Source: Rhizoctonia solani (Eukaryota > Basidiomycota > Agaricomycetes > Cantharellales > Ceratobasidiaceae). Taken from it: DNA of 64,000 nt. Positions 1 to 64,000 of this stretch are shown here, piece after piece. The stretch covers positions 1,550,001-1,614,000 of the forward strand of contig NC_057384.1 in NCBI RefSeq assembly GCF_016906535.1. The letters run 5' to 3'. Each line of letters begins with the position of its first letter. Positions within the stretch are counted from its first letter, which is position 1. The position numbers and the translations under genes are program-made. Below the pieces are notes generated by a model. It worked only from the letters and a program-made list of their open reading frames with translations, was not told the DNA's origin and ran no database searches.

Positions 1-213
1 TCATGTATGGGCAATAGGACTTCACTTCGGTGGTCGTTATCCTTAGCTATAGTATCTTATTTATTTACAAAGGCTTTCACTTTGATTACATGATCTTTCT
101 CAAGTCAGCCTGAGCCTGCCATTCATATATAAACGCATTGACAACATCGTCTATATTCCCACTACAGTCAATAACGCGATAGTGCGGAAGTCCGGAGCTT
201 CAGCTTACTAGAT

Positions 214-471
214 TTAGAAGCACATCCCCTGGGCAGTTCCTTCGCGGTAGTCGCAGCACATCTTAAACTCGTATTGATCATTAGAGCTTGGTCCGACATC
301 GCAAGTTTGCCCATTGATAAACCCGCACCCAGGGGCATAAAAAGTGTCTCCCTTGCCTTGCTTCTTGCAGCAGGCCCTACTGTCCTCATCTAAGGCACAA
401 CAGCACCATTTTGCATCAACCTGGGAAATCAAGCAAGTGGCGAGAAGTGCAAATATAAGGGTGAACTTCAT
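214..471 (-). CDS. Small secreted cysteine-rich protein, 85 aa
   Basis: The reading frame is open further upstream, but the start at 471 is chosen because it opens directly on a signal peptide: MKF followed by a hydrophobic run to about residue 20 (ending VDA). The mature part of about 65 residues holds 10 cysteines in the order CCC, CC, C, C, CC, C, enough for five disulfides. A TATAAAA box lies about 120 bp upstream and the intervening leader is pyrimidine-rich, so this is a credible single-exon gene. I do not recognise the family; it is not a clear hydrophobin, because the spacing C-CC-C-C-CC-C is absent. In plant-associated fungi such proteins are often apoplastic effectors, but that is inference. 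It lies tail to tail with the window edge and upstream of the mating-type region. Confidence 0.72.
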   Translation of the reverse strand: MKFTLIFALLATCLISQVDAKWCCCALDEDSRACCKKQGKGDTFYAPGCGFINGQTCDVGPSSNDQYEFKMCCDYREGTAQGMCF

Positions 472-590
472 GGTGACTGTATCAGTCAGTATCCTGTTCG
501 TTAGTGCGAAAAAAGATAGTTTTGGCTGTAGACTGACTGGGGTACAAGTAGTTGTTGGTGGTAGGGAGGAGAGACTCAATCCAGACGCAC

Positions 591-597
591 TTTTATA
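591..597 (-). promoter_or_regulatory. TATA box of the cysteine-rich protein gene
   Basis: TTTTATA on the plus strand reads TATAAAA on the minus strand. It lies 120 bp upstream of the chosen ATG, leaving room for a leader of roughly 90 bases. No competing start with a signal peptide lies between. Confidence 0.5.
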
Positions 598-2227
598 CGC
601 ATGACTGAACCATGGTGCAGTCAAGACAACCAAACTCAGGAAGGATATGTCACATAGGTCATAGACACTTCCCAAATGCTTTGGCTCCAACCTTGCGCAG
701 CCCCGGTTCAGAACCAGTTATTCAGTCGAGATTAGGGTCGTGGATCAATGACTTATTATTTAATAGGAGCGTGCGCACACAGGGTACCCGAGAGCATATT
801 TCTTGGCACTGCAAATCTCCCTCCCAGCGCAGGAGCTGGCGTCCAAATCAACTTTACAACTTACAACTCAATGGTGAAAACCATTGGTGCCGAGAGAATA
901 TTATACTCAGCAGATAGCTCATACAAAGGATCCGTCTGACCCCAGTTGAGAGCAACTCAATATTTGATATTCGATTGCCCGTATTGGAGACAGTGGATTA
1001 ATATCGGGCCCTAATTACCTACTTACTAAATATCAAGTTTGTCTGATCTTACGGCCAGACTCGGAGGGTCGCCTGTACTCTCACAGAATACCGAAAACAA
1101 TGGCCCAGTATTAATCTGGAGTCGGATGGCTAACTATCAATTGTTCTCATTTCGCAGGCAGTTGGCCATCGTATCCTTACAACGCTATGTTTCGGTGATC
1201 ATGGATGATACAAACACTTCACGGCATTCAATCGATGCGGGAAGGTACGACCATAACTCACATAGCATTTTGGACTAATCCCGCTTCCCGTAGAGTTGAT
1301 AGGCTCGGCCGGTCAAATTCGCCTAGCAATACCCATCTCTATCGTCAACGTCACTGGAAGTCATGGATGAAGTCATCTCAGATACATAGCAGTCATAGTG
1401 CGCAGGTACGGCCTGCTGCGGTACTTGATACAAAGACCGATCACATGGGTGGGTAAGAATCCATATACATATGAATGTGATCCGGTCATACGGAAGGTTT
1501 GGATCGCTACACTCGAATATACCCACCCTGCTTAGTCACAGATGAATGGAGAAAGAACCCTAACGTAAACAGCACTCACTTGACCCTTCCTCATCATGAC
1601 TGCTCATTGGTGCATAGTTGAATCTTGTGTATGTATGCCTATTAGAAAATTGACCAAGACAGACCCTTATCTGCCTTTTCGATTTCAAATCGCTTGTGTG
1701 CCCTCGCACAACTTACAAATAATTTGGTGAACAAATGGATCGCATATAGCCATAACCAGAAATAGGAACAATTGAAGATCAAGAGTATGTATTACCCTTT
1801 TCAGCTTTGTTCGATGATGGTAACAACACGAGCAATGTGCCAGATGTTCGAGAATACCAACAAAGGTACCAGCAAGCGAGCTTTATTGTGAAAAAGAAGC
1901 GCCCAGGTATTGGCTATAGGTATCGTAAATAGTGGAAAGGAACCACTTGACGGTGAGTGGTGGAAGTGGGTGAGCGAGTCATCTGAAATTTGTACTAGAT
2001 TATAGTGGTTCCTTAGTGCTTAGTTAGCATCGGCTCACGGCGGATGTTGATACTGACGTTTGATTGTTAACCACGAGAAATTGCATTTATAAATAGAAAT
2101 ACAACGTTAAAGTCACTGAAGAAATAAAGAGCGAAATCGTGAGAAAATCGAAGTGAAACATAAGATAGCCTGTATAGTCCCTTTGTCCCAAACTGAAAAA
2201 TATGCATTCGTTAGTGATATCGGTGAA
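598..2227. other. Intergenic, no gene recognised
   Basis: Only short open frames without protein-like composition, splice-linked partners or signal peptides are visible. I see no RNA gene or repeat in it. Confidence 0.5.
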
Positions 2228-3676
2228 TTACTTGTGCTCCGCAGGCTTTGGCTCTGCCAAATCGCCAGACCTATTCAAGCTATGCAAGTCTAGAGTATCT
2301 CGAGATTGCAGTTGTGATTCTACGTCGTTCTTGGTGACACGGTCCAAAGAGTGGCTCGGGTAGCGTGTGGTGTCCATGGTAGGACGAGCGGACGGGAATG
2401 ACACATTATGTGGGGCAGTGGATGGATTAGACGCAAGACGGTTGGTCCTGTGGCGCTTGATTAGCCGGTGCCCACAATCAAAATTCATTCCTAGGACTAC
2501 TTACCAGCCAGAATATCCTGAACCAGCCTGTTTCTTGACACCAAACCGTCCAGCAATGGACCAATACCATCTACGATACTCTGCGGTGGCTTCACCCGCA
2601 ATTCCGAAATACAGGAAAAATACGATTGCCAGAATGGGGGCAGAATATCGAGTGAATTGGAGTATGACCATGAATGGTGGGTTTAACTCGACGGATTCCC
2701 AGGCCTCGAACGTGATGTTCCCAAAGCCTTGATGCGTATCCGCCCAGCTTATCCAGGGGTTTTGTGGCGTCATGATAAAGCTGATGAGGACATAGAGGCT
2801 GAGAGGGAGAGAAAGCACCATTTCGGTTGCCGCAAGCGCCATGAGCCGTAAATACTGAGACGTATTGAGGCCAGATCGTGTAGTCGAGAGCATGTTGGAG
2901 AATTGGCGGCGTCGATTGACCAATTCACGGATGGTGAAAAAGGAGTAGAACAAGCCTACGCAGTGGATAAGAACAGGCCACATGAAAACCATTGGGATAG
3001 CAAGGAGAGTCGTGTAGGTGGCTGCAATAATGCAATCAGGTTCCGATCGAAAAACAAACCAATTGACGGTAACATACTGGGGTAACAGCCAACGTCTTCA
3101 ATGATATCATAGCGATGACCTTGAACTACAGTATCTATCGTGAAGAGTGAGCAATGGCTAAAATTGTTCCATACAGCTACCCACGTAATATCATGACAAG
3201 CACAGGAAGGCCCAGCCCGATTCCAAGGTCGAACATAGCCGTGCGGCGTTTCTACAAATTAAAGTCAGAAAAGGCAAGACAAGAATATGTGAAGCGAACA
3301 AACAGAGTTGCTATCGCCGTGAGCATATTTTGGGTGCGTGATTTGATAGAGTTTACGGTTGATGCACAGTGATGCAGCGCTCAACCCGACGCTAACCCCA
3401 ATCAGAATTTTGGCCGCTACAAGCACAAGCATTAGTCAGCACAGTAAGCGCCACTCCTCAGACGCCACACTCACAGATATCGCACCAAACCGGAGCTGGG
3501 TCAGAAAGGTTTCCAGCCCAAACGAGTGAGTTGACGAAGAAAACGAGGGTTGAAATGAACGACCAGCCAATAAAGAGGAGAGTACCGATATTACGAGCCC
3601 GCACATGCGTTGGCAAAACCAGCAAAAGTAACACGAGCGCCAGCGCACAAATAGTTGGGAATACTGGGTCGCGCAT
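2228..3676 (-). CDS. STE3: STE3-type pheromone receptor (B mating type), six exons
   Basis: This is a seven-helix G-protein-coupled receptor that binds prenylated peptide pheromone at the plasma membrane. Joined exons are 3475-3676, 3304-3416, 3185-3251, 3078-3134, 2505-3021 and 2228-2447; all junctions are GT-AG and all phases agree, giving 391 aa. Helix 1 is in exon 1 (LALVLLLLVL) and helix 2 follows. Exon 2 carries the conserved GLSAASLCINRKLY region. Exon 3 has the family signature FDLGIGLGLPVLVMIL. Exon 4 has VVQGHRYDIIEDVGCYP. Exon 5 holds helices 5-7, with RRRQF, SGLNTSQYLRLM, EMVLSLPLSLY and PWISWADTH. The hydrophilic tail is short. A pheromone precursor gene starts 1.25 kb away and is divergently transcribed, the usual layout of a basidiomycete B locus. 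It could instead be a non-mating-type paralogue, but the adjacent pheromone gene argues for mating type. Confidence 0.93.
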
Positions 3677-4930
3677 AGTAGGCTCTAATCTAAGATGTAT
3701 TTAGTGAGGAGGGGGCGTGCATAGCAAGCCCGATGCAAGCCTTGTATACTCATGGTGTTTGGGCATGTGTATCAGTAGACCCTGAGACCTCGTCGCTATG
3801 ACCCAAACAATGAGAATCCTGAATTAGACTTCTCGCACTCATCCTCAATTGTTCTGACCACTACTTTTGTTCAGTGTAGATGAAACTTGTTCGCTGGACC
3901 AAATCCACTTCATCTGGTCATAGATGAAGCTATGTCTTCTTTGCATAGCATTCGAACCGTAAAGCTCAGCCCGGAGAATAGTTTTATAGTTATAACCTAA
4001 TTGTAGTGGTGCATGAAAGAAGTATGTCCTTGCAATTGATAAATAGCAGTGCTCCAGACGAGGCCTCATGTATCGATCGTAGGCTGAACGAGGCCCGTCC
4101 CTGTTTCATAATCTACTACAGCATGTACAACCCAGTACTCGTGGCTCGACGTTGATCATTATTGCTGAATAATACGTGGATTGAATCGTAGTCACAGCCA
4201 CATGTCAAAGTTTCAGCGATAAGCGTTTGATGGTTTTATTCAATTCGGTATCTCGGGCAGTTGTCTTCTATTTAGTTATAGGTCTCCCGGTTTAAGTAGA
4301 GGAAGAGCATTTCCACTCAAACCGAATGTGGCAGGAAGTAGTATAAGGGTGCTGAAAATCATCGACGGTATTAAATCCAGATATGCTCTTGTGCTGAAGT
4401 ATGGGCGTTGAGTCAGGAGGAAACTCTTACGAGATACATAATGTGAGTGCTGGAAATTAGCAAGTGTTCGATAATAGACGCTTAAGAAGAGTTGTTTGAG
4501 ATAATACTGGAGGTAGATTAATGATGTAAGGACCCATCCACCAAGTGGTAGAGTCCGTCATTATCATCGTACGACGGGAAACTGAGATTGGAGATCATCG
4601 GAGGCCCATGGTAGCTAATTTCACCTAAGGTTATAATTATGATTCATGATCAGATATAGAGTGGTTCTTTACGTCCACCGGAAAACCCGGCAGGACTCAA
4701 GCTCGAAAATACCGCTTGGGCCATCCACGCTTCTATCATTATCTGCGTATAGCCAACTGGGAATTGACTTCATTTACGACCAATCGTAGGTAAAATAGTA
4801 GTTACTTTGCCGAATTGAATCATTAGCTCGTAACTCATAAGTGCTCAGATTTGAGACCGCACCACCCATCAATCATCATCAAAAATCTTCTCTTTCAATT
4901 GATTTCAAGCGCTAACTTTACACTGCAAAA
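3677..4930. other. Divergent promoter region between receptor and pheromone genes
   Basis: About 1.25 kb without a supported gene separates the receptor start from the pheromone precursor start. It must contain both promoters. I could not point to a specific pheromone-response element with confidence. Confidence 0.45.
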
Positions 4931-5068
4931 ATGGGTTCACTCGCTGATGTCTCATCCACCGCCACGTCTGAGTTGCCCTCTGTGGATACCGATCCTAGGA
5001 AACTCCCCAGAGCTCAGAGGAATTTATCTTACAACCCTATTGGAAGTTTCACTTGCTTCATCATGTGA
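4931..5068 (+). CDS. Lipopeptide mating pheromone precursor, 45 aa, CaaX end
   Basis: The frame starts at an ATG in the good context AAAATGG and ends CFIM-stop, a CaaX box for farnesylation, AAX proteolysis and carboxymethylation. Length (45 aa), an acidic/Ser-Thr-rich N-terminal half and the dibasic or Arg-containing stretch RKLPRAQR before the last 15 residues fit basidiomycete pheromone precursors, which are cut N-terminally to release a short prenylated peptide. A mature peptide starting near residue 31 (NLSYNPIGSFTC) is an inference. There is no intron. The STE3-like receptor 1.25 kb away points in the opposite direction. The sequence is too small for homology to be decisive, so the call rests on the CaaX end plus position. 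Confidence 0.85.
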   Translation: MGSLADVSSTATSELPSVDTDPRKLPRAQRNLSYNPIGSFTCFIM

Positions 5069-5357
5069 GATAAGTTACTCGGAGTGAGTATTATAATACG
5101 TATATATGCTCGTGGTCACACTTATAATTAGGTTCATAAGCTCAATTTGCCTAAATGATTTGAGATCCTATGCCTTCCATAAGGCCGTGGACCCTGTTTT
5201 TCCTTATTTTTCTCAGTTCTACCTATTTATGTCCATCCTTTGTTCGTGGGGGCCTTGGGTACAAAGTAATGAATGAATAATACTTTTGATTCAGTACATA
5301 TGGGCTCCAGTAAGTGTGTGGGAGGCGCGTAAGGTATCGGGATCTACTGGTATGCTA

Positions 5358-5572
5358 CCGATGAACCCCTAAAAGCGTGGATTTTCCGGATTTTAAAAAA
5401 TCGCGCGTAGTATATATGTAGAACGCTGACCAATTCCGACTTGAATTTACCTGAATCCGCACCCCGGCTCACTCCTGCGTGCCGTCGAGTCGCGGATTCA
5501 GTATTTCTGACTGCGGATGCTTGACGAAATCTGGACTTCATGCAGATTTGTTGTACTATTGGGACTCATCGT
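5358..5572. mobile_element. MITE copy A, about 215 bp
   Basis: The ends are imperfect inverted repeats: CCGATGAACCCCTAAAAG on the left, and ACGATGAGTCCCAATAG when the right end is read in reverse. The interior shares blocks with 19284-19497, such as the shared ATCGCGCGT, AATCTGGACTTCATGC and ATCCGCA words. It has no coding capacity, so it would be moved by a DNA transposase elsewhere. I could not assign a target-site duplication. Confidence 0.65.
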
Positions 5573-6842
5573 GATGTCCTCTCGGAGATCGGATATATTG
5601 TCTCATTCATTTCTAATCTATTGGCCGCATGTATGTTCTATGTGTAGGTTGTGAGGTCACATTTATCTGGCTTAGTCCAAGAAAATACACTGGTGCAATG
5701 CACATGGTTTATGCCTCGATCATGGTAAAATAGTATAGACTTATAAGTCAGCTCATATCTATCGTACACACGATATCCTTAGTGGTGCGCTTACTATAAC
5801 GTCTGTTCGTAGATGAGTATCACGGGATATCGATGAATCGATACCTTGCACCTTACGAACGATTTATAGATCTTTTTGTTCTTCAAAGAGGCCCGCGATG
5901 ATATTGTGGAGCAATCTCTGATATGACTTGGGATCTTAACAAGACAGCCCAAAAGGGCAATGAACTGTAACAGACACGGTCCACGGTCCTTATCGAAATG
6001 GCTCGATCTAAACCCGGGCCCTAGCACTAGTTACAGTCATGGGAGTGCAGGAAAGCATTATTATACCATGTACCCGGTATAAATATGTGTATTGTTTCAT
6101 AATATACAGTTCACATATAATAACTTATTGAACTATACTCTTACATCTGCACTAGACATGGTTATTAAAGCACCAATTCCTCAGTGATCCACCCAAACAT
6201 TAAACTTTCTGCGCTCAGCTATTCCCTGGATCCCTGGGTAGGCCTCGATGCATCTAGAGATTCCCACAACACTCAGCGTTATATTTAAACGTGTCTCAAC
6301 CTAATCTGTAACGGAAAATCTTCCCCCCCCCCATGACCGGGGACGTTCCTAAGTTGGGAGGACGACATTAGGTAGAAAAACAAGGGGAAAGCCCCATGAC
6401 TCAGTCTGATAGCAGTCGCCTACAGCCAACGGCCCCACGTTACCTTTAGCCTAGGGGTTTACATCACGCACTTGGGATCCTTCAGGAGAAAGTTGGAGAG
6501 GCGGCCTTGTTATCTTGGGTCCTCTAGCTCTTACGTTTACATTAGAATCCAATTCTGGAGGGTCACCTGTATTAGGAACTAAATTATATTGTGAGTTGAA
6601 AAACGGCTGGGGTCTGATTAAGTTTTCAAACAGACGAAGTTTGAACAGATTGACATATACTACATGGTGTATCAATCAAAAGTGCATATATTTACATTGT
6701 TATTGGTATGAATTGCCAATTGGCTCTTATACCTCCTGTAAACGGGCTATCGGTGGCTTGCAAAGTTAGCTGAAATTCGCGACGCCGTCAGTCTATGAAC
6801 AGATAGGGCAAGTGACATAACACACCAGTGGTGGATAAATCA
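5573..6842. other. Intergenic, no gene recognised
   Basis: The stretch is AT-rich, with a poly-C run near 6325. No open frame has convincing protein character. Nothing else is seen. Confidence 0.45.
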
Positions 6843-7323
6843 TCAGGGGAGAGTTATCAATATCAGTGTCAGAGTCTTTGGCACGTATACTAGTACAGGT
6901 CTTTTCAACGAAGCCGGTCAATATGTCAACGAGGCAACATACTGGATGCGGTTTATCCCCTCGTGACTTGGAGTAAGAGTAAAGAGCCGTGGTGTTTCCT
7001 GCCCACATAAGTGAACGTTGGTGTCTGGTTCTCCATCAAATGAGATAAAGTGACCAGTGGTCGGGTTTCTGAAGGTATAAGCCTGTTGGTCCATGTCGAA
7101 CTTCACTTCCCACTTGAGTATTATTTATTAGTTGCCTTATTTCGAAAGCATCCATTAGTTATAAAGCACGGACTTTAAGCATATTCTCTCCTGCCTCGCG
7201 AGCGCTAGATGTGCACAAACGATTTGATCCGTGTGGAAAAGATGTTGCGATGCATGCACTGCCCTCAAAACCAGCAGCAGACTTATCGATCAAATACAAG
7301 CCATCTGGAACGAGCTGGGACAT
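6843..7323 (-). CDS. Small unrecognised protein, possibly beta-trefoil-like, tentative three exons
   Basis: The start MSQLVPDGLYLID resembles the opening of small fungal beta-trefoil (ricin-B-like) lectins, and exon 2 has YTFRNPTTGHFISFDGEP, a strand pattern of the same style. The proposed exons join across an intron ending ACTCAAG at about 7117 and a 42 bp GTATGT...AAAG intron near 6910-6950, giving about 125 aa. The first intron would begin GTCCGT, a weak donor, so the gene model may be wrong or the gene may be decayed. There is no signal peptide. Function as a sugar-binding protein is only a suggestion from the opening motif. Confidence 0.35.
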
Positions 7324-7745
7324 AGTGAACTGACTGTCTAGTTAGAGGCTGTAAAAATTCAGGCGCATTCTTATACTCTAGAAATCTTGCTGCGTCATTG
7401 GTACCAGTAATCGGTATGAAGTCATAGTGCGCTATTCGGTTGAGGTAGATACTGATCGAAGTCCGCCAATGACGAAACATTAGGCCGAGTAGACTGTGCG
7501 AAATCGAATATAGTATTCTTGCTATTCTAAAAACTCAACAGATTCGCCAAGTATTGCGGTGCGGCGATATCGGTATGCTTTGCTCAACCACAAAGTTACA
7601 CGGTCATCAAGAGATTTGGGTCATAATTAAACTTGCGGCACGTGGTCACCTTACGTGATTGTTGCTCCTGACCGTTGCACGTGTTTTCCAAAAGGTTTCT
7701 CCTAACTTAATCTTCTATTCATATTTCTAAAATTACATTTAAGCT

Positions 7746-10700
7746 ATGGAGGATTGTGAAGATATTGATCAATGGGGTGAGGCTTAGTGGTTAATTTGCT
7801 TGTTACTATCTGAGGTGTGCGTCGACCAGAGGTGGCTTCTGACTCGGATTCTCATGATGACTATGAAGAATCCGACGAGCTTGACGAGTATGATAACCAG
7901 TCAACGAAAGCCGGAGACCATATTGAACCAACACGTTCTGGAGGAATAGCTCAGACTCATGAGACGGACGGAAGTGCAGAATCTCAAATTATGGGTGATT
8001 TTGAGTGTGTATTACTTCTCGTCTGCTAGCATTTCGCTCCTAACTCTTAAAGATTAACAGTCGTAAAGTGAAGGAAATACAGCTCTCCAACTCAGAAACT
8101 CAATCAATCGGGGAGGCTTGGGACTTCACTATCGCCGACTATGATCCTGATAATTTCGACCTTCAAGATGAGTTGCGCCAGGCGACTGGGATAGGGAAGC
8201 GCAAGGGGAAAGGCGTGGGTCAGGTATTTCATAGGGGTTACACCCAGAACTGAAATAGATTCTGGCAGCGTGCGCGTGGTCCTCGTCAAGTTCACTTATC
8301 GCAAGAAGTCAATCATTTCCTCGGGCAAGCACATAGTGCTTATGCATCAGGCGACCGTGAAACAGCGATCAAACTTTTGCAGGATGTGATTGCAATTGAG
8401 CCCGGGATCGCTAATGCATGGGCAACCCTTGCATTTTGTTACGAAGACGTTGGTGACACTTCGCGTGCCTTGAAATTGAGGATCATGGCTGCACATCTAG
8501 AGGGTGATGTAGATCAATGGGCGGAACTCGGTTTGAAATCAAGGTAAAGCGCTGTTATATATTTGCTTATATGAATGCTCAGCCAAACAGGGAGATTGGC
8601 TCTATGGAACAGGCCGTATATTGCTATCGTAATTCTGCCCGTTTGGACAAGACCAACCCCGATGTTTTATGGGACTATGCATTTTGTCTTCGCGAATCGG
8701 GTCAGACGCAGAAGGTAACAGTCTTCCACTGGCTATTAATACCTCTCTAATAATTTTTACGCAAGGCAATAAAAACCTATGAGTCCATCCTTCAGATCCT
8801 TCCTCACGACTTGACCATATTATCACAACTTCGTGGACTTCTTATTCAAACCGGCGATCTTTCACGCGCGATGGAATATTACTATGCGGCTTTTGAGCAC
8901 TATATCACTTCGGCACCTCAACCCGCTATCTCTGAAACTCGTGCGGATATGGTCATTGATCCGCTTCTTGCTTCATCATCTGCACCTGAAATGGTAGACA
9001 CGACCAACAGTTTTGGGTTGCGTGAGATTGCAACTCTAGCTGACCTACTCTCTGGGCTTGGCGAGCATGCTCGTGCGGTAGACGTTGTGATCCGAGGAGC
9101 TGAGTGGTTAGGTCAAGTACCCAAAGGATCCGATGAATTGAGCATAGGAGAGAGACTTGATGTTAATTTGAGGATGCGCTTGGCAGTTGCCAAACTTAGG
9201 CTGGGGGTGATCGAAGCTGGGAAGGTGAGTCGCATTGGTCTGCTCGAGTGATTGAACTTTAGAATACATGATTTACGGGCGGATGCAGGACCATGCATGT
9301 ATCATCCTTGCGCATGACGTTAATGAGTACTACGAACTTCACACAGAGCTTGCGGATGTCTTTTATGAGATCGGTCACTATGAGGATGCTGTCACCATTT
9401 ACGAGCGACTCGCATGTCAGCCCCACGTAAGTGCCCTATCTAACAGCTGAACAGTCGTGATTAAGTTTTCGTACAGACCAGTAGCCTACACGTCCTTAAT
9501 CAGATTGGATCTTGTCATAAGCAAATGAAAAACTACACTGCAGCCAGGGATGTTTACCAAAGAAGTACGTTTAACGGATCTGGTGCTGTCCTAATACTTA
9601 TCGCACCCTAGTCATCGATGTTGATCCTGAAGAGCATGATGCAAAGATGAGGCTGGCTGAAATCTATGACATTTTGAATGAAAAGCGACTGGCTTTAGAT
9701 TTGGTAAATCAAGGTAAATCAAGTCTATATGTCCCGACCGCGCATTGACCTTTTCATCAACCCCAGTTATCATGGCGAGGGAGCAAGCCCTATCTCGCGC
9801 TTCGGCCTCTGGAGCACACACACCCGCTGAAGCCTCTCTTTTTGCTGAACGAGCACCCGTGAATTCTGCTTCAATGCCAAAGAAACATGTCAACAAACCA
9901 ACATTAACTCCCGCTGAAATCCAGCGCATGGAGCGTGAACGGATTGACACCGTAGTTCGAGGTTTCAAGAGATTAAAGGAAGTGAATCCCGGCGAGATAC
10001 GCCCGAGCCTGGAAGAAGGTTCTGAGAGGAGGTGGGACGAATGGTTATCTGTGGCCGAAGAATTGGCTCGTATTTTTATGGGAGAGAAGAAATTGTTCAT
10101 TTCTGACCGCGTGCGTATATTGGGACGCGGAAGTTTGACATCTTATTTACTTCCATTTTTCAGTATAAGGAGTTTTCAGGTTTGAAGAGACAATCTAAAC
10201 GGAGTAAAACCGAAGACATAGGTATGAGATTCACTTCTGGTACAAGGCCAAACTTGAACCCCACAGGCACAGCTATCCCCAAGACAGCAACTGCCGCACA
10301 TGACTATCTGAAAGTATCCCTGTCAGAATGGCTCAAATTTTTAATTCAAGTACGTGTCTTAGAATAATGATATTCTTTCGGCGAATCTAAATTCACTTAC
10401 AGTATGCGTTCGTTATCACGAAACACAGGGGCCTTTACACTGAAGCAAGGGATTTGTTGAATAAATTATCTTTATCAAATGCATACCAAGAATGGAAGAA
10501 ACAAAATACTATCTGGTTCGCGCTGCTCAGTGAGTCCGGCAATCAAGATGGTCTCATTGCTGCTTATCGCCTTTTATCGTAGCCGTGGCTGTCCAGGAAC
10601 GGCACGTCAAGGACATAACCGAATATGCTCGCAGACTCATCACCCGACACCAGTTTAGTAACGACGCATTACGCTTGTTACTCGCTTCATTGGGCGGCGG

Positions 10701-11720
10701 AATAACTGCAGCAGAGGCCTTTGTCGATAGCGCACTACAAAAATACTTTTTCCGAGAGATGATCCAATTTGAGCGGGCTGCGAAGGGAGAGCCTGCGGTG
10801 TTTGTCGGAGGCGGCCGAAATCGGTGGGATTTTGGAAACGGGAAATCAGGAAATGACGAGGATGATGGGGAAGGTACAGGTCCTTCGGCGAAAGGATCTG
10901 GTCCGAGTGCTAGTGCAAATGCGTCCAACCCGCACCCGGTTCTGCCAACCAAGGAAAGCCCCACTTATGTAACAGCCTATGGTCAGATTTCTGGAGGCAC
11001 GAGAAGCTACCAGAGCGCGATATGTGAGTTACTAGATTATCTTCAGACATTGATTGTTCATCAGTGTTACAGACTACTTACTGAAAGCATATGATATGGC
11101 GCCCAATGACCCGGTTATATGCTTGAGCCTTGGAGCTGCATGTATCGGACGTGCAATGCAAAGACAAGCGGATAACCGAAACCATATGGTAACACAGGTG
11201 GGTTTCTGCCGAGACAGTGCGGCCGTTTCCTGAGTCAACTTCTATCAGGGGTTTGCATTTTTGTCAAAATATAGGACGATACGGGCATGCGAAAGCGCAT
11301 TAAAATCCGAAGAAGTTGATTACAACTTAGGACGAGGATTCCAACAACTTGGTAAGATTTCATCTGCGTAACGCGAGGCAGATTTCAGGTGTTATAACAT
11401 GGCTGATGTGTATTAGGCCTCCAAGCTTTCGCACAAAAGCATTACCAAGCTGCCCTGGAGAGTGTAGAAAAGCGCCAAAAAGCAGACCCAAATGCGCCGG
11501 TGCGTTTATACTACTGTTCTATTACCACTAGAGGCTTACTTGTCGACTAATCCTAACTGCCCCAATTTATGTGGCGTCCTGAAACGATGGGGATCGGACT
11601 ACTTCTGCGATTTAGCTTGGTATTGCAAAAGAGGCTGCATACAATCTCTCCCTGATCTATGTTATCTCTGGGTCAGCCCGGTTGGCCCAAGAATTGTACC
11701 GGCGCTGGCTAAGCCTCTAA
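7746..11720 (+). CDS. TFC4: TFIIIC subunit Tfc4/Sfc4 (tau131), TPR protein, 18 exons
   Basis: The protein is the TPR-array subunit of RNA polymerase III factor TFIIIC that bridges tauA to TFIIIB (Brf1/Bdp1) in the nucleus. I joined 18 exons: 7746-7776, 7830-8004, 8061-8223, 8269-8543, 8591-8714, 8766-9224, 9289-9426, 9477-9564, 9612-9713, 9767-10110, 10164-10221, 10267-10349, 10403-10529, 10583-11023, 11073-11197, 11249-11351, 11417-11499 and 11616-11720. All phases agree and the total is 1007 aa, close to the yeast length. An acidic N-terminus (residues 11-65) precedes the TPRs, which open at residue 124 with RGPRQVHLSQEV and include AWATLAFCYEDVGDTSRALKLR. C-terminal hallmarks are AMQRQADNR and EAAYNLSLIY. 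The last intron (116 bp) is the least certain and could hide a small exon. Confidence 0.94.
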
Positions 11721-12106
11721 AGCGAATACATATTCGTTGATAGCCCCATTCTTCCGTTCATCCCTGAAATATCATCAACTAAGATCATTTGTGTTATATT
11801 TTTCACCTGACTGCCACTGAATTGAGATGAGTAAAATTAAAACAATCAACCAAAACTATTACACTGTGCACATGGGAATCAGCTCGTGTACGCGGCCGAT
11901 CCTAGAAGTACACCATATAATATTACGTGCATATATCCATACATAATTTGTCAACATAACACCTCCTAAGATTGGCCTGGCAATAAATACTGCATACATG
12001 CAACAAAGATCCCAAAGTAGAATATACGATTTTTTTTTTTCGTCGACCAACAGAGTGAATCATCTATGGACTGAAGAAAGCTTGACTTGAATTGCAGGGC
12101 AAATTT
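11721..12106. other. Intergenic between two converging genes
   Basis: This is the 3' flank shared by the Tfc4 gene (plus) and the histidine kinase gene (minus). It is AT-rich, with a T10 run near 12030 and no gene. Polyadenylation signals of both genes should lie here. Confidence 0.5.
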
Positions 12107-15100
12107 TCACTCGTATTCCAATGTCGGCATATGATAAGGCGAGGTTAAAGAAGCTGAATGTTGAGGCGGCGGTGAGAACCAGCGAGAAAGCTCCTGCCGA
12201 TAAGTTTCGTCGTAAAGCCATCGAACGAGCATTGCCTCCAGCGCTTGTCGCTTGACCGGTTTCGAGAGATAGTCGGACATCCCGACTGATATTCGTGTAT
12301 GCATGAGCTGAACGAAGTACAAGTCAACGCAGGAAAACTCACCCTTGAGACATTTTTCTTTGTCTCCTCGAATGGCGGACGCAGTCATGGCGATGATTGG
12401 TACCGAGCGTGCTTCTGCCGATTCCAGTTGGCGGATACACAATGTTGCTTCGTACCCATCCATTTCGGGCATCTAAAAAATCGCTAGGTACGCAAGCGCA
12501 GGAACAACGTTCATAGACACTCACCTGACAGTCCATGAGGATCAAGTCGTACGTCCGCCTCTCTATCGCAGCCAAGACTTCTTTTCCATTATCCACGGCT
12601 TCCGCATTAAAGTTCATTTTTCGCAACGTCTTTAGCGCAATCTGCTGATTGATCAAGTTATCCTCCGCGACCAGGACCCATATGCTTTGACGTGGGCGTT
12701 GCAGCGATCCAGATGGCCTGGGTGCCATCCCGTTGACCAAGTTGGAGCCTAGCAATCCGTTGTTCGTTTGTGGTGTCATTGGACTTTGCGCACCGATCGT
12801 TTCCTCCATCGAGAGCTCGTACAATGACGGTTTGCCCTCGTCCTGGGCCTTTTGAAACGGTATGGAGAACCAGGCGCAAGTTCCTTGGCCCTCCTTAGAT
12901 TCAAGTCCAATATGGCCACCCATCAGCTCGACCAGCTGTTTACCCCCCAGGTCGAGTTGGATTTCAATGTTACGAAAAAAAAGGATCAAGTTAGAGTTCA
13001 CTCACGTTTTTGCTAATGGTCAATCCAAGTCCAGTACCTCCGTACCTTCGAGCGGTGGATGAATCAGCCTGCGAGAATGGCTGGAACAACCGCTGACGAA
13101 TCGACTCTGCGATCCCGACGCCTTGGTCCTCGATCGAGAATCTCACACGCACGGTTTCGGCGTCTTCGAATTCTTCGACGGCGCGCAAGGTGATGGATCC
13201 CTCGGAGGTGAACTTGATCGAGTTTGTGAGGAGGTTAGTGAGGACTTGACGTAGTCTTCCTGTGTTATGGGATTCAACTTGGGGAGTGATGGGACGAGTA
13301 TGTCCGAGCTGACTAACCTGGGTCACCCATCACTCGTCCGGTATAGGCAAGATTGGCTTCTTCTCTAAATGTGAGGCCCTGCAACCAAGTATCAGTCACG
13401 TAGTTGGATCACAGTTCACAAGCCAGACCTTTTTACTCGTAGCAAAAGAAAGCATCTTCTTAGTATCCAATATCACAATCCCAAGGGAGAATGGAATATG
13501 ATCAATATCCAACTTGCCCATCTCAACCTCTGCTCTCACAAATCACATGAGTATAACACGATAGGGAAGAACTCCAGGGACACCACTACGCACTTGAAAA
13601 GTCCAATATGTCATTGATCACTCTTTTGACGAAAAACTTGAGCTTGGGGGCTAGGGAGCGGGATAATTTAGCTTTGCGACTCACGTCAATAGCGCATCTG
13701 CCGATCTTTGTATGTTTTCGGCTATTCCGCGTTGTTCGGGGTTGAGGTTGGTGTCGCAGAGTAGTTCGGACAGGCCGATTACGCCTGCGATCGGTGTTCT
13801 GATGTACGAAAAGAGGGTAAAGTTGGCGTGGTTCAGGTGAATGTAGTTTACGAGACCACCCACCGGATTTCATGAGACATGTTGGCCAAGAATTGAGATT
13901 TCAGTCGGCTGGCCTCTTTGGCGGCCGTCTCGGAAGCCAAAAGCCTCGACCGTTCAGCAAACGATTCTCGAAGCTTGACTTCAGCAATTTTCCTGTTCCA
14001 AAGTGAAATTTTTTAAATCAGTGTACAAGCTTATAAAACTCGGAACCAACCTCTCAGTAATATCCTAGAACCAAAACCGAAAAATCAACCCCCAAAGATT
14101 CAAATCCCAACCCTTGAAGTACTCACCACGCTGACCCCAACAACCCCAACCACAGGCCGCCTATCCTCCTCCTGATCGACCGCACCAGGCCCAACAACAC
14201 CACCACCACCACCATCCGCATACACGTCCCACTCCTCCCTCATCGGCGTACACTGCGTCCTAAACCACCTTCCCTCAATCTCCATCTCCTGCACGACCCG
14301 CTCGCCCGCAAACGCGCGCTCAATGGCGGGGCCAATCAAGCTCGCGTCCCATACTTCGTATATGCACCGTCCGAGCATCGTGTTGTTCCGCATGAACCGC
14401 GCGCGCGATGTGGAGTGGGAGTGAGAGTGGGAAGGGTAGGATGCGTTGGGGGGTTGTAGTGCGTCGTTGGACGAGTGGTCTGATCGGGAGGAGGATGTGG
14501 TCGATGTTGAGCCGTGCGGCGAGCCGATGAGTTTGAGTTGTCGGACACCGGGGCCTTCGGCTATCGTGACTTTCATGTCTACGGTGCGAGTTAGGATGGC
14601 AATTGCAATACCAAGCTGAGCTACTTGCCTTGGTCTACAGTCCACAACGTCACGGCCGCATGAAGAAGCGTCATTTGTAGTCTTTCCTTGGCTCGTTTGG
14701 ACTCGGCGAGAGCTTCGACGGTATCATGAATGTCCGTGCAAGTGCCTACCCATTTAACAATCCCCCCATGCGCATCTTTAATAGGCACGGCTCGCCCGAC
14801 CATCCACCTGTAGACATTATCCTTGCGCAGACATCGGTAGGTGGTTTCGTACATTTCCCCGGTATGCAGCGCGTGAGACCATGCTGCGCCTTTGGGATGC
14901 CAATCAACGACCCAGGCCAGTATGGGCAGATGCAAAAAAACGTACTCGTCGAAGGCATATCGTCCGGATGAAACCGTCCCTGCCAGCCCAGTCCCTCCGA
15001 ATTCAACGGATCGACACCGGTATACTCGTACCAGACTTTGTCTACGAGGTGGGGCCAATTTCAAACAACCACACAATGACGCAATGCGCATCAAAAACGT

Positions 15101-17150
15101 GGGGGAGAGGACAATTTAAGTTGCCGGCGGTAATTTATGAATGACACGCGGGGTCAGTCTAGATTCCTCTTCCCCGATCTAATATAAAAAGTAAACTTAC
15201 TAAAATAGGTCACGTACCCATCTGGGCGAGCCGTCCATGCAATCTGGGGCAAACAGTCGCACACCCGCTCGAATTCTGCAATTGAACAGATCTGGTCAGC
15301 CATGATCATGATTTGTCGTCGATCAGAATGGTGGGAACCGAGAATGTAAATTTAAAGAAAGAATGAAAAAGCCGAATAGGGACGAAATGAGAGTCAAGAA
15401 AGGGTCCCACTTACGCATGTCGCTCTCGTGATGAATGCTCTCCATCCTCTCCTTTTCCTTTTGCGTGACGTCCCGCACAGTCATTACGCCCCCGATGAGC
15501 TCGCCTCGAACATCTCGCATGGGCCGGGCCGAGATTTCGAGAATGAGCTTGGTGCCCCGGGGCAACGAGCCCGAAGATGAAAGCTCGGCGTTGTGTGGTT
15601 TGCGGATGGGACTTGAGGGTATGCCGGTGAGTACGGGGCGGGACGAGCTCGAGATGGCGGCGGCGGGCGGTACACTGGTGATACGAGAAGACGACGACGA
15701 CACCGACGGGAAATAGCTCCCGGACGATTCGTTGGGCGCAGCCACCTCGGTATCGAGCGCAGGTCCGACTTCCCACAGGTTCGGGTCGTTGGGCAGCGAA
15801 GACATGGTCGTAGCGGGAGAGGGCGCTCTGAGTGTGCCGGTCGTCTCGGAGCGAGCACACTCGGTTCCGATCTCGCTCTTGTCGGCCGTCGGGCCGTCCC
15901 AGGGCGACGAACGCTCGTGGTCCTCGGCCGAGTCAGGGGTTTCGAGTTCGGTGGTGGGTGCAGCGGGCCGAGGAGCAAATGTGTTTTCGTCCAGTTCCAT
16001 CGCGTGGTTGTCTAGTCCTTTTGGCTGGGGCTGGATGTAATGGGCCTCGCCTTCGAGTCGAATAGCGCCGCACTGAGTTTCAGCCACGACTTGACCGAGG
16101 ACGGCTGCTTGGTAGAGTGGATGGTCCACAGGCTCGAGTCGGGACGTAAAGTCCACGTCGGCGAGGATAAAAGACGGGTGCCAAGTCGGGATTTGGGATA
16201 AAACAAAAGCAGCAAAGTCGATTCGGGGCGGAGAGGACGAGCCATGGTCGCTCCCTGCGGGACTATGGCGAGATAGGTCAAAATATCCTACTTCTCCTCC
16301 ACCGGTAATGTCAAGCCATTTCTGATTTCTGACCGCTACCGTTCCGTCGACGGATAGAGCCATGACGCCGGTGTCGATCGCATCCATAACGCCGTCTCGC
16401 AGCATATCGATTAGTGATGCTGGCGGTGGGGACGAGGATGATCGAGAGAATGTTGGAGACGGTGCGGAGCGATGTGGAATCGACAACGAGGACGGACTGA
16501 TAGTTGTGGGAGGGGATATGACCTGTGACGGGACCGAATAGACCAGAGGCGACAGGGACGGGGAAAAATCGACAGAAGGAGAACCTCCATCCTCTGTTGG
16601 ACTGGGAGTGGGTATCTCAAGGTATGCCTTATGGTCGAGTAACTTTCTGGAACGACGTGAGGTGCGGCGAGGTGCGGCTATATCCCGCAAGGAAATGGTA
16701 TAAAAGCACTCGTGAATCATGATTGTGCGCGGAGCCGGCAGCGTGTTCTTGGGCGACTTGGAAGTAGCATACATCTTTCGTTGTTACCGATATAAGCACA
16801 TCTACTGCTCATACGATGAGTAGAGTGCTCACCGGGTCATCGGTAGGGTGCCACGCAGCAACACTCATATCAACCGTGGTCCTGTCCGTCTTGAGCCGGC
16901 GAATAACCGGAGCTGCCGTATCTGCATGACCAATCCTCTGTGCAGCCTCGTTGAGTGCAAGCGTAAACGTCAATCTGGCATCGGACGCCCATAAATGAGT
17001 TGTTGTGCGTCCAACAATCTCCGCGGCGGGCACACCAAACAACCGCTCGGCTTGTCGGGAAATAACTCGCACTTGTCGGTTCGCATCCAGCACGGCCAGC
17101 GCTTCTGGCGCAAACCGCAGCCCGCGCATCGCCTCGTGCAGGTCCAGCAT
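12107..17150 (-). CDS. Multi-PAS hybrid histidine kinase with C-terminal receiver, 16 exons
   Basis: This is a cytosolic two-component sensor that autophosphorylates on His and passes phosphate to its own Asp, then to a HPt protein and the HOG pathway. Sixteen exons join in frame to about 1327 aa. PAS-like segments lie at about residues 10-100, 235-300 with its PAC at about 540, 562-690 (TYFN...VWYEYTGVD) and 691-855. HisKA has ANMSHEIRTP (His near 899). The ATPase shows LLTNSIKFT (N box), DQGVGI, FQPFSQAD and GGTGLGLTI. The receiver has LVAEDN and LMDCQMPEMDG (Asp near 1223) and ends KPVKRQ. The exon 5 donor at 14628 is GC (GCAAGT), and exon 7 (14051-14064) is only 14 nt. Start 17150 (MLDLHEAM) is chosen over an upstream ATG at 17219. 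It has no HAMP repeats, so it is not a Nik1-type kinase. Confidence 0.93.
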
Positions 17151-17945
17151 TATAGTGTCGTCGTTGTCGGCTACCACAGTGAGAAAGAGAGTGTGTTCTA
17201 TGACAAACCCCCGATTCACGTGATCTCGATCCTCATTTCAATGCTCAGGGATACATGTGCCTGGAGATCGACTCTGACGTAACATGGTCTAGACTACGCC
17301 TGAACTACCAAGTGCACTCTTTCAGCGAACAAGAATACTTGTATGTATATGCCTCTCCTATGAAGAATAAATTTGGATGTTCACTGGCCCAGAGTACAGA
17401 TGACATATCCCATGCCTGGAAGAATGACGAACTTGAGGTGCTTCTAATTGGAAATGGGTATCCCGATCCCTGAAATACATTTGCAAGGGTTCCTCGTCTC
17501 TTTAGCTGACCCGAGCAGAGTGTTAAGAGTTGGACTGGAGAAGGCTACATGCAACCACCTAGTTCCATATCTGATAGCTCTTGTAGAGCGGTTCTAATAG
17601 AAAAGTCCACTATACGAGACCTTGCCACAAACATGGGCGCAACAACCAAAGTCAAAGCCGTCCTGTACTAAATGCATATGGGCGAGATCATGAGCCGACC
17701 CCCAAGTTGCATTGCTTATATCCGTTCAATCTAGTATACCTCAAAAGTTCCTACTCGTTGAAGTCGGCTGTCACTCTTTTTTACACACGTCCATATATAG
17801 TCATACGGGAGCTACATGCAAACTAGGCTACCTGACACACTTTTTCGAGACACGTCCATATATAAACAATACGGGAGCTACATGCGAACTAGGCAAACCG
17901 CTCACAAAGCACAAACCAAACCATGAGAAGCTACAGGAGGGGAAA
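17151..17945. other. Intergenic upstream of the kinase gene
   Basis: No gene is recognised. The stretch contains a two-copy direct repeat at 17786-17894 and presumably the kinase promoter. Confidence 0.45.
17786..17894. repeat. Two-copy direct repeat, about 43 bp units
   Basis: The block CACGTCCATATATA followed by TACGGGAGCTACATGC and AACTAGGC occurs at 17786-17828 and again at 17851-17894, with 22 bp between copies. Confidence 0.7.
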
Positions 17946-19283
17946 CAAAACGCAGCAACCGTAAAATAAAATAAAAAACAGAACGTAGCACGGTCAGAGC
18001 AAAAAGACTGGCCGCTGGGCGGCGTACAGGTGGATTAAGGCCTAACTCAGGTAGAGGCCGTAAGGCGGGAGAATGGTGTGGCGGCCGTAAGGGCGTATAT
18101 ACTAAAAATTCTGGGCGGTTGCCGGCGGGCCTCCTTGTCTTCTGCCAATACCCGTCTTGGCGATGAACTTTGCGACCGCTTCCAGACCTGGGTGGGAGCC
18201 AAACAGTAAAGGCCTAGATACTCCAATGGAAAACTCACTAAGAAGCTCTCTTTGTCCCGCCGTAGCGGGACAGGATGTTGTCAAGTGTGTGATTGTCTCT
18301 TCCCACTCTCTGCACGCACATCTTGGGTCCACGTCGTGGTGAAATTGCGCGTGGTACTCGCCGTAATGTCCGTGTCCTGTGAGGAACCGGGCTAGTCGGC
18401 ACTCGATGTCCCTGCCGAGCCTGCTGTCGTTGAATATCAGGTGTAGTTTAAGTGCGGGCAGATGGGGGATATAATAGTTCGAGTTGATGCGAGCGTTGGT
18501 GTGATCTTGCCTTGATTTTCGCCACGATCGTACTGCCGTTAGTGTGGAATGTTCCCCGATCCACGTTGTGGCGCGATTGAATATGGGAGTGGGTGGTACG
18601 TTGGCTCCCTGGTTAGCTAGTCGGTCCGCCACTTTGTTGCCGCTGATTCCGTTATGTCTGGGTACCCAAGTGACGTAAACTTTGCGGTTCGGATGACCAC
18701 TGAGGAACGTTTGTACGTTTGCGATAAATGATCTGGACGCAAACTGGCACGGGTGACGAGATAGATCGGCTATGACTTTGATGGCGGATTGGTTGTCGCA
18801 GAAGATGTGGATGTTGCAATTACCTTGACTTTCGGCAATTTTCTTAGCTCTCAAGAACGCAAGTAAAATCCCAAGCATTTCTGCATTATATATGTTGGCT
18901 CTGGGCCCAATCCCAAACGACTCAGATGACAAGGTCCTTTTTCCGGCACGTATAACGTAGCCGACGCCGATTTTCCGAATGCCACTGGACACCACCGCGT
19001 GCCCATCTGAATAGCCATGAACGCTGGCGTGACACTCTTCAAGGACGCTGATTTTGGATGGGACTTCGTTGCGGTAGTCGTCTCGTTTTTGGCCGCCTGA
19101 GTCGCTTCTTATGATCAGTTGTTCGGGGGACGGGTTGGGAGGGTTTGCTGGGTGAGCCAGGTATGGGGTGGCAAACTCTGCTAGGGGGTGGCCGAGTGCT
19201 GCGATACGGTGGATGGGGGATGTGGTGTTTTCCGAACGTGTTTTTCGTCCGCTGCTAAGGTGGGGTATATGCGTGTCCCATGA
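17946..19283 (-). mobile_element. 5'-truncated LINE (non-LTR retrotransposon), 3' end with RNase H
   Basis: The only coding part left is the C-terminal portion of ORF2 with an RNase H domain. The presumed 3' end is an A/T-rich tail near 17946-17975. The 5' side stops abruptly at the inverted-repeat end of a MITE at 19284, and no reverse transcriptase sequence is found beyond it. Confidence 0.75.
18102..19283 (-). pseudogene. LINE ORF2 C-terminus: RNase H domain and CCHC-type tail
   Basis: The frame is open for 393 codons up to the MITE border. The domain begins around VHGYSDGHAV (first catalytic Asp), continues with YNAEMLGILLA (catalytic Glu), IFCDNQSA (second Asp) and TWVPRHNGISGNKVADRLA (His and last Asp), so the RNase H active site looks complete. 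After it, a segment of the form C-x-C...H...C (RCACREWEETITHLTTSC) is typical of the end of such LINEs. There is no start codon of its own and the RT is missing, so it is a dead fragment. Confidence 0.85.
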
Positions 19284-19497
19284 CCACGGTGGACCCCAAA
19301 AGTGCGAATTTTCTGAACGTGAACAATCGCGCGTTATATGCGGAGTGCTGGCAAAATCCGCCTAGTTTTTCCATGAATCCGCATCCCCAACTCACCCCTG
19401 TGTGTCTTCGAGGTACGGATCCTGCGATTTTAGGTGCGGATGTCTGGCAAAATCTGGACTTCATGCGGATTTCCCGTACTTTTGGGGTTCGCCGTGG
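19284..19497. mobile_element. MITE copy B, 214 bp, with 23 bp terminal inverted repeats
   Basis: The left end CCACGGTGGACCCCAAAAGT and the right end read in reverse, CCACGGCGAACCCCAAAAGT, match at all but two of 20 positions. It shares internal blocks with copy A at 5358-5572. It lies exactly at the truncated 5' border of the LINE fragment. Confidence 0.8.
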
Positions 19498-20060
19498 ACT
19501 TGAGTAATCGCTTAGCAACTTCGGATAATCACTTGACACTCTCATAATCATTGAATTTGACCAACTACCAGGGCTAAACGCCTCGATAACCTCGCGGTTC
19601 ATGCTAGCTCACAGACAAAAGGCACATACTCTCTGGGGATGCACTATTGCACAATACACGCAGTATTACTAACTGGGCTCGAGCCAAAAGACAACCAATG
19701 GATCCACTCCACGGATGATGACAGCCATGGCCTCGCTATAAATGGGAGAGCTTTCCGATAGAATAAGCTCGCTCAATCCCGCAAAGGTCTTTGAGCAAGT
19801 TGTTAAAGTATATATTGGTCTTATATATATTATCTTCTTAACTACGCAGGCTCCGTGGTTATGTCGAGCGATGTATGTCTATATCCAAGCTGTATGTACA
19901 TCGATAGTAAACGGGGGTTTATATGTACATTGTAGTGAGGTGTGAACGGGGAAAGAAGGTATATATATAAGTACTCGTCGAGGTAGTATAGTACATGAGT
20001 TACGGATCATGTATATACATATATAATTGCTCATACGAGATCGGCTACGTACTTTAATAC
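19498..20060. other. Spacer, no gene recognised
   Basis: The stretch is AT-rich with several TATATA runs (19805-20025). There is no protein-like frame. Confidence 0.4.
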
Positions 20061-20544
20061 AAGTGAACATTGCCACACTCGAGTCGATCTTGAAGATGGC
20101 CGAGGATGTTGATACGTATCAGTACTTCAAATCCCAGCGGCTGATAGGAGGCTACATCGCCCTCATGCAAAAGATCAAAGTCGAGGGAAGGTCACCGGTA
20201 TGTATATATACATCTGCCTTGAATACTCGGCTAATATCTTCCAGCCGTTGAGCTACGAGTACGGATATCTATGTTTTCGAATAATCCTGTTCACTCTGAG
20301 CTTCTATTTAATTTATTGGTCCGACTCATACAGAATCATGCAACAGAATATGAGACAGACACCTGGGATCGAATATCCACTCGTGTTCTCGAGTCACGTC
20401 GCCCAGGTCGTCCGGCAGGAAATACACGCTTCGTCCCAGGGGCTTGAATGCGACTCTACACTGCGGGCGGCCACGGACTCCTCCACTTGTAACGCGTACA
20501 GGACACACATACTATACATAAGAGCGCGCGAGACCAAAGGGTAG
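20061..20544 (+). pseudogene. Fragment of a MYND-family gene (N-terminal region)
   Basis: Translation of 20061-20197 joined to 20245 onward across a 47 bp GTATGT...CCAG intron gives LIGGYIALM...EGRSP then PLSYEYGYLCFRI. The intact MYND gene at 53593-55528 has LISGCIKLM...ESGRVT then PFAYEYGYLCFRI, with the intron at the same place. Nothing upstream supplies a start, and the C-terminal zinc finger is absent here. A finger-bearing 3' half of the same family lies on the same strand at 44347-45011, so the two may once have been one gene. The downstream limit is where the frame stops, not a known end. Confidence 0.6.
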
Positions 20545-20740
20545 GCTAGGTAAAAGGAGGGTGCTGATTTTTTCAAAGAACTTTATTATAGTCCTGTAAG
20601 GAACTGTCCCATGATGCGTACGCTCATATAACAAAATAAATACGATGAATATTGTAACACTACCCCAAAACTCGGTATATTTATTTAGCTCGTAATTGGC
20701 ACGACAAAACACAGTGTATGTACTATCAACCAATTCCAAT

Positions 20741-23700
20741 TCATAAACTTCTCCAATCATCCTCAAATCCAGGTTGATAAGATGTGATATCAATCGATGA
20801 ATGGCCAATACTGCTAGGTTCTCCCACAAATCTCAATACAACTTCAGGTTTGCTATAAGTTGATGATCGGGAGATAGGCCTTGACGGTGGTAGGGGAGTA
20901 ATGACTGCTATATCTAATGCTGTTGTGTGTGTGAACTGTGCAAGACCTCTACAACTCTTTGGTACAGTCTGCAATATCCCCTCCATATGCGTTGCCATTG
21001 TCTGATCGGGTTGAGATCTGCGAAGCTGATGAATGCATTCGACAATACGAGCCGAATAAGTGTCCAAACGATCCTCTTTGTAGAAGTTTAAGAGCCGCCA
21101 TTCTAGGTCTTTCTTGACTTGTTCTACTCCCTTTGTCGCGAGTTTAAGCCCAGAATCCTTTTCAAGAAGTAGTCTTAGCTTCTTTTGATTTTCTGTGGCC
21201 GAATGATCAGCCAGGTGAAGAAGGAGCCAAAGCTGGGAAGCAGAGAAATTTCGTGATTGTCTTGCTGTCCCATAAGCAAAGTCATATCCCAGCTGTGCTA
21301 TAAGCGAGCGGCCCATTACTCTAATCTGAATAAGATAATCCAAGAGTTTACTGCCCAGCTGTGGGAAGCGGAACCTAGCCAGAAGGCCCACGCAAGTTGA
21401 CCTGTGAGCAGCCAGTTCGGATAGACAGGTAACGTGTGCAACAATAATATATGCGGCCTCAGGTAGATGCTCTACGTTGGTTCCAATGGCGTTTAGGGGT
21501 GGCATTGACACAGTGTCATAAACCCGTATTATTGCTTGGACAAATCCCCGAGCATCCACAAATGTTAATGGCTCCGAGTGCTTGAGGTAGTCATCACACC
21601 ATGTTTTAATTGATGCGAGAATGGTGGGGTCTACCATAGGTTCTAAGCCGTATCTCCCTGTATTGTATATGATTTCTTGACACCCAGCCCAAAAGAACTT
21701 AAGGCGATCACTGGCCACCAGTTGAGATTCGTCCATGGCTTGGCGAATGCGACTGTATACCTGTAAACCTCTGTCAGAGTCAAGCAAGGTTCTGTCTTGA
21801 CTGAGGTGGCGGTCAATGAATGTAGATATTAGGAACACGACTGCAGGTCTTAATGTACCAATAGTCACCGGTTGACTATGAGTAGTCCCAAGCATATAGT
21901 TTTGGTAAAGTGCGAGGCATGAGTAAAAAAACTTCAGGTTTAATAAAGAAACCTCCGCGCAACATTCCATAAGAACTGCGCCATTGAGCAATGATTGGAG
22001 GGCGGCGGGGTGGAGCTCCTGAAACTTTGAGGCAACATGAATTGTAAATAAACTTGTAATCGAATGCATGATCTCCTTAGCATCGGAAACATCGCCCCTT
22101 AGCACGCGCAGACCTTGTGTTGCAGCAGAACTGCCCAGGGTGAGGGCCGAAGATTATTACCTGTGGAAACAAATGCGCCATCTTGAATTAGAGAAAGAAG
22201 TTGACTGCCGGAAGCGTGGATGTGGAAGTATTATAGTTCGTATCAAGTCAGTTAACGTATATAGGCCCCAAACGCCTCTGCCACTCACCGCTCATGCTGG
22301 GACCTCAAGTCCCAAACTACTACTCCGACATCTTTAATATCTTCCTGGTCCTTTATACTACAATCTGGCTGTGAGGAATATGCCAAGAAGGTCAGAGCCC
22401 GGGCGTATCTTGATGCATCCATTGTAGCTTGTTTGTTGTGACCGGTCAATACAAGGCGTTGAAGGATTTTCAATGATGCCCCACAAGAATGTAAAGGACC
22501 TTTGGGGACTTTGTGGTTAGCTCCAGAAATGGCTTGAAGAGCAATAGAAACAGAGTTTGGTGTCTTGCAATTTTGAATAAGCCATTTGAGGGCATAGCTG
22601 GCAATCTTGTTTGAGGAAAGATGCAGGTTCAAGAAATTGATCTGCCAAACCCAAGATTTAGAAATAAACGTGGAGCAAATTTCTAGGATCCTATCATCTA
22701 ACCAGTCAATTATCAAGCCCCAAAATGAGTCTTGACAGACATCCATAATATAATATGAAATATTGTAATAATAGCTGCCCAAACTTGCAAAGGGATGTTG
22801 TAGTATGGCATCAATGATGATAAGGGGCGGAAAAATCACTGCAGTTATCATAAGAGGAAGGAGACCAATCAACCATATAGGGGCCCATAGTGTCACCTTT
22901 ATAAACATCATACTGTATTCTAGGAATTGACTTGATATGTGAGACAGTATGTTGATGAATCCAGTTGAGGAAGTAAGGGCCCTGGAAATAATTGTGGTGT
23001 AAGGAAAATAATCTACAACACACGCTGTAACACTTGACCAGATATAGAATAAAAGCAAGGCTCCCAATACGCAGATGACAGGTATAGCCGTTGTTTGGTT
23101 CAAATCCCAGATGTAAATGCATAAGCCAACCGTGAACAATACTGAGTCATAGCGTCATTTAGGTGGTCATCCTGAAAAACATAAAGTGTAGTAATACCCA
23201 CATAGAGACAGGTGGATGAGCAATGGTAGGATCTCAATTAGGCCTTGCATCTTCCACCTTTTGATCATCATCCATTTACGTTGCCTACACTCAACCTGAT
23301 CCCATGGGTGCCCCGCGCAACCAGTTGCAAATGAATGGCACCAATTTTTGGCCAACATGGCCAAGAATGAGGTTGCAATGCTTGCAGCAAGTGAGAGATA
23401 CCACAAGGTGTTGATAAATACAGTGTTGTGGGGAGGTACAAACCCAGATGTGCTGTTCTGGACCGGCATGATAACAGTGGTATGATCAATTGAATGGTTG
23501 CTTGCAAGAGCAACCAATGCCTGAGAGATGACCACCAGGGAGGCTGCGGAGGCCTTGTTGGGATCTTGCTTGAGCATGTTAGAGCTTTCTATCAAAAAGC
23601 TACAAATCAATCAATGGCCAGTTAATGACAATGCTTAGCTCAATCATAATGAGCTCATGCGGTTGACAAAGTCAAGAATAGCGCTGCCTGTTCCTAGATA

Positions 23701-23892
23701 ATCAGCAGTGCAAACCTATCCTGTAGATGCACAGGCTTACAAAAACTATGATAGTAGTAGCAAGTGATGCTGGTCAGTACAGTGTTGTTTGAAAAAAGGT
23801 CAGACTCTTGCCTAGTATTAAATCCAAGGATCTATTACAACTGGACAGTCAGTTATGCACATTACACAATCTTGAACTTACTTGTTCCAGCC
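20741..23892 (-). pseudogene. DUF6535-family membrane protein gene, 3' part, cut by retrotransposon
   Basis: Exons 23202-23599, 22289-23141, 22161-22204 and 20741-22113 join in frame with GT-AG introns and no stops. The first exon has the family core (FLIESSNMLKQDP, NTLWYLSLAASI, ML-KNWCHSF, RWKMQ, LPLLIHLSL), the second begins with a helix ending YIWDLN. Several transmembrane helices are predicted by eye, followed by a long soluble helical region (VLRGDVSDAKEIMHSI...). The exon before it is degraded near 23640-23700 and includes a stop. An 11 bp exon remnant plus donor at 23882-23892 (Trp-Asn-Lys, GTAAGT) sits against the retrotransposon and continues the exon found at 42602-42804. The function of the family is unknown; it is expanded in basidiomycetes. 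Confidence 0.82.
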
Positions 23893-24430
23893 TGTTGTAC
23901 ACCACTGTAAGGTGGGTACTTGCTGGTGAAGGCAGGCGCTTGTGGCCGTGCTACTACACAGATGTATGTAATCTAACTACGTAAGGCTATCTACTACTAA
24001 CTAAGTTGCTTATGGCAACAACTAACTATCTACTGGCAACGCGGAGGGGCCCTAGGCCTGGAGGTGTGGTAAGTTAGGTAAGGGGGTGATGCGTCAGCAG
24101 AACTTCTGGGGGGGCCGGCTACTCAGCTGGCTGGTGCCTCCTCAATGGATATGAGACAAGGTAAAATCAACTTGGGATCTCCAAGCAATTTTCCTGCTGT
24201 TTATATAGACAAGAGAGAAGGTATATACATGGTCTGTGCGTGAGATAAGGAAGCGTTTGTGTGAAAAGAGAAGCGTACTGCGGGCTGCGCAGAAGCGTGG
24301 ATTTCTCCTAAGCGCCCTTGGCACGGCATCTTGGTGCGGCATCTTGGCATGAATAAGTGCCGAGATCACGTGATCAAAAAACATGAGATATTAAGTCCGT
24401 AAAAAATACTAAAAATAATAGAAAATTCAG
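23893..24430 (-). repeat. 3' LTR of gypsy element 2, first part (interrupted)
   Basis: It starts TGTTGTACACC at the TSD and runs to ATTCAG, where element 1 is inserted. The remaining 35 bp lie at 30670-30704. It matches the intact LTR at 42029-42601. Confidence 0.92.
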
Positions 24431-24989
24431 TGTTACAACCTCCTTGAATATACCATTAGAATCGCCCGATTTTTCTATTATTTTTAGTATTTTTTACGGA
24501 CTCTATATCTTTTATTTTTCGATCACGTGACCTCGGCGCTTATCATGCCGAGATGCCGCGCCGAGATGCCGTGCCAAGGGCGCTTAGGAGAAATCCACGC
24601 TTCTACGCAGTCCGCAGCATGCTTCCTTTTTCCAACATGTACTTCTTTTCTCACGCGCACAGACCATGTAGATAGCGCACTTATGTCTATAAATACAGCA
24701 GGGAAATCGCTTGGAAACACCAAGTCGATTTTACCTCGTCTCTTACTCATTAGAGAAGGTAGCCAGCCAGCTAAGTAGCCGGCCCCCTAGTAGTATCAGT
24801 TGCTTACCCCTTATATACACCTACCACACCTCCCAGGCCTAAGGCCCCCACGCAGTAGTATAGAAGTAGCAGACCGCCTTAAGCGGTACTAGGATAGCCT
24901 TAGTTAGTTAGTTTACATAAGCTTGTAGTAGTACGGCCTCAAGTGCCCGCCTCCACTAGCGTGTACCCACATTATAGTGGTGTACGACA
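24431..24989 (+). repeat. 5' LTR of gypsy element 1
   Basis: 559 bp with TG...CA ends. A TATAAATA box at 24688-24695 probably sets the transcript start. Confidence 0.95.
24688..24695 (+). promoter_or_regulatory. TATA box in the LTR of element 1
   Basis: TATAAATA; the same box is at the corresponding place in the 3' LTR, near 30363-30370. Confidence 0.5.
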
Positions 24990-25509
24990 TTGTAAAATTG
25001 ACTTGTTGTAGGCTTGATCGACAAACGAGAAGACTCCTAGTACTAGCACAAGGGAAAAAACCGTGATCGGGGCCACCTTGCGGGACATAATAATCAAAAG
25101 TCCCCCACCCCCACGTAGTACCGAATTGCTATAAGGCTAACGAGTCCTATCGTCCGCATACCACGAGTTTCGCCGGAACTCTGCAGTTAGCGGCCCTAGT
25201 CAGCTGAAGTACCCGCTTGCAAAAAACCCGCTCATATCACGATCACCAGATCTGTTGATTTGTTGTAGGGATTGTCCAACGCTAGGTATTTGACGCAAGG
25301 GTTTAGCGTTTACATACTGCAAAAAAACCGCTCCTAAGTCCTGTATCAGGCACTATCACTCCCCACACGGTTTCATTATTCCATCCACACGCTCTGGCGT
25401 CCCACACCCCTACTCTCGTCCCGCTAGTTGCTCCAGCCGCCGCTCAATTCCATCCCATTCCCAACCACCCACTCGCAGCCCATCTCCCGCTCCGCGAGAC
25501 CTGTCAAGG

Positions 25510-26691
25510 ATGGAACCAGAGCCGTCCACTTCCGCTCTCCTCGAGGCTATCACAGCCCTCACCGCCACAGTTGGGTCCTTGCAGGCCCAAATCACATCCC
25601 AAGGCCAACAGCTCCTCGAGCTCAAAGCCATATGCAAGGAAACCGCGGACCTCCTTGGAGACAAAGACCAGGGAGCCCCTCAAACCCAGCCTGGCCCATC
25701 GACTGGGCCTGTCACTCCTCCCACCCACCAGGGAGGAGAAACCCACACTCCAGGCACGGTTAGGCCTGGGCTCAAGGCCCCGTTCCGGCCCTCAAGGGGA
25801 ACTGGATTTGACTCAGAGGATGAAGAACCAAGGGCTCCCAAAAAGGAGCCTCAAGGAACGCCTAGAAGGCACTTGGGGTCCCTCACCCCCTTCAATGCAG
25901 GGTCCAGTGTAAAAAGACCCAAGATGGACCTTCCCGACCCCTACAAGGGTGACACTAGGGGACGAAAGGCCACTCAGTGGCTTGACCGGATGATGCTGTG
26001 GGTAGCTCTCCACCGCGATCAATTCGACGAAGAAGAGCAGATGGTTGTGTGGATTTTATACCACATGACAGACAAGGCCGCCGACTGGGCTCTCCCCATC
26101 ATTGGGAACATCATCAAGGGCGAGGGTAACCCCCCCACCACCATCCAGGCCCTGACAGGCAAATTCAAGGAGGCATTCGCTGACCCCAATGCCAAGCGGG
26201 CGGCCGCCAGAAAAATAGCCGCGCTCTCCCAAGTCACCACAACCGCCGAGTATGTAACGGAGTTCCGCAACCTCATGGCGGAACTCGACTGGAACGAGGA
26301 GGCCTACATCGCGCAGTTCACGCGAGGTCTCCACTGGAAAGTTAAGGAACTACTATCAACCAAGGATAGTGTCCCCGACGAACTTGAAGCAATTTTTGCG
26401 GCTTCCATCAAAATTGACAATATTCGCCGCGAAAATGAGGAGAACCGCCCTAAAAAGGCACCAGCCAAGCCCCCGGCCACCGTGGCCACCTCCACTACCA
26501 CCACTAGGGTCCGCCTATCCGAGGATCCCAATTATGTCACCCCGGAGGAACAAGACCGCCGCCGCGCAGCCGGGCTATGCGTTAAATGCGGGCAAAAAGG
26601 GCATGGGATCAAACAGTGCCCCAACGGTTGGAAAGCCACGATCAAGGAGGTTGCCAAGGTGGCAGAAGAAGAGGGTTCGGGAAAAGATTGA
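25510..26691 (+). CDS. gag: Gag of gypsy element 1, 393 aa
   Basis: Capsid-nucleocapsid precursor that packages the element RNA in cytoplasmic particles. It opens MEPEPSTSALLEAI and has a short coiled-coil-like stretch (residues 8-55) and a Pro-rich linker (residues 60-130). The retrotransposon gag capsid domain starts about residue 145 (ATQWLDRMMLWVALHRDQF) and runs to about 300. One zinc knuckle, CVKCGQKGHGIKQCP, is at about residues 357-371. The start at 25510 is supported by the matching Gag start in element 2. It ends four codons after the slippery site used to enter pol. Confidence 0.93.
   Translation: MEPEPSTSALLEAITALTATVGSLQAQITSQGQQLLELKAICKETADLLGDKDQGAPQTQPGPSTGPVTPPTHQGGETHTPGTVRPGLKAPFRPSRGTGFDSEDEEPRAPKKEPQGTPRRHLGSLTPFNAGSSVKRPKMDLPDPYKGDTRGRKATQWLDRMMLWVALHRDQFDEEEQMVVWILYHMTDKAADWALPIIGNIIKGEGNPPTTIQALTGKFKEAFADPNAKRAAARKIAALSQVTTTAEYVTEFRNLMAELDWNEEAYIAQFTRGLHWKVKELLSTKDSVPDELEAIFAASIKIDNIRRENEENRPKKAPAKPPATVATSTTTTRVRLSEDPNYVTPEEQDRRRAAGLCVKCGQKGHGIKQCPNGWKATIKEVAKVAEEEGSGKD
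26679..26685 (+). promoter_or_regulatory. -1 ribosomal frameshift site G GGA AAA (element 1)
   Basis: In the gag frame the bases read ..G GGA AAA, the X XXY YYZ pattern, two codons before the gag stop. Slipping back one base leads into the pol frame with no stop (reading GKRLKSRTAAK). The identical heptamer and context occur in element 2 at 40327-40333. I did not fold the downstream RNA. Confidence 0.75.
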
Positions 26692-29600
26692 AGTCGAGGA
26701 CTGCTGCCAAGCCCCCGACTAACAAGGACAATATAGATAGAATCGAATTTGTAAATCTAGGACTGGATTCAAATAAAAAACCGCTATTATTTATCAATCT
26801 AGTTGTCCAAAATTTCCCGGCAGAACCCCTTAAAACCCTAATCGACTCTGGAGCCTCATCGAATTTCATTTCCCCCTCGATTGTGGAAAAATATAAAATA
26901 CCAAAAACCCAACTCAAAAATCCACGAGTTGTGAGGATGTTAGATGGTACAATTTCACAGACTGGTCGCATATGGCACCAGGTTCAACTCGCGGTCTTGG
27001 CCAATGGCCACCCCCACACCATCCCTTTCCTTGTTTGCCCCATAGGCAACACACCGGCTATTCTAGGCATGACATGGTTAACGGCAGAAGCTCCTTTGAT
27101 TGATTGGCAACAGGGATTAGTCACCTTCCCTGAACAAGTCCAAATTGCCTTGGAAGAAGAAGCGGACTCAGATCCTTTAGCAGACCTCCCCCCTCAGTAC
27201 CATGAGTTTGCTAAAGTCTTTGGCAAAGAAGAATTCAAGGTCCTCCCTCCACATAGGGAGTATGACATATCCATTGACCTTGTCCCGGACGCCAAACTGT
27301 CTCCCGGACCCATATATGGCATGACTGATGCGGAATCCAAGGCACTAAAGCAACATATAGACGAAGAATTGGCAACAGGAAAAATCCGCCCTAGTACCTC
27401 CTCTGCCGGCGCTCCCGTCATGTTTGTCAAGAAGGCGGATGGGTCCCTTAGATTAGTCATTGATTACAGAAAGCTGAACGATGTTACCCATAAGAACGTG
27501 TATCCCTTACCAAGGCAGGACGACCTCATGGCCAAACTGAGGCATGCCAAGATCTTCACCAAGTTGGACTTGCGCTGGGGTTACAACAACGTCCGTATCA
27601 AGGAAGGGGATGAATGGAAGACAGCCTTCAGAACCAAATATGGTCTATTCGAGTACTTAGTCATGCCATTTGGACTCACCAACGCCCCAGCCGCATTCCA
27701 GCACTTTATGAATGATCTGTTTCGGGACCTCATTGACGTCACTGTGGTTATCTACTTGGACGACATCCTAATCTTCTCAGAGAACCCCAAGGACCACCCA
27801 ACCCATGTCAGGGAAGTCCTATCACGTTTGATGAAGAACCAGTTGTTCTGTAAACTTTCCAAGTGTCACTTCCACGTCACTACGGTTGACTACCTTGGCA
27901 TCATTATATCCCCTGCGGGCTTCTCTATGGACCAAAAGAAAATCGAGGCAGTAACGTCATGGCCCCAGCCCAAGACAGTCAAGCAAGTCCAGGCGTTCCT
28001 AGGGTTTGTTAATTACCTCAGGCGGTTCATTCCCAACTTCAGCTTGGTCGCACGTCCGCTCCACAACCTCACAAAAAAGGAAACCCCCTGGTCATGGGGC
28101 AACCTAGAGGAATTAGCATTCAAGGAGTTGAAATCTCTGGTTACAAAATCTCCGGTCTTGATCCACTCCAACCCAGCACTACCCTATTACCTTGAAACAG
28201 ATGCATCAGGGGTAGCAATGGGGGCAATACTCAGCCAACGAGGACCAGATAACCGATTACATCCCATTGCCTATATGTCCAAGTCATTTTCGGGAGCAGA
28301 GGCTAATTACGACACCCACGATAAGGAGCTCCTGGCTATCATTAAGGCACTAGAGGAATGGAGAATATTCTTGGAATCAACGGACAAGCCGGTACAAGTG
28401 TTCACAGATCACCGGAATCTGGAATATTGGATGCAGGCACGGACATTCAACAGAAGGCATGCCAGATGGCGCGTATTTCTGAGCGATTTCAACTTTGAAA
28501 TTCACTATCGCCCAGGAAAACAATCAGGAAAGCCAGATGCCCTCTCCAGAAGATCAGACTTTACAGACACCCCCGCCAAACCAGAAGTCATGTTACCATC
28601 AGAAGTTTTTGCCAACACGTCTGAGGAAGAACTTGAGATTGTCACGGAAATTTGAAGCAAGTTGAGGGAGGACCCTTCCCTAGAACCCATCATCCAGTTC
28701 CTGACGGAAGATGCAGACAATGCACCCCCATCTATCCGAAAGGCCTATTGAGATTACGACTGGGAGGAGGATCTTCTATGGTACCGAGGGAAACTAGTGG
28801 TTCCAGATTCAGAACCTATCAAGGAAAGACTATTGAGGGAATTTCACGACTCCCCATTGGCAGGGCACCCAGGCCAACAAAGGACACTTGAACTGATCAG
28901 CCAAAGCTATTGGTGGCCAGGAATGAAATCTTCAGCAAAAGAATGGGTTGAATGCTGTCCCACATGCCAAGCAAACCAACGAGCACACGCCCCAGTCATA
29001 GCCCTGAAACCCCTAGAAGTCCCCCCATTTCCATTCCACACGATCTCTTACGACTTCATCACGGGTTTCCCCAAGTCAAATGGACACAACGCAATCCTGG
29101 TAGTGATTGACTCCTTTTCCAAATTTGGTCACTTCATCCCAACCTCGAAGAAGGTCACAGCCAAGGGTCTAGCAGATTTATTCGTATGCCACGTCTGGAA
29201 ACTACACGGATTACCGGTCAAAACAATCTCGGACCGCGGAACCACATTCACAGGCAAATTCCTAAGGGCGCTATACCAACGGCTCGGAATAAAACCGGCC
29301 TTCTCCTCAGCCTACCACCCGGAATCAGATGGGCAAACGGAGCGGGTGAACCAGTTCATTGAGTTCTACCTCAGATCCTACGTTGCAGCGGACCACTCAG
29401 ACTGGGCCACATGGTTACCATTGGCAGAATACGCTTACAATAATGCAAAACACTCTGCCACAGGGAAAACCCCTTTTGAATTGGTATATGGAAGGAACCC
29501 TGTCATGAACCCATCCAATATCCCTGCCAATGTTCCCGAAGCAGACCTGGTGGCCAACACTCTAGCTCAAGAATGGAAGGAAGCCGAGTCAGCCCTCAGA

Positions 29601-30095
29601 ATGAGCAAGGAACGAATGTCCCGAGATCAAGGGAAGGTACCGGAATACTCAGTAGGCAAGAAAGTTTGGCTAGATGGAAAAAACGTGGAACTTAGGACCA
29701 ATTCAAACAAGTTAGACCCCAAACGACTTGGTCCCTTCAAAGTCATTGAAAGAATCTCTAGCCACGCCTACCGCCTAGAACTCCCAGAGACCCTGAAGAT
29801 CCATGACGTTTTTTATGTTGGGTTATTGTCCAAAAGTCACAAGTCACCAAGCCAACCATTTCCAAGCCGACCCCCTCCTGAGACAATAGAAGGGGAAGAA
29901 GAGTACAAAGTTGAACAGATCATCGACTCCAAAAGACAACGAGGAAAATGGTTCTACCTGATTAAATGGAGAGGCTATGGCCCTGAAGATAATTCATGGG
30001 AACCCGAGGAACTCTTAGAAAATAGCCAAGAAGAGATCAAGCGCTTCAACCAAGCAAGACTCAGAAAGGCTCGTGACGCCGCCAAGAGCCTTTAA
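26679..30095 (+). pseudogene. pol: Pol of gypsy element 1 with two in-frame TGA stops
   Basis: Domains in order: aspartic protease (LIDSGASSNFIS), reverse transcriptase with intact YLDD near 27760, RNase H (YLETDASGVAMGAIL, TDHRNLEYW), integrase zinc finger (HPGQQRT...CPTCQ), integrase core with SYDFITGFP, SDRGTTF and SDGQTERVN (D,D-35-E complete), and a chromodomain near the end (YKVEQIIDSK...KWRGYGPEDNSWEPEEL). The frame is interrupted by TGA at 28653-28655 and at 28749-28751, between RNase H and integrase. Element 2 has Cys and Lys codons at these places. RT and integrase are thus separated and the copy is probably not autonomous unless the stops are read through. Confidence 0.92.
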
Positions 30096-30105
30096 GGGGG
30101 GGCAA

Positions 30106-30664
30106 TGTTACAACCTCCTTGAATATACCATTAGAATCGCCCGATTTTTCTATTATTTTTAGTATTTTTTACGGACTCTATATCTTTTATTTTTCGATCA
30201 CGTGACCTCGGCGCTTATCATGCCGAGATGCTGCGCCGAGATGCCGTGCCAAGGGCGCTTAGGAGAAATCCACGCTTCTACGCAGTCCGCAGCATGCTTC
30301 CTTTTTCCAACATGTACTTCTTTTCTCACGTGCACAGACCATGTAGATAGCGCACTTATGTCTATAAATACAGCAGGGAAATTGCTTGGAAACACCAAGT
30401 CAATTTTACCTCGTCTCTTACTCATTAGAGAAGGTAGCCAGCCAGCTAAGTAGCCGGCCCCCTAGTAGTATCAGTTGCTTACCCCTTATATACACCTACC
30501 ACACCTCCCAGGCCTAAGGCCCCCACGCAGTAGTATAGAAGTAGCAGACCGCCTTAAGCGGTACTAGGATAGCCTTAGTTAGTTAGTTTACATAAGCTTG
30601 TAGTAGTACGGCCTCAAGTGCCCGCCTCCACTAGCGTGTACCCACATTATAGTGGTGTACGACA
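30106..30664 (+). repeat. 3' LTR of gypsy element 1
   Basis: 559 bp, equal in length to the 5' LTR. Four differences from it, each at a CpG in the 5' copy (CpG to TpG three times, CpG to CpA once). The polypurine tract AAGGGGGGGCAA precedes it. Confidence 0.95.
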
Positions 30665-30669
30665 TTCAG

Positions 30670-30704
30670 GCAATTCTAATGGTATATGTTAGGAGGTTAT
30701 AACA
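30670..30704 (-). repeat. 3' LTR of gypsy element 2, remaining 35 bp
   Basis: GCAATTCTAATGG...GGTTATAACA continues the LTR broken at 24430 and ends at the polypurine tract of element 2 (30705-30716, C-rich on this strand). Confidence 0.9.
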
Positions 30705-30715
30705 TTGCCCCCCCC

Positions 30716-31153
30716 TTAAAGGCTCTTGGCGGAGTCACAAGCCTTTTTCAGTCGTGACTTGTTGAAGCATTGGATCTCCTCTTGGCTGTGTTCTAGGAGT
30801 TCTTCCGGTTCCCAGGAATTGTCTTCCGGACCATAACCCTTCCATTTAATTAGGTAGAACCATTTTCCCCGTTGTTGCTTGGAGTCAATGATTTGTTTGA
30901 CCTTGTACTCCTCTTCCCCTTCTATTGTTTCAGGAGGGGGTCTTTCTGGAAATGGTTGACTGGGGGATTTGTGTGCTTTGGATAGTAATCCTACATAGAA
31001 CATGTCATGGATTTTTAGGGTGTCTGGGAGTTTTAGGCAGTAGGCGTGACTTGATATTTTCTCTGTGACTTCAAATGGACCCAGCCACTTGGGGTCCAGC
31101 TTGTTAGAGTTTGTCCTAAGTTCTACATTTTTTCCATCAAGCCAGACTTTCTC
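30716..31153 (-). pseudogene. pol: Pol of gypsy element 2, C-terminal piece with chromodomain
   Basis: The piece starts within integrase (KVWLDGKNVELRTNSNKL) and ends with a chromodomain (YKVKQIIDSK, KWKGYGPEDNSWEPEEL) and the same last residues as element 1. It is cut from the rest of pol at 37344 by element 3. No stop occurs inside the piece. Confidence 0.92.
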
Positions 31154-31621
31154 TGTCATGACCCAATCCATTCTGTCCATGAGTCCTGACCTTGTCAAGC
31201 CTCCAACACACTCATGTTGCACACCAACATGACCGCAAGCACGCATATACTCGCACATATGCACTCAGAACCTCCAGGTTCCCACATATAAGAGACTTAT
31301 GGTCGACATGGCTGGACTTAGTGATATTCTCTAAGTCCAGGTCACATGACCTCCCCCCCTCCAGTCCTTTATCAAATACTATACTAAACTACTACGGATT
31401 TGAGGTGGGGGGGGGATGACATAATCTCTTCTATAATAATATATTATTCAGACCTTGCCTGCGGGCTCCCTTAACATTGGCCCGCGGCTAGGGGGGCGGG
31501 GGGAGTGCAATGTCCCCCAGCAACTTATATTATTAATATATCACTGTGCATCATATATACTATATATATCTTTGACAGTGGATATATATGGTAATAACCC
31601 CTCCAGATATGGGTTATGACA
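31154..31621 (+). repeat. 5' LTR of element 3
   Basis: 468 bp, inverted ends TGTCAT(G/A)ACCC, a TATAAG at 31287-31292, a 14 bp AT palindrome at 31435-31448 and a GC-rich hairpin at 31457-31488. Confidence 0.93.
31457..31488. other. GC-rich hairpin in the element 3 LTR (possible replication origin)
   Basis: Arms GCCTGCGGGC and GCCCGCGGC pair with one bulged base around the loop TCCCTTAACATTG. The second LTR has the same structure at 37179-37210 with one C-to-T change in the right arm. An AT palindrome (AATAATATATTATT) is 8 bp upstream. A GC stem with an AT-rich loop is the form of a CRESS virus origin, but the loop is not the conserved TAATATTAC nonamer. Confidence 0.4.
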
Positions 31622-31938
31622 TTGAAATCAAGCTGCTTACCTATACCCAGTATATATATACATATATATGTGTATATGTATTGCCTATAGGGGATGTAGG
31701 GATGACTAATGCCTCTACATCAATGATGCACAACATATTGTCCCAACAACACGACTTCAGATTACCATTTATGGTAACTCACCTTCCTAATTAGGAAAGA
31801 GACATAACTTGAAGAAGACTTTCAAGACAAATAGAGACTAAGCAACCTAGACCTACCAAAAATGGCAATCCCCTTTCCAAATTAGGAAAGAAGATGAAAT
31901 GGATGGATGACTTAGCTTAGTCAGCTGAACTCTGATGA

Positions 31939-32086
31939 GTCAGCAACCAGATCACATGATCAACTCATTGATGACAAATCAAGTATGACTAAGCATGATG
32001 ACAAATGCTTAGTCAGCAACCAGGTCACATGATCAACTCATGAATGACAAATCAACTATGACCAAGCATAATGACAAATGCTTAGT
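31939..32086 (+). repeat. Tandem repeat, two units of about 73 bp
   Basis: GTCAGCAACCAGATCACATGATCAACTCA... is repeated head to tail with a few substitutions in the leader of element 3. Each unit contains a TCACATGATCA palindromic core. Confidence 0.75.
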
Positions 32087-32687
32087 CATCAAGTACTACC
32101 TGCACTGCCACAATCACATGATGATGGCTGTGCTTGATCTCCAGGTAAAACCAGGCTGGATTGGGGAATAGAATTACCATATAAGGAAATTGGATGAGTC
32201 ATACTTATATTGTGGCTGTGCATGCCAAGAGTATGAGTCATACTTAAGCAGTGTTCCACGTGATCATGTGCTAAAAATAGAACCAACTCTGCCAAGACCT
32301 CACCTCACCGGTGTATTTCTTGGCATCTGATTGGCTAATCAAGCACTGCCACATGGTTTTTTGACTCATACTGCTTCTTGAGGCTGTGCTCCAGCTCTGA
32401 GAGGCTGTGCTCCTATTTGAAATATGTATATAGACCCAAGTGATGCCCAGGTATATATAGGGGTGGAACAAGCTGCTTAGAAAGCCAGCTTGATTTCCCT
32501 TGTCTTACAACCTATAGGGACAAGCAGGTGTTGCTACACCTCAAAAAGAGCAACTGCATGATTTATTTGAAATTCAACTATCAACAACTGTCAACAAAGG
32601 ATCTCCACTGATCCTTCTTTCTGATTAGTGATAAGAAGTACTGTCAGAGTCTTCTCATCACTAGGACCCTAGGTGTCCACTGCTTTA

Positions 32688-32822
32688 CTTGCAAATAGCT
32701 AAAGACTTCCTCTGTGGGTTGCGCTATTTTGCTCCTTACTAACTGAGACTTCTTGTCTTCTTCTTGCAAATAGCTAAAGACTTCCTTTGTGGGTTGCGCT
32801 ATTTGGCTTCTTACTGACTAAG
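32688..32822 (+). repeat. Direct repeat, two units of about 60 bp, 75 bp apart
   Basis: CTTGCAAATAGCTAAAGACTTCCT...GTGGGTTGCGCTATTT occurs at 32688 and 32763, just upstream of the first sense ORF of element 3. Confidence 0.75.
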
Positions 32823-32891
32823 ATAGGTATATCTTGGAACTTGCAAGTAATAGAGACTATTATAGTGCTCTATTTGACCTTTTGCAACAAT

Positions 32892-34127
32892 ATGGGAATT
32901 CATAAGATGCAACCTAGGTGTGTATTTGGGACTTTGCCCCAATTGGATAACCCTGAACATGATCATGTCATGGAGCTGACATCTCCTATGCAAGGCATGG
33001 AACAGGGACATCAGGAAGGAGTAGGAATCACCCCTTCTAAACAGGCTGACCAACTGGATATGGAATCATTTCAACTTGCCACAGCTAGGATCCTAGACCC
33101 TAGGCATGAGAATCCAGGGAATAACACACCCTTGGAGGACCCTGCCACCAGGGAAAAGGAAACCCCTTTGGTAGATGAGGCAACCAGGAATAAGACAGTG
33201 AAGGATTTTATTGAAGACTTTTTTGCCAAATTCCCTGAGGAAACTCAACCACCAAAAACTGAGGCAAACAGGAAACGGATTACTAATGACCACCTTACAA
33301 GTACCCAAAAGGTCTATGGATTCTTAATGGAACTAGTAATGGGAGTCAAAAGGTTGGAGAAACATATTGACAACCATCTAAAGATGGAACAGGAAATGCT
33401 GGATTGAGGCATTTCTCAGGAAGTGATTGATGAATTGGATAAAATACTTCCCTTGTCTTCCCTCTGGGAGGCTGAGAACTACAGTGAATCCAATTCCAAT
33501 AAATCAGGGTCTACTGAAATCCAATGTGAGGTGTGTGGGAGAACAAACCACTCTACTGAAGAACATAGGAAATCACGTGACCCTAGGGCAAAGGGCAATA
33601 AAGGGTCTGACAAGCGGAAAGATAAGGGTCCTGGCAACCCAGGGTATAAAGGAAGGCATCCCATGCCTGGGAAGTCATCTCAAACCACCACTGGCACCAC
33701 TACTTTCTTATCCATCCCCATTACTAAGACATCATGCCTGCCATCAGAACAGAGACCAGGATCTCCAAGGCCACTGGAGATGCCACCTCTTACCACCTTG
33801 ACAGATCCAGTGAGCACAGGACCAAGTTCCCTTGGTCCCAGGACAACCTGGATCAATGGGCACCCCCAGATCCATCCATGGGCTGGAACATGGGGAATGA
33901 TCAACCCCCTATCACCAACATCTATGACTGGCATAAGGTCATCACAAGATGTGACTCCTTCCAACAATCCAAGGCTTATGCCAAACTACTTGATCCCTCA
34001 GCAACCCTTGATTACATACCAATGGGTCAACAATGGAAATGCTACTGGATTGGAAGAACCCTACGCTGTCCAATCAGGGGATACCTCTGCTGGGTTGGCA
34101 GTGAGCCACCAAAACAACCCAAACTAA
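32892..34127 (+). pseudogene. Element 3 sense ORF A, gag-like with CCHH zinc knuckle, one internal stop
   Basis: The frame opens at an ATG at 32892 (MGIHKMQPRC), is acidic and helical, and is stopped by TGA at 33405-33407. It then remains open to 34127. After the stop comes a knuckle CEVCGRTNHSTEEH (C-x2-C-x4-H-x4-H), followed by a Lys/Arg-Gly-rich patch, as in nucleocapsids. The last part (from about 33720) is Ser/Thr/Pro-rich and probably out of frame, since the overlapping frame of ORF B looks more protein-like there. A gag origin is suggested by the knuckle and position only; no capsid domain is recognised. A similar CCHH knuckle occurs in the LINE ORF1 at the right end of the window. Confidence 0.5.
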
Positions 34128-34591
34128 TGCAAAGTACCAAGTTCTTTGTGTGTAGAGGTAATGTGGGTGCCTCTGTGGAGGATGTAGTGAGGGCCCCAGT
34201 GCTAAAGCACACAAGGAAGTTGGCAGAGTGGCATCTAGGCATTGAGGAAATTGATCCTGAATGGTGGATACCAATCTCAACAGTAAGGGAATGGCTGGCT
34301 GCGGAAATTGAAAACTGGAAAAACAAACTGCCATCAGGCTTAGGTGGCTATGTGGACAACCTCACTCCTGAGGATGTCTATTACATGATCCTAGAACGCG
34401 AAATGAGCATAGAGGATCTACATGACTGGCTCAAACAATGGGCCATGCAAGCAGCTCAGAATGATCTGAGCAGAAGTATATCTAACTTAGCAATCCATGA
34501 ACTAAGTGATGAAGGAGGACATGAGTCTGACCTTGAAAGTAACAAGGCCATGAACAAATGGAATCCCTTGGATTATGCTGATGGAATGTGA
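33734..34591 (+). CDS. Element 3 sense ORF B, unrecognised, up to 285 aa
   Basis: The frame lies -1 relative to ORF A and overlaps it. Composition is that of a real protein, rich in Trp (WSQDNLDQW, MGQQWKCYWIG, DPEWWIP, WLAAEIENW) and with an acidic tail. It may be entered by a -1 shift or a lost frame from ORF A, or by its own ATG at 33734. No domain is recognised. It occupies the place where an ambisense CRESS genome would keep its capsid gene, but nothing in the sequence shows that it is one. It ends about 210 bp before the convergent Rep gene; an inverted repeat TGGAATGT/ACATTCCA lies at 34582-34610. Confidence 0.5.
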   Translation: MPAIRTETRISKATGDATSYHLDRSSEHRTKFPWSQDNLDQWAPPDPSMGWNMGNDQPPITNIYDWHKVITRCDSFQQSKAYAKLLDPSATLDYIPMGQQWKCYWIGRTLRCPIRGYLCWVGSEPPKQPKLMQSTKFFVCRGNVGASVEDVVRAPVLKHTRKLAEWHLGIEEIDPEWWIPISTVREWLAAEIENWKNKLPSGLGGYVDNLTPEDVYYMILEREMSIEDLHDWLKQWAMQAAQNDLSRSISNLAIHELSDEGGHESDLESNKAMNKWNPLDYADGM

Positions 34592-34802
34592 TGAAATATG
34601 TAACATTCCATTAGTTACCTTACATTCTTCTCTTCTTCCTTTTCTTCCAATGTTTGATCCTTCTTAGTAACCATGTGTCTTATCTGATCTTCCAAGAATC
34701 ATTTTATCTCTAAATGCCAAATGGAGGAAGAGAAAGGATGCCTTTATTAAGACAGGAACCAGAACAGACAAGACAAGGAAAGACAAGACAAAGAGGAACT
34801 TT

Positions 34803-36481
34803 CTAATACAGCTTATCACCAATATACACAAAGGTACAATTGGTGTCAATCCAATTCTTGCCATCAACTGTGGCATAACTACAATCAGCAAATACAGAAG
34901 GCTTAGAATTGGAACATATAACAGTAGAACGCCCCCATTGGCAATGGCGCTCTGATCTATAACTAGTGTGGAAGTTGAAGTCTTCCTGCACCCACATCTT
35001 CAAAGGAACCTTGGACCAATCCATATCATCCAGCACTGCATACTGAACCATAGGATGGTCACTAAACTCATCAGAGTTGAGGTTCTGCCTGAACCTAATA
35101 TGGTGCCCCCAAGAACAAGCCAGGGCTGACTTCCCTGTTTCTGAGGGCCCCCACAAAACAAGGATCTTACCACAATCAGATTCAGGGTCACGTTCCAATA
35201 TATTGGAAGCAACCCACTCCTGAACACCAGGTGGCAAGTTGACTGTAGCCCTGGTAACAACTTGTCAACATTCTCTTCTATGATGAAAAAGAAGAGGACT
35301 TACTTCTTAAGGGCCTTGGGTTCACATACACCCTGAGGAAGGGCACCCTTGTCCCTGTAGAAGTAACCAGTGAAAGCCTTGAGGTTGTTATACCCCATGG
35401 CCATATCACAAGGTTGGCGCTCCTTTAAGCAACCAAAAAATCCCTCAGCATCCTCTGCCTCCATGGCATAGGCAAAATCTTCATTACGCTGTAATAAGAG
35501 AACCATCAGCTGAGAACCTCTTTCCATAACCAGGGACTTACATTGGTCTTAGCCTTCAACCCTGCAGGGCACTGGCCTAATAAGAACTCCTCTGTAAGGT
35601 TCCCATATCTTGCCTCCCAGGCATCTGCCTCCTTCTTGAGATACTCATAGGCTGATAAAGGGGCAAACCTTCCCTTATCATCCCTAAGTACAAGAAGACG
35701 CTCATGAGGGCGCACTCCCTTATACTTCCATAGGTTCAGGGCCTCTGATGAGATGAGGGTCCTGGCCCAAACAATAACATGGCAATGCCAATCAGGCTGC
35801 CATTCACCTTCCCTCAGGTCATGGGACTCAGTGACTCCCATGGCATACTCCAAAAGGGAATTTGCCCCACTCCTCAGAGTAAGAAGATGATCTACAAGAC
35901 TTGAATAATCTTCAGTAAAAGTAAAAACATCCTGGGTATAACTACTTACTCTTTTATAACCTCATGGCAAGAGGTTTCCCTTGTCTCCTCACTCTTGACA
36001 TAACAAGCATAAGTGAGAAGATAACACTTCCCCTTACGACAGAAGTGCCTTCCTTCTTGGGGAAGAACCCCAATGTCCTCCTGCCCTTCAGGGGCTGCAG
36101 GAACAATAGATTCCCTTGACTCCAATGGAGCCATGGATGGGACAATGGAGCTTCCTCCATTTTCTAAGTCTTCCCTGTTGCTGGGCACTGCTAACCAACG
36201 CCTGGACAAGGGGGGAAGCACGCAGGATATCTGTGACTTTACAGTTATCTTTTAGTAAAAGGATTTTGCTAGCAAACAAGACCACTTACTCCTTCTTCTT
36301 GGGAGTCCAGATCCAGCCTTCTTTTGAGAGTCCTGGGAGTGAGCTGTGACAGAGGCAGCTCTTGACTCTGCCACACAGTAGATGCAATCTGGGAAACATA
36401 GGGGGTGGCATCCAACAGCCCTGAAGGCTGTGAATCCAAGACTGTGGAGGGAGTGGCGCTGGCAGTTGGGCATTGAGACAT
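34803..36481 (-). CDS. CRESS/geminivirus-type Rep-like protein, HUH endonuclease plus SF3 helicase, about five exons
   Basis: Rep proteins nick the origin with a tyrosine and unwind DNA in rolling-circle replication. On the minus strand, exons near 36290-36481, 35953-36249, 35510-35900, 35303-35474 and 34803-35247 are separated by short GT-AG introns. HUH motif I (CYLLTYACY) is at 36001-36031, motif II with HCHVIV at 35770-35788, and motif III of the form YxxKxxD at 35622-35649. The helicase has Walker A GPSETGKSAL at 35128-35151, Walker B VLDDM at 35022-35036 and motif C VICSNS at 34904-34923. The join between the second and third exons does not keep frame in my model, so there may be a lesion or an intron border I have wrong. 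Introns show adaptation to a nuclear gene. It lies antisense inside element 3. Confidence 0.78.
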
Positions 36482-36876
36482 GTTGATGACTTATCCCACC
36501 TCCCACTGCCCTCTTCTTTATACCATGGGGGCCAAGAGACTGAATCAGAGGGAAATGACTTACTATACCAATCCTTTCTGAACAATAAAATGGCACCATA
36601 CAGTAACCAAGCAACCATGAAATATGTTGCTAACCAGGAACTTCCAGAAGACTTGAGAAGTTGCTTTACAAAGACTGTAGTGTGGGAACTTTCCCACAGG
36701 AAGAAAACAACATTCCAATAAGGATCACATGACCAAGAACAAGTCAGGTGACCTCAGAACAACTCATTGCACAATTGTACTTAGGAGAACTTGACACCTA
36801 ATAAGATATCTATCCAGATATCTTTTCTAATGGCACAAGTTCATGTCCCCTAAACTATGTGCAAAAGGGGGGGCAA

Positions 36877-37343
36877 TGTCATGACCCACTCCATTCTGTC
36901 CATGAGTCCTGACCTTGTCAAGCCTCCAACACACTCATGTTGCACACCAACATGACCGCAAGCACGCATATACTCGCACATATGCACTCAGAACCTCCAG
37001 GTTCCCACATATAAGAGACTTATGGTCGACATGGCTGGACTTAGTGATATTCTCTAAGTCCAGGTCACATGACCTCCCCCCCTCCAGTCCTTTATCAAAT
37101 ACTATACTAAACTACTACGGATTTGAGGTGGGGGGGGATGACATAATCTCTTCTATAATAATATATTATTCAGACCTTGCCTGCGGGCTCCCTTAACATT
37201 GGCCTGCGGCTAGGGGGGCGGGGGGAGTGCAATGTCCCCCAGCAACTTATATTATTAATATATCACTGTGCATCATATATACTATATATATCTTTGACAG
37301 TGGATATATATGGTAATAACCCCTCCAGATATGGGTTATGACA
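36877..37343 (+). repeat. 3' LTR of element 3
   Basis: 467 bp, nearly identical to the 5' LTR. Differences seen include one base in ACCCAATCC versus ACCCACTCC, the length of a G run, and one CpG-to-TpG change in the hairpin arm. Confidence 0.93.
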
Positions 37344-40333
37344 TTCTTGCCCACGGAGTATTCCGGGATTATCCCTCTTGGTCTTGTCATACGTTCTTTA
37401 GTCATTCTGAGTGCTGACTCTGCCTCCTGCCATTCCTGGGCCAGGGTATTGGCTACCAAATCTGCTTCTGGTACATTGGCTGGTACGGTTGACGGATTCA
37501 TTACAGGATTCCTTCCATCAACCAGTTCAAAGGGGGTCTTTCCGGTTGCAGCGTGTTTAGCGTTATTGTAAGCGTATTCCGCAAGTGGCAACCATTTGGC
37601 CCAGTCCAAGTGGTCTGCTGCTACATAAGATCTCAGGTAGAACTCAATGAACTGGTTGACGCGCTTGGTCTGTCCGTCTGATTTGGGGTGATAGGCCAAT
37701 GAGAAGGCAGGCTTAATTCCAAGTTGTTGGTATAGTGCCCTGAGGAACTTCCCGGTGAACGTGGTACCTCTATCAGAGACGGTTTTTATGGGTAATCCAT
37801 GTAGTTTCCAGACGTGGTTGACAAATAAGTCTGCTAAACCCTTTGATGTGACCCTTTTTGAGGTGGGAATAAAATGACCAAATTTTGAAAAGGAATCAAT
37901 TACAACTAGTATGGCGTTGTGTCCCTGGGATTTGGGGAACCCTGTGATGAAGTCATAGGAGATGGTGTGAAAAGGATAAGGGGGAACTTCTAACAGCTTC
38001 AGGGAGATAACTGGGGCATGCGCACGTTGGTTGGCTTGACAAGCTGGGCAGCATTTGACCCATTCCTTAGCAGAAGATTTCATTCCGGGCCACCAATAGC
38101 TCCTGCTGATAAGTTTGAGCGTCCTTTGTTGGCCTGGATGACCTGCCAGTGGGGAGTTGTGGAATTCCCTTAATAGTTGCTCTTTCAGGGGTTCTGAGTC
38201 CAGAACCACCAGTTTTCCGCGGTACCATAGCAAATCTTTTTCCCAATCATAGTCCTTATAGGCTTTCCTAATCAAAGGGGGTGCGTTGTCTACATCTTCA
38301 GTAAGGAACTTGATAATGGGTTCCAGTGATGGATCTTCCTTGAGCTTGGTGCAAATATCCGTGACAATATCTAATTCCTCTTCCAATGTATTTGCAAAAA
38401 CCTCTGGTGGTAGCATGACTTCTGGTTCTTGGGGGGTATCAACATAGTCCAATTGTCTGGACAAGGCATCCGGCTTCCCTGATTGCTTCCCTGGGCAATA
38501 ATGTATTTTGAAGTTAAAGTTGCTCAGGAATACGCGCCATCTAGCATGCCGTTGATTGAATGTCCTTGCCTGCATCCAGTACTCAAGGTTGCAGTGGTCT
38601 GTAAATACCTGAACCAGCTTGTCCGTGGCTTCCAGGAAAATGCGCCATTCCTCCAAGGCCTTGATGATGGCCAGGAGTTCCTTGTTGTGAGTGTTGTAGT
38701 TTCCCTCTGCCCCTGAGAATGATTTGGACATATACGCAATTGGGTGTAGCCGGTTATCTGAGCCCCGCTGACTAAGAATGGCTCCCATGGCAACTCCTGA
38801 GGCGTCTGTCTCAAGGTAATAAGGGAGTTCTGGGTTGGAGTGGATGAGAACTGGCAACTTGGTGACAAGAACCTTCAACTCCTGAAATGCTACTTCCTCT
38901 AGGTTGCCCCAAGACCAGGGGGTTTCCTTTCTGGTGAGGTTGTGCAGAGGGCGTGCTACTGAACTGAAATTGGGGATGAAGCGGCAGAGGTAGTTGACAA
39001 ATCCTAGGAAGGCTTGGACCTGCTTGACTGTTTTGGGGGTTGGCCAAGACATGACCGCCTCAATCTTCTTCTGATCCATGGAGAAGCCTGCCAGGGAAAT
39101 GACTATACCCAAGTAGTCCACTGTGGTGACATGGAAGTGACACTTGGAGAGTTTACAGAACAACTGATTCTTCATCAACTGTGATAGGACTTCCCTGACA
39201 TGGGTTGGGTGGTCCTTGGGGTCCTCTGAGAAGATCAGGATGTTGTCCAAGTAGATAACCACTGTGACGTCAATGAGGTCCCTAAACAGGTCATTCATGA
39301 AATGTTGGAAGGCGGCTGGGGCATTGGTAAGGCCAAAGGGCATCACCAGGTATTCAAATAACCTGTACTTTGTTCTAAATGCTGTCTTCCATTTGTCTCC
39401 TTCCTTGATCCTGACGTTGTTGTAGCCCCAGCGTAGATCAAGCTTTGTGAATATTTTAGCATGTCTCAGCTTTGCCATGAGGTTGTCCTGTCTTGGGAGT
39501 GGATATACATTTTTGTGGGTTACATCATTGAGTTTTTGGTAATCCACAACCAGCCTAAGAGATCTGTCTGCCTTCTTAACAAACATGACTGGGGCACCGG
39601 TGGAAGAAGTGCTGGGGCGGATCTTGCCTGTTGCCAATTCTTTGTCAATGTGCTGCTTGAGCGCCTTGGATTCAGCATCAGTCATGCCATATAAGGGTCC
39701 TGGGGATAGTTTGGCATCCGGGACAAGGTCTATGGATATATCATACTCCCTATGTGGAGGGAGGACCTTAAACTCTTCTTTGCCAAAGACTTTAGCAAAT
39801 TCATGGTACTGAGGGGGGAGGTCTGCCAAAGGATCTAGGTCCGCTTCTTCCTCAGAGGCAATCTGTGCTTGTTCAGGGAAGGTGATTAGTCCCTGTTGCC
39901 AGTCAATAAGGGGGGCTTCTGTTGTTAACCAAGTCATGCCAAGAATTGCCGGGGTGTTGCCAATGGGGCAAACAAGAAAGGGAATGGAGTGGGAATGGCC
40001 ATTGGCCAAAACAGTGAGGTGAACCTGGTGCCAAATGCAACCAGTCTGGGATATAGTACCATCTAACATTCTCACAACTTGTGGATTTTTGAGTTGGGTC
40101 TTTGGGATTTTGTATTTTTCCACAATTGAGGGGGAGATAAAGTTTGATGTGGCTCCTGAGTCAATGAGGGTTCTAAGGGGTTCTGCCGGGATGTTTTGGA
40201 TATATAGATTGATGAAAAGAAGTGGTTTTTTATTTGAGTCCAAACCAAGATTTACAAATTCCATGCTATCTACTATAACGTCCGTTTTTTGAGTTGGGGG
40301 CTTGGCAGCAGTCCTTGACTTCAATCTTTTCCC
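37344..40333 (-). pseudogene. pol: Pol of gypsy element 2, main part, catalytic residues lost
   Basis: Protease (LIDSGATSNFIS), RT, RNase H (ETDASGVAMGAIL) and integrase core are all present without stops up to the insertion point of element 3. The RT box is YLDN instead of YLDD (codon at 39242-39244), and the integrase Glu of GQTE is Lys (GQTKRVN). Many other changes relative to element 1 are D to N, E to K, G to R, R to Q, R to C or P to L, all explained by G-to-A or C-to-T. The copy is therefore enzymatically dead even without the nested insert. Confidence 0.9.
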
Positions 40334-41508
40334 AACTTGACATCTTCAGCCACCTTGGCTACCTCTTTGATTGTGGCTTTCCAGCGATTGGGGCATTGTT
40401 TGATGCCGTGCCCCTTTTGGCTGCATTTGACGCATAGCCCTGATGCGCGGCAGCAGTCCCTTTCCTCCGGTGTGACGTAGTTGGGGTCTTCCAATAGGCA
40501 GACCCGTTGAGTGGTAGTGGTGGAGGTGGTGGCCACAGTGGCCGGGGATTTGGCAGGGACCTTCTTTGGCCGGTTTTCCTCATTTTTGCGGCGGATGTTA
40601 TTGATTTTAATTGCCGCTGCAAAGATGGCTTCAAGATTGTCAGGGATGCTATCCTTGGTAGACAACAGTTCCTTGACTTTCCAGTGGAGGCCTTGCGTGA
40701 ACTGTGCAATATAGGCCTCCTCATTCCAGTCTAATTCTGCAATGAGGTTGCGGAACTCTGTGACATACTTGGAGGTGGTGGAGGTTTGGACCAGGGTAGC
40801 TATTTTCCTGGCGGCGGCCCGTTTGGCGTTGGGGTCAGCAAAGGCCTCCTTGAATTTGGCTGTTAGGGCCTGGATAGTGGTAGGAGGGTTACCTTTGCCC
40901 TTGATGATGTTTCCAATGATGGGGAGGGCCCAGTTGGCAGCCTTGTCTGTCATGTGGTATAAGATCCACACAACCATCTGCTCCTCCTCATCAAATTGGT
41001 CCCGGTGGAGTGCAACCCAGAGCATCATCCTATCAAGCCATTGGGTAGCCTTACGTCCCCTAGTGTTGCCTTTATAGGGGTCCAGAAGATCCATCTTGGG
41101 CCGCTTTACGGAGGACCCTGAATTGAAGGGGGTGAGGGACCCTAAGTGCCTCTTAGGCGTTCCTGTAGGCTCCTTTTTGGGGTGCCTTGGCTCTTCCTCT
41201 TCCTCTGAATCAAATCCGGTTCCCCTGGTGGGTTGGAAAGGGGCTTTGAGCCCAGGCCTAACCGTGCCTGGAGTGTGGGTTTCTCCTCCCAAATGAGTGG
41301 GGGGAGTGACAGGCCCAGTCAATGGGCCAGGCTGGGCTTGTCCTCCTTGATCCTTGTTGCCAAGGAGGTTGGCGGTTTCCTTGCATATGGCCTTGAGTTG
41401 GATGAGTTCTTGGCCTTGTGATTTGATTTGGTCCTGCAAGGACCCAACAGTGGCAGTGAGGGCTGTGATAGCCTTGAGGAGAGCGGTAAGGGACGGCTCT
41501 GGTTCCAT
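40321..41508 (-). CDS. gag: Gag of gypsy element 2, about 395 aa
   Basis: The start at 41508 (MEPEPSLTALLKAI) matches element 1. It has the capsid domain (ATQWLDRMMLWVALHRDQF) and knuckle CVKCSQKGHGIKQCP, and the frame is intact to the stop after GKD. It is probably not expressed usefully given the state of pol. Confidence 0.88.
   Translation of the reverse strand: MEPEPSLTALLKAITALTATVGSLQDQIKSQGQELIQLKAICKETANLLGNKDQGGQAQPGPLTGPVTPPTHLGGETHTPGTVRPGLKAPFQPTRGTGFDSEEEEEPRHPKKEPTGTPKRHLGSLTPFNSGSSVKRPKMDLLDPYKGNTRGRKATQWLDRMMLWVALHRDQFDEEEQMVVWILYHMTDKAANWALPIIGNIIKGKGNPPTTIQALTAKFKEAFADPNAKRAAARKIATLVQTSTTSKYVTEFRNLIAELDWNEEAYIAQFTQGLHWKVKELLSTKDSIPDNLEAIFAAAIKINNIRRKNEENRPKKVPAKSPATVATTSTTTTQRVCLLEDPNYVTPEERDCCRASGLCVKCSQKGHGIKQCPNRWKATIKEVAKVAEDVKLGKD
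40327..40333 (-). promoter_or_regulatory. -1 ribosomal frameshift site G GGA AAA (element 2)
   Basis: Same heptamer, same codon phase and same distance to the gag stop as in element 1, although the flanking sequence has diverged. Confidence 0.75.
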
Positions 41509-42028
41509 CCTTGGCAAGTCTTGCGGAGTGGGAGATGCGCTGCGAGAGGGTGGTTGGGAATGGGTTGGAATGGAATGGCAGCTGGAGCGGCTGGAGGGGC
41601 GCAAGTAGGGGTGAGGGACGCCAGAGCGTGTGGATGGTATAGTGAAGACGGCGTGGGGGATAAGAGTGCCTGATTCAGGACTTATGAGCGGTTTTTGCGC
41701 AGTGTGTGAACGCTAAATCCTTGCGTCAGACACCTAGCGTTGTACAATCCCTACAACAAATCAACAGATCTGGCAATTGTGATACAAGCGGGTTTTTTGC
41801 AAGCGGGTGGTTCAGCTGTCTAGGATTGCTAACTGCTGTGTTCCAGCAAAACACGTGGTATGCAGACAATTAGAGACTGTCTGCCTTATAGCAATTTGGT
41901 ACTGGGTGGGACCAACAGCTGTTTGATTATTAAAGCTGAAAGGCGAGTCCAATCACCTGTTTTCCCTTGTGCTAGTATGGGAGTTCCTCTTGTTTGTCAA
42001 TCAAGCCTACAAAAAGTCAATTTTACAA

Positions 42029-42601
42029 TGTTGTACACCACTGTAAGGTGGGTACTTGCTGGTGAAGGCGGGCGCTTGTGGCCGTGCTACTACACAGATG
42101 TATGTAATCTAACTACGTAAGGCTATCTACTACTAACTAAGTTGCTTATGGCAACAACTAACTATCTACTGGCAATGCGGAGGGGCCCTAGGCCTGGAGG
42201 TGTGGTAAGTTAGGTAAGGGGGTGATGCGTCAGCAGAACTTCTGGGGGGGGCGGCTACTCAGCTGGCTGGTGCCTCCTCAATGGATATGAGACAAGGTAA
42301 AATCAACTTGGGATCTCCAAGCAATTTTCCTGCTGTTTATATAGACAAGAGAGAAGGTATATACATGGTCTGTGCGTGAGATAAGGAAGCGTTTGTGTGA
42401 AAAGAGAAGCGTACTGCGGGCTGCGCAGAAGCGTGGATTTCTCCTAAGCGCCCTTGGCACGGCATCTCAGCGCGGCATCTTGGCATAAATAAGCGCCAAG
42501 ATCACGTGATCAAAAAACATGAGATATTAAGTCCGTAAAAAATACTAAAAATAATAGAAAATTCAGGCGATTCTAATGGTATATGTTAGGAGGTTATAAC
42601 A
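42029..42601 (-). repeat. 5' LTR of gypsy element 2, intact
   Basis: 573 bp, starting TGTTGTACACC and ending GGTTATAACA on the plus strand, next to the TSD CAGCC. Confidence 0.94.
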
Positions 42602-42804
42602 CAGCCATCCAAGAGTTCCGCATCCCATTTATTGGCTTCTTTAATGTATACGTTCCAAACCCTTGCATCTTTTGCAAGCTTGGAACCATACTTGTCTGGT
42701 TTCAGTAATGGATCATCACATTTACAAGCCAAAATCATGTACAACAATGTCCTGGACACAGTCACATGACCAGTACAAGTGGTTGCATGCTGGCCCAAGC
42801 CCAA
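42602..42804 (-). pseudogene. DUF6535-family gene, 5' part
   Basis: The translation LAKDARVWNVYIKEANKWD is the family's N-terminal hallmark (W-x-V-Y-x-x-E-A) and leads into ELLDG at the TSD. It continues in frame on the other side of the retrotransposon nest at 23882-23892 (Trp-Asn-Lys then a GT donor). The upstream start is not resolved; a tRNA-like repeat sits a few bases upstream at 42813. Confidence 0.8.
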
Positions 42805-42812
42805 ATTTGGGG

Positions 42813-42920
42813 GGTAGCAGGTGTAATCATGGGTTGTCAGCAGAGGAATAATAGGGCTCTATGGCTTAGTGGTCAAGCTGGTTCAATTCCAGCTAGTTCT
42901 ATTTTCCTCTGTTTATGACA
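42813..42920 (+). repeat. tRNA-like 108 bp repeat with pol III A and B boxes, copy 1
   Basis: A box TGGCTTAGTGG at 42862-42872 and B box GGTTCAATTCC at 42880-42890 are only 7 bp apart. The T arm CTGG-TTCAATT-CCAG pairs perfectly. The outer arms CAGAGGAATAATAGGGCT and AGTTCTATTTTCCTCTG (42841-42858, 42895-42911) form one long stem that includes an acceptor-like helix. No anticodon arm exists. A second 108 bp copy lies inverted at 63864-63971. It is probably a tRNA-derived SINE or hairpin element. Confidence 0.72.
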
Positions 42921-43511
42921 ACAATTTGTTATTTTAGTAGGTAGACTAAGGGCAAGAAACCAAGCACACACCTGCTTGTGCATTTGTTGGATAACTTGAG
43001 GCTTCAATCTCAAGCCTACATTGTTGTTTTCATTATTTGGCTGGTTGCATTGTTTTATGATTATTAATCCAAGCCATGAGTGCTGGGATACCAAAAAAAA
43101 CCTACATTCACAAATTTCTCACTTTTTTGTTGAGCAACAGAGCCTTGCCAATTTGTCCCAGAATCCAACCCATGGTGCTTAAGCTCTCCTTTTGACCCAC
43201 CAGCCAACAGGTTAGTTGGTATCAGTAGTGACATTCTAGCCCACGTAGAACAGGGGGATAGTAGTTATGGATGAGAGTAAATTATGGTTGTACAGTCTAG
43301 ATTAGACGCCCTTGCTCAAGTCCTTAATAGCCCCCCTACACACGTGTACTTTGGATACAAAATGGATGACAGCAATTGCCCATCACCCAACCCGCGGTTG
43401 TGCGCTTTTAATTAGTGCTTAGGCAAAAACTCACAGTGTTTTAGAATTTTTCTATTGTTTGCAAACTCTTGTTTGCTTAAGCAGTCTGTTCACAATTGTA
43501 CAAAACCTGGC
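42921..43511. other. Spacer between repeats, no gene
   Basis: No protein-like frame is seen. The last bases CTGGC are the target duplication of the following solo LTR. Confidence 0.45.
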
Positions 43512-44081
43512 TGTCCTAGACATCTGTAAGGACATCAAGGGCGCAGGTGATTACGGCCGTGTGGGATACAGGTGTGAACTGCTTAAGGCAGTGAGGACTA
43601 CCCTACAACGTCTAACTAACTATCTACAATGACCGCGCACTATAAGGCGGCGGCAAACTACATATGTACAGTGAGAACAACGCTTAAGGCATGTGACTAA
43701 GTAGCTTACTGGGCTGTAAGGCCCTTGTACAATGTGGGATGCAACAAGAGGTAATTGACCTGGGTGTTACCATGGTCAGTTGGCCTCCTTATATATTACA
43801 GATGTGAGCTAATTACAAATACATAATATGCAATATCATAACCAATAAGAACCCCGCTCTGCAGTTGTCCTTACTCATGCATATGTGTCACTGACATGTT
43901 ATGATGACATCATAGGTGGAGGTGGCTACGTGTGATGAGTAAGCGCAAAGGGGGACGTGGCTTGGCGCTTAGCGTATGATATAAGCGTCGAGGGCACGTG
44001 ATCGAAAATGTTGTCTGTTTAGCTTTGTTTAAATTTGAGAAAATGGGAATAAATTCCCTGGTATTGAGTGTGTCTACAACA
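43512..44081 (-). mobile_element. Solo LTR, 570 bp, third LTR family
   Basis: It starts TGTCCTAGACATC and ends GTCTACAACA, with CTGGC on both sides (43507-43511, 44082-44086). It shares the general word pattern of the gypsy LTRs (ACGGCCGTG, CACGTGATC) but is a different family. The first 29 bp of a second copy are at 63972-64000. Confidence 0.85.
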
Positions 44082-44346
44082 CTGGCGCGCATTAGCCACA
44101 TAAATGAGTTAATGAAGTAAAGAATTTCACATCAAACACAATTTGCAAGTATGAATATATGTATATAATATATATCATTGAAATTGCGTAATTACGTTCC
44201 AAAATAGGACAGAGTACTATTGAGCAAGGTGAACTCTTCGCCTGTGACGCATGCTGCAGGCCATGCTGTGCGATACCATCTTAAACCGCACCCCCCCCCC
44301 TCCACTTTCAACCGTCCCAAATTTACCCTGACAATATTGCTCATAG

Positions 44347-44780
44347 ACACCAGCTACAACCTCATGAAAACGATCCAAACAAAGTTCCACACGATCGGCA
44401 CGACCCACACTCCGGCCATCCTCGAAGAATGCTTTCGCGACTATGCGCCCGACTGGATCAAGGTCCAACACCAATTCGTCGTGCACGGGATGTGCATGGA
44501 CCTGCATACCGATCGGGATCGGGCCGTTACCACCACACCGTCCGCGGTTCGTAAACGGCACTACGAGCTGTGCAACGGCGTGTGGGACTCGGTCGCCCAG
44601 GCGCTGCGACTAAAGGATCAGATCGCCCGGGTTCGGAGAGCGTGGAACGGGTGCGTGTTTCTGCGCTGCCAGGATCCGATCGGGATAGACCGACGGGGTG
44701 TTGCGTATGCTTGCTCCAAGTGCAAGGCGGTCCCTTATTGTAGTGTTCGATGCCAAGCTGGGTGAGTCACTGGGTTAGGG

Positions 44781-44850
<70 letters not shown>

Positions 44851-45011
44851 ATTTGGCAGCTCATATATGATGTTGCAGTGACTGGGATATCGGAGGCGAG
44901 CGCGACCCGTATCGTCATACGTGCCAACAGCTTTCGCAAGTATTTGACCCAGCTCATGCCTCGGACCCGCTATCCTTTGCTCATTTGCTCAGCTTTCTCA
45001 ACCCGCAGTAA
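44347..45011 (+). CDS. MYND zinc-finger protein, 3' half only
   Basis: Two exons, 44347-44761 and 44879-45011, join in frame with a 117 bp intron. The sequence parallels the C-terminal 170 residues of the complete gene at 53593-55528, including a DYAPDWIK/YFPEWVK segment and the finger: C-x2-C (ACSKCKAVPYC), CSVRC, then DWDIGG and HTC. The last ligands are H-x-C instead of H-x3-C. The first exon begins at an AG acceptor, so upstream exons are missing; a solo LTR lies 260 bp upstream. GC content is high compared with its surroundings. MYND fingers bind proline-rich partner peptides; no specific role can be named. Confidence 0.6.
44784..44845 (+). repeat. (TG)n microsatellite, 62 bp, inside an intron
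   Basis: Uninterrupted TG/GT units start 22 bp after the 5' splice site of the MYND gene intron. Confidence 0.95.
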
Positions 45012-45938
45012 GGATATATGTGTTTTTTGCTATCGTGTTGTATGTATATGCTTTACCTTTCACTGGTAAAGAAACGTGTCGATGCGTCCAATGTGCTTGG
45101 GCTGCCGCATTTATGGATAAGTCTATTAATGGTTTACCGTGCACATTAATCGGTTCCAGGCGAAGCCTCCCAAAAGCAAGGGATGTCTGTATTTTGAGGG
45201 CGTGGGGCGTTATATGCAGAGCCACTGTACAAGGTTAAAACACTGAAAACAAGGATGTGTGTTCAAGTAGAAATTGAGCTGAAATCAAGATCAATATATA
45301 CTAACTTTAGTTATCAATTCTCCCTTATTCTGATTCGTGCTGGGGATGACATACCGACGTTGTAGTTTTCAGGCCGCATTATACTGAAAAAAGATGTCTT
45401 TTACTGATATACTGATTTTCAAGATCTTAACACATCACAGTGTCGAGTTGTTGAAAAGATCCGACAAGTGCTCCGCATCCTAAGCTCAAGTCCATCTCCT
45501 GTGGGCCATGCGGTCGAGTTGTGAATTCTGCGTTCTTGGGTGCGATATGCCTGGCTAAGCCTGAGCGTGGTGTGGTGTGAACTTTTTGTATTGGGGGGGG
45601 GGTCACCGTGCTAATATGGTCCTACTCATGTCTTTTCCAGTGCAATATGGTCTTTCACTGTAAGCAGATTATATCCGCAATTCAAGTACAGAACTGCTGA
45701 CAACCAGTATGACACGTATTCCAAATCCGGTCATATATTCGCTCATAGTATCAGGACGACACTTTTCTCGTAATGTTCTTACCTTCCAATATAGAAAAAA
45801 AAATGATTGCTTGTATGATTCATGCAACATTTACAAAATACCAGTTGCTTACCTGGTGGCTCTAAATATATTCGGTGGTAATTCATTATCTTCATAACCC
45901 CTCCGCCGACAAGCAAAATTCAGATACAGATCATTAAA
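45012..45938. other. Intergenic, no gene recognised
   Basis: AT-rich in parts, with a G10 run near 45593. No supported gene. Confidence 0.45.
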
Positions 45939-48900
45939 TCAACCGTCTCTCGACTCGAAGAACACCAACGCCCTCAGCACGTTATCCCTTATCTCCTCAT
46001 CCGCCTCCCTTCCTCTCAGAAGCTTCAGCTGCCCGTCGATCCCCACCTCCCTCATCTCTCTCAACCGACGCGGCATACACCCGGCCATCTGAGCAACGCA
46101 CAACGCAGCCGCACTCCTAGTCTGCACCTCTGAATGCGCCAGACTCGAACGAATATACTCGAGAATCCGGCGGCGAGAGATGATCAAGAGTCGGACCGAG
46201 GGTATATGCGCAACCTGGGCGAGCGCAAAGAGGGACGCGACCGAGGCGCTATCGTCTCCCCCAATTGTACGTTCGGCAGCTCCGAGCAGTTTGGCGGGGG
46301 AGATGTGCGTGATTAGCCATTCGGCGTCAGACTCGGAGTGGGATATATTTCGAACAATGCCCAGCGCCTGTTCGAGTGACTCTCCGGGATGTTCATCCAG
46401 TGCACTAATGGGGTGGTGTGAGTCAAGATAATAAGAAAAGATTAGACCACATACCGTTCAAGCCTTTCCCAACCGAGTATTCGCATGAGCGTTTCCTTCT
46501 CCTCGTGAGTCGCTCTAAACAGTGAGTTCTTGAAAGCCCATAATGAGAGGTGGCGAATAGTCTGTTCCTCCGCCTCGCACAATTCTGTGATCTTTTGCAT
46601 ACCTCCATCGCGTATGAACATCTATCTCTTCTATTAGCATACTAAATAAAAGCAGAATAAAAACGCACCTCGCGCATCGGAGAGTACTGATTAAGCAGAT
46701 TGCAGCACATCTTCAGCACAGCAACAAGCACTCGCTTATCTGGTTCTCCATTCATGAGCATCTCGAATGTCGCACGGCCAATTCCCGAGTCATACAACCC
46801 CGTCCTGTATCGATAAAAGTTAGCTAAAATAATTGCTAGCCTATTGGCATACAAAACGGGATGTACCTAAGCACGCCCGTGCTCCTCGCAACCGCCCTCC
46901 CAAGCATAACCCCCGCCCACCTGACCTCGGCATCCAAACTGCCCATGGCGCCCAGTACTCCCGTAACCCCGTCGATTTCGCCCGGTTTCCCGGGCGGAGC
47001 GCTGGCCCCGGTGCGGCGTCCAGACGAAACAACACTCCCGAGCCCTTTGTACTCGACAAACGTCCTGCGACATTCGTCGGAATGCATACACAACGATGAA
47101 AGAAGAACCAGCAAGGCTGCTCGGAGTGGGGCTTCTGGGGCCGGCGGGAGATGCGTGGATGATGCTTGCTTCAGTTGGGTGGATGCGGATGTTGAAAACG
47201 TATACGGTCCGAGTGCTGGGTCTGGAGGAGGCTTTTTGCGACGACGGACGGTAGGAGTGGGAGCTGGAGGCGCAGAACTAGTCGTATGAGATGTTGCTGG
47301 ATTGGACATCACCGTATCAGTAGGGTTAGACGGAGCCGCTGAAGGTGATGGTTGAACAGAAGCCATTGCAGAATCTTCATTAGACTTCCCTGGGTTTTGA
47401 TTTGACTCAGTATCCACCGCCATTGCATCGTTAGTGTGAGTTTCTGGGTTATGAGCTCTACTTGTTTCAGTTGAAACAGAAGCATCAGGCTCCCCGCCAA
47501 TTGTAACAGGAGCGCCCTCTCCGGCAACAGGGGTACCTTCTGGAAGAACTGGAGGTACAGATGCAACACCGGTACTAGACGAAGTCCTTCTCGCACGCGA
47601 AGGAGCACGGGGTGTGAACGTCTGAATGCCAGGTTCGGAACCTCTTCTCGCAAGTTCAGCAAACGATAATCTTCTTCTCTGGGTAGGTGATGGCGGGCCT
47701 CCGGGGGAAATGGGCCCCGGAGCGACGGCGGACGGAGAGATTGGGGGAGGAACGGGAGAAGCTAGCGGAGGAGGCACTGTGGGGACTGTCAAAGACGAGG
47801 CTTCGGAACGTCCTCGTGTTGGTGCGTTTACAAGTTCCAATGGAACAGGGGTATAGCCAGGCGGCCCGTTAGGAGGAACAAAAAACCCGGGAGCTCGAGA
47901 TACGTTGCTGATCCTTCGGGGCCTGGAAGGAGACCGGCTAGAAGTTGTTGGGGAAGGAGGTTGGGCAACTGGGGCGGGGACCCCAGAACTGGGACTGGAA
48001 CTTGATCCTGGACCCCATCGACCACTAAGAGCCGGGGATGGTTTACCAGGTGGAATGGGCACGGGTGGTAAAGTAAGTAACGCGTGGACTGCGCGTTGAA
48101 GAGTCCCAGCGTGGACTACATAAGCCAAGAGATCTTGACGGTCGTTTACGAAGTCGGCTGATGACCCATTCGTAAGTACACCCCCCTTCAAAGGCTCGTA
48201 CAACGTACCGAGGATGTAGCAAGCGCCAACTACCCTCCTTGCAATTTCTCCCCCTCCGATTTCGTTTGATTTCCATCTACATTTTTTCATCCATTCTGTC
48301 TGGGACCCAGAGCTAGCGGTTGGTTCCAGAAGGCCAAATTCGGGCAAAGGCACGAATTCCTCCAGGGCAAGATTGAGCCACATTACCATAGAATGAATCG
48401 AATCCCGGAAAACGTTTGTAGGGCGAACTTGACGAGTGATAGTGGAGACACTGGTAAATTTTGTGCAGCTTAAGGAAAGGCCCATGTTGTCGAAGCAATT
48501 GGAAACATACCATAGGCACGCCGCTTCTCTTAGATCTCCGTCCCTAGATGGCAGCAACTTGCATATCATATCTAGCACCCTTATATGTTCGTCCTTGATC
48601 TGGTCAGAGCTTTCCGAGTTGCGTGATGGCCTTGTCATAGATAGTAGGCTGGGTTCTGAGCCGGGGATGTGAATGCTCGGTCGCGACCGCTCGGGTAAAC
48701 CATTGCTGGCCATCGGATTGTTCCCTCGCACCCAGATGGACCCGGAAGCCATCGCGCCCATAGCTTGAGACAACACGTTGACTGGAATGCGGTGGGTAAG
48801 GATACGCGACATCGTTTCATTGTCCCTAGTAATTTCTGCCAATGCATAGGTCGCTGCTGATTGGTTCTAGGATATGATAACAGGTTGTATATGAAATCCA

Positions 48901-49896
48901 GAGGGCGATGAGTTTTGGCGAGAAAAGTGACGAGAAGAAGGGTACCAAAACAAAGAAGAATAGCAATGGTCAATATTAAAAAATCAGTATCCCATTCCCT
49001 TGAGGCATAGCAGACTTTCGTGACTCACCCGAACGTTTCCTCCTAACATGCCAATCAATGCCCAAATTGCACTTCTTTCATCGTAATCAATTATTCTAGT
49101 GCGATGAGTATCACTACAAATCCCTCGCGCCAGGAGTATCGCCACATTTCTGCGCACATCAGGCTCGGGATGCCAAAGGTATGGGAGGATTACTTCAAGC
49201 CCCTCATTCGAGAACATATCTTCAATTACAAGCCTAGCTTCCATACGCGCCGGATGAGCGGGATCGCGCAGGAAGTGCCATCTTCCGGGACCAATAGTCT
49301 CCGCAGCTGCGGTAATAACAGCCCGAAGTGCCCTAACGAACTTGTCATTGAAACTAGAAGAAACCCGAGCAGGACAAGTAAACGCACCGAGTAAGGGCGA
49401 GAGTCAACCTAGAAGCTGCCTGTGTTCGTTCGTCCTTGAGTGCTGTTAGGAGAGCCTGAGGAGCCTGAGCTTCGAGCACCGAGACAAGTGCTTCAGGAGG
49501 GCCTATACACAGAAAACAAGGCGCAGACAAGCGTGAGAGCCCAGAGTTCAACTCCAAAGCAAGCTGACGGACCATACGCTTGGGAAGCAATAATATGTGC
49601 TGCTTCTGCCCTAATGGACTCGAATATTGGATCTCCAGTTTGTTCGCTTGCATTTACCCAATCCAGGACTCTAAGCGGAAATGATAATAAATATAAATGG
49701 ATACTGGGCTTGTGCAAATGCAAGGAATGCTTACCCACCTCCGCAAGGTTCCGTCTACTGCAAGCTCCTTCTTCTGGGTTGGGTTCCCTATTATCGTATT
49801 TTTAATACCCCGGAGGGTCTCCAAGGTGGCATTGGCGTCGACCATGGTGGTCGGGGACAGGACCTCGTGCCCTGACACAGCCACTAGGCTAGGCAT
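45939..49896 (-). CDS. GID5: ARMC8/Gid5 (Vid28)-like armadillo-repeat protein, eight exons, 1147 aa
   Basis: In yeast, Gid5 is the armadillo scaffold of the GID/CTLH E3 ubiquitin ligase and holds the substrate receptor Gid4. Exons 49739-49896, 49573-49670, 49409-49502, 49029-49353, 46867-48866, 46669-46804, 46455-46621 and 45939-46404 join in frame. The N-terminus has LRGIKNTIIGNPTQKK, matching the ARMC8 start. Typical repeat segments are VLKMCCNLLNQYSPMRE, IRHLSLWAFKNSLF and SAAALCVAQMAG. Exon 5 (2 kb) contains a Pro/Ser/Ala-rich, probably disordered insertion of roughly 400 residues (about 46900-48080) in the middle of the armadillo array. It also carries the conserved intact frame, so it is not a repeat insertion. 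Alternative: another large armadillo protein, but N- and C-terminal similarity favours ARMC8. Confidence 0.8.
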
Positions 49897-50850
49897 CTAC
49901 AGAGCCAAATACCGTGATTTATCCAATGCGCCACCCCAAACCCGCTCGCGAGCGTTCCATCTGTGACCATCACATTTCATGTACAATAAACCAAGTACAT
50001 TGTCTAGTGCCTTTCCTAAAATTTAAGTCTTTAAACTTTCCAAATCTCAAGCCACGTGTCTATCCTGGTTAATTCTATTAGTTATCCAATTTAGTTATAC
50101 TTTGGGTCGTTCCTCTGATTAGCTTGGCCGTGCCTATCTTGCAATATTGATTGAGCGGATCAGGTAGCCCAAACCTATAATTGTTCTCTCTCTTTACAGG
50201 TGGCGAATCCAAGTGGCAACTAAAGTTCAAGGTTAGTTATACACTTATGGGAAACAACGGTAAGTGTTTACGTTGGGGTTTACTAGGACGCTGATAGCAA
50301 CATTCAAAGCTGACTGTAAAGTACTACATCCAGAGGAGATGAGGTGAGCATGTCAACGTGCGCCCTTTCTTGAGCCAAGACATAAGGGTGCTATATTCTC
50401 GCAGACCAGTGCTATAGCAATGCCTCATAGAAACTACACCAGTGCCTCGTCGCTCAGTTGATACAGGCTCCGCCCAGTGAAGGGAGACTCACTCGCTCAA
50501 ATTTCAATCAACTCAACGTGATCGAAGCACCGTTCACTTCCAGACGGTAGTCACGAAATGTAAAAAATGATTTCTAAGGCAAGTTGAAATTGACTTATGC
50601 ACAATTATGTAAAGGTTCTTACGCACCTAGGTGCTTGTCGACTAGATGAAGGGCGTAGATACACTCATGATTCAGGCGTTGACATAGAACTTTAATATGG
50701 TAACACAAATCTTATTAAATAAATTTCAAAGGTCCCCATTTTCGTCCCGACTGGCCATCCACAGATTTCAAAACTTTGTATACAGCACATCATAAGTTCT
50801 CGCTCTATAAAATGCGACTGGGAATTAGCCAATCGGTACGTGTCTTAGCT
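49897..50850. other. Intergenic divergent promoter region
   Basis: It lies between the Gid5-like gene (minus) and the tyrosinase gene (plus). A TATA box for the tyrosinase is at 50806-50812. No other gene is seen. Confidence 0.5.
50806..50812 (+). promoter_or_regulatory. TATA box of the tyrosinase gene
   Basis: TATAAAA, 39 bp upstream of the start codon chosen at 50851. It overlaps an earlier ATG at 50812, which argues against using that one. Confidence 0.6.
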
Positions 50851-52781
50851 ATGCGACTCCCTTGCCTCTTTCTTGTGGCCACCAGCGCACTCTTTCATGT
50901 CGTTTCCGGAGTCGGTTCCTCCCATACCTGTGCTACTATCGAAGTTCGTAGGGAGTGGAGAAACTTGACTTCCACTGAGCGTAAAGCTTGGATTGATGCT
51001 AGTAATGTACGTGGTCCAGCTTAATTCCCAAACTCGTACTAATCCCTTAAATGTTTATATAGTGCTTGAACACTAGACCGAGATCAGGGAAGCTCAACCC
51101 ACCAGTGAATACGGCCGTTGATTATCCCGGGTTTTTCAACCAGGTTAGTTACTGCATTTTCAAGTGTTCTTCATTCGTTTACTTAATGGGGATAACCTTC
51201 TAGATCGTACCCATAAACGAAAACTCCACATACTATGATGATCTCGTATATGCGTACGTATTGCTGCTTAACCTCCCCCATATATGCTTGCTGAATAATA
51301 CTTTATGAAGACATATGAACCTCAATCGTAAGAATATTTCCATAGATTCCAAGCGCCTGGTTAAGGGAGGATGATAATTACAGCTCTCATTCATTTTACT
51401 GGATTCTTTTTACCTTGGCACCGGTAAGTCTCAGTTGGACTCCGAACCTTCCTGGTGCTCATTTTGTAGTCTGTATTTACATGAATGGACGAATGCCCTT
51501 CGCTCCGAGTGTGGTTACGAGGGTATCGCACCATGTAAGCTCAAGTTTACGTATACGTACATTCGCTCTCCTAACATCACTTGGTAGACTGGGGTAAGTT
51601 CGCGCCTATAGATTTGTAATAAAAAAAAGCTCATCATGATTGTCATTGACACGCTCGACTTGAACGCAGCTTGGGAGAAAGGTGAGAGCTATTGCACGAT
51701 TAATTGATCCAGCTCAATGTTTACTCTTTGTTTTTTACTCTACAGATGCTGCCGATTTTGAGAACAGTGCCATTTGGGATACTGATCCTGAATCAGGACT
51801 GGGCGGATTCGGTGATCCCAACGAGTGGGTTCACTATTAGTCTTGGGCAATATTTCAACCTCGACTAACATCATAAAAGTGACTACACAGTAAAGACAGG
51901 CGCTCTAAACATCACAGTTGTATACCCCATGTAAGCTCCTACTCACCTAACTACAGCTCCGACCTTATATGATTCGGTACAGCACACATAAGCTTCGTCG
52001 AAGATACACGCCCATTCTAGATTTGGAAAATGTCACTAAAATCCCTGCCAACTCTACTTTCTCGCAAGAAGAAGTGAATAGCCTGCTAGCCCAGCCTGAG
52101 GGAAATTTCACTGCGTTTCATGCCTCTGCCGAAAGGTTCGTCGGAATGCATACAGCGATTCACTATATTCTCGGAGGGTAGGTTAATTTTCTGGCTCACC
52201 GGTTGGCCAAACCTTTGATTGATTGATTTAGGGACCTCGCTGGTGGATGTCCCAAGGGATCGTCCAATACAACTGCGTGCCCTATCGAAGGAGCTCCAAC
52301 ATTCTCCCCCAACGAGGTATGTACTCTCGGCAGTTACGTGATCACCTACCGACAAAGTCATCAAAATGTAGCCGATGTTCCATATGCACCATGGGGTAAG
52401 GCGATTTCTTAAAAACGAATTGGTTTATCATCTCATCATTGTTTAGAACATTGATCGTTTCTGGTGGATGTGGCAAGAAAAGTCCGATTTAAACAAAGCT
52501 GCATTTCATGGGGGATCGGTTCAGGTACGCAGTACAGAGCACGTGTAAATCGCTTTCTTGACTTGGGATTCTTACAGAATTTGTCCAATTTGGCTACATA
52601 CCCTAATGGTCAACCCCCGTGGCTAAACAAAACGAGCCCTATTCCTACGGCCGGTACGTGATATTCATATGTGATGAGACTACCAGATTCATTAAACTGG
52701 TGATCAGGCATGTTCGACTCATACACCATTGAACAAGTTATGGATACCCGGAGCTGGCCTTTGTGTTATATTTATGAGTAA
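50851..52781 (+). CDS. Secreted tyrosinase-family copper oxidase, about 16 exons, about 362 aa
   Basis: Type-3 copper enzymes of this family oxidise phenols to quinones. The start at 50851 gives a signal peptide (MRLPCLFLVATSALFHVVSG). The order of motifs is complete: CuA histidines in VYAHMNLN, FFLPWHR and YLHEW; CuB histidines in GMHTAIHYIL and MFHMHHGNIDRFWW; and the linker ECGYEGIAPYW and DPESGLGGFGDPN. Exons are very short, one coding only about two residues (Tyr-Trp), and all introns are 45-60 bp GT-AG. Several N-x-S/T sites suggest glycosylation. The C-terminal inhibitory domain of long tyrosinases is absent; the length matches the short secreted fungal type. It may act in melanin formation or lignin/phenol chemistry (inference). 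Confidence 0.9.
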
Positions 52782-53592
52782 ATACTTTCGAGATGGCAAC
52801 GTATATGTTAGATAATCACACTCCAATCGAACTCCTTCGTTAGTATAATTGTCGAGTAGACCAAGTCAATCGTGTGCTGTGGTTAACATTTTATGAAATT
52901 TTGGGTAACCCCTTCTCCTTTGTCCGGTCGCCGAGCGCCCATAATATGTGACTGGAAAGTCAGGTGCAAGAGGTCAGCCTGAATTAGCTGCTCGGAACAC
53001 TCTGAATAACAAAAGAGCTCCACAACTACGGTGTTATCGGGAGGTAGTCGAACTGTGCCCTCGGGTGGCAAATATTGAGTTTGCAACCATTAAACAGCTC
53101 CTGTGTATGCTGATCGATGAGCTCTCAGTGTTGAATTGGTCCGGGGCTCAGGCCTTGATGCTGAATTTTATACGCTAATTGAGATAGGCAAATTACGCAG
53201 GGTAAGAAATGCGGATGTTTCAGCCAAGGTAGTTCTCTCTTCAAGAAACACAGGCCAAAATGGGGAGCAAGAGTAGTTGATATGTAAGGTAATTCTGCCT
53301 TCTGCCTTCTTTACAGCGCTATCCGTATATCTATTTACAATTACCCGGCTCATATGGGCAGATTGCACCTTGGAAGAGTGCTTAGACCCCATTGGTATTA
53401 TTGTCGCTATCTAGCTCCCCTTTTGCGCTCTAGAATTTCTCTTCTATGCCCTCAGGTCGAGTCACCTTGTTAAGTGTGAGAAACGATAAGAAATACATAA
53501 TTAGACACAAGTACGCGAACACTGATACACAGGCTCCGGCCGAACTTCCGCGCTCGTCACCCGGCCTCCATCGCCCACAGAATCCAAAAGGT
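52782..53592. other. Intergenic between converging genes
   Basis: This is the 3' flank of the tyrosinase gene (plus) and of the MYND gene (minus). No supported gene or repeat. Confidence 0.45.
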
Positions 53593-55528
53593 CTAAAGAG
53601 AGCCAGGGCATAGTTGACGATGTGACCCTCCGCCATGATCATTCAGCCAATCTCTATAAGAACAATAAGTACATCTATTATTTATTTCTAAATGTGATAA
53701 GACGCACGCAAGTTGACATCGGGGTCCACAGTACGTTTTTTCTCCACATTGAGAGCACACGTGTTGAATGGCCTGCGTCAAGCAAGGGTGAGGGCATCGC
53801 GCGTATCCACAATAATGTAGGGTCGCTACGATCGCATTGCTGTCATACCCGACCGCCACTCCAATTGCATTCCAGCAGCGCACTACTGCAGTAAAGAATT
53901 CTCGATCCTCTTTCGAGATTCCAGGTACGGATAGGCAAGAAAAGAAATAATCGGCGAATTTAACCCACTCAGGAAAGTAGTCTCCGAAGGTGTCTTCAAG
54001 GTCTTCTTTGGGAACCAGCTTGCCGAATTTACTAAAGAAGTTATGTGCATCTCCAAGAAAGTACAAATTGCCTGCAGGAGATAGAGAAGTTATCAATGTA
54101 GTATCGCACAGAAATCTACAGACGCCTAACCTGAACGAGGGGAGATCATCAAGATAAGACGGGCAGTGAGCTCAAACAAGTCGTGTCTAAAGCTCGTCTT
54201 GATTACTTGTTTATGAATGGGATCTGGAAATGGGAACAGTAGCGTAATAGAAGTAAGGATTTTGCTTAAAAAAGCAATTGCTATCAGAGAATTGGGTGTT
54301 CATTTGGAGCGGATTGCTGACCTGATATGGTAAAAAATGTCTCGAACAGAATCAATGAAACTATCCGCAGATTGCTTCCCACTAGTGAGGGAATTCCACA
54401 TGCATCCTATCGTTACGTCCAAAAATTGGGGCACAAATGCCTCTGACCCCAATTCAACAAATGGGGCGGCAAATCCCACAAGTACAGGAATAGCTGAGAT
54501 GTCGAAGGGACCCGGGATCCTATTATCATCCGGTGAGATAGCTATATTTGCGGCGCGAAGGATGGTCACGGAATCCTCAAGGTCGACAAAAGTAGGCTTC
54601 CAGTTGCTTTTAGCCTGTTCTCTATAGTGGCTTGTTAAGAGCTGAGTGGCTACCTTATCCCATACAGAAGTGTTCGAATAGCGCCAGAGAACTTCACAGT
54701 ACATCTCCATGATGTTATGCGTAGTAGATGATTCGTTTGACAAACTTTTCCCGAGTAAGAACAAAGTTCCAGCTAAGCCCAAAGAGTGTGATGGCATCAT
54801 AGCAATACTAAACGCTTTTCGGTCTTCGTACAAGATTGTTAGGAGCGCGGGAAGTTCAGCAATATCCAAAGGAGGTTCGATTCGATGCCCGTGAGGATTA
54901 TCCGTTCGATTTTCTTTCTCGAGATTCATTTGGATCTGAATAGCTTGGTCCGTATGTCTGGATAGCAGCATTATAGGATCGGCAAGGGGCTCTGATACCA
55001 TATTGGATGTTGCTGATGTGAAGAGTCTCGACCTGTTGAGTATACACACATCGACAGCAATCTTGAAAATTCGAAAGCATAGGTATCCGTATTCGTAAGC
55101 GAATGGCTGGGGATTACCTCAGATATTCAACGAATCATTATGCACCAAGAATAAACACTTACCGTAACTCTGCCAGATTCCTGAATTGAGGCCATGAGCT
55201 TGATACATCCAGAGATGAGGGTTGGATGGGCAAAGTCCCCAACGGCTCTAGGCAGTAACACCAATTTAGATATGGATTCGAGAACAGATAATGTGATGAC
55301 GTTGATGTAGCCGGGAGGTACTGGACCACGCCTCTCCCCCAGCTCGCAAATTTTCTGGATACCACTACGTGCCTTGGTACGTAATGTCATGGCAGCTCCT
55401 AGCCCAAGATTTTTCCTCTGTGCCAAGAACGAAGTCCTAGTTTCGCGAATGCTATCATAGTAGGAAGCTAACGGTCGCCCCCAATGCCGGTGAGCCTTGT
55501 CAAGCGATTTATCTGAGTGATTCCCCAT
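53593..55528 (-). CDS. MYND zinc-finger protein, five exons, 569 aa
   Basis: Exons 55163-55528, 54322-55106, 54131-54264, 53708-54071 and 53593-53653 join in frame with all GT-AG introns. The exon 2 start is fixed by the block PFAYEYGYLCFRI, shared with the fragment at 20245. The body is an all-helical, HEAT-like region of unknown function. The C-terminal finger has VCSQCGEKTYCGPRC, then DWLNDHGG and HRQLC, a canonical C-x2-C...C-x2-C...H-x3-C set split by the last intron. No SET domain is present, so it is not a SMYD methyltransferase. It is a family with at least three copies in this window; its partners are unknown. Confidence 0.85.
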
Positions 55529-57074
55529 AGTGACCTGGCAGCGGTAGACAGAATTAATATCGATAGGTGGATTTATAGCAATAGGAAGACGTAATTCTGT
55601 ATCGTTTCAGAGGAAAAGATGGCCTATATGAGGCTTAGGAGTGAAAGCCGTTCCGGGGTTGATTGCAAGGCTTTGGAATCCAGAACCAAGAAGATATCAG
55701 AGCGAAGCCGACAAGCTAAAATATTGATTAGGAATGATTCCGCGGAGAAGGTGTGTTTATGGCTCAGGACAATAAGCTCTCGGAGCTGTGGCTCGACACG
55801 TGGACGATATCTCAAAGAACCGAGAGAGTAACGATAGGAGTGTAAGGAAGCCACAAGCGGGACTAACGTTTATATGTGAGCACGACGGTCACAGTAAAGT
55901 AGATTGGTAGGAGTATGGGCCAGCGATTTCTGATTCTGTAATGGTGGGTGGTGGTGGATTTGATGCGACCACCGGCTGTCATTCACCGATCAATTTCCAA
56001 TTGTGTGCGTCATACATGGATAGAAAAAACTTAGGGATTTACATTTTACTTAGTCCTAATATGAACCTCTAGAGTTGTAGGCTATACTTGCAGAAACCCA
56101 AGATCACCTATAACCACTTACAAAATCTTTCTTTTGGCTTTGGCTGCAAGCCGGTGGCAGCAATTTCAGAGCGTGGGACCCGTGGTTCAGTGTTCGCTGG
56201 CCCCTGTACATTCTGAATTGTATCGAGCTCCAGTTCTATGCATATAAAAAAACCTATAACTTAAACCGGCCTCAGTCCTCATATGCATGTCATTTTATAT
56301 TTACCCACATATGACTGGTGCCGATCGTCTGGTTAGCTACCAATCATCAAGCTTGCTTTGTACACTTGGGTATAAGAAAGTTGCTCGTGCTCAAGTATAT
56401 CCAGTGGCAATTTCTTCTCGTATATGCTCGGACGATTGGGTGAGCGGGGGTTCACCTCTAGGGTGTTTCGGCCCAATAGGTTTATGGTTATTTCACGGGC
56501 TTGTTGTAGGTGCGTTCTCCTGAAATCGACAAGATTACAGTCTTCAAGTTGAAGAGCTGCTTGCTTATTACCCCCAGATGCTGTACTAGGTTACCGGTCA
56601 AATATCAGTGAAAATTATCCAACGTATAGTGTTTTCGTCACACATGCTAAATACAGCATATATCGCAACTCGGCCGAGTAAAATTGGTCTGCACCCCTTC
56701 GACGTGACTTCATATCACTTCCACACTACTCTCATTCTCTCTTCACATAGACCAGATCCCCCGCTATAAAAATTTCTTATCGGGACCAAGCAAATTGTAT
56801 GAGACTATGGGAGATGTTCGCGCGGACCCAAAGTCCAGACCATACACAAGCCCCTCCCCATTTTGTTCAAGTTGGGTTTATGTTACCGGCCTCTTAGGAG
56901 TGGTCAACGGTCGAGAAACTCGTAAACACCTCAACTTACAGAGTTTAGTTCTAATAATCATCAGGTCGTCTAAAATCCCCGCCATAGTAGAAAGGAGTAA
57001 GAAAATGAATGATATTACACAGAAAAGTACAAAAAGCACAGAATGCACAAAACAAAGCATCTAGCGCAAGTTGA
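55529..57074. other. Intergenic, no gene recognised
   Basis: Only shadow frames without homology or splice partners. It contains the promoter of the MYND gene on its left side. Confidence 0.45.
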
Positions 57075-57990
57075 TTAGACAAGGTGAGTCTTCTCGATGG
57101 AGAATCCACCAGTGGCGTCGTCTTCGATAAAGTTCCATCCGGTAACGTCATCCAGTTCGTTGAGATTGCATGTCCAGATCGCATCGGTCTCAACTTCACC
57201 ACGGAGCATCTCAGTGGCTAAATCGAAATTTATTTAAGATCAAATGCGTCAAGAATGTATGAAAGTATGTACCTTTGTAGTCGCGAGTGACATAGGCGGT
57301 GAGATTGGGTGTGAACTGAGCAGTCACGTTGGACTTGGAACTATGTTGTACTCTAAATGAGATTGATGTTGAAACAAGCATCAAAATACTCACCCAACAC
57401 CAGTCCAAACGAGCGTGGGCTCATAGCGCTGATGAATCCCATCGCCCTTGACGAACCCAATGCTCAAGTTGGCCCGGCTGTCAGTGTTATTTTTGCAGAC
57501 GAGGAGTTTGGTTCCGCTGCCCTTGGTATTCTCGCCGAAACGCTTTTGGCCTGGGCCACCGGCAATACTGCTTATATCACCGCTCTGGACTTCGACCCAT
57601 GCACCCGAGTCCACAAGGTTGTCTTGGTCCTGTGTGCGATGTTCAAAATTGGCCCAGATGAAACACACGGGCGGCTTACGGTTTGGGCATATCCGAATGC
57701 GAGGCGAGCACCATATTGAATGCTAGCCTTGGCGTGGCCTTTGGCGCGGAAAGTGATGACCTCTGCTCACAGGCAAGGTCAAATGTCTGCTGCGAAGAAT
57801 AAATAACCCAGACTCACTCCATACAACGGGGAATTGGTCCTTGAACAATTTGTGATTATTGGGAGGCTCAAACATGAGCATGACAGTGGTGTCCCTAATA
57901 ATTGATATTAGGGATGCTCGGTTGCGTAAATGGGGGAAATGCTCACTTTTGAAGACCGTAAGCGTAGAAGTTCAAGGTCTTGGTAGCCAT
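57075..57990 (-). CDS. Unrecognised soluble protein, about 217 aa, six exons
   Basis: The start MATKTLNFYAYGLQK at 57990 leads through five short GT-AG introns in frame to a stop at 57075. Clear protein-like segments include VITFRAKGHAKASIQYGARL, VDSGAWVEVQSGD, LLVCKNNTDSRANLSIGF, VTAQFTPNLTAYVTRDYK and LDDVTGWNFIEDD. The alternating hydrophobic pattern suggests an all-beta sandwich. There is no signal peptide or membrane helix, so it is cytosolic or unconventionally released. I do not recognise the family. It lies alone between two gene-poor stretches. Confidence 0.65.
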
Positions 57991-59118
57991 TTGTAAAGAT
58001 AGGTATAAAAAAACGAAAAGGAATTTGTGGGCTTTGGCTGATCAAGAGAGTGAGGTTGCTTGGACCGTGCTGAGGCTAACATTTCTCGAGATGCATATTT
58101 TATACCTGAGATCATCGGGACCAGTGTGCATAGCTTCGGGCTCCAGAAAGAATCGGAAAGGTACAGGTACAGTACCCAAGTGTTGAGAGAACGGTTACCG
58201 GGCCCGGCATAGCACAAATGAACGATGGGCTGATCAACTTGACGTTTCTGTACCTAGGAATATAGTATTTGCGAACACTGTGCCTGAGAGAGGAATAAAT
58301 TGATGTGGTTAATCTGCCGTCGGAGCACCGAGCACCGGATGGATGAATCAGAATATTCGTGCGGATGAAGTGCCGAGAAAATAAATCGCAGCGGGACCAA
58401 GTAGCCGTGGCCGGAAGGAGACACCGACCGATTTGCTTTGTTTTGGTTTTGTTTGGAAGGTGTCATCATGTCAGCCGCGGTCAGCGCTTCCAATCGCACA
58501 ACCGAGACCGGCGATCACTTGTCCTGAACGTCTGAATGATGAACATGCGAGCTTGGTAGGGCGTGAAAAAATATCAAGTGTCTGCTGGGCGCTTTTCTCT
58601 CTGACATTTGTCAAAAAATTATTCATGCCGAAAGCAATTACAACATTTGGAAAGGTGGTGCTTTAGATCCTCGGGGGTGTAATCCCACAGTCATACTACG
58701 TCGTCTTATCGATTATTGTGACATTAGCTCTCTCTTTAAACACCTTGCCATACCCGTTCGACTCCTCGCATTAAATCATACTCCTGATCTTGTAGCTTGC
58801 TTAGTCTCTCCCGGCTTTCGAACAAATTCATGTTCATTCATGATCAAACCGACATACAAAGTTTGCCGATATGCAATTAAATGTAAAATACATCAGCCTG
58901 GAAATCATAAACATCCGGTATCTCTATCAAACTATTGGCTAGCACAAAATTGGGTACAGTCGAACGAACTCATTCATTGATCGGAGCAGTATGCAGCTCA
59001 TCCCCAGGTTCCTCCATATAAACAAAGTCTTGACTCGGGTTTTCGAGACGTTCTCATTTCATTCCTCCGATTACGAGTTCTTGAATACCATGACTAATTA
59101 CTATGTCTTTAAGTCTAT
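57991..59118. other. Intergenic, no gene recognised
   Basis: No protein-like frame. It includes the promoter of the preceding minus-strand gene. Confidence 0.45.
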
Positions 59119-59970
59119 CTAAACCAAAGCGGTCGAAGGTCGAGTAAAGAATATGTAGCCTGTCAAGTACAGAAAAATTTGTAGTGACCGAAAAGAGACT
59201 TGGGTCCCATTTTGCTGCAAGGATTGAAAAGGATTGGTATTGGGCCGGGTATGAATCAGCTCAATGTTTCGTAGTTTGGGCATAGAAGATGCAGCCACCA
59301 GAAGAGAGACAAGAGCTGACAGGTGAGTCAATCGTATATCCTGAAGCCTGAGTTCGGCAAGTTCAGGAAAGCAAACTAGATTCCAGTCTACGTTAAAACC
59401 AGAAAGTCTTAGTTCCATTAAAGCAATGACTGAAGAATTGAGAAGTTTGTAATGAGTAGAATCCACTGGGAACAAAAATTGTGATTCATCCACTCGCTCA
59501 CAAGCAATGTAAGAGTCAGGGCCACGGATTTGTAAATTTAAACAAACTCCCGGAATGCTACGTTCTAGAAGGCTGGTAACAGCGTCTCATAGCGCATGAT
59601 AGATATATCCGCAAACATATATATCTCGGATCCTCGGTCAATAATCAGAGATAATTTGGGTTAAGCAATCCGCAGAGCCATCAAGTTCGGTGATCAGAGA
59701 TAGGTCGGAACTACTCGATCTCTCAAGAAAAAGGTTCAACATGGACTCGGAAGGCTTCCAGGCCGAAACCAAAGGAAGCGTTGACCAAAAGACTCCTCTT
59801 GACAAGCAGATTTTGTGCCAATCTGAGCAAATACCAAGTAAAACAAACAACCGCTGGTGGATGGACTGGATGATTAGTTTGGCTGTCAACTCTCGGCGCC
59901 TCTGAGGGTCGGACCCGTGGATGAAGAAAAGAGAAATGTGGACAAGTATCTGTTCGGGAATCGTACGCAT
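59119..59970 (-). pseudogene. F-box/LRR-like protein, two in-frame TGA stops
   Basis: One frame runs from MRTIPEQILVHISLFF (an F-box-like start) to the stop at 59119, through LITELDGSADCL and LRR-like segments such as LVCFPELAELRLQDIRL and MPKLRNIELIH. It is interrupted by TGA at 59638-59640 and 59587-59589. No GT donor lies between the coding sequence and the first stop, so an intron does not remove them. At both places an Arg codon CGA would fit, and one C-to-T change gives TGA. F-box proteins select substrates for SCF ubiquitin ligases; this copy is probably inactive, or an unusual gene model. Confidence 0.6.
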
Positions 59971-60538
59971 GTTCGAATTTATTTAGTCTGGGTAAAGTAG
60001 CCGTGGAAGTCAAGCACTCCCCAGGGATGGTCAACCAATCACGTCATGTGATTCGACCCGAGTTCAGTATGTAAGAACTGACTTTACCAACAGCCCCAAG
60101 TGACGACCACGAATGCCATATCATGATCATACTCCCATAAGTTTACACTATTTGCGAGAATATTGAGTCCCGAGAATTAGCGCTTCCTCGCTGTTTTAGA
60201 CCCTTGGCTACGTATAAAACAATATCCATGACCTTTTTCCCAAAAGCGCTCATTCATATGTCCTGGAGCAGCCGCATTCACTCGCTCTTAAAATCCAGCA
60301 AATTTCTTCATTGGTTGACTTCATCTTGGGTATGAAGAATATAATCAATGCATGATGACATGGCCTGTGGCCGGCCAATCGCAAACGATGCTCCAGTATT
60401 GCAGTATGTATGCTCCGATATTTGTGGAGCAGGAACGTGGCACAACCATGAATTGTATTGAAGTATATGTTCGATTCACCGATCCACTTGAAAGCCAGGA
60501 ACCAGATGAGATAGCGCCACGCTGCGACGACGACCACC
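59971..60538. other. Spacer and possible LINE 5' leader
   Basis: No gene. The right part may be the untranslated leader of the LINE, whose true 5' end I cannot place. Confidence 0.4.
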
Positions 60539-62800
60539 ATGACCGACAATCCTGAGCCCAAGGGCAAAGGCATTAGCTCGCGCTTTTCGAACATTTTGCG
60601 TCGTTCTACTCGCTCTACTTCTGATTTGACTGGCATACATGAACACGATATCGCATCTGAATACCCGACTGTTAGAAAAGTTATCAAAAAACCCAAAAAC
60701 AACGACTCTAATGACTCCATATCTATTTACGCCTCCGATGACTCTGACAAAAAACCCAGAAAAATAGCCAACGTTCCCAACCGTAAGCCTGCATACAAAA
60801 ATCCATTCTCTGCCATCCCTAGTGGAGGCACACAAGAGGCAGTCGCTAGCGCGCTAGCCGTAACTGACCGCATTTCGGACTACACCCTTAGCCCACCCCC
60901 CACAGTTCCTCTCGTCGCAAGCCCGCCGAGAAGCCCTGTCGTCGCAAACGCCGGCATCACACTGGTCATCAGCTCCTCACAAGAGTCCGAACAGGTTAGA
61001 GATGCCGGCGCGGCGCTGGCGCAACTCACGGAATATACGTTGGACGATGAACCTATCCATAGCCTGCCCAGGATCGCACCTGTTGAAATGGAGGCCGTAT
61101 CCAGGCCAGGATCCACCACCCCTACCCGAAACCGCACGAGACCCACCGAAAGACAAGTCACTCCCATGGAAGACTGGGTCTTCAGCAGTCAAGAACTACA
61201 CTGGTTCAAACGCCTCGAGGCTGGAGGCTACCCCGACAACGAAGCCCTCGAGCGCTGCATCAAATACTATACCATCACCAACCAAGCCATCGCCAACATT
61301 ATCGAGAATAGGCAACTATACGACAATACCGACGAAGAAACGAGCAGCACCAATGCATTCATTCAAAAAATCGAAAAACTCGGCAACCAAATCTCTTCAT
61401 TCGCCGAAAACGCGCTTTACAACGGCACGGAAGCAGGACCAAGTCGTCCAGAATCACCGATGAAGCAAGACGAAGAGGAAGACACATACATGGGCGAACC
61501 CGAACCCGGCCCGAACCAACCCAACCCCCTAACCACTGAAATCTGCTGGGGAACCGACGCTAAACCAGGCGAGTGGGGAGGTTACACCAACCCACCAGCA
61601 CCAACACACCCAGCCATTGCCGATCCCACCCAATCCATGCTCCAGGCGATTTTAACCAAGATGGGGCAGCTCGACGACATCAAGTCCCGACTAGACAAGC
61701 TCGAAGGCAAATCGCCGCAGGTACACACTGCACAAACGAGCACGTCTAGAAACAAACACACACCCAACTCAAGTCCCGCCCCAACCGCCAACCCTTCACA
61801 ATCGCGCCCTAGCTTTGCCAATGTCGCGGCGAAGGCGCCAGCCAAAGCCCCGGAGGTCAAAGCCTCTAACATTGCCGCTGCCATCAAGAGGGACATCGCC
61901 AAACCGGCGCCCGCACAGAGCGACGACAAGAATTTTGTTGTTCGTTTCAAAACTCTACCCGTCACCCAACCTAACCCCGAAAGCATATTCGTGGCCATGC
62001 GGGAATGCCTTGATGCCGCAAACCGCAACCTCGGCAAGGGCAGACTCACCAGAGTCCGGTGGTCACTAAAGGCAAGCCTCCACCTTTCCTTCTCTAATAA
62101 TGTCTCCGTCACGGCGATTGAAAACGCCATCCCACTGCTCATGGATCGTCTACGACTCCCTGAGTACGAGTTCGGACCTGAGGTCCCGTGGAGCAGACTA
62201 GTCGTCACAAACGTCCCCACCGGGATGGGCGGCTCTCTGCAACGCATGCGCAACCGCGAGGAGCTAACACAGCTCCTCAACGAAGCCTTTCCTGACTCCG
62301 CCAAATTTGGCTCAGTCAAACTTACCCTCGCACCCGACTGGCTAGCAGACCCCGCGCGATTACAAGCCGAGGGACGCAATGCCTCTACTGTCTCGTTTGC
62401 CTTCGAAGACGCAGGAGGTCTCACCTCGGCCCGTCTAATGAGCTCACCCACTCTCTTCATATACGGCAGAAGATGCGAAATCAAGAAGTTTAACCCCAAA
62501 CCTCTACTCCAAACCTGCTCAAAATGCGTCCGATACGGACATACCGAGCGTCAATGTCGCACCAAAAAACCCCGATGCCACAAATGCGGACGCAACAACC
62601 ACACAACCGACGAACACAACGCAGAAAACTGCCCACGATGCATCCGAGAGGGTAAAGGCAACCCGTGCGAATGCGTATACTGCACCTCATGCAGTCTTCA
62701 CGGACACCGCTTCAATACCCCCGAATGCCCTAAGATGTCCGAGTTCCGTCGCCCCATCACGCAAGTAATTGCTAACCGGTCCTCAACCCGCAATGATTGA
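60539..62800 (+). CDS. LINE ORF1 protein, 753 aa, with zinc knuckles
   Basis: RNA-binding chaperone-type ORF1. A charged Ser/Lys-rich N-terminus is followed by a Pro-rich, probably disordered linker. An RRM-like region sits at about residues 455-560 (NFVVRFKTLPVT...), then the C-terminal knuckles CSKCVRYGHTERQC and CHKCGRNNHTTDEH, and further Cys pairs near CECVYCTSC. The frame is intact. The stop overlaps the ORF2 start (ATGATTGA), suggesting translation of ORF2 by re-initiation. Confidence 0.88.
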   Translation: MTDNPEPKGKGISSRFSNILRRSTRSTSDLTGIHEHDIASEYPTVRKVIKKPKNNDSNDSISIYASDDSDKKPRKIANVPNRKPAYKNPFSAIPSGGTQEAVASALAVTDRISDYTLSPPPTVPLVASPPRSPVVANAGITLVISSSQESEQVRDAGAALAQLTEYTLDDEPIHSLPRIAPVEMEAVSRPGSTTPTRNRTRPTERQVTPMEDWVFSSQELHWFKRLEAGGYPDNEALERCIKYYTITNQAIANIIENRQLYDNTDEETSSTNAFIQKIEKLGNQISSFAENALYNGTEAGPSRPESPMKQDEEEDTYMGEPEPGPNQPNPLTTEICWGTDAKPGEWGGYTNPPAPTHPAIADPTQSMLQAILTKMGQLDDIKSRLDKLEGKSPQVHTAQTSTSRNKHTPNSSPAPTANPSQSRPSFANVAAKAPAKAPEVKASNIAAAIKRDIAKPAPAQSDDKNFVVRFKTLPVTQPNPESIFVAMRECLDAANRNLGKGRLTRVRWSLKASLHLSFSNNVSVTAIENAIPLLMDRLRLPEYEFGPEVPWSRLVVTNVPTGMGGSLQRMRNREELTQLLNEAFPDSAKFGSVKLTLAPDWLADPARLQAEGRNASTVSFAFEDAGGLTSARLMSSPTLFIYGRRCEIKKFNPKPLLQTCSKCVRYGHTERQCRTKKPRCHKCGRNNHTTDEHNAENCPRCIREGKGNPCECVYCTSCSLHGHRFNTPECPKMSEFRRPITQVIANRSSTRND

Positions 62801-63863
62801 GAGACATATCATCCAACTCAACGTGGCAGGCTGCAATCCGCGCATGCACGCCCTGCTAAACGAACCACTATACGCGCACTTTGATATCTTTATTTTTCAG
62901 GACATTTGGTGGGGCCGCATTGGCTCCCAGAAAAACATCAATCCGAACCTCCACAATATTTATGGCACCGTTAACTCCCCAAATTATTTATGCGTTATCC
63001 CACCAGGGTTCGAGGACAAGAAAGGCCCCAGCATCTGCATCTATATCCGCAAAGACCGCCAGCTACATGCACAATTTTCGGACTGCGTCCCTACTCATCG
63101 TGACATTCTGGCCCTCAACGTATTTATCAACAATTCAAAATTCTTGATTATCAACATTTACGCTCACGGAAAAGAAGCTAACAAAACTATACAACATATT
63201 ACCGAACAAATCATACCAGCAGACCAACCCATAATCATCACGGGAGACTTCAATCTACATCACCCTGACTGGGCCCTTGACAACTCCAAGTGGAAAAACA
63301 GACACCCCAATCAAGTAGAGAGAGAATTTAGGGACTTTGCTGAGTACAACGACTTGATTCTCCTGAACACCACATCCTCCCCCACCCGCATTGCCCCCAA
63401 CCCCAACTCCAACTCCATTATAGATCTTACGTTTATTAATCCCAGGGCTGTCAAGGTGTGGCCCAACATCAACTGGGAAGTTGACACACCCTTGACCGGC
63501 AGATTGTGCGGGTTGGACCATATGGCAATCACATGGTCCATCACGCCATTTGATCAAGACAAGCCTGTCAAAGACACCACCCCACCCAATCACAGGCACA
63601 TCAGCCCCAAGCAGGAGGACAAATGGGTCAAAGCATTCAGCAACGCCATCAAGAAGTTTGACCTCCCCAAAGACCCAACAACGGCCAAAGATGCTGACTT
63701 GATCACGGGGGCAATCTTGGAAGCCATGTCAACCGCCACAATTAAAACAATGCCAGACAGCAAGAAAAAGAGTAGCGGACCAGTCCAATCCCCATGGTGG
63801 AATGCCAAATGCTCAGGCGCGCTCAACAACCTCAAACACAACCCCAAAGGACGTAGTTGCAAC
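62793..63863 (+). pseudogene. LINE ORF2, apurinic-type endonuclease domain, truncated
   Basis: The start at 62793 (MIERHIIQLNVAG) opens an exonuclease-endonuclease-phosphatase fold that nicks the target DNA. It has FIFQDIWW (metal-binding position), ITGDFNLHHPDWA (catalytic), SIIDLTFINPRA and LDHMAITWSI (catalytic His). After about residue 350 the frame enters the inserted tRNA-like repeat and stops. No RT is present in the window. Confidence 0.85.
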
Positions 63864-63971
63864 TGTCATAAACAGAGGAAAATAGAACTAGCCGGAATTG
63901 AACCAGCTTGACCACTAAGCCATAGAGCCCTATTATTCCTCTGCTGACAACCCATGATCACACCTGCTACC
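63864..63971 (-). repeat. tRNA-like 108 bp repeat, copy 2
   Basis: Inverted copy of 42813-42920, the same length, with A box, B box and the long stem preserved. It is inserted in LINE ORF2. The LTR that follows at 63972 abuts its end. Confidence 0.72.
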
Positions 63972-64000
63972 TGTCCTAGACGTCCATTAGGGCATCGAGG
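63972..64000 (-). mobile_element. Start of an LTR related to the solo LTR at 43512, cut by the window end
   Basis: TGTCCTAGACGTCC...GGGCATCGAGG matches TGTCCTAGACATC...GGACATCAAGG at the edge of the 43512-44081 LTR. Only 29 bp are visible. Confidence 0.55.

Follow-up and report, generated by a model that had tools for sequence, protein, structure and literature searches.

A multi-copy, Gypsy-related LTR element of Rhizoctonia solani with an antisense geminivirus/genomovirus-type Rep gene

Introduction

The Geminiviridae and Genomoviridae encode a Rep protein that combines an HUH endonuclease with a helicase, and their ambisense genomes possess, opposite the Rep-coding strand, a hairpin with a 9-nt loop. 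Non-autonomous LTR retrotransposons such as maize Bs1 carry a foreign gene within their LTRs and are mobilized in trans. In Tuber melanosporum, a geminivirus-like transposon is bounded by 37-bp terminal inverted repeats; it has transposase ORFs, an interrupted Rep ORF and, in the excerpted text of its description, no obvious target-site duplications (TSDs) (Liu et al. 2011, PMC3198968). In the diatom Chaetoceros tenuissimus, a broken ssDNA-virus Rep fragment, which is thought to have been inserted by a LINE, is located outside any mobile element according to the excerpted report (PMC8613185). Among the titles and abstract openings of the literature matches listed, from a collection without preprints and most subscription papers, none reported a Rep gene within an LTR element.

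Here we analyse a window of 64,000 nucleotides from R. solani (contig NC_057384.1), where positions 31154-37343 are occupied by an LTR element with an antisense geminivirus/genomovirus-type Rep. The element shares the HUH and helicase Rep, the ambisense layout and the 9-nt-loop hairpin opposite the Rep strand with the two virus families, but is LTR-flanked and chromosomal and has neither the canonical nonanucleotide nor a recognised coat protein. Compared to Bs1-type elements, the captured gene is a replication initiator that is antisense, intron-bearing and under purifying selection. Similar to the Tuber transposon, it is a multi-copy fungal mobile element with a geminivirus-like Rep, whereas here an LTR retrotransposon flanked by 5-bp TSDs serves as the carrier and Rep is intact and under selection, as far as the excerpted description allows the comparison (PMC3198968). 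The diatom case, as excerpted, likewise ties a host-genome ssDNA-virus Rep to retrotransposition, whereas the Rep described here travels within the element and is under selection (PMC8613185).

Anatomy of the element

The element and its borders comprise the following features, in window coordinates.

31149..31153, no strand: 5' target-site duplication TTCTC (4/5 against TTCTT)
31154..31621, plus: 5' LTR, TG...CA, 468 bp
31312..31340, plus: hairpin in the 5' LTR, candidate Rep origin; 10-bp perfect stem, 9-nt loop TGATATTCT
31622..31635, plus: primer-binding site (PBS) TTGAAATCAAGCTG
31636..32734, plus: leader common with the autonomous gag-pol partner, 93-96% identity in aligned pieces
32452..32459, plus: TATATATA box (TATA box); the self-primer segment starts 34 nt after its first base
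32486..32497, plus: CAGCTTGATTTC, 12-nt PBS complement; putative RNA 5' end and self-primer
32735..36840, no strand: cassette of sense ORF and antisense Rep, without match in partners L021 and L022
32892..34591, plus: sense gene, no family assigned
34803..35250, minus: Rep exon 5, helicase with Walker A, Walker B, motif C and stop
35304..35488, minus: Rep exon 4, central domain, Gemini_AL1_M-like
35542..35899, minus: Rep exon 3, HUH motif II WHCH and motif III YLKK
35950..36230, minus: Rep exon 2, motif I LLTYA
36290..36481, minus: Rep exon 1
36863..36876, plus: polypurine tract (PPT) AAAAGGGGGGGCAA, followed by TG; the same in L021 and L022
36877..37343, plus: 3' LTR, 467 bp
37035..37063, plus: second copy of the LTR hairpin
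37344..37348, no strand: 3' target-site duplication TTCTT

The two LTRs, with ends TGTCATGACC...GGGTTATGACA, differ by two mismatches in 467 aligned bases and one gap column, and the element lies within pol of a Gypsy on the minus strand. The TG...CA LTRs and the polypurine tract proposed in a first-pass annotation, which was made from the letters alone, were both confirmed, and the PPT and PBS are present at the LTR borders. As it also stated, there is neither reverse transcriptase (RT) nor integrase in the ORF list or in the eight ORFs that were scanned with Pfam; since no gag, RT or integrase of its own was seen in the element, whereas partner L021 has them, the element is non-autonomous. 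Its estimate of about 5.7 kb for a one-LTR circle corresponds to the LTR start-to-start distance of 5723, and the convergent 3' ends, which it put near 34.7 kb, lie at 34591 (sense ORF) and 34803 (Rep). The ambisense CRESS-like layout does exist on the would-be circle, while the circular replicon phase is one that we infer.

The Rep gene and its relatives

The predicted minus-strand Rep gene was found to consist of five exons encoding 487 aa, with four GT..AG introns of 59, 50, 53 and 53 nt. Exon lengths are identical across the eight intact copies, and all four intron donors (GT) are retained in 17 out of 17 alignable loci; the junction of exons 2 and 3 was set with the help of the divergent B allele. 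By the usual motif definitions, LLTYA (residue 135), WHCH (195) and YLKK (244) correspond to HUH motifs I-III, and GPSETGKS (373), VLDDM (411) and VICSN (449) to Walker A, Walker B and motif C. The set is complete in six of the eight intact copies, and the motif III lysine is lost in L007 and L018, whose Rep genes are identical.

A search with Pfam models had been suggested. Gemini_AL1_M matched the window Rep at E 0.012, which is below the cut-off, and nine of the 15 members of the Rep alignment at E<=0.1 (best 1.6e-5); the catalytic Gemini_AL1 was not found in the genome, and the control search likewise matched nowhere. A fold search with a low-confidence model of the Rep relative P0001 (pLDDT 42.8) matched 29 viral models at E<=0.001, of which the 18 named ones are all Rep, mostly from geminiviruses and genomoviruses. 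The PDB fold search with this low-confidence model was weak; Rep of wheat dwarf virus ranked fourth (E 0.4). PDB sequence searches returned nothing up to E 10, and a PHROGs search gave no useful result.

Copies of the element in the genome

A genome search with the Rep helicase exon gave 23 matches, which excludes chance. Searching for further copies with the same LTRs, as the annotation recommended, revealed about 20 Rep-bearing copies, which are spread over many contigs and whose flanks, where read, are independent. The identical LTR type adjoins Rep in 19 out of 19 LTR-family loci examined, namely the window and 18 of the 20 fetched loci; at the remaining two, fragments of Rep lie within another Gypsy, and the partial match C14:992551 was left out. 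That the locus arose through misassembly or as one isolated chance insertion is contradicted by these copies and by Rep homologues in other Rhizoctonia strains (AG-8 and AG2-2 IIIB among them) and Ceratobasidium, and we consider its probability negligible. Gag-pol copies of the LTR family, in which the annotation would have seen a sign of chance insertion, do exist (L021 and L022), yet so do the Rep-bearing ones.

The 5-bp TSD claimed for the window copy is a 4/5 match there, whereas exact duplications flank L002 (CTACA), L004 (AATAT), L005 (GTATC) and L006 (TGAGC), as read by eye from the flanks. With L013 also at 4/5 and none visible in L010 and L014, TSDs are exact or 4/5 in six of the eight copies that have two full or almost full LTRs. 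A tally made by hand, according to which same-orientation LTR pairs less than 15 kb apart all enclose Rep (9/9), was discarded as biased, with 40 of 279 candidates scored, and was overturned by gag-pol elements carrying the same LTR.

The autonomous partner

The genome also harbours an autonomous family of chromodomain Ty3/Gypsy elements, represented by L021 and L022, with which the Rep element has its LTR, primer-binding site, leader and 3' end in common. L021 and L022 both have open gag and pol, RT, RNase H, integrase and chromodomain being recognised in L021, and are flanked by the TSDs GTATC (L021) and CTTCT (L022); the LTRs of L022 are identical across 460 bp. The likeness extends over the LTR (from nt 56), the PBS, the leader with its internal self-primer, the PPT and the hairpin, whereas the partners encode gag-pol and have no match to the Rep cassette. 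The Rep element is best read as a non-autonomous partner of this family, in which gag-pol was swapped for a 4.1-kb cassette of sense ORF and antisense Rep, and RT and integrase are probably supplied in trans. This partner relationship, with ends shared with an intact gag-pol element, is new here.

Selection on Rep

Between the window copy and L005, Rep differs by dN 0.040 and dS 0.354, with dN/dS of 0.035 in the helicase and 0.083 in the HUH region; within the protein, constraint peaks in the central and helicase regions. In neutral simulations, none of 2000 runs had as few amino-acid changes as observed for the pairs L005-L007, window-L005 and window-L014. The substitution pattern indicates that Rep is under purifying selection, also between two lineages both residing inside LTR elements: L005 and L007 are both B-type, diverge by about 5% along the element, and differ by 23 amino-acid changes in Rep versus 37.7 expected.

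The latter pair bears on the possibility that Rep and the sense ORF are unused passengers from a circular DNA replicon, so that the low dN/dS would reflect selection in the donor and alleles A and B would have been captured separately. Such a history would fit the divergence between A and B, which is far higher in Rep (dS 0.35) than in the remaining element, and the state of Rep in the 17 alignable loci, where eight copies are intact and nine broken. The closest pairs (window-L002, window-L013 and L005-L006) show no constraint on Rep in the neutral simulations, which counts in its favour as well; this is as expected of inserted copies, but lends no support to selection. However, purifying selection is still seen between L005 and L007, and several independent insertions have kept the cassette whole, which makes the passenger scenario improbable.

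LTR hairpin and internal self-primer

The LTR hairpin is a candidate origin for Rep. Among 3000 shuffles, three had a 10-bp stem enclosing a loop of 9-11 nt and none had such a stem with a nonanucleotide-like loop, and the LTRs of Gypsy A, Gypsy B and L023 lack a comparable stem. A second, AT-rich stem is present in all three LTRs compared; thus, a stem by itself is not unusual for an LTR here. The loop TGATATTCT matches the nonanucleotide TAATATTAC at six of nine positions, and the element contains no occurrence of TAATATTAC at <=1 mismatch. The hairpin is also present in the LTR of the Rep-less partner and is therefore not Rep-specific. The repeats GGTCACATGACC and TCACATGA were rejected as Rep iterons, GGTCACATGACC beside the hairpin being conserved in the hairpin-less LTR of L023; by plain count, six of the ten window matches of TCACATGA fall within the element.

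A CRESS-like DNA replicon as the primary entity, with LTR ends gained later and used for integration, would account for the ambisense layout, for the hairpin between divergent genes on the would-be circle and for its absence from the LTRs of Gypsy A, Gypsy B and L023. However, the ends, PBS, leader and PPT match the autonomous Gypsy family, so that the backbone is a retroelement. Furthermore, a scan of viral contigs with the Rep alignment (88 pattern stretches, 0 confirmed) revealed no relative, and every named match in the Rep protein searches belongs to Rhizoctonia solani or Ceratobasidium. We regard this origin as very improbable; of the two alternatives offered by the first-pass annotation, the retroelement that captured a Rep comes nearer, and the DNA replicon with acquired LTRs is disfavoured by the ends shared with a chromovirus.

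It is unlikely, at a clearly higher probability than the replicon origin, that Rep is selected inside the LTR element for a purpose other than rolling-circle replication, such as anti-silencing or cDNA integration, and that the hairpin is a regulatory or RNA structure of the kind ordinary in LTRs. An effect on host silencing is among the abilities of geminivirus Rep, and both the occurrence of the hairpin in the Rep-less partner and its non-canonical loop would be compatible with such a role. On the other hand, the joint retention of all nuclease and helicase motifs in most intact copies argues that catalysis matters, and the strongest constraint falls on the central and helicase regions.

The self-primer segment CAGCTTGATTTC is internal, about 865 nt downstream of the PBS and outside the LTR, whereas the PBS complement sits in the LTR of Gypsy A and Gypsy B of the window. 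It covaries with the PBS, pairing with it at a variable site in 24 out of 27 loci (paired by hand). The 12-nt complement following a TATA box fits Tf1-like self-priming, with a putative RNA 5' end at this position. In Tf1, the PBS complement constitutes the first 11 nt of the RNA (PMC7175516, excerpted). The likeness to Tf1/Tf2-type self-primed LTR retrotransposons consists in a PBS-complementary segment about 34 nt past the TATA box, and the difference in its location, at the RNA 5' end in Tf1 and about 865 nt past the PBS here (PMC7175516, excerpted). The origin-like loop TGATATTCT and the displacement of the self-primer from the LTR hint at a circular phase. As both the hairpin and the internal self-primer also occur in the Rep-less partner, rolling-circle replication is only something that we infer.

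The sense gene

The N-terminal part of the sense gene is encoded in frame 0 (position modulo 3) and the C-terminal part in frame 2; in the window copy, the N-terminal frame is broken by a TGA at 33405. A CX2CX4HX4H motif was recognized by eye. The ORF was rejected as a gag relative, having no BLASTP similarity to the gag of L021 or Gypsy A, and no Pfam family scored above the cut-off. Its fold model (pLDDT 29) is unusable, and no coat protein was recognised. An intron at about 34094-34155 (placed by eye) is implied by some gene models in the databases; against it, P0038 aligns in frame across the last ~29 nt of this segment. Between 33731 and 34093, neither frame shows a clear excess of constraint.

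Discussion

We favour, with a probability of roughly 0.6, a non-autonomous Gypsy-derived LTR retrotransposon into which a Rep cassette was swapped and whose Rep would act on the element's circular or LTR-flanked forms. What can be read from the DNA is the anatomy, the copy number, the 5-bp TSDs, the ends shared with the gag-pol partner and the purifying selection on Rep. The partner's RT and integrase would act in trans on the Rep element, and the transposed RNA would be the sense strand, which would explain why the Rep introns survive each cycle. Rep, expressed from a putative antisense promoter, would act on circular or LTR-flanked forms, most likely by nicking the LTR hairpin. By analogy to geminivirus Rep, which frees unit genomes from two-origin copies, one-LTR circles may be released and amplified, and the amount of template may thereby be raised.

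A more elaborate possibility, which we hold to be doubtful, is the alternation of two replication modes, Rep-driven rolling-circle replication of a one-LTR form and reverse transcription by the partner, resulting in a cycle that is partly pararetrovirus-like and partly CRESS-like. Rep would nick the hairpins of both LTRs, free a one-LTR circle and copy it by rolling circle, and RNA from the internal promoter (~32486) would run around the circle. Only from a circular or tandem template would the RNA include the PBS as well as the 5' self-primer, and the partner reverse transcriptase would convert such RNA into LTR-flanked linear DNA for integration. The Rep element would then feed, or parasitise, its chromovirus partner. 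The internal self-primer, which is also present in L022 with its identical LTRs, provides a testable prediction in terms of RNA start sites and circle transcription.

That selection has kept Rep working suggests that two modes of multiplication have, unexpectedly, been united. If Rep works on the elements, reverse transcription and rolling-circle replication would be joined in one mobile element, and there would be a concrete route by which retroelements and circular ssDNA viruses could exchange genes. Even otherwise, a viral-type replication initiator under purifying selection in LTR retrotransposons needs explaining.

Structure and genomic distribution of the Rep-bearing elements

The element that carries the antisense Rep gene, a geminivirus/genomovirus (CRESS)-type replication initiator, and one of its neighbours in the window are delimited as follows:

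31154-37343, Rep element with LTRs of 468 and 467 bp, by sequence comparison
about 24430-30666, plus strand, LTR element Gypsy A

The LTR pair differs at 2 of 467 aligned bases, a polypurine tract (PPT) lies immediately 5' of the 3' LTR, and the 5-bp TSD has one difference. Neither gag, RT nor integrase was detected within the element in the ORF list or in a Pfam scan of eight ORFs; together with the LTR alignment, this bears out the first-pass annotation of an LTR element lacking RT and integrase. The insertion site is the pol gene of Gypsy B, a minus-strand LTR element, beside Gypsy A. The region 23893-42602 consists of nested Gypsy elements, where Gypsy A (plus strand) adjoins LTR pieces of Gypsy B (minus strand), whose pol is split by the Rep element.

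Searching the 40.7-Mb genome with the Rep helicase exon gave 23 matches, and with a part of the sense ORF on the opposite strand 25, chiefly at Rep loci. The search for further copies with the same LTRs and an internal Rep was successful, as this LTR adjoins the cassette (sense ORF plus Rep, 32735-36840) in 18 of 20 examined loci as well as in the window. Flanks differ among the copies with readable ends, most of which have their own TSD. The Rep elements are a family and not an accident. The remaining two loci, L012 and L020, possess a 649-bp Rep piece within another Gypsy:

5029-5677 of L012, Rep piece containing intron 4 (L020 likewise has a 649-bp match to the Rep of the window)

Such a Rep piece is also found fused to a Tf2-like polyprotein in the database protein P0031.

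Rep gene and its relatives

Rep is encoded on the minus strand by five exons comprising 487 codons. Exon junctions were fixed by comparison of two diverged alleles, A (window) and B (loci L005-L007), and the exon lengths (192, 281, 358, 185 and 448) are identical across all eight intact copies (window, L002, L005, L006, L007, L013, L014 and L018), confirming the proposed antisense gene with several spliced exons. The GT..AG borders are kept, although introns 2 and 3 match at only 26/49 and 30/52 positions between the alleles. Among the 17 loci alignable across the whole gene, Rep is broken in nine; L011, L012, L017 and L020, where it is alignable only partly, fall outside this count. L007 and L018 cannot be considered independent, because their Rep genes are identical and the two elements, about 7 kb from each other, are inversely oriented (G000:C12, about 236000-252800). 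In both, the motif III lysine is replaced by threonine.

The HUH and helicase motifs, by their usual definitions, are present in Rep, in agreement with its original assignment. The suggested HMM check gave a partial answer: Pfam Gemini_AL1_M is matched at E<=0.1 by nine of 15 alignment members, the best with 1.6e-5, but by the window protein only at E 0.012. An AlphaFold2 model of the related protein P0001 has low confidence (pLDDT 42.8). With this model, 29 viral models match at E<=0.001, and all 18 that are named are Reps, mostly from geminiviruses and genomoviruses; a PDB search with the same low-confidence model (pLDDT 42.8) gave no significant match. Database searches yielded 31 relatives in the first search and an overlapping set of 43, one of them nameless, in the profile search. 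Every named relative in both searches comes from Rhizoctonia solani or Ceratobasidium sp. 423, and some carry source names such as 'Geminivirus Rep catalytic domain' or 'Replication-associated protein'; on this basis R. solani is assumed as the host. The nearest case in the literature searched is a Rep-carrying Tuber transposon, which has inverted repeats (PMC3198968), whereas the Rep element of the window has LTR ends.

Selection and allele exchange

Between the window (A) and L005 (B), Rep demonstrates dN of 0.040 and dS of 0.354, with dN/dS of 0.035 in the helicase and 0.083 in the HUH region. When the same kind of mutations were placed randomly in neutral simulations (n=2000 per pair), amino acid changes as few as observed occurred in 0/2000 simulations for window-L005, window-L014 and L005-L007. 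The last pair matters most: because these two B-type copies are about 5% divergent over the aligned element, the constraint on Rep acted within LTR elements. In the simulations, no Rep constraint is seen for the most similar pairs (window-L002, window-L013 and L005-L006), which is what drift of individual insertions would give.

At about 34650-36300, L005, L006 and L007 differ from the window as two old Rep alleles, with about half the positions of introns 2 and 3 identical; outside Rep, L005 and L006 are 92-100% identical to the window per 150-bp bin. L014 and L019 are clear recombinants between A and B, and L010 and L016 likely ones. Judging from these sequences, old alleles in otherwise similar elements, together with recombinants, suggest gene exchange confined to Rep.

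Sense gene

The opposite strand carries one gene:

32892-34591, plus strand, sense gene open in two overlapping frames

Constraint at its two ends acts on different frames. At position 33405, four of the 14 aligned copies (window, L006, L008 and L014) have TGA, CAA being the commonest reading (6/14). Database relatives comprise nine Rhizoctonia solani proteins and one unnamed metagenome protein; no similarity was found to the two gags compared. A CX2CX4HX4H motif followed by a basic stretch, both recognized by eye, would fit a capsid-like or nucleic-acid-binding product, which is only a guess. P0034 and P0035, which contain the sense ORF, bear the database name Vegetative incompatibility protein HET-E-1, which was probably transferred by mistake.

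Autonomous partner

Pattern searches found the LTR hairpin described below in 116 places (up to 2 mismatches), the primer-binding site (PBS) in 43 and an internal start module in 32, each outnumbering the Rep cassette. At loci L021 and L022, gag and pol are open in elements about 7.5 kb long, which have TSDs GTATC and CTTCT and LTR pairs 99% and 100% identical, respectively; RT, RNase H, integrase and chromodomain were recognized in L021, and a part of the partner gag has 10 genome matches. They share with the Rep element the LTR from nucleotide 56, PBS, leader and PPT, while homology stops at 32734 and returns at 36840. RT and integrase are thus available in trans, and the Rep element can be described as a non-autonomous relative whose interior has been exchanged. 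The first reading held that Rep-less gag-pol copies with the same LTR would point to a chance insertion; such copies do exist, but the many Rep-bearing copies argue against chance.

Putative internal self-primer

In Gypsy A, a PBS complement is located in the LTR about 33 nt past a TATA box, resembling Tf1 self-priming as described in PMC7175516; its 14 nt are exact in the 3' LTR and differ at one position in the 5' LTR. Gypsy B has a similar arrangement with a weaker match (12/18). The Rep element LTR has no such complement (best 11/18), and in this element and its partner the corresponding module TATATATA...CAGCTTGATTTCCCTTGTCT lies 865 nt downstream of the PBS. In Rep elements (PBS 31622-31635, module 32452-32497), L021 and L022 alike, about 0.8-0.9 kb separates the PBS from its downstream complement, with which it covaries. 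An internal location outside the LTR is unusual for self-primed elements. A 12-nt complement arose in 4/2000 single-base shuffles. In 27 loci paired by hand (position, strand) from the 43 PBS and 32 module matches, PBS/module pairs were T/A in nine, A/T in 15, T/T in three and A/A in none (two-sided Fisher p 4.7e-5, kinship ignored); in ten leader-alignable copies, this site pair had the top linkage, tied with one other, among 17 sites compared. If RNA started at the internal module, only a circular or tandem template would yield a transcript with both primer and PBS; simpler alternatives are that priming occurs in trans, or in cis on LTR-started RNA.

LTR hairpin as a candidate origin

Each LTR of the Rep element contains the following structure:

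every LTR, hairpin CTGGACTTAG-TGATATTCT-CTAAGTCCAG

Of 27 Rep-element LTR copies inspected by eye, 25 keep the loop unaltered and 24 have a perfect stem. A 10-bp stem with a 9-11-nt loop appeared in 3/3000 shuffles, and one with a loop matching TAATATTAC at >=6/9 in 0/3000. Gypsy A has no comparable stem of at least 8 bp; Gypsy B has one, of 8 bp. On a would-be one-LTR circle, the two divergent genes would flank the hairpin, which is on the strand opposite Rep, as in geminiviruses. According to PMC3187698, unit genomes of ssDNA viruses are released replicationally from two-origin copies.

The identical hairpin in the Rep-less partner counts against the origin reading. L023 (G000:C4:642000-650200), a short relative of about 3.1 kb, shares the LTR 3' part and PBS with the Rep element; it lacks the hairpin, any Rep match and any sense-strand ORF of 150 aa. 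Downstream, its LTR is about 95% identical, strong similarity starting with the final hairpin base, and a weaker match (80%) spans its entire 3' LTR. A second, AT-rich stem is common to the LTRs of the Rep element, partner and L023. On these grounds, the LTR hairpin is no more than a candidate origin.

The Rep family is thus a real, multi-copy family of non-autonomous LTR retrotransposons with a selected antisense CRESS Rep. A circular phase driven by Rep, though unproven, is the explanation favoured here, and the family is most likely mobilized by its chromovirus partner.
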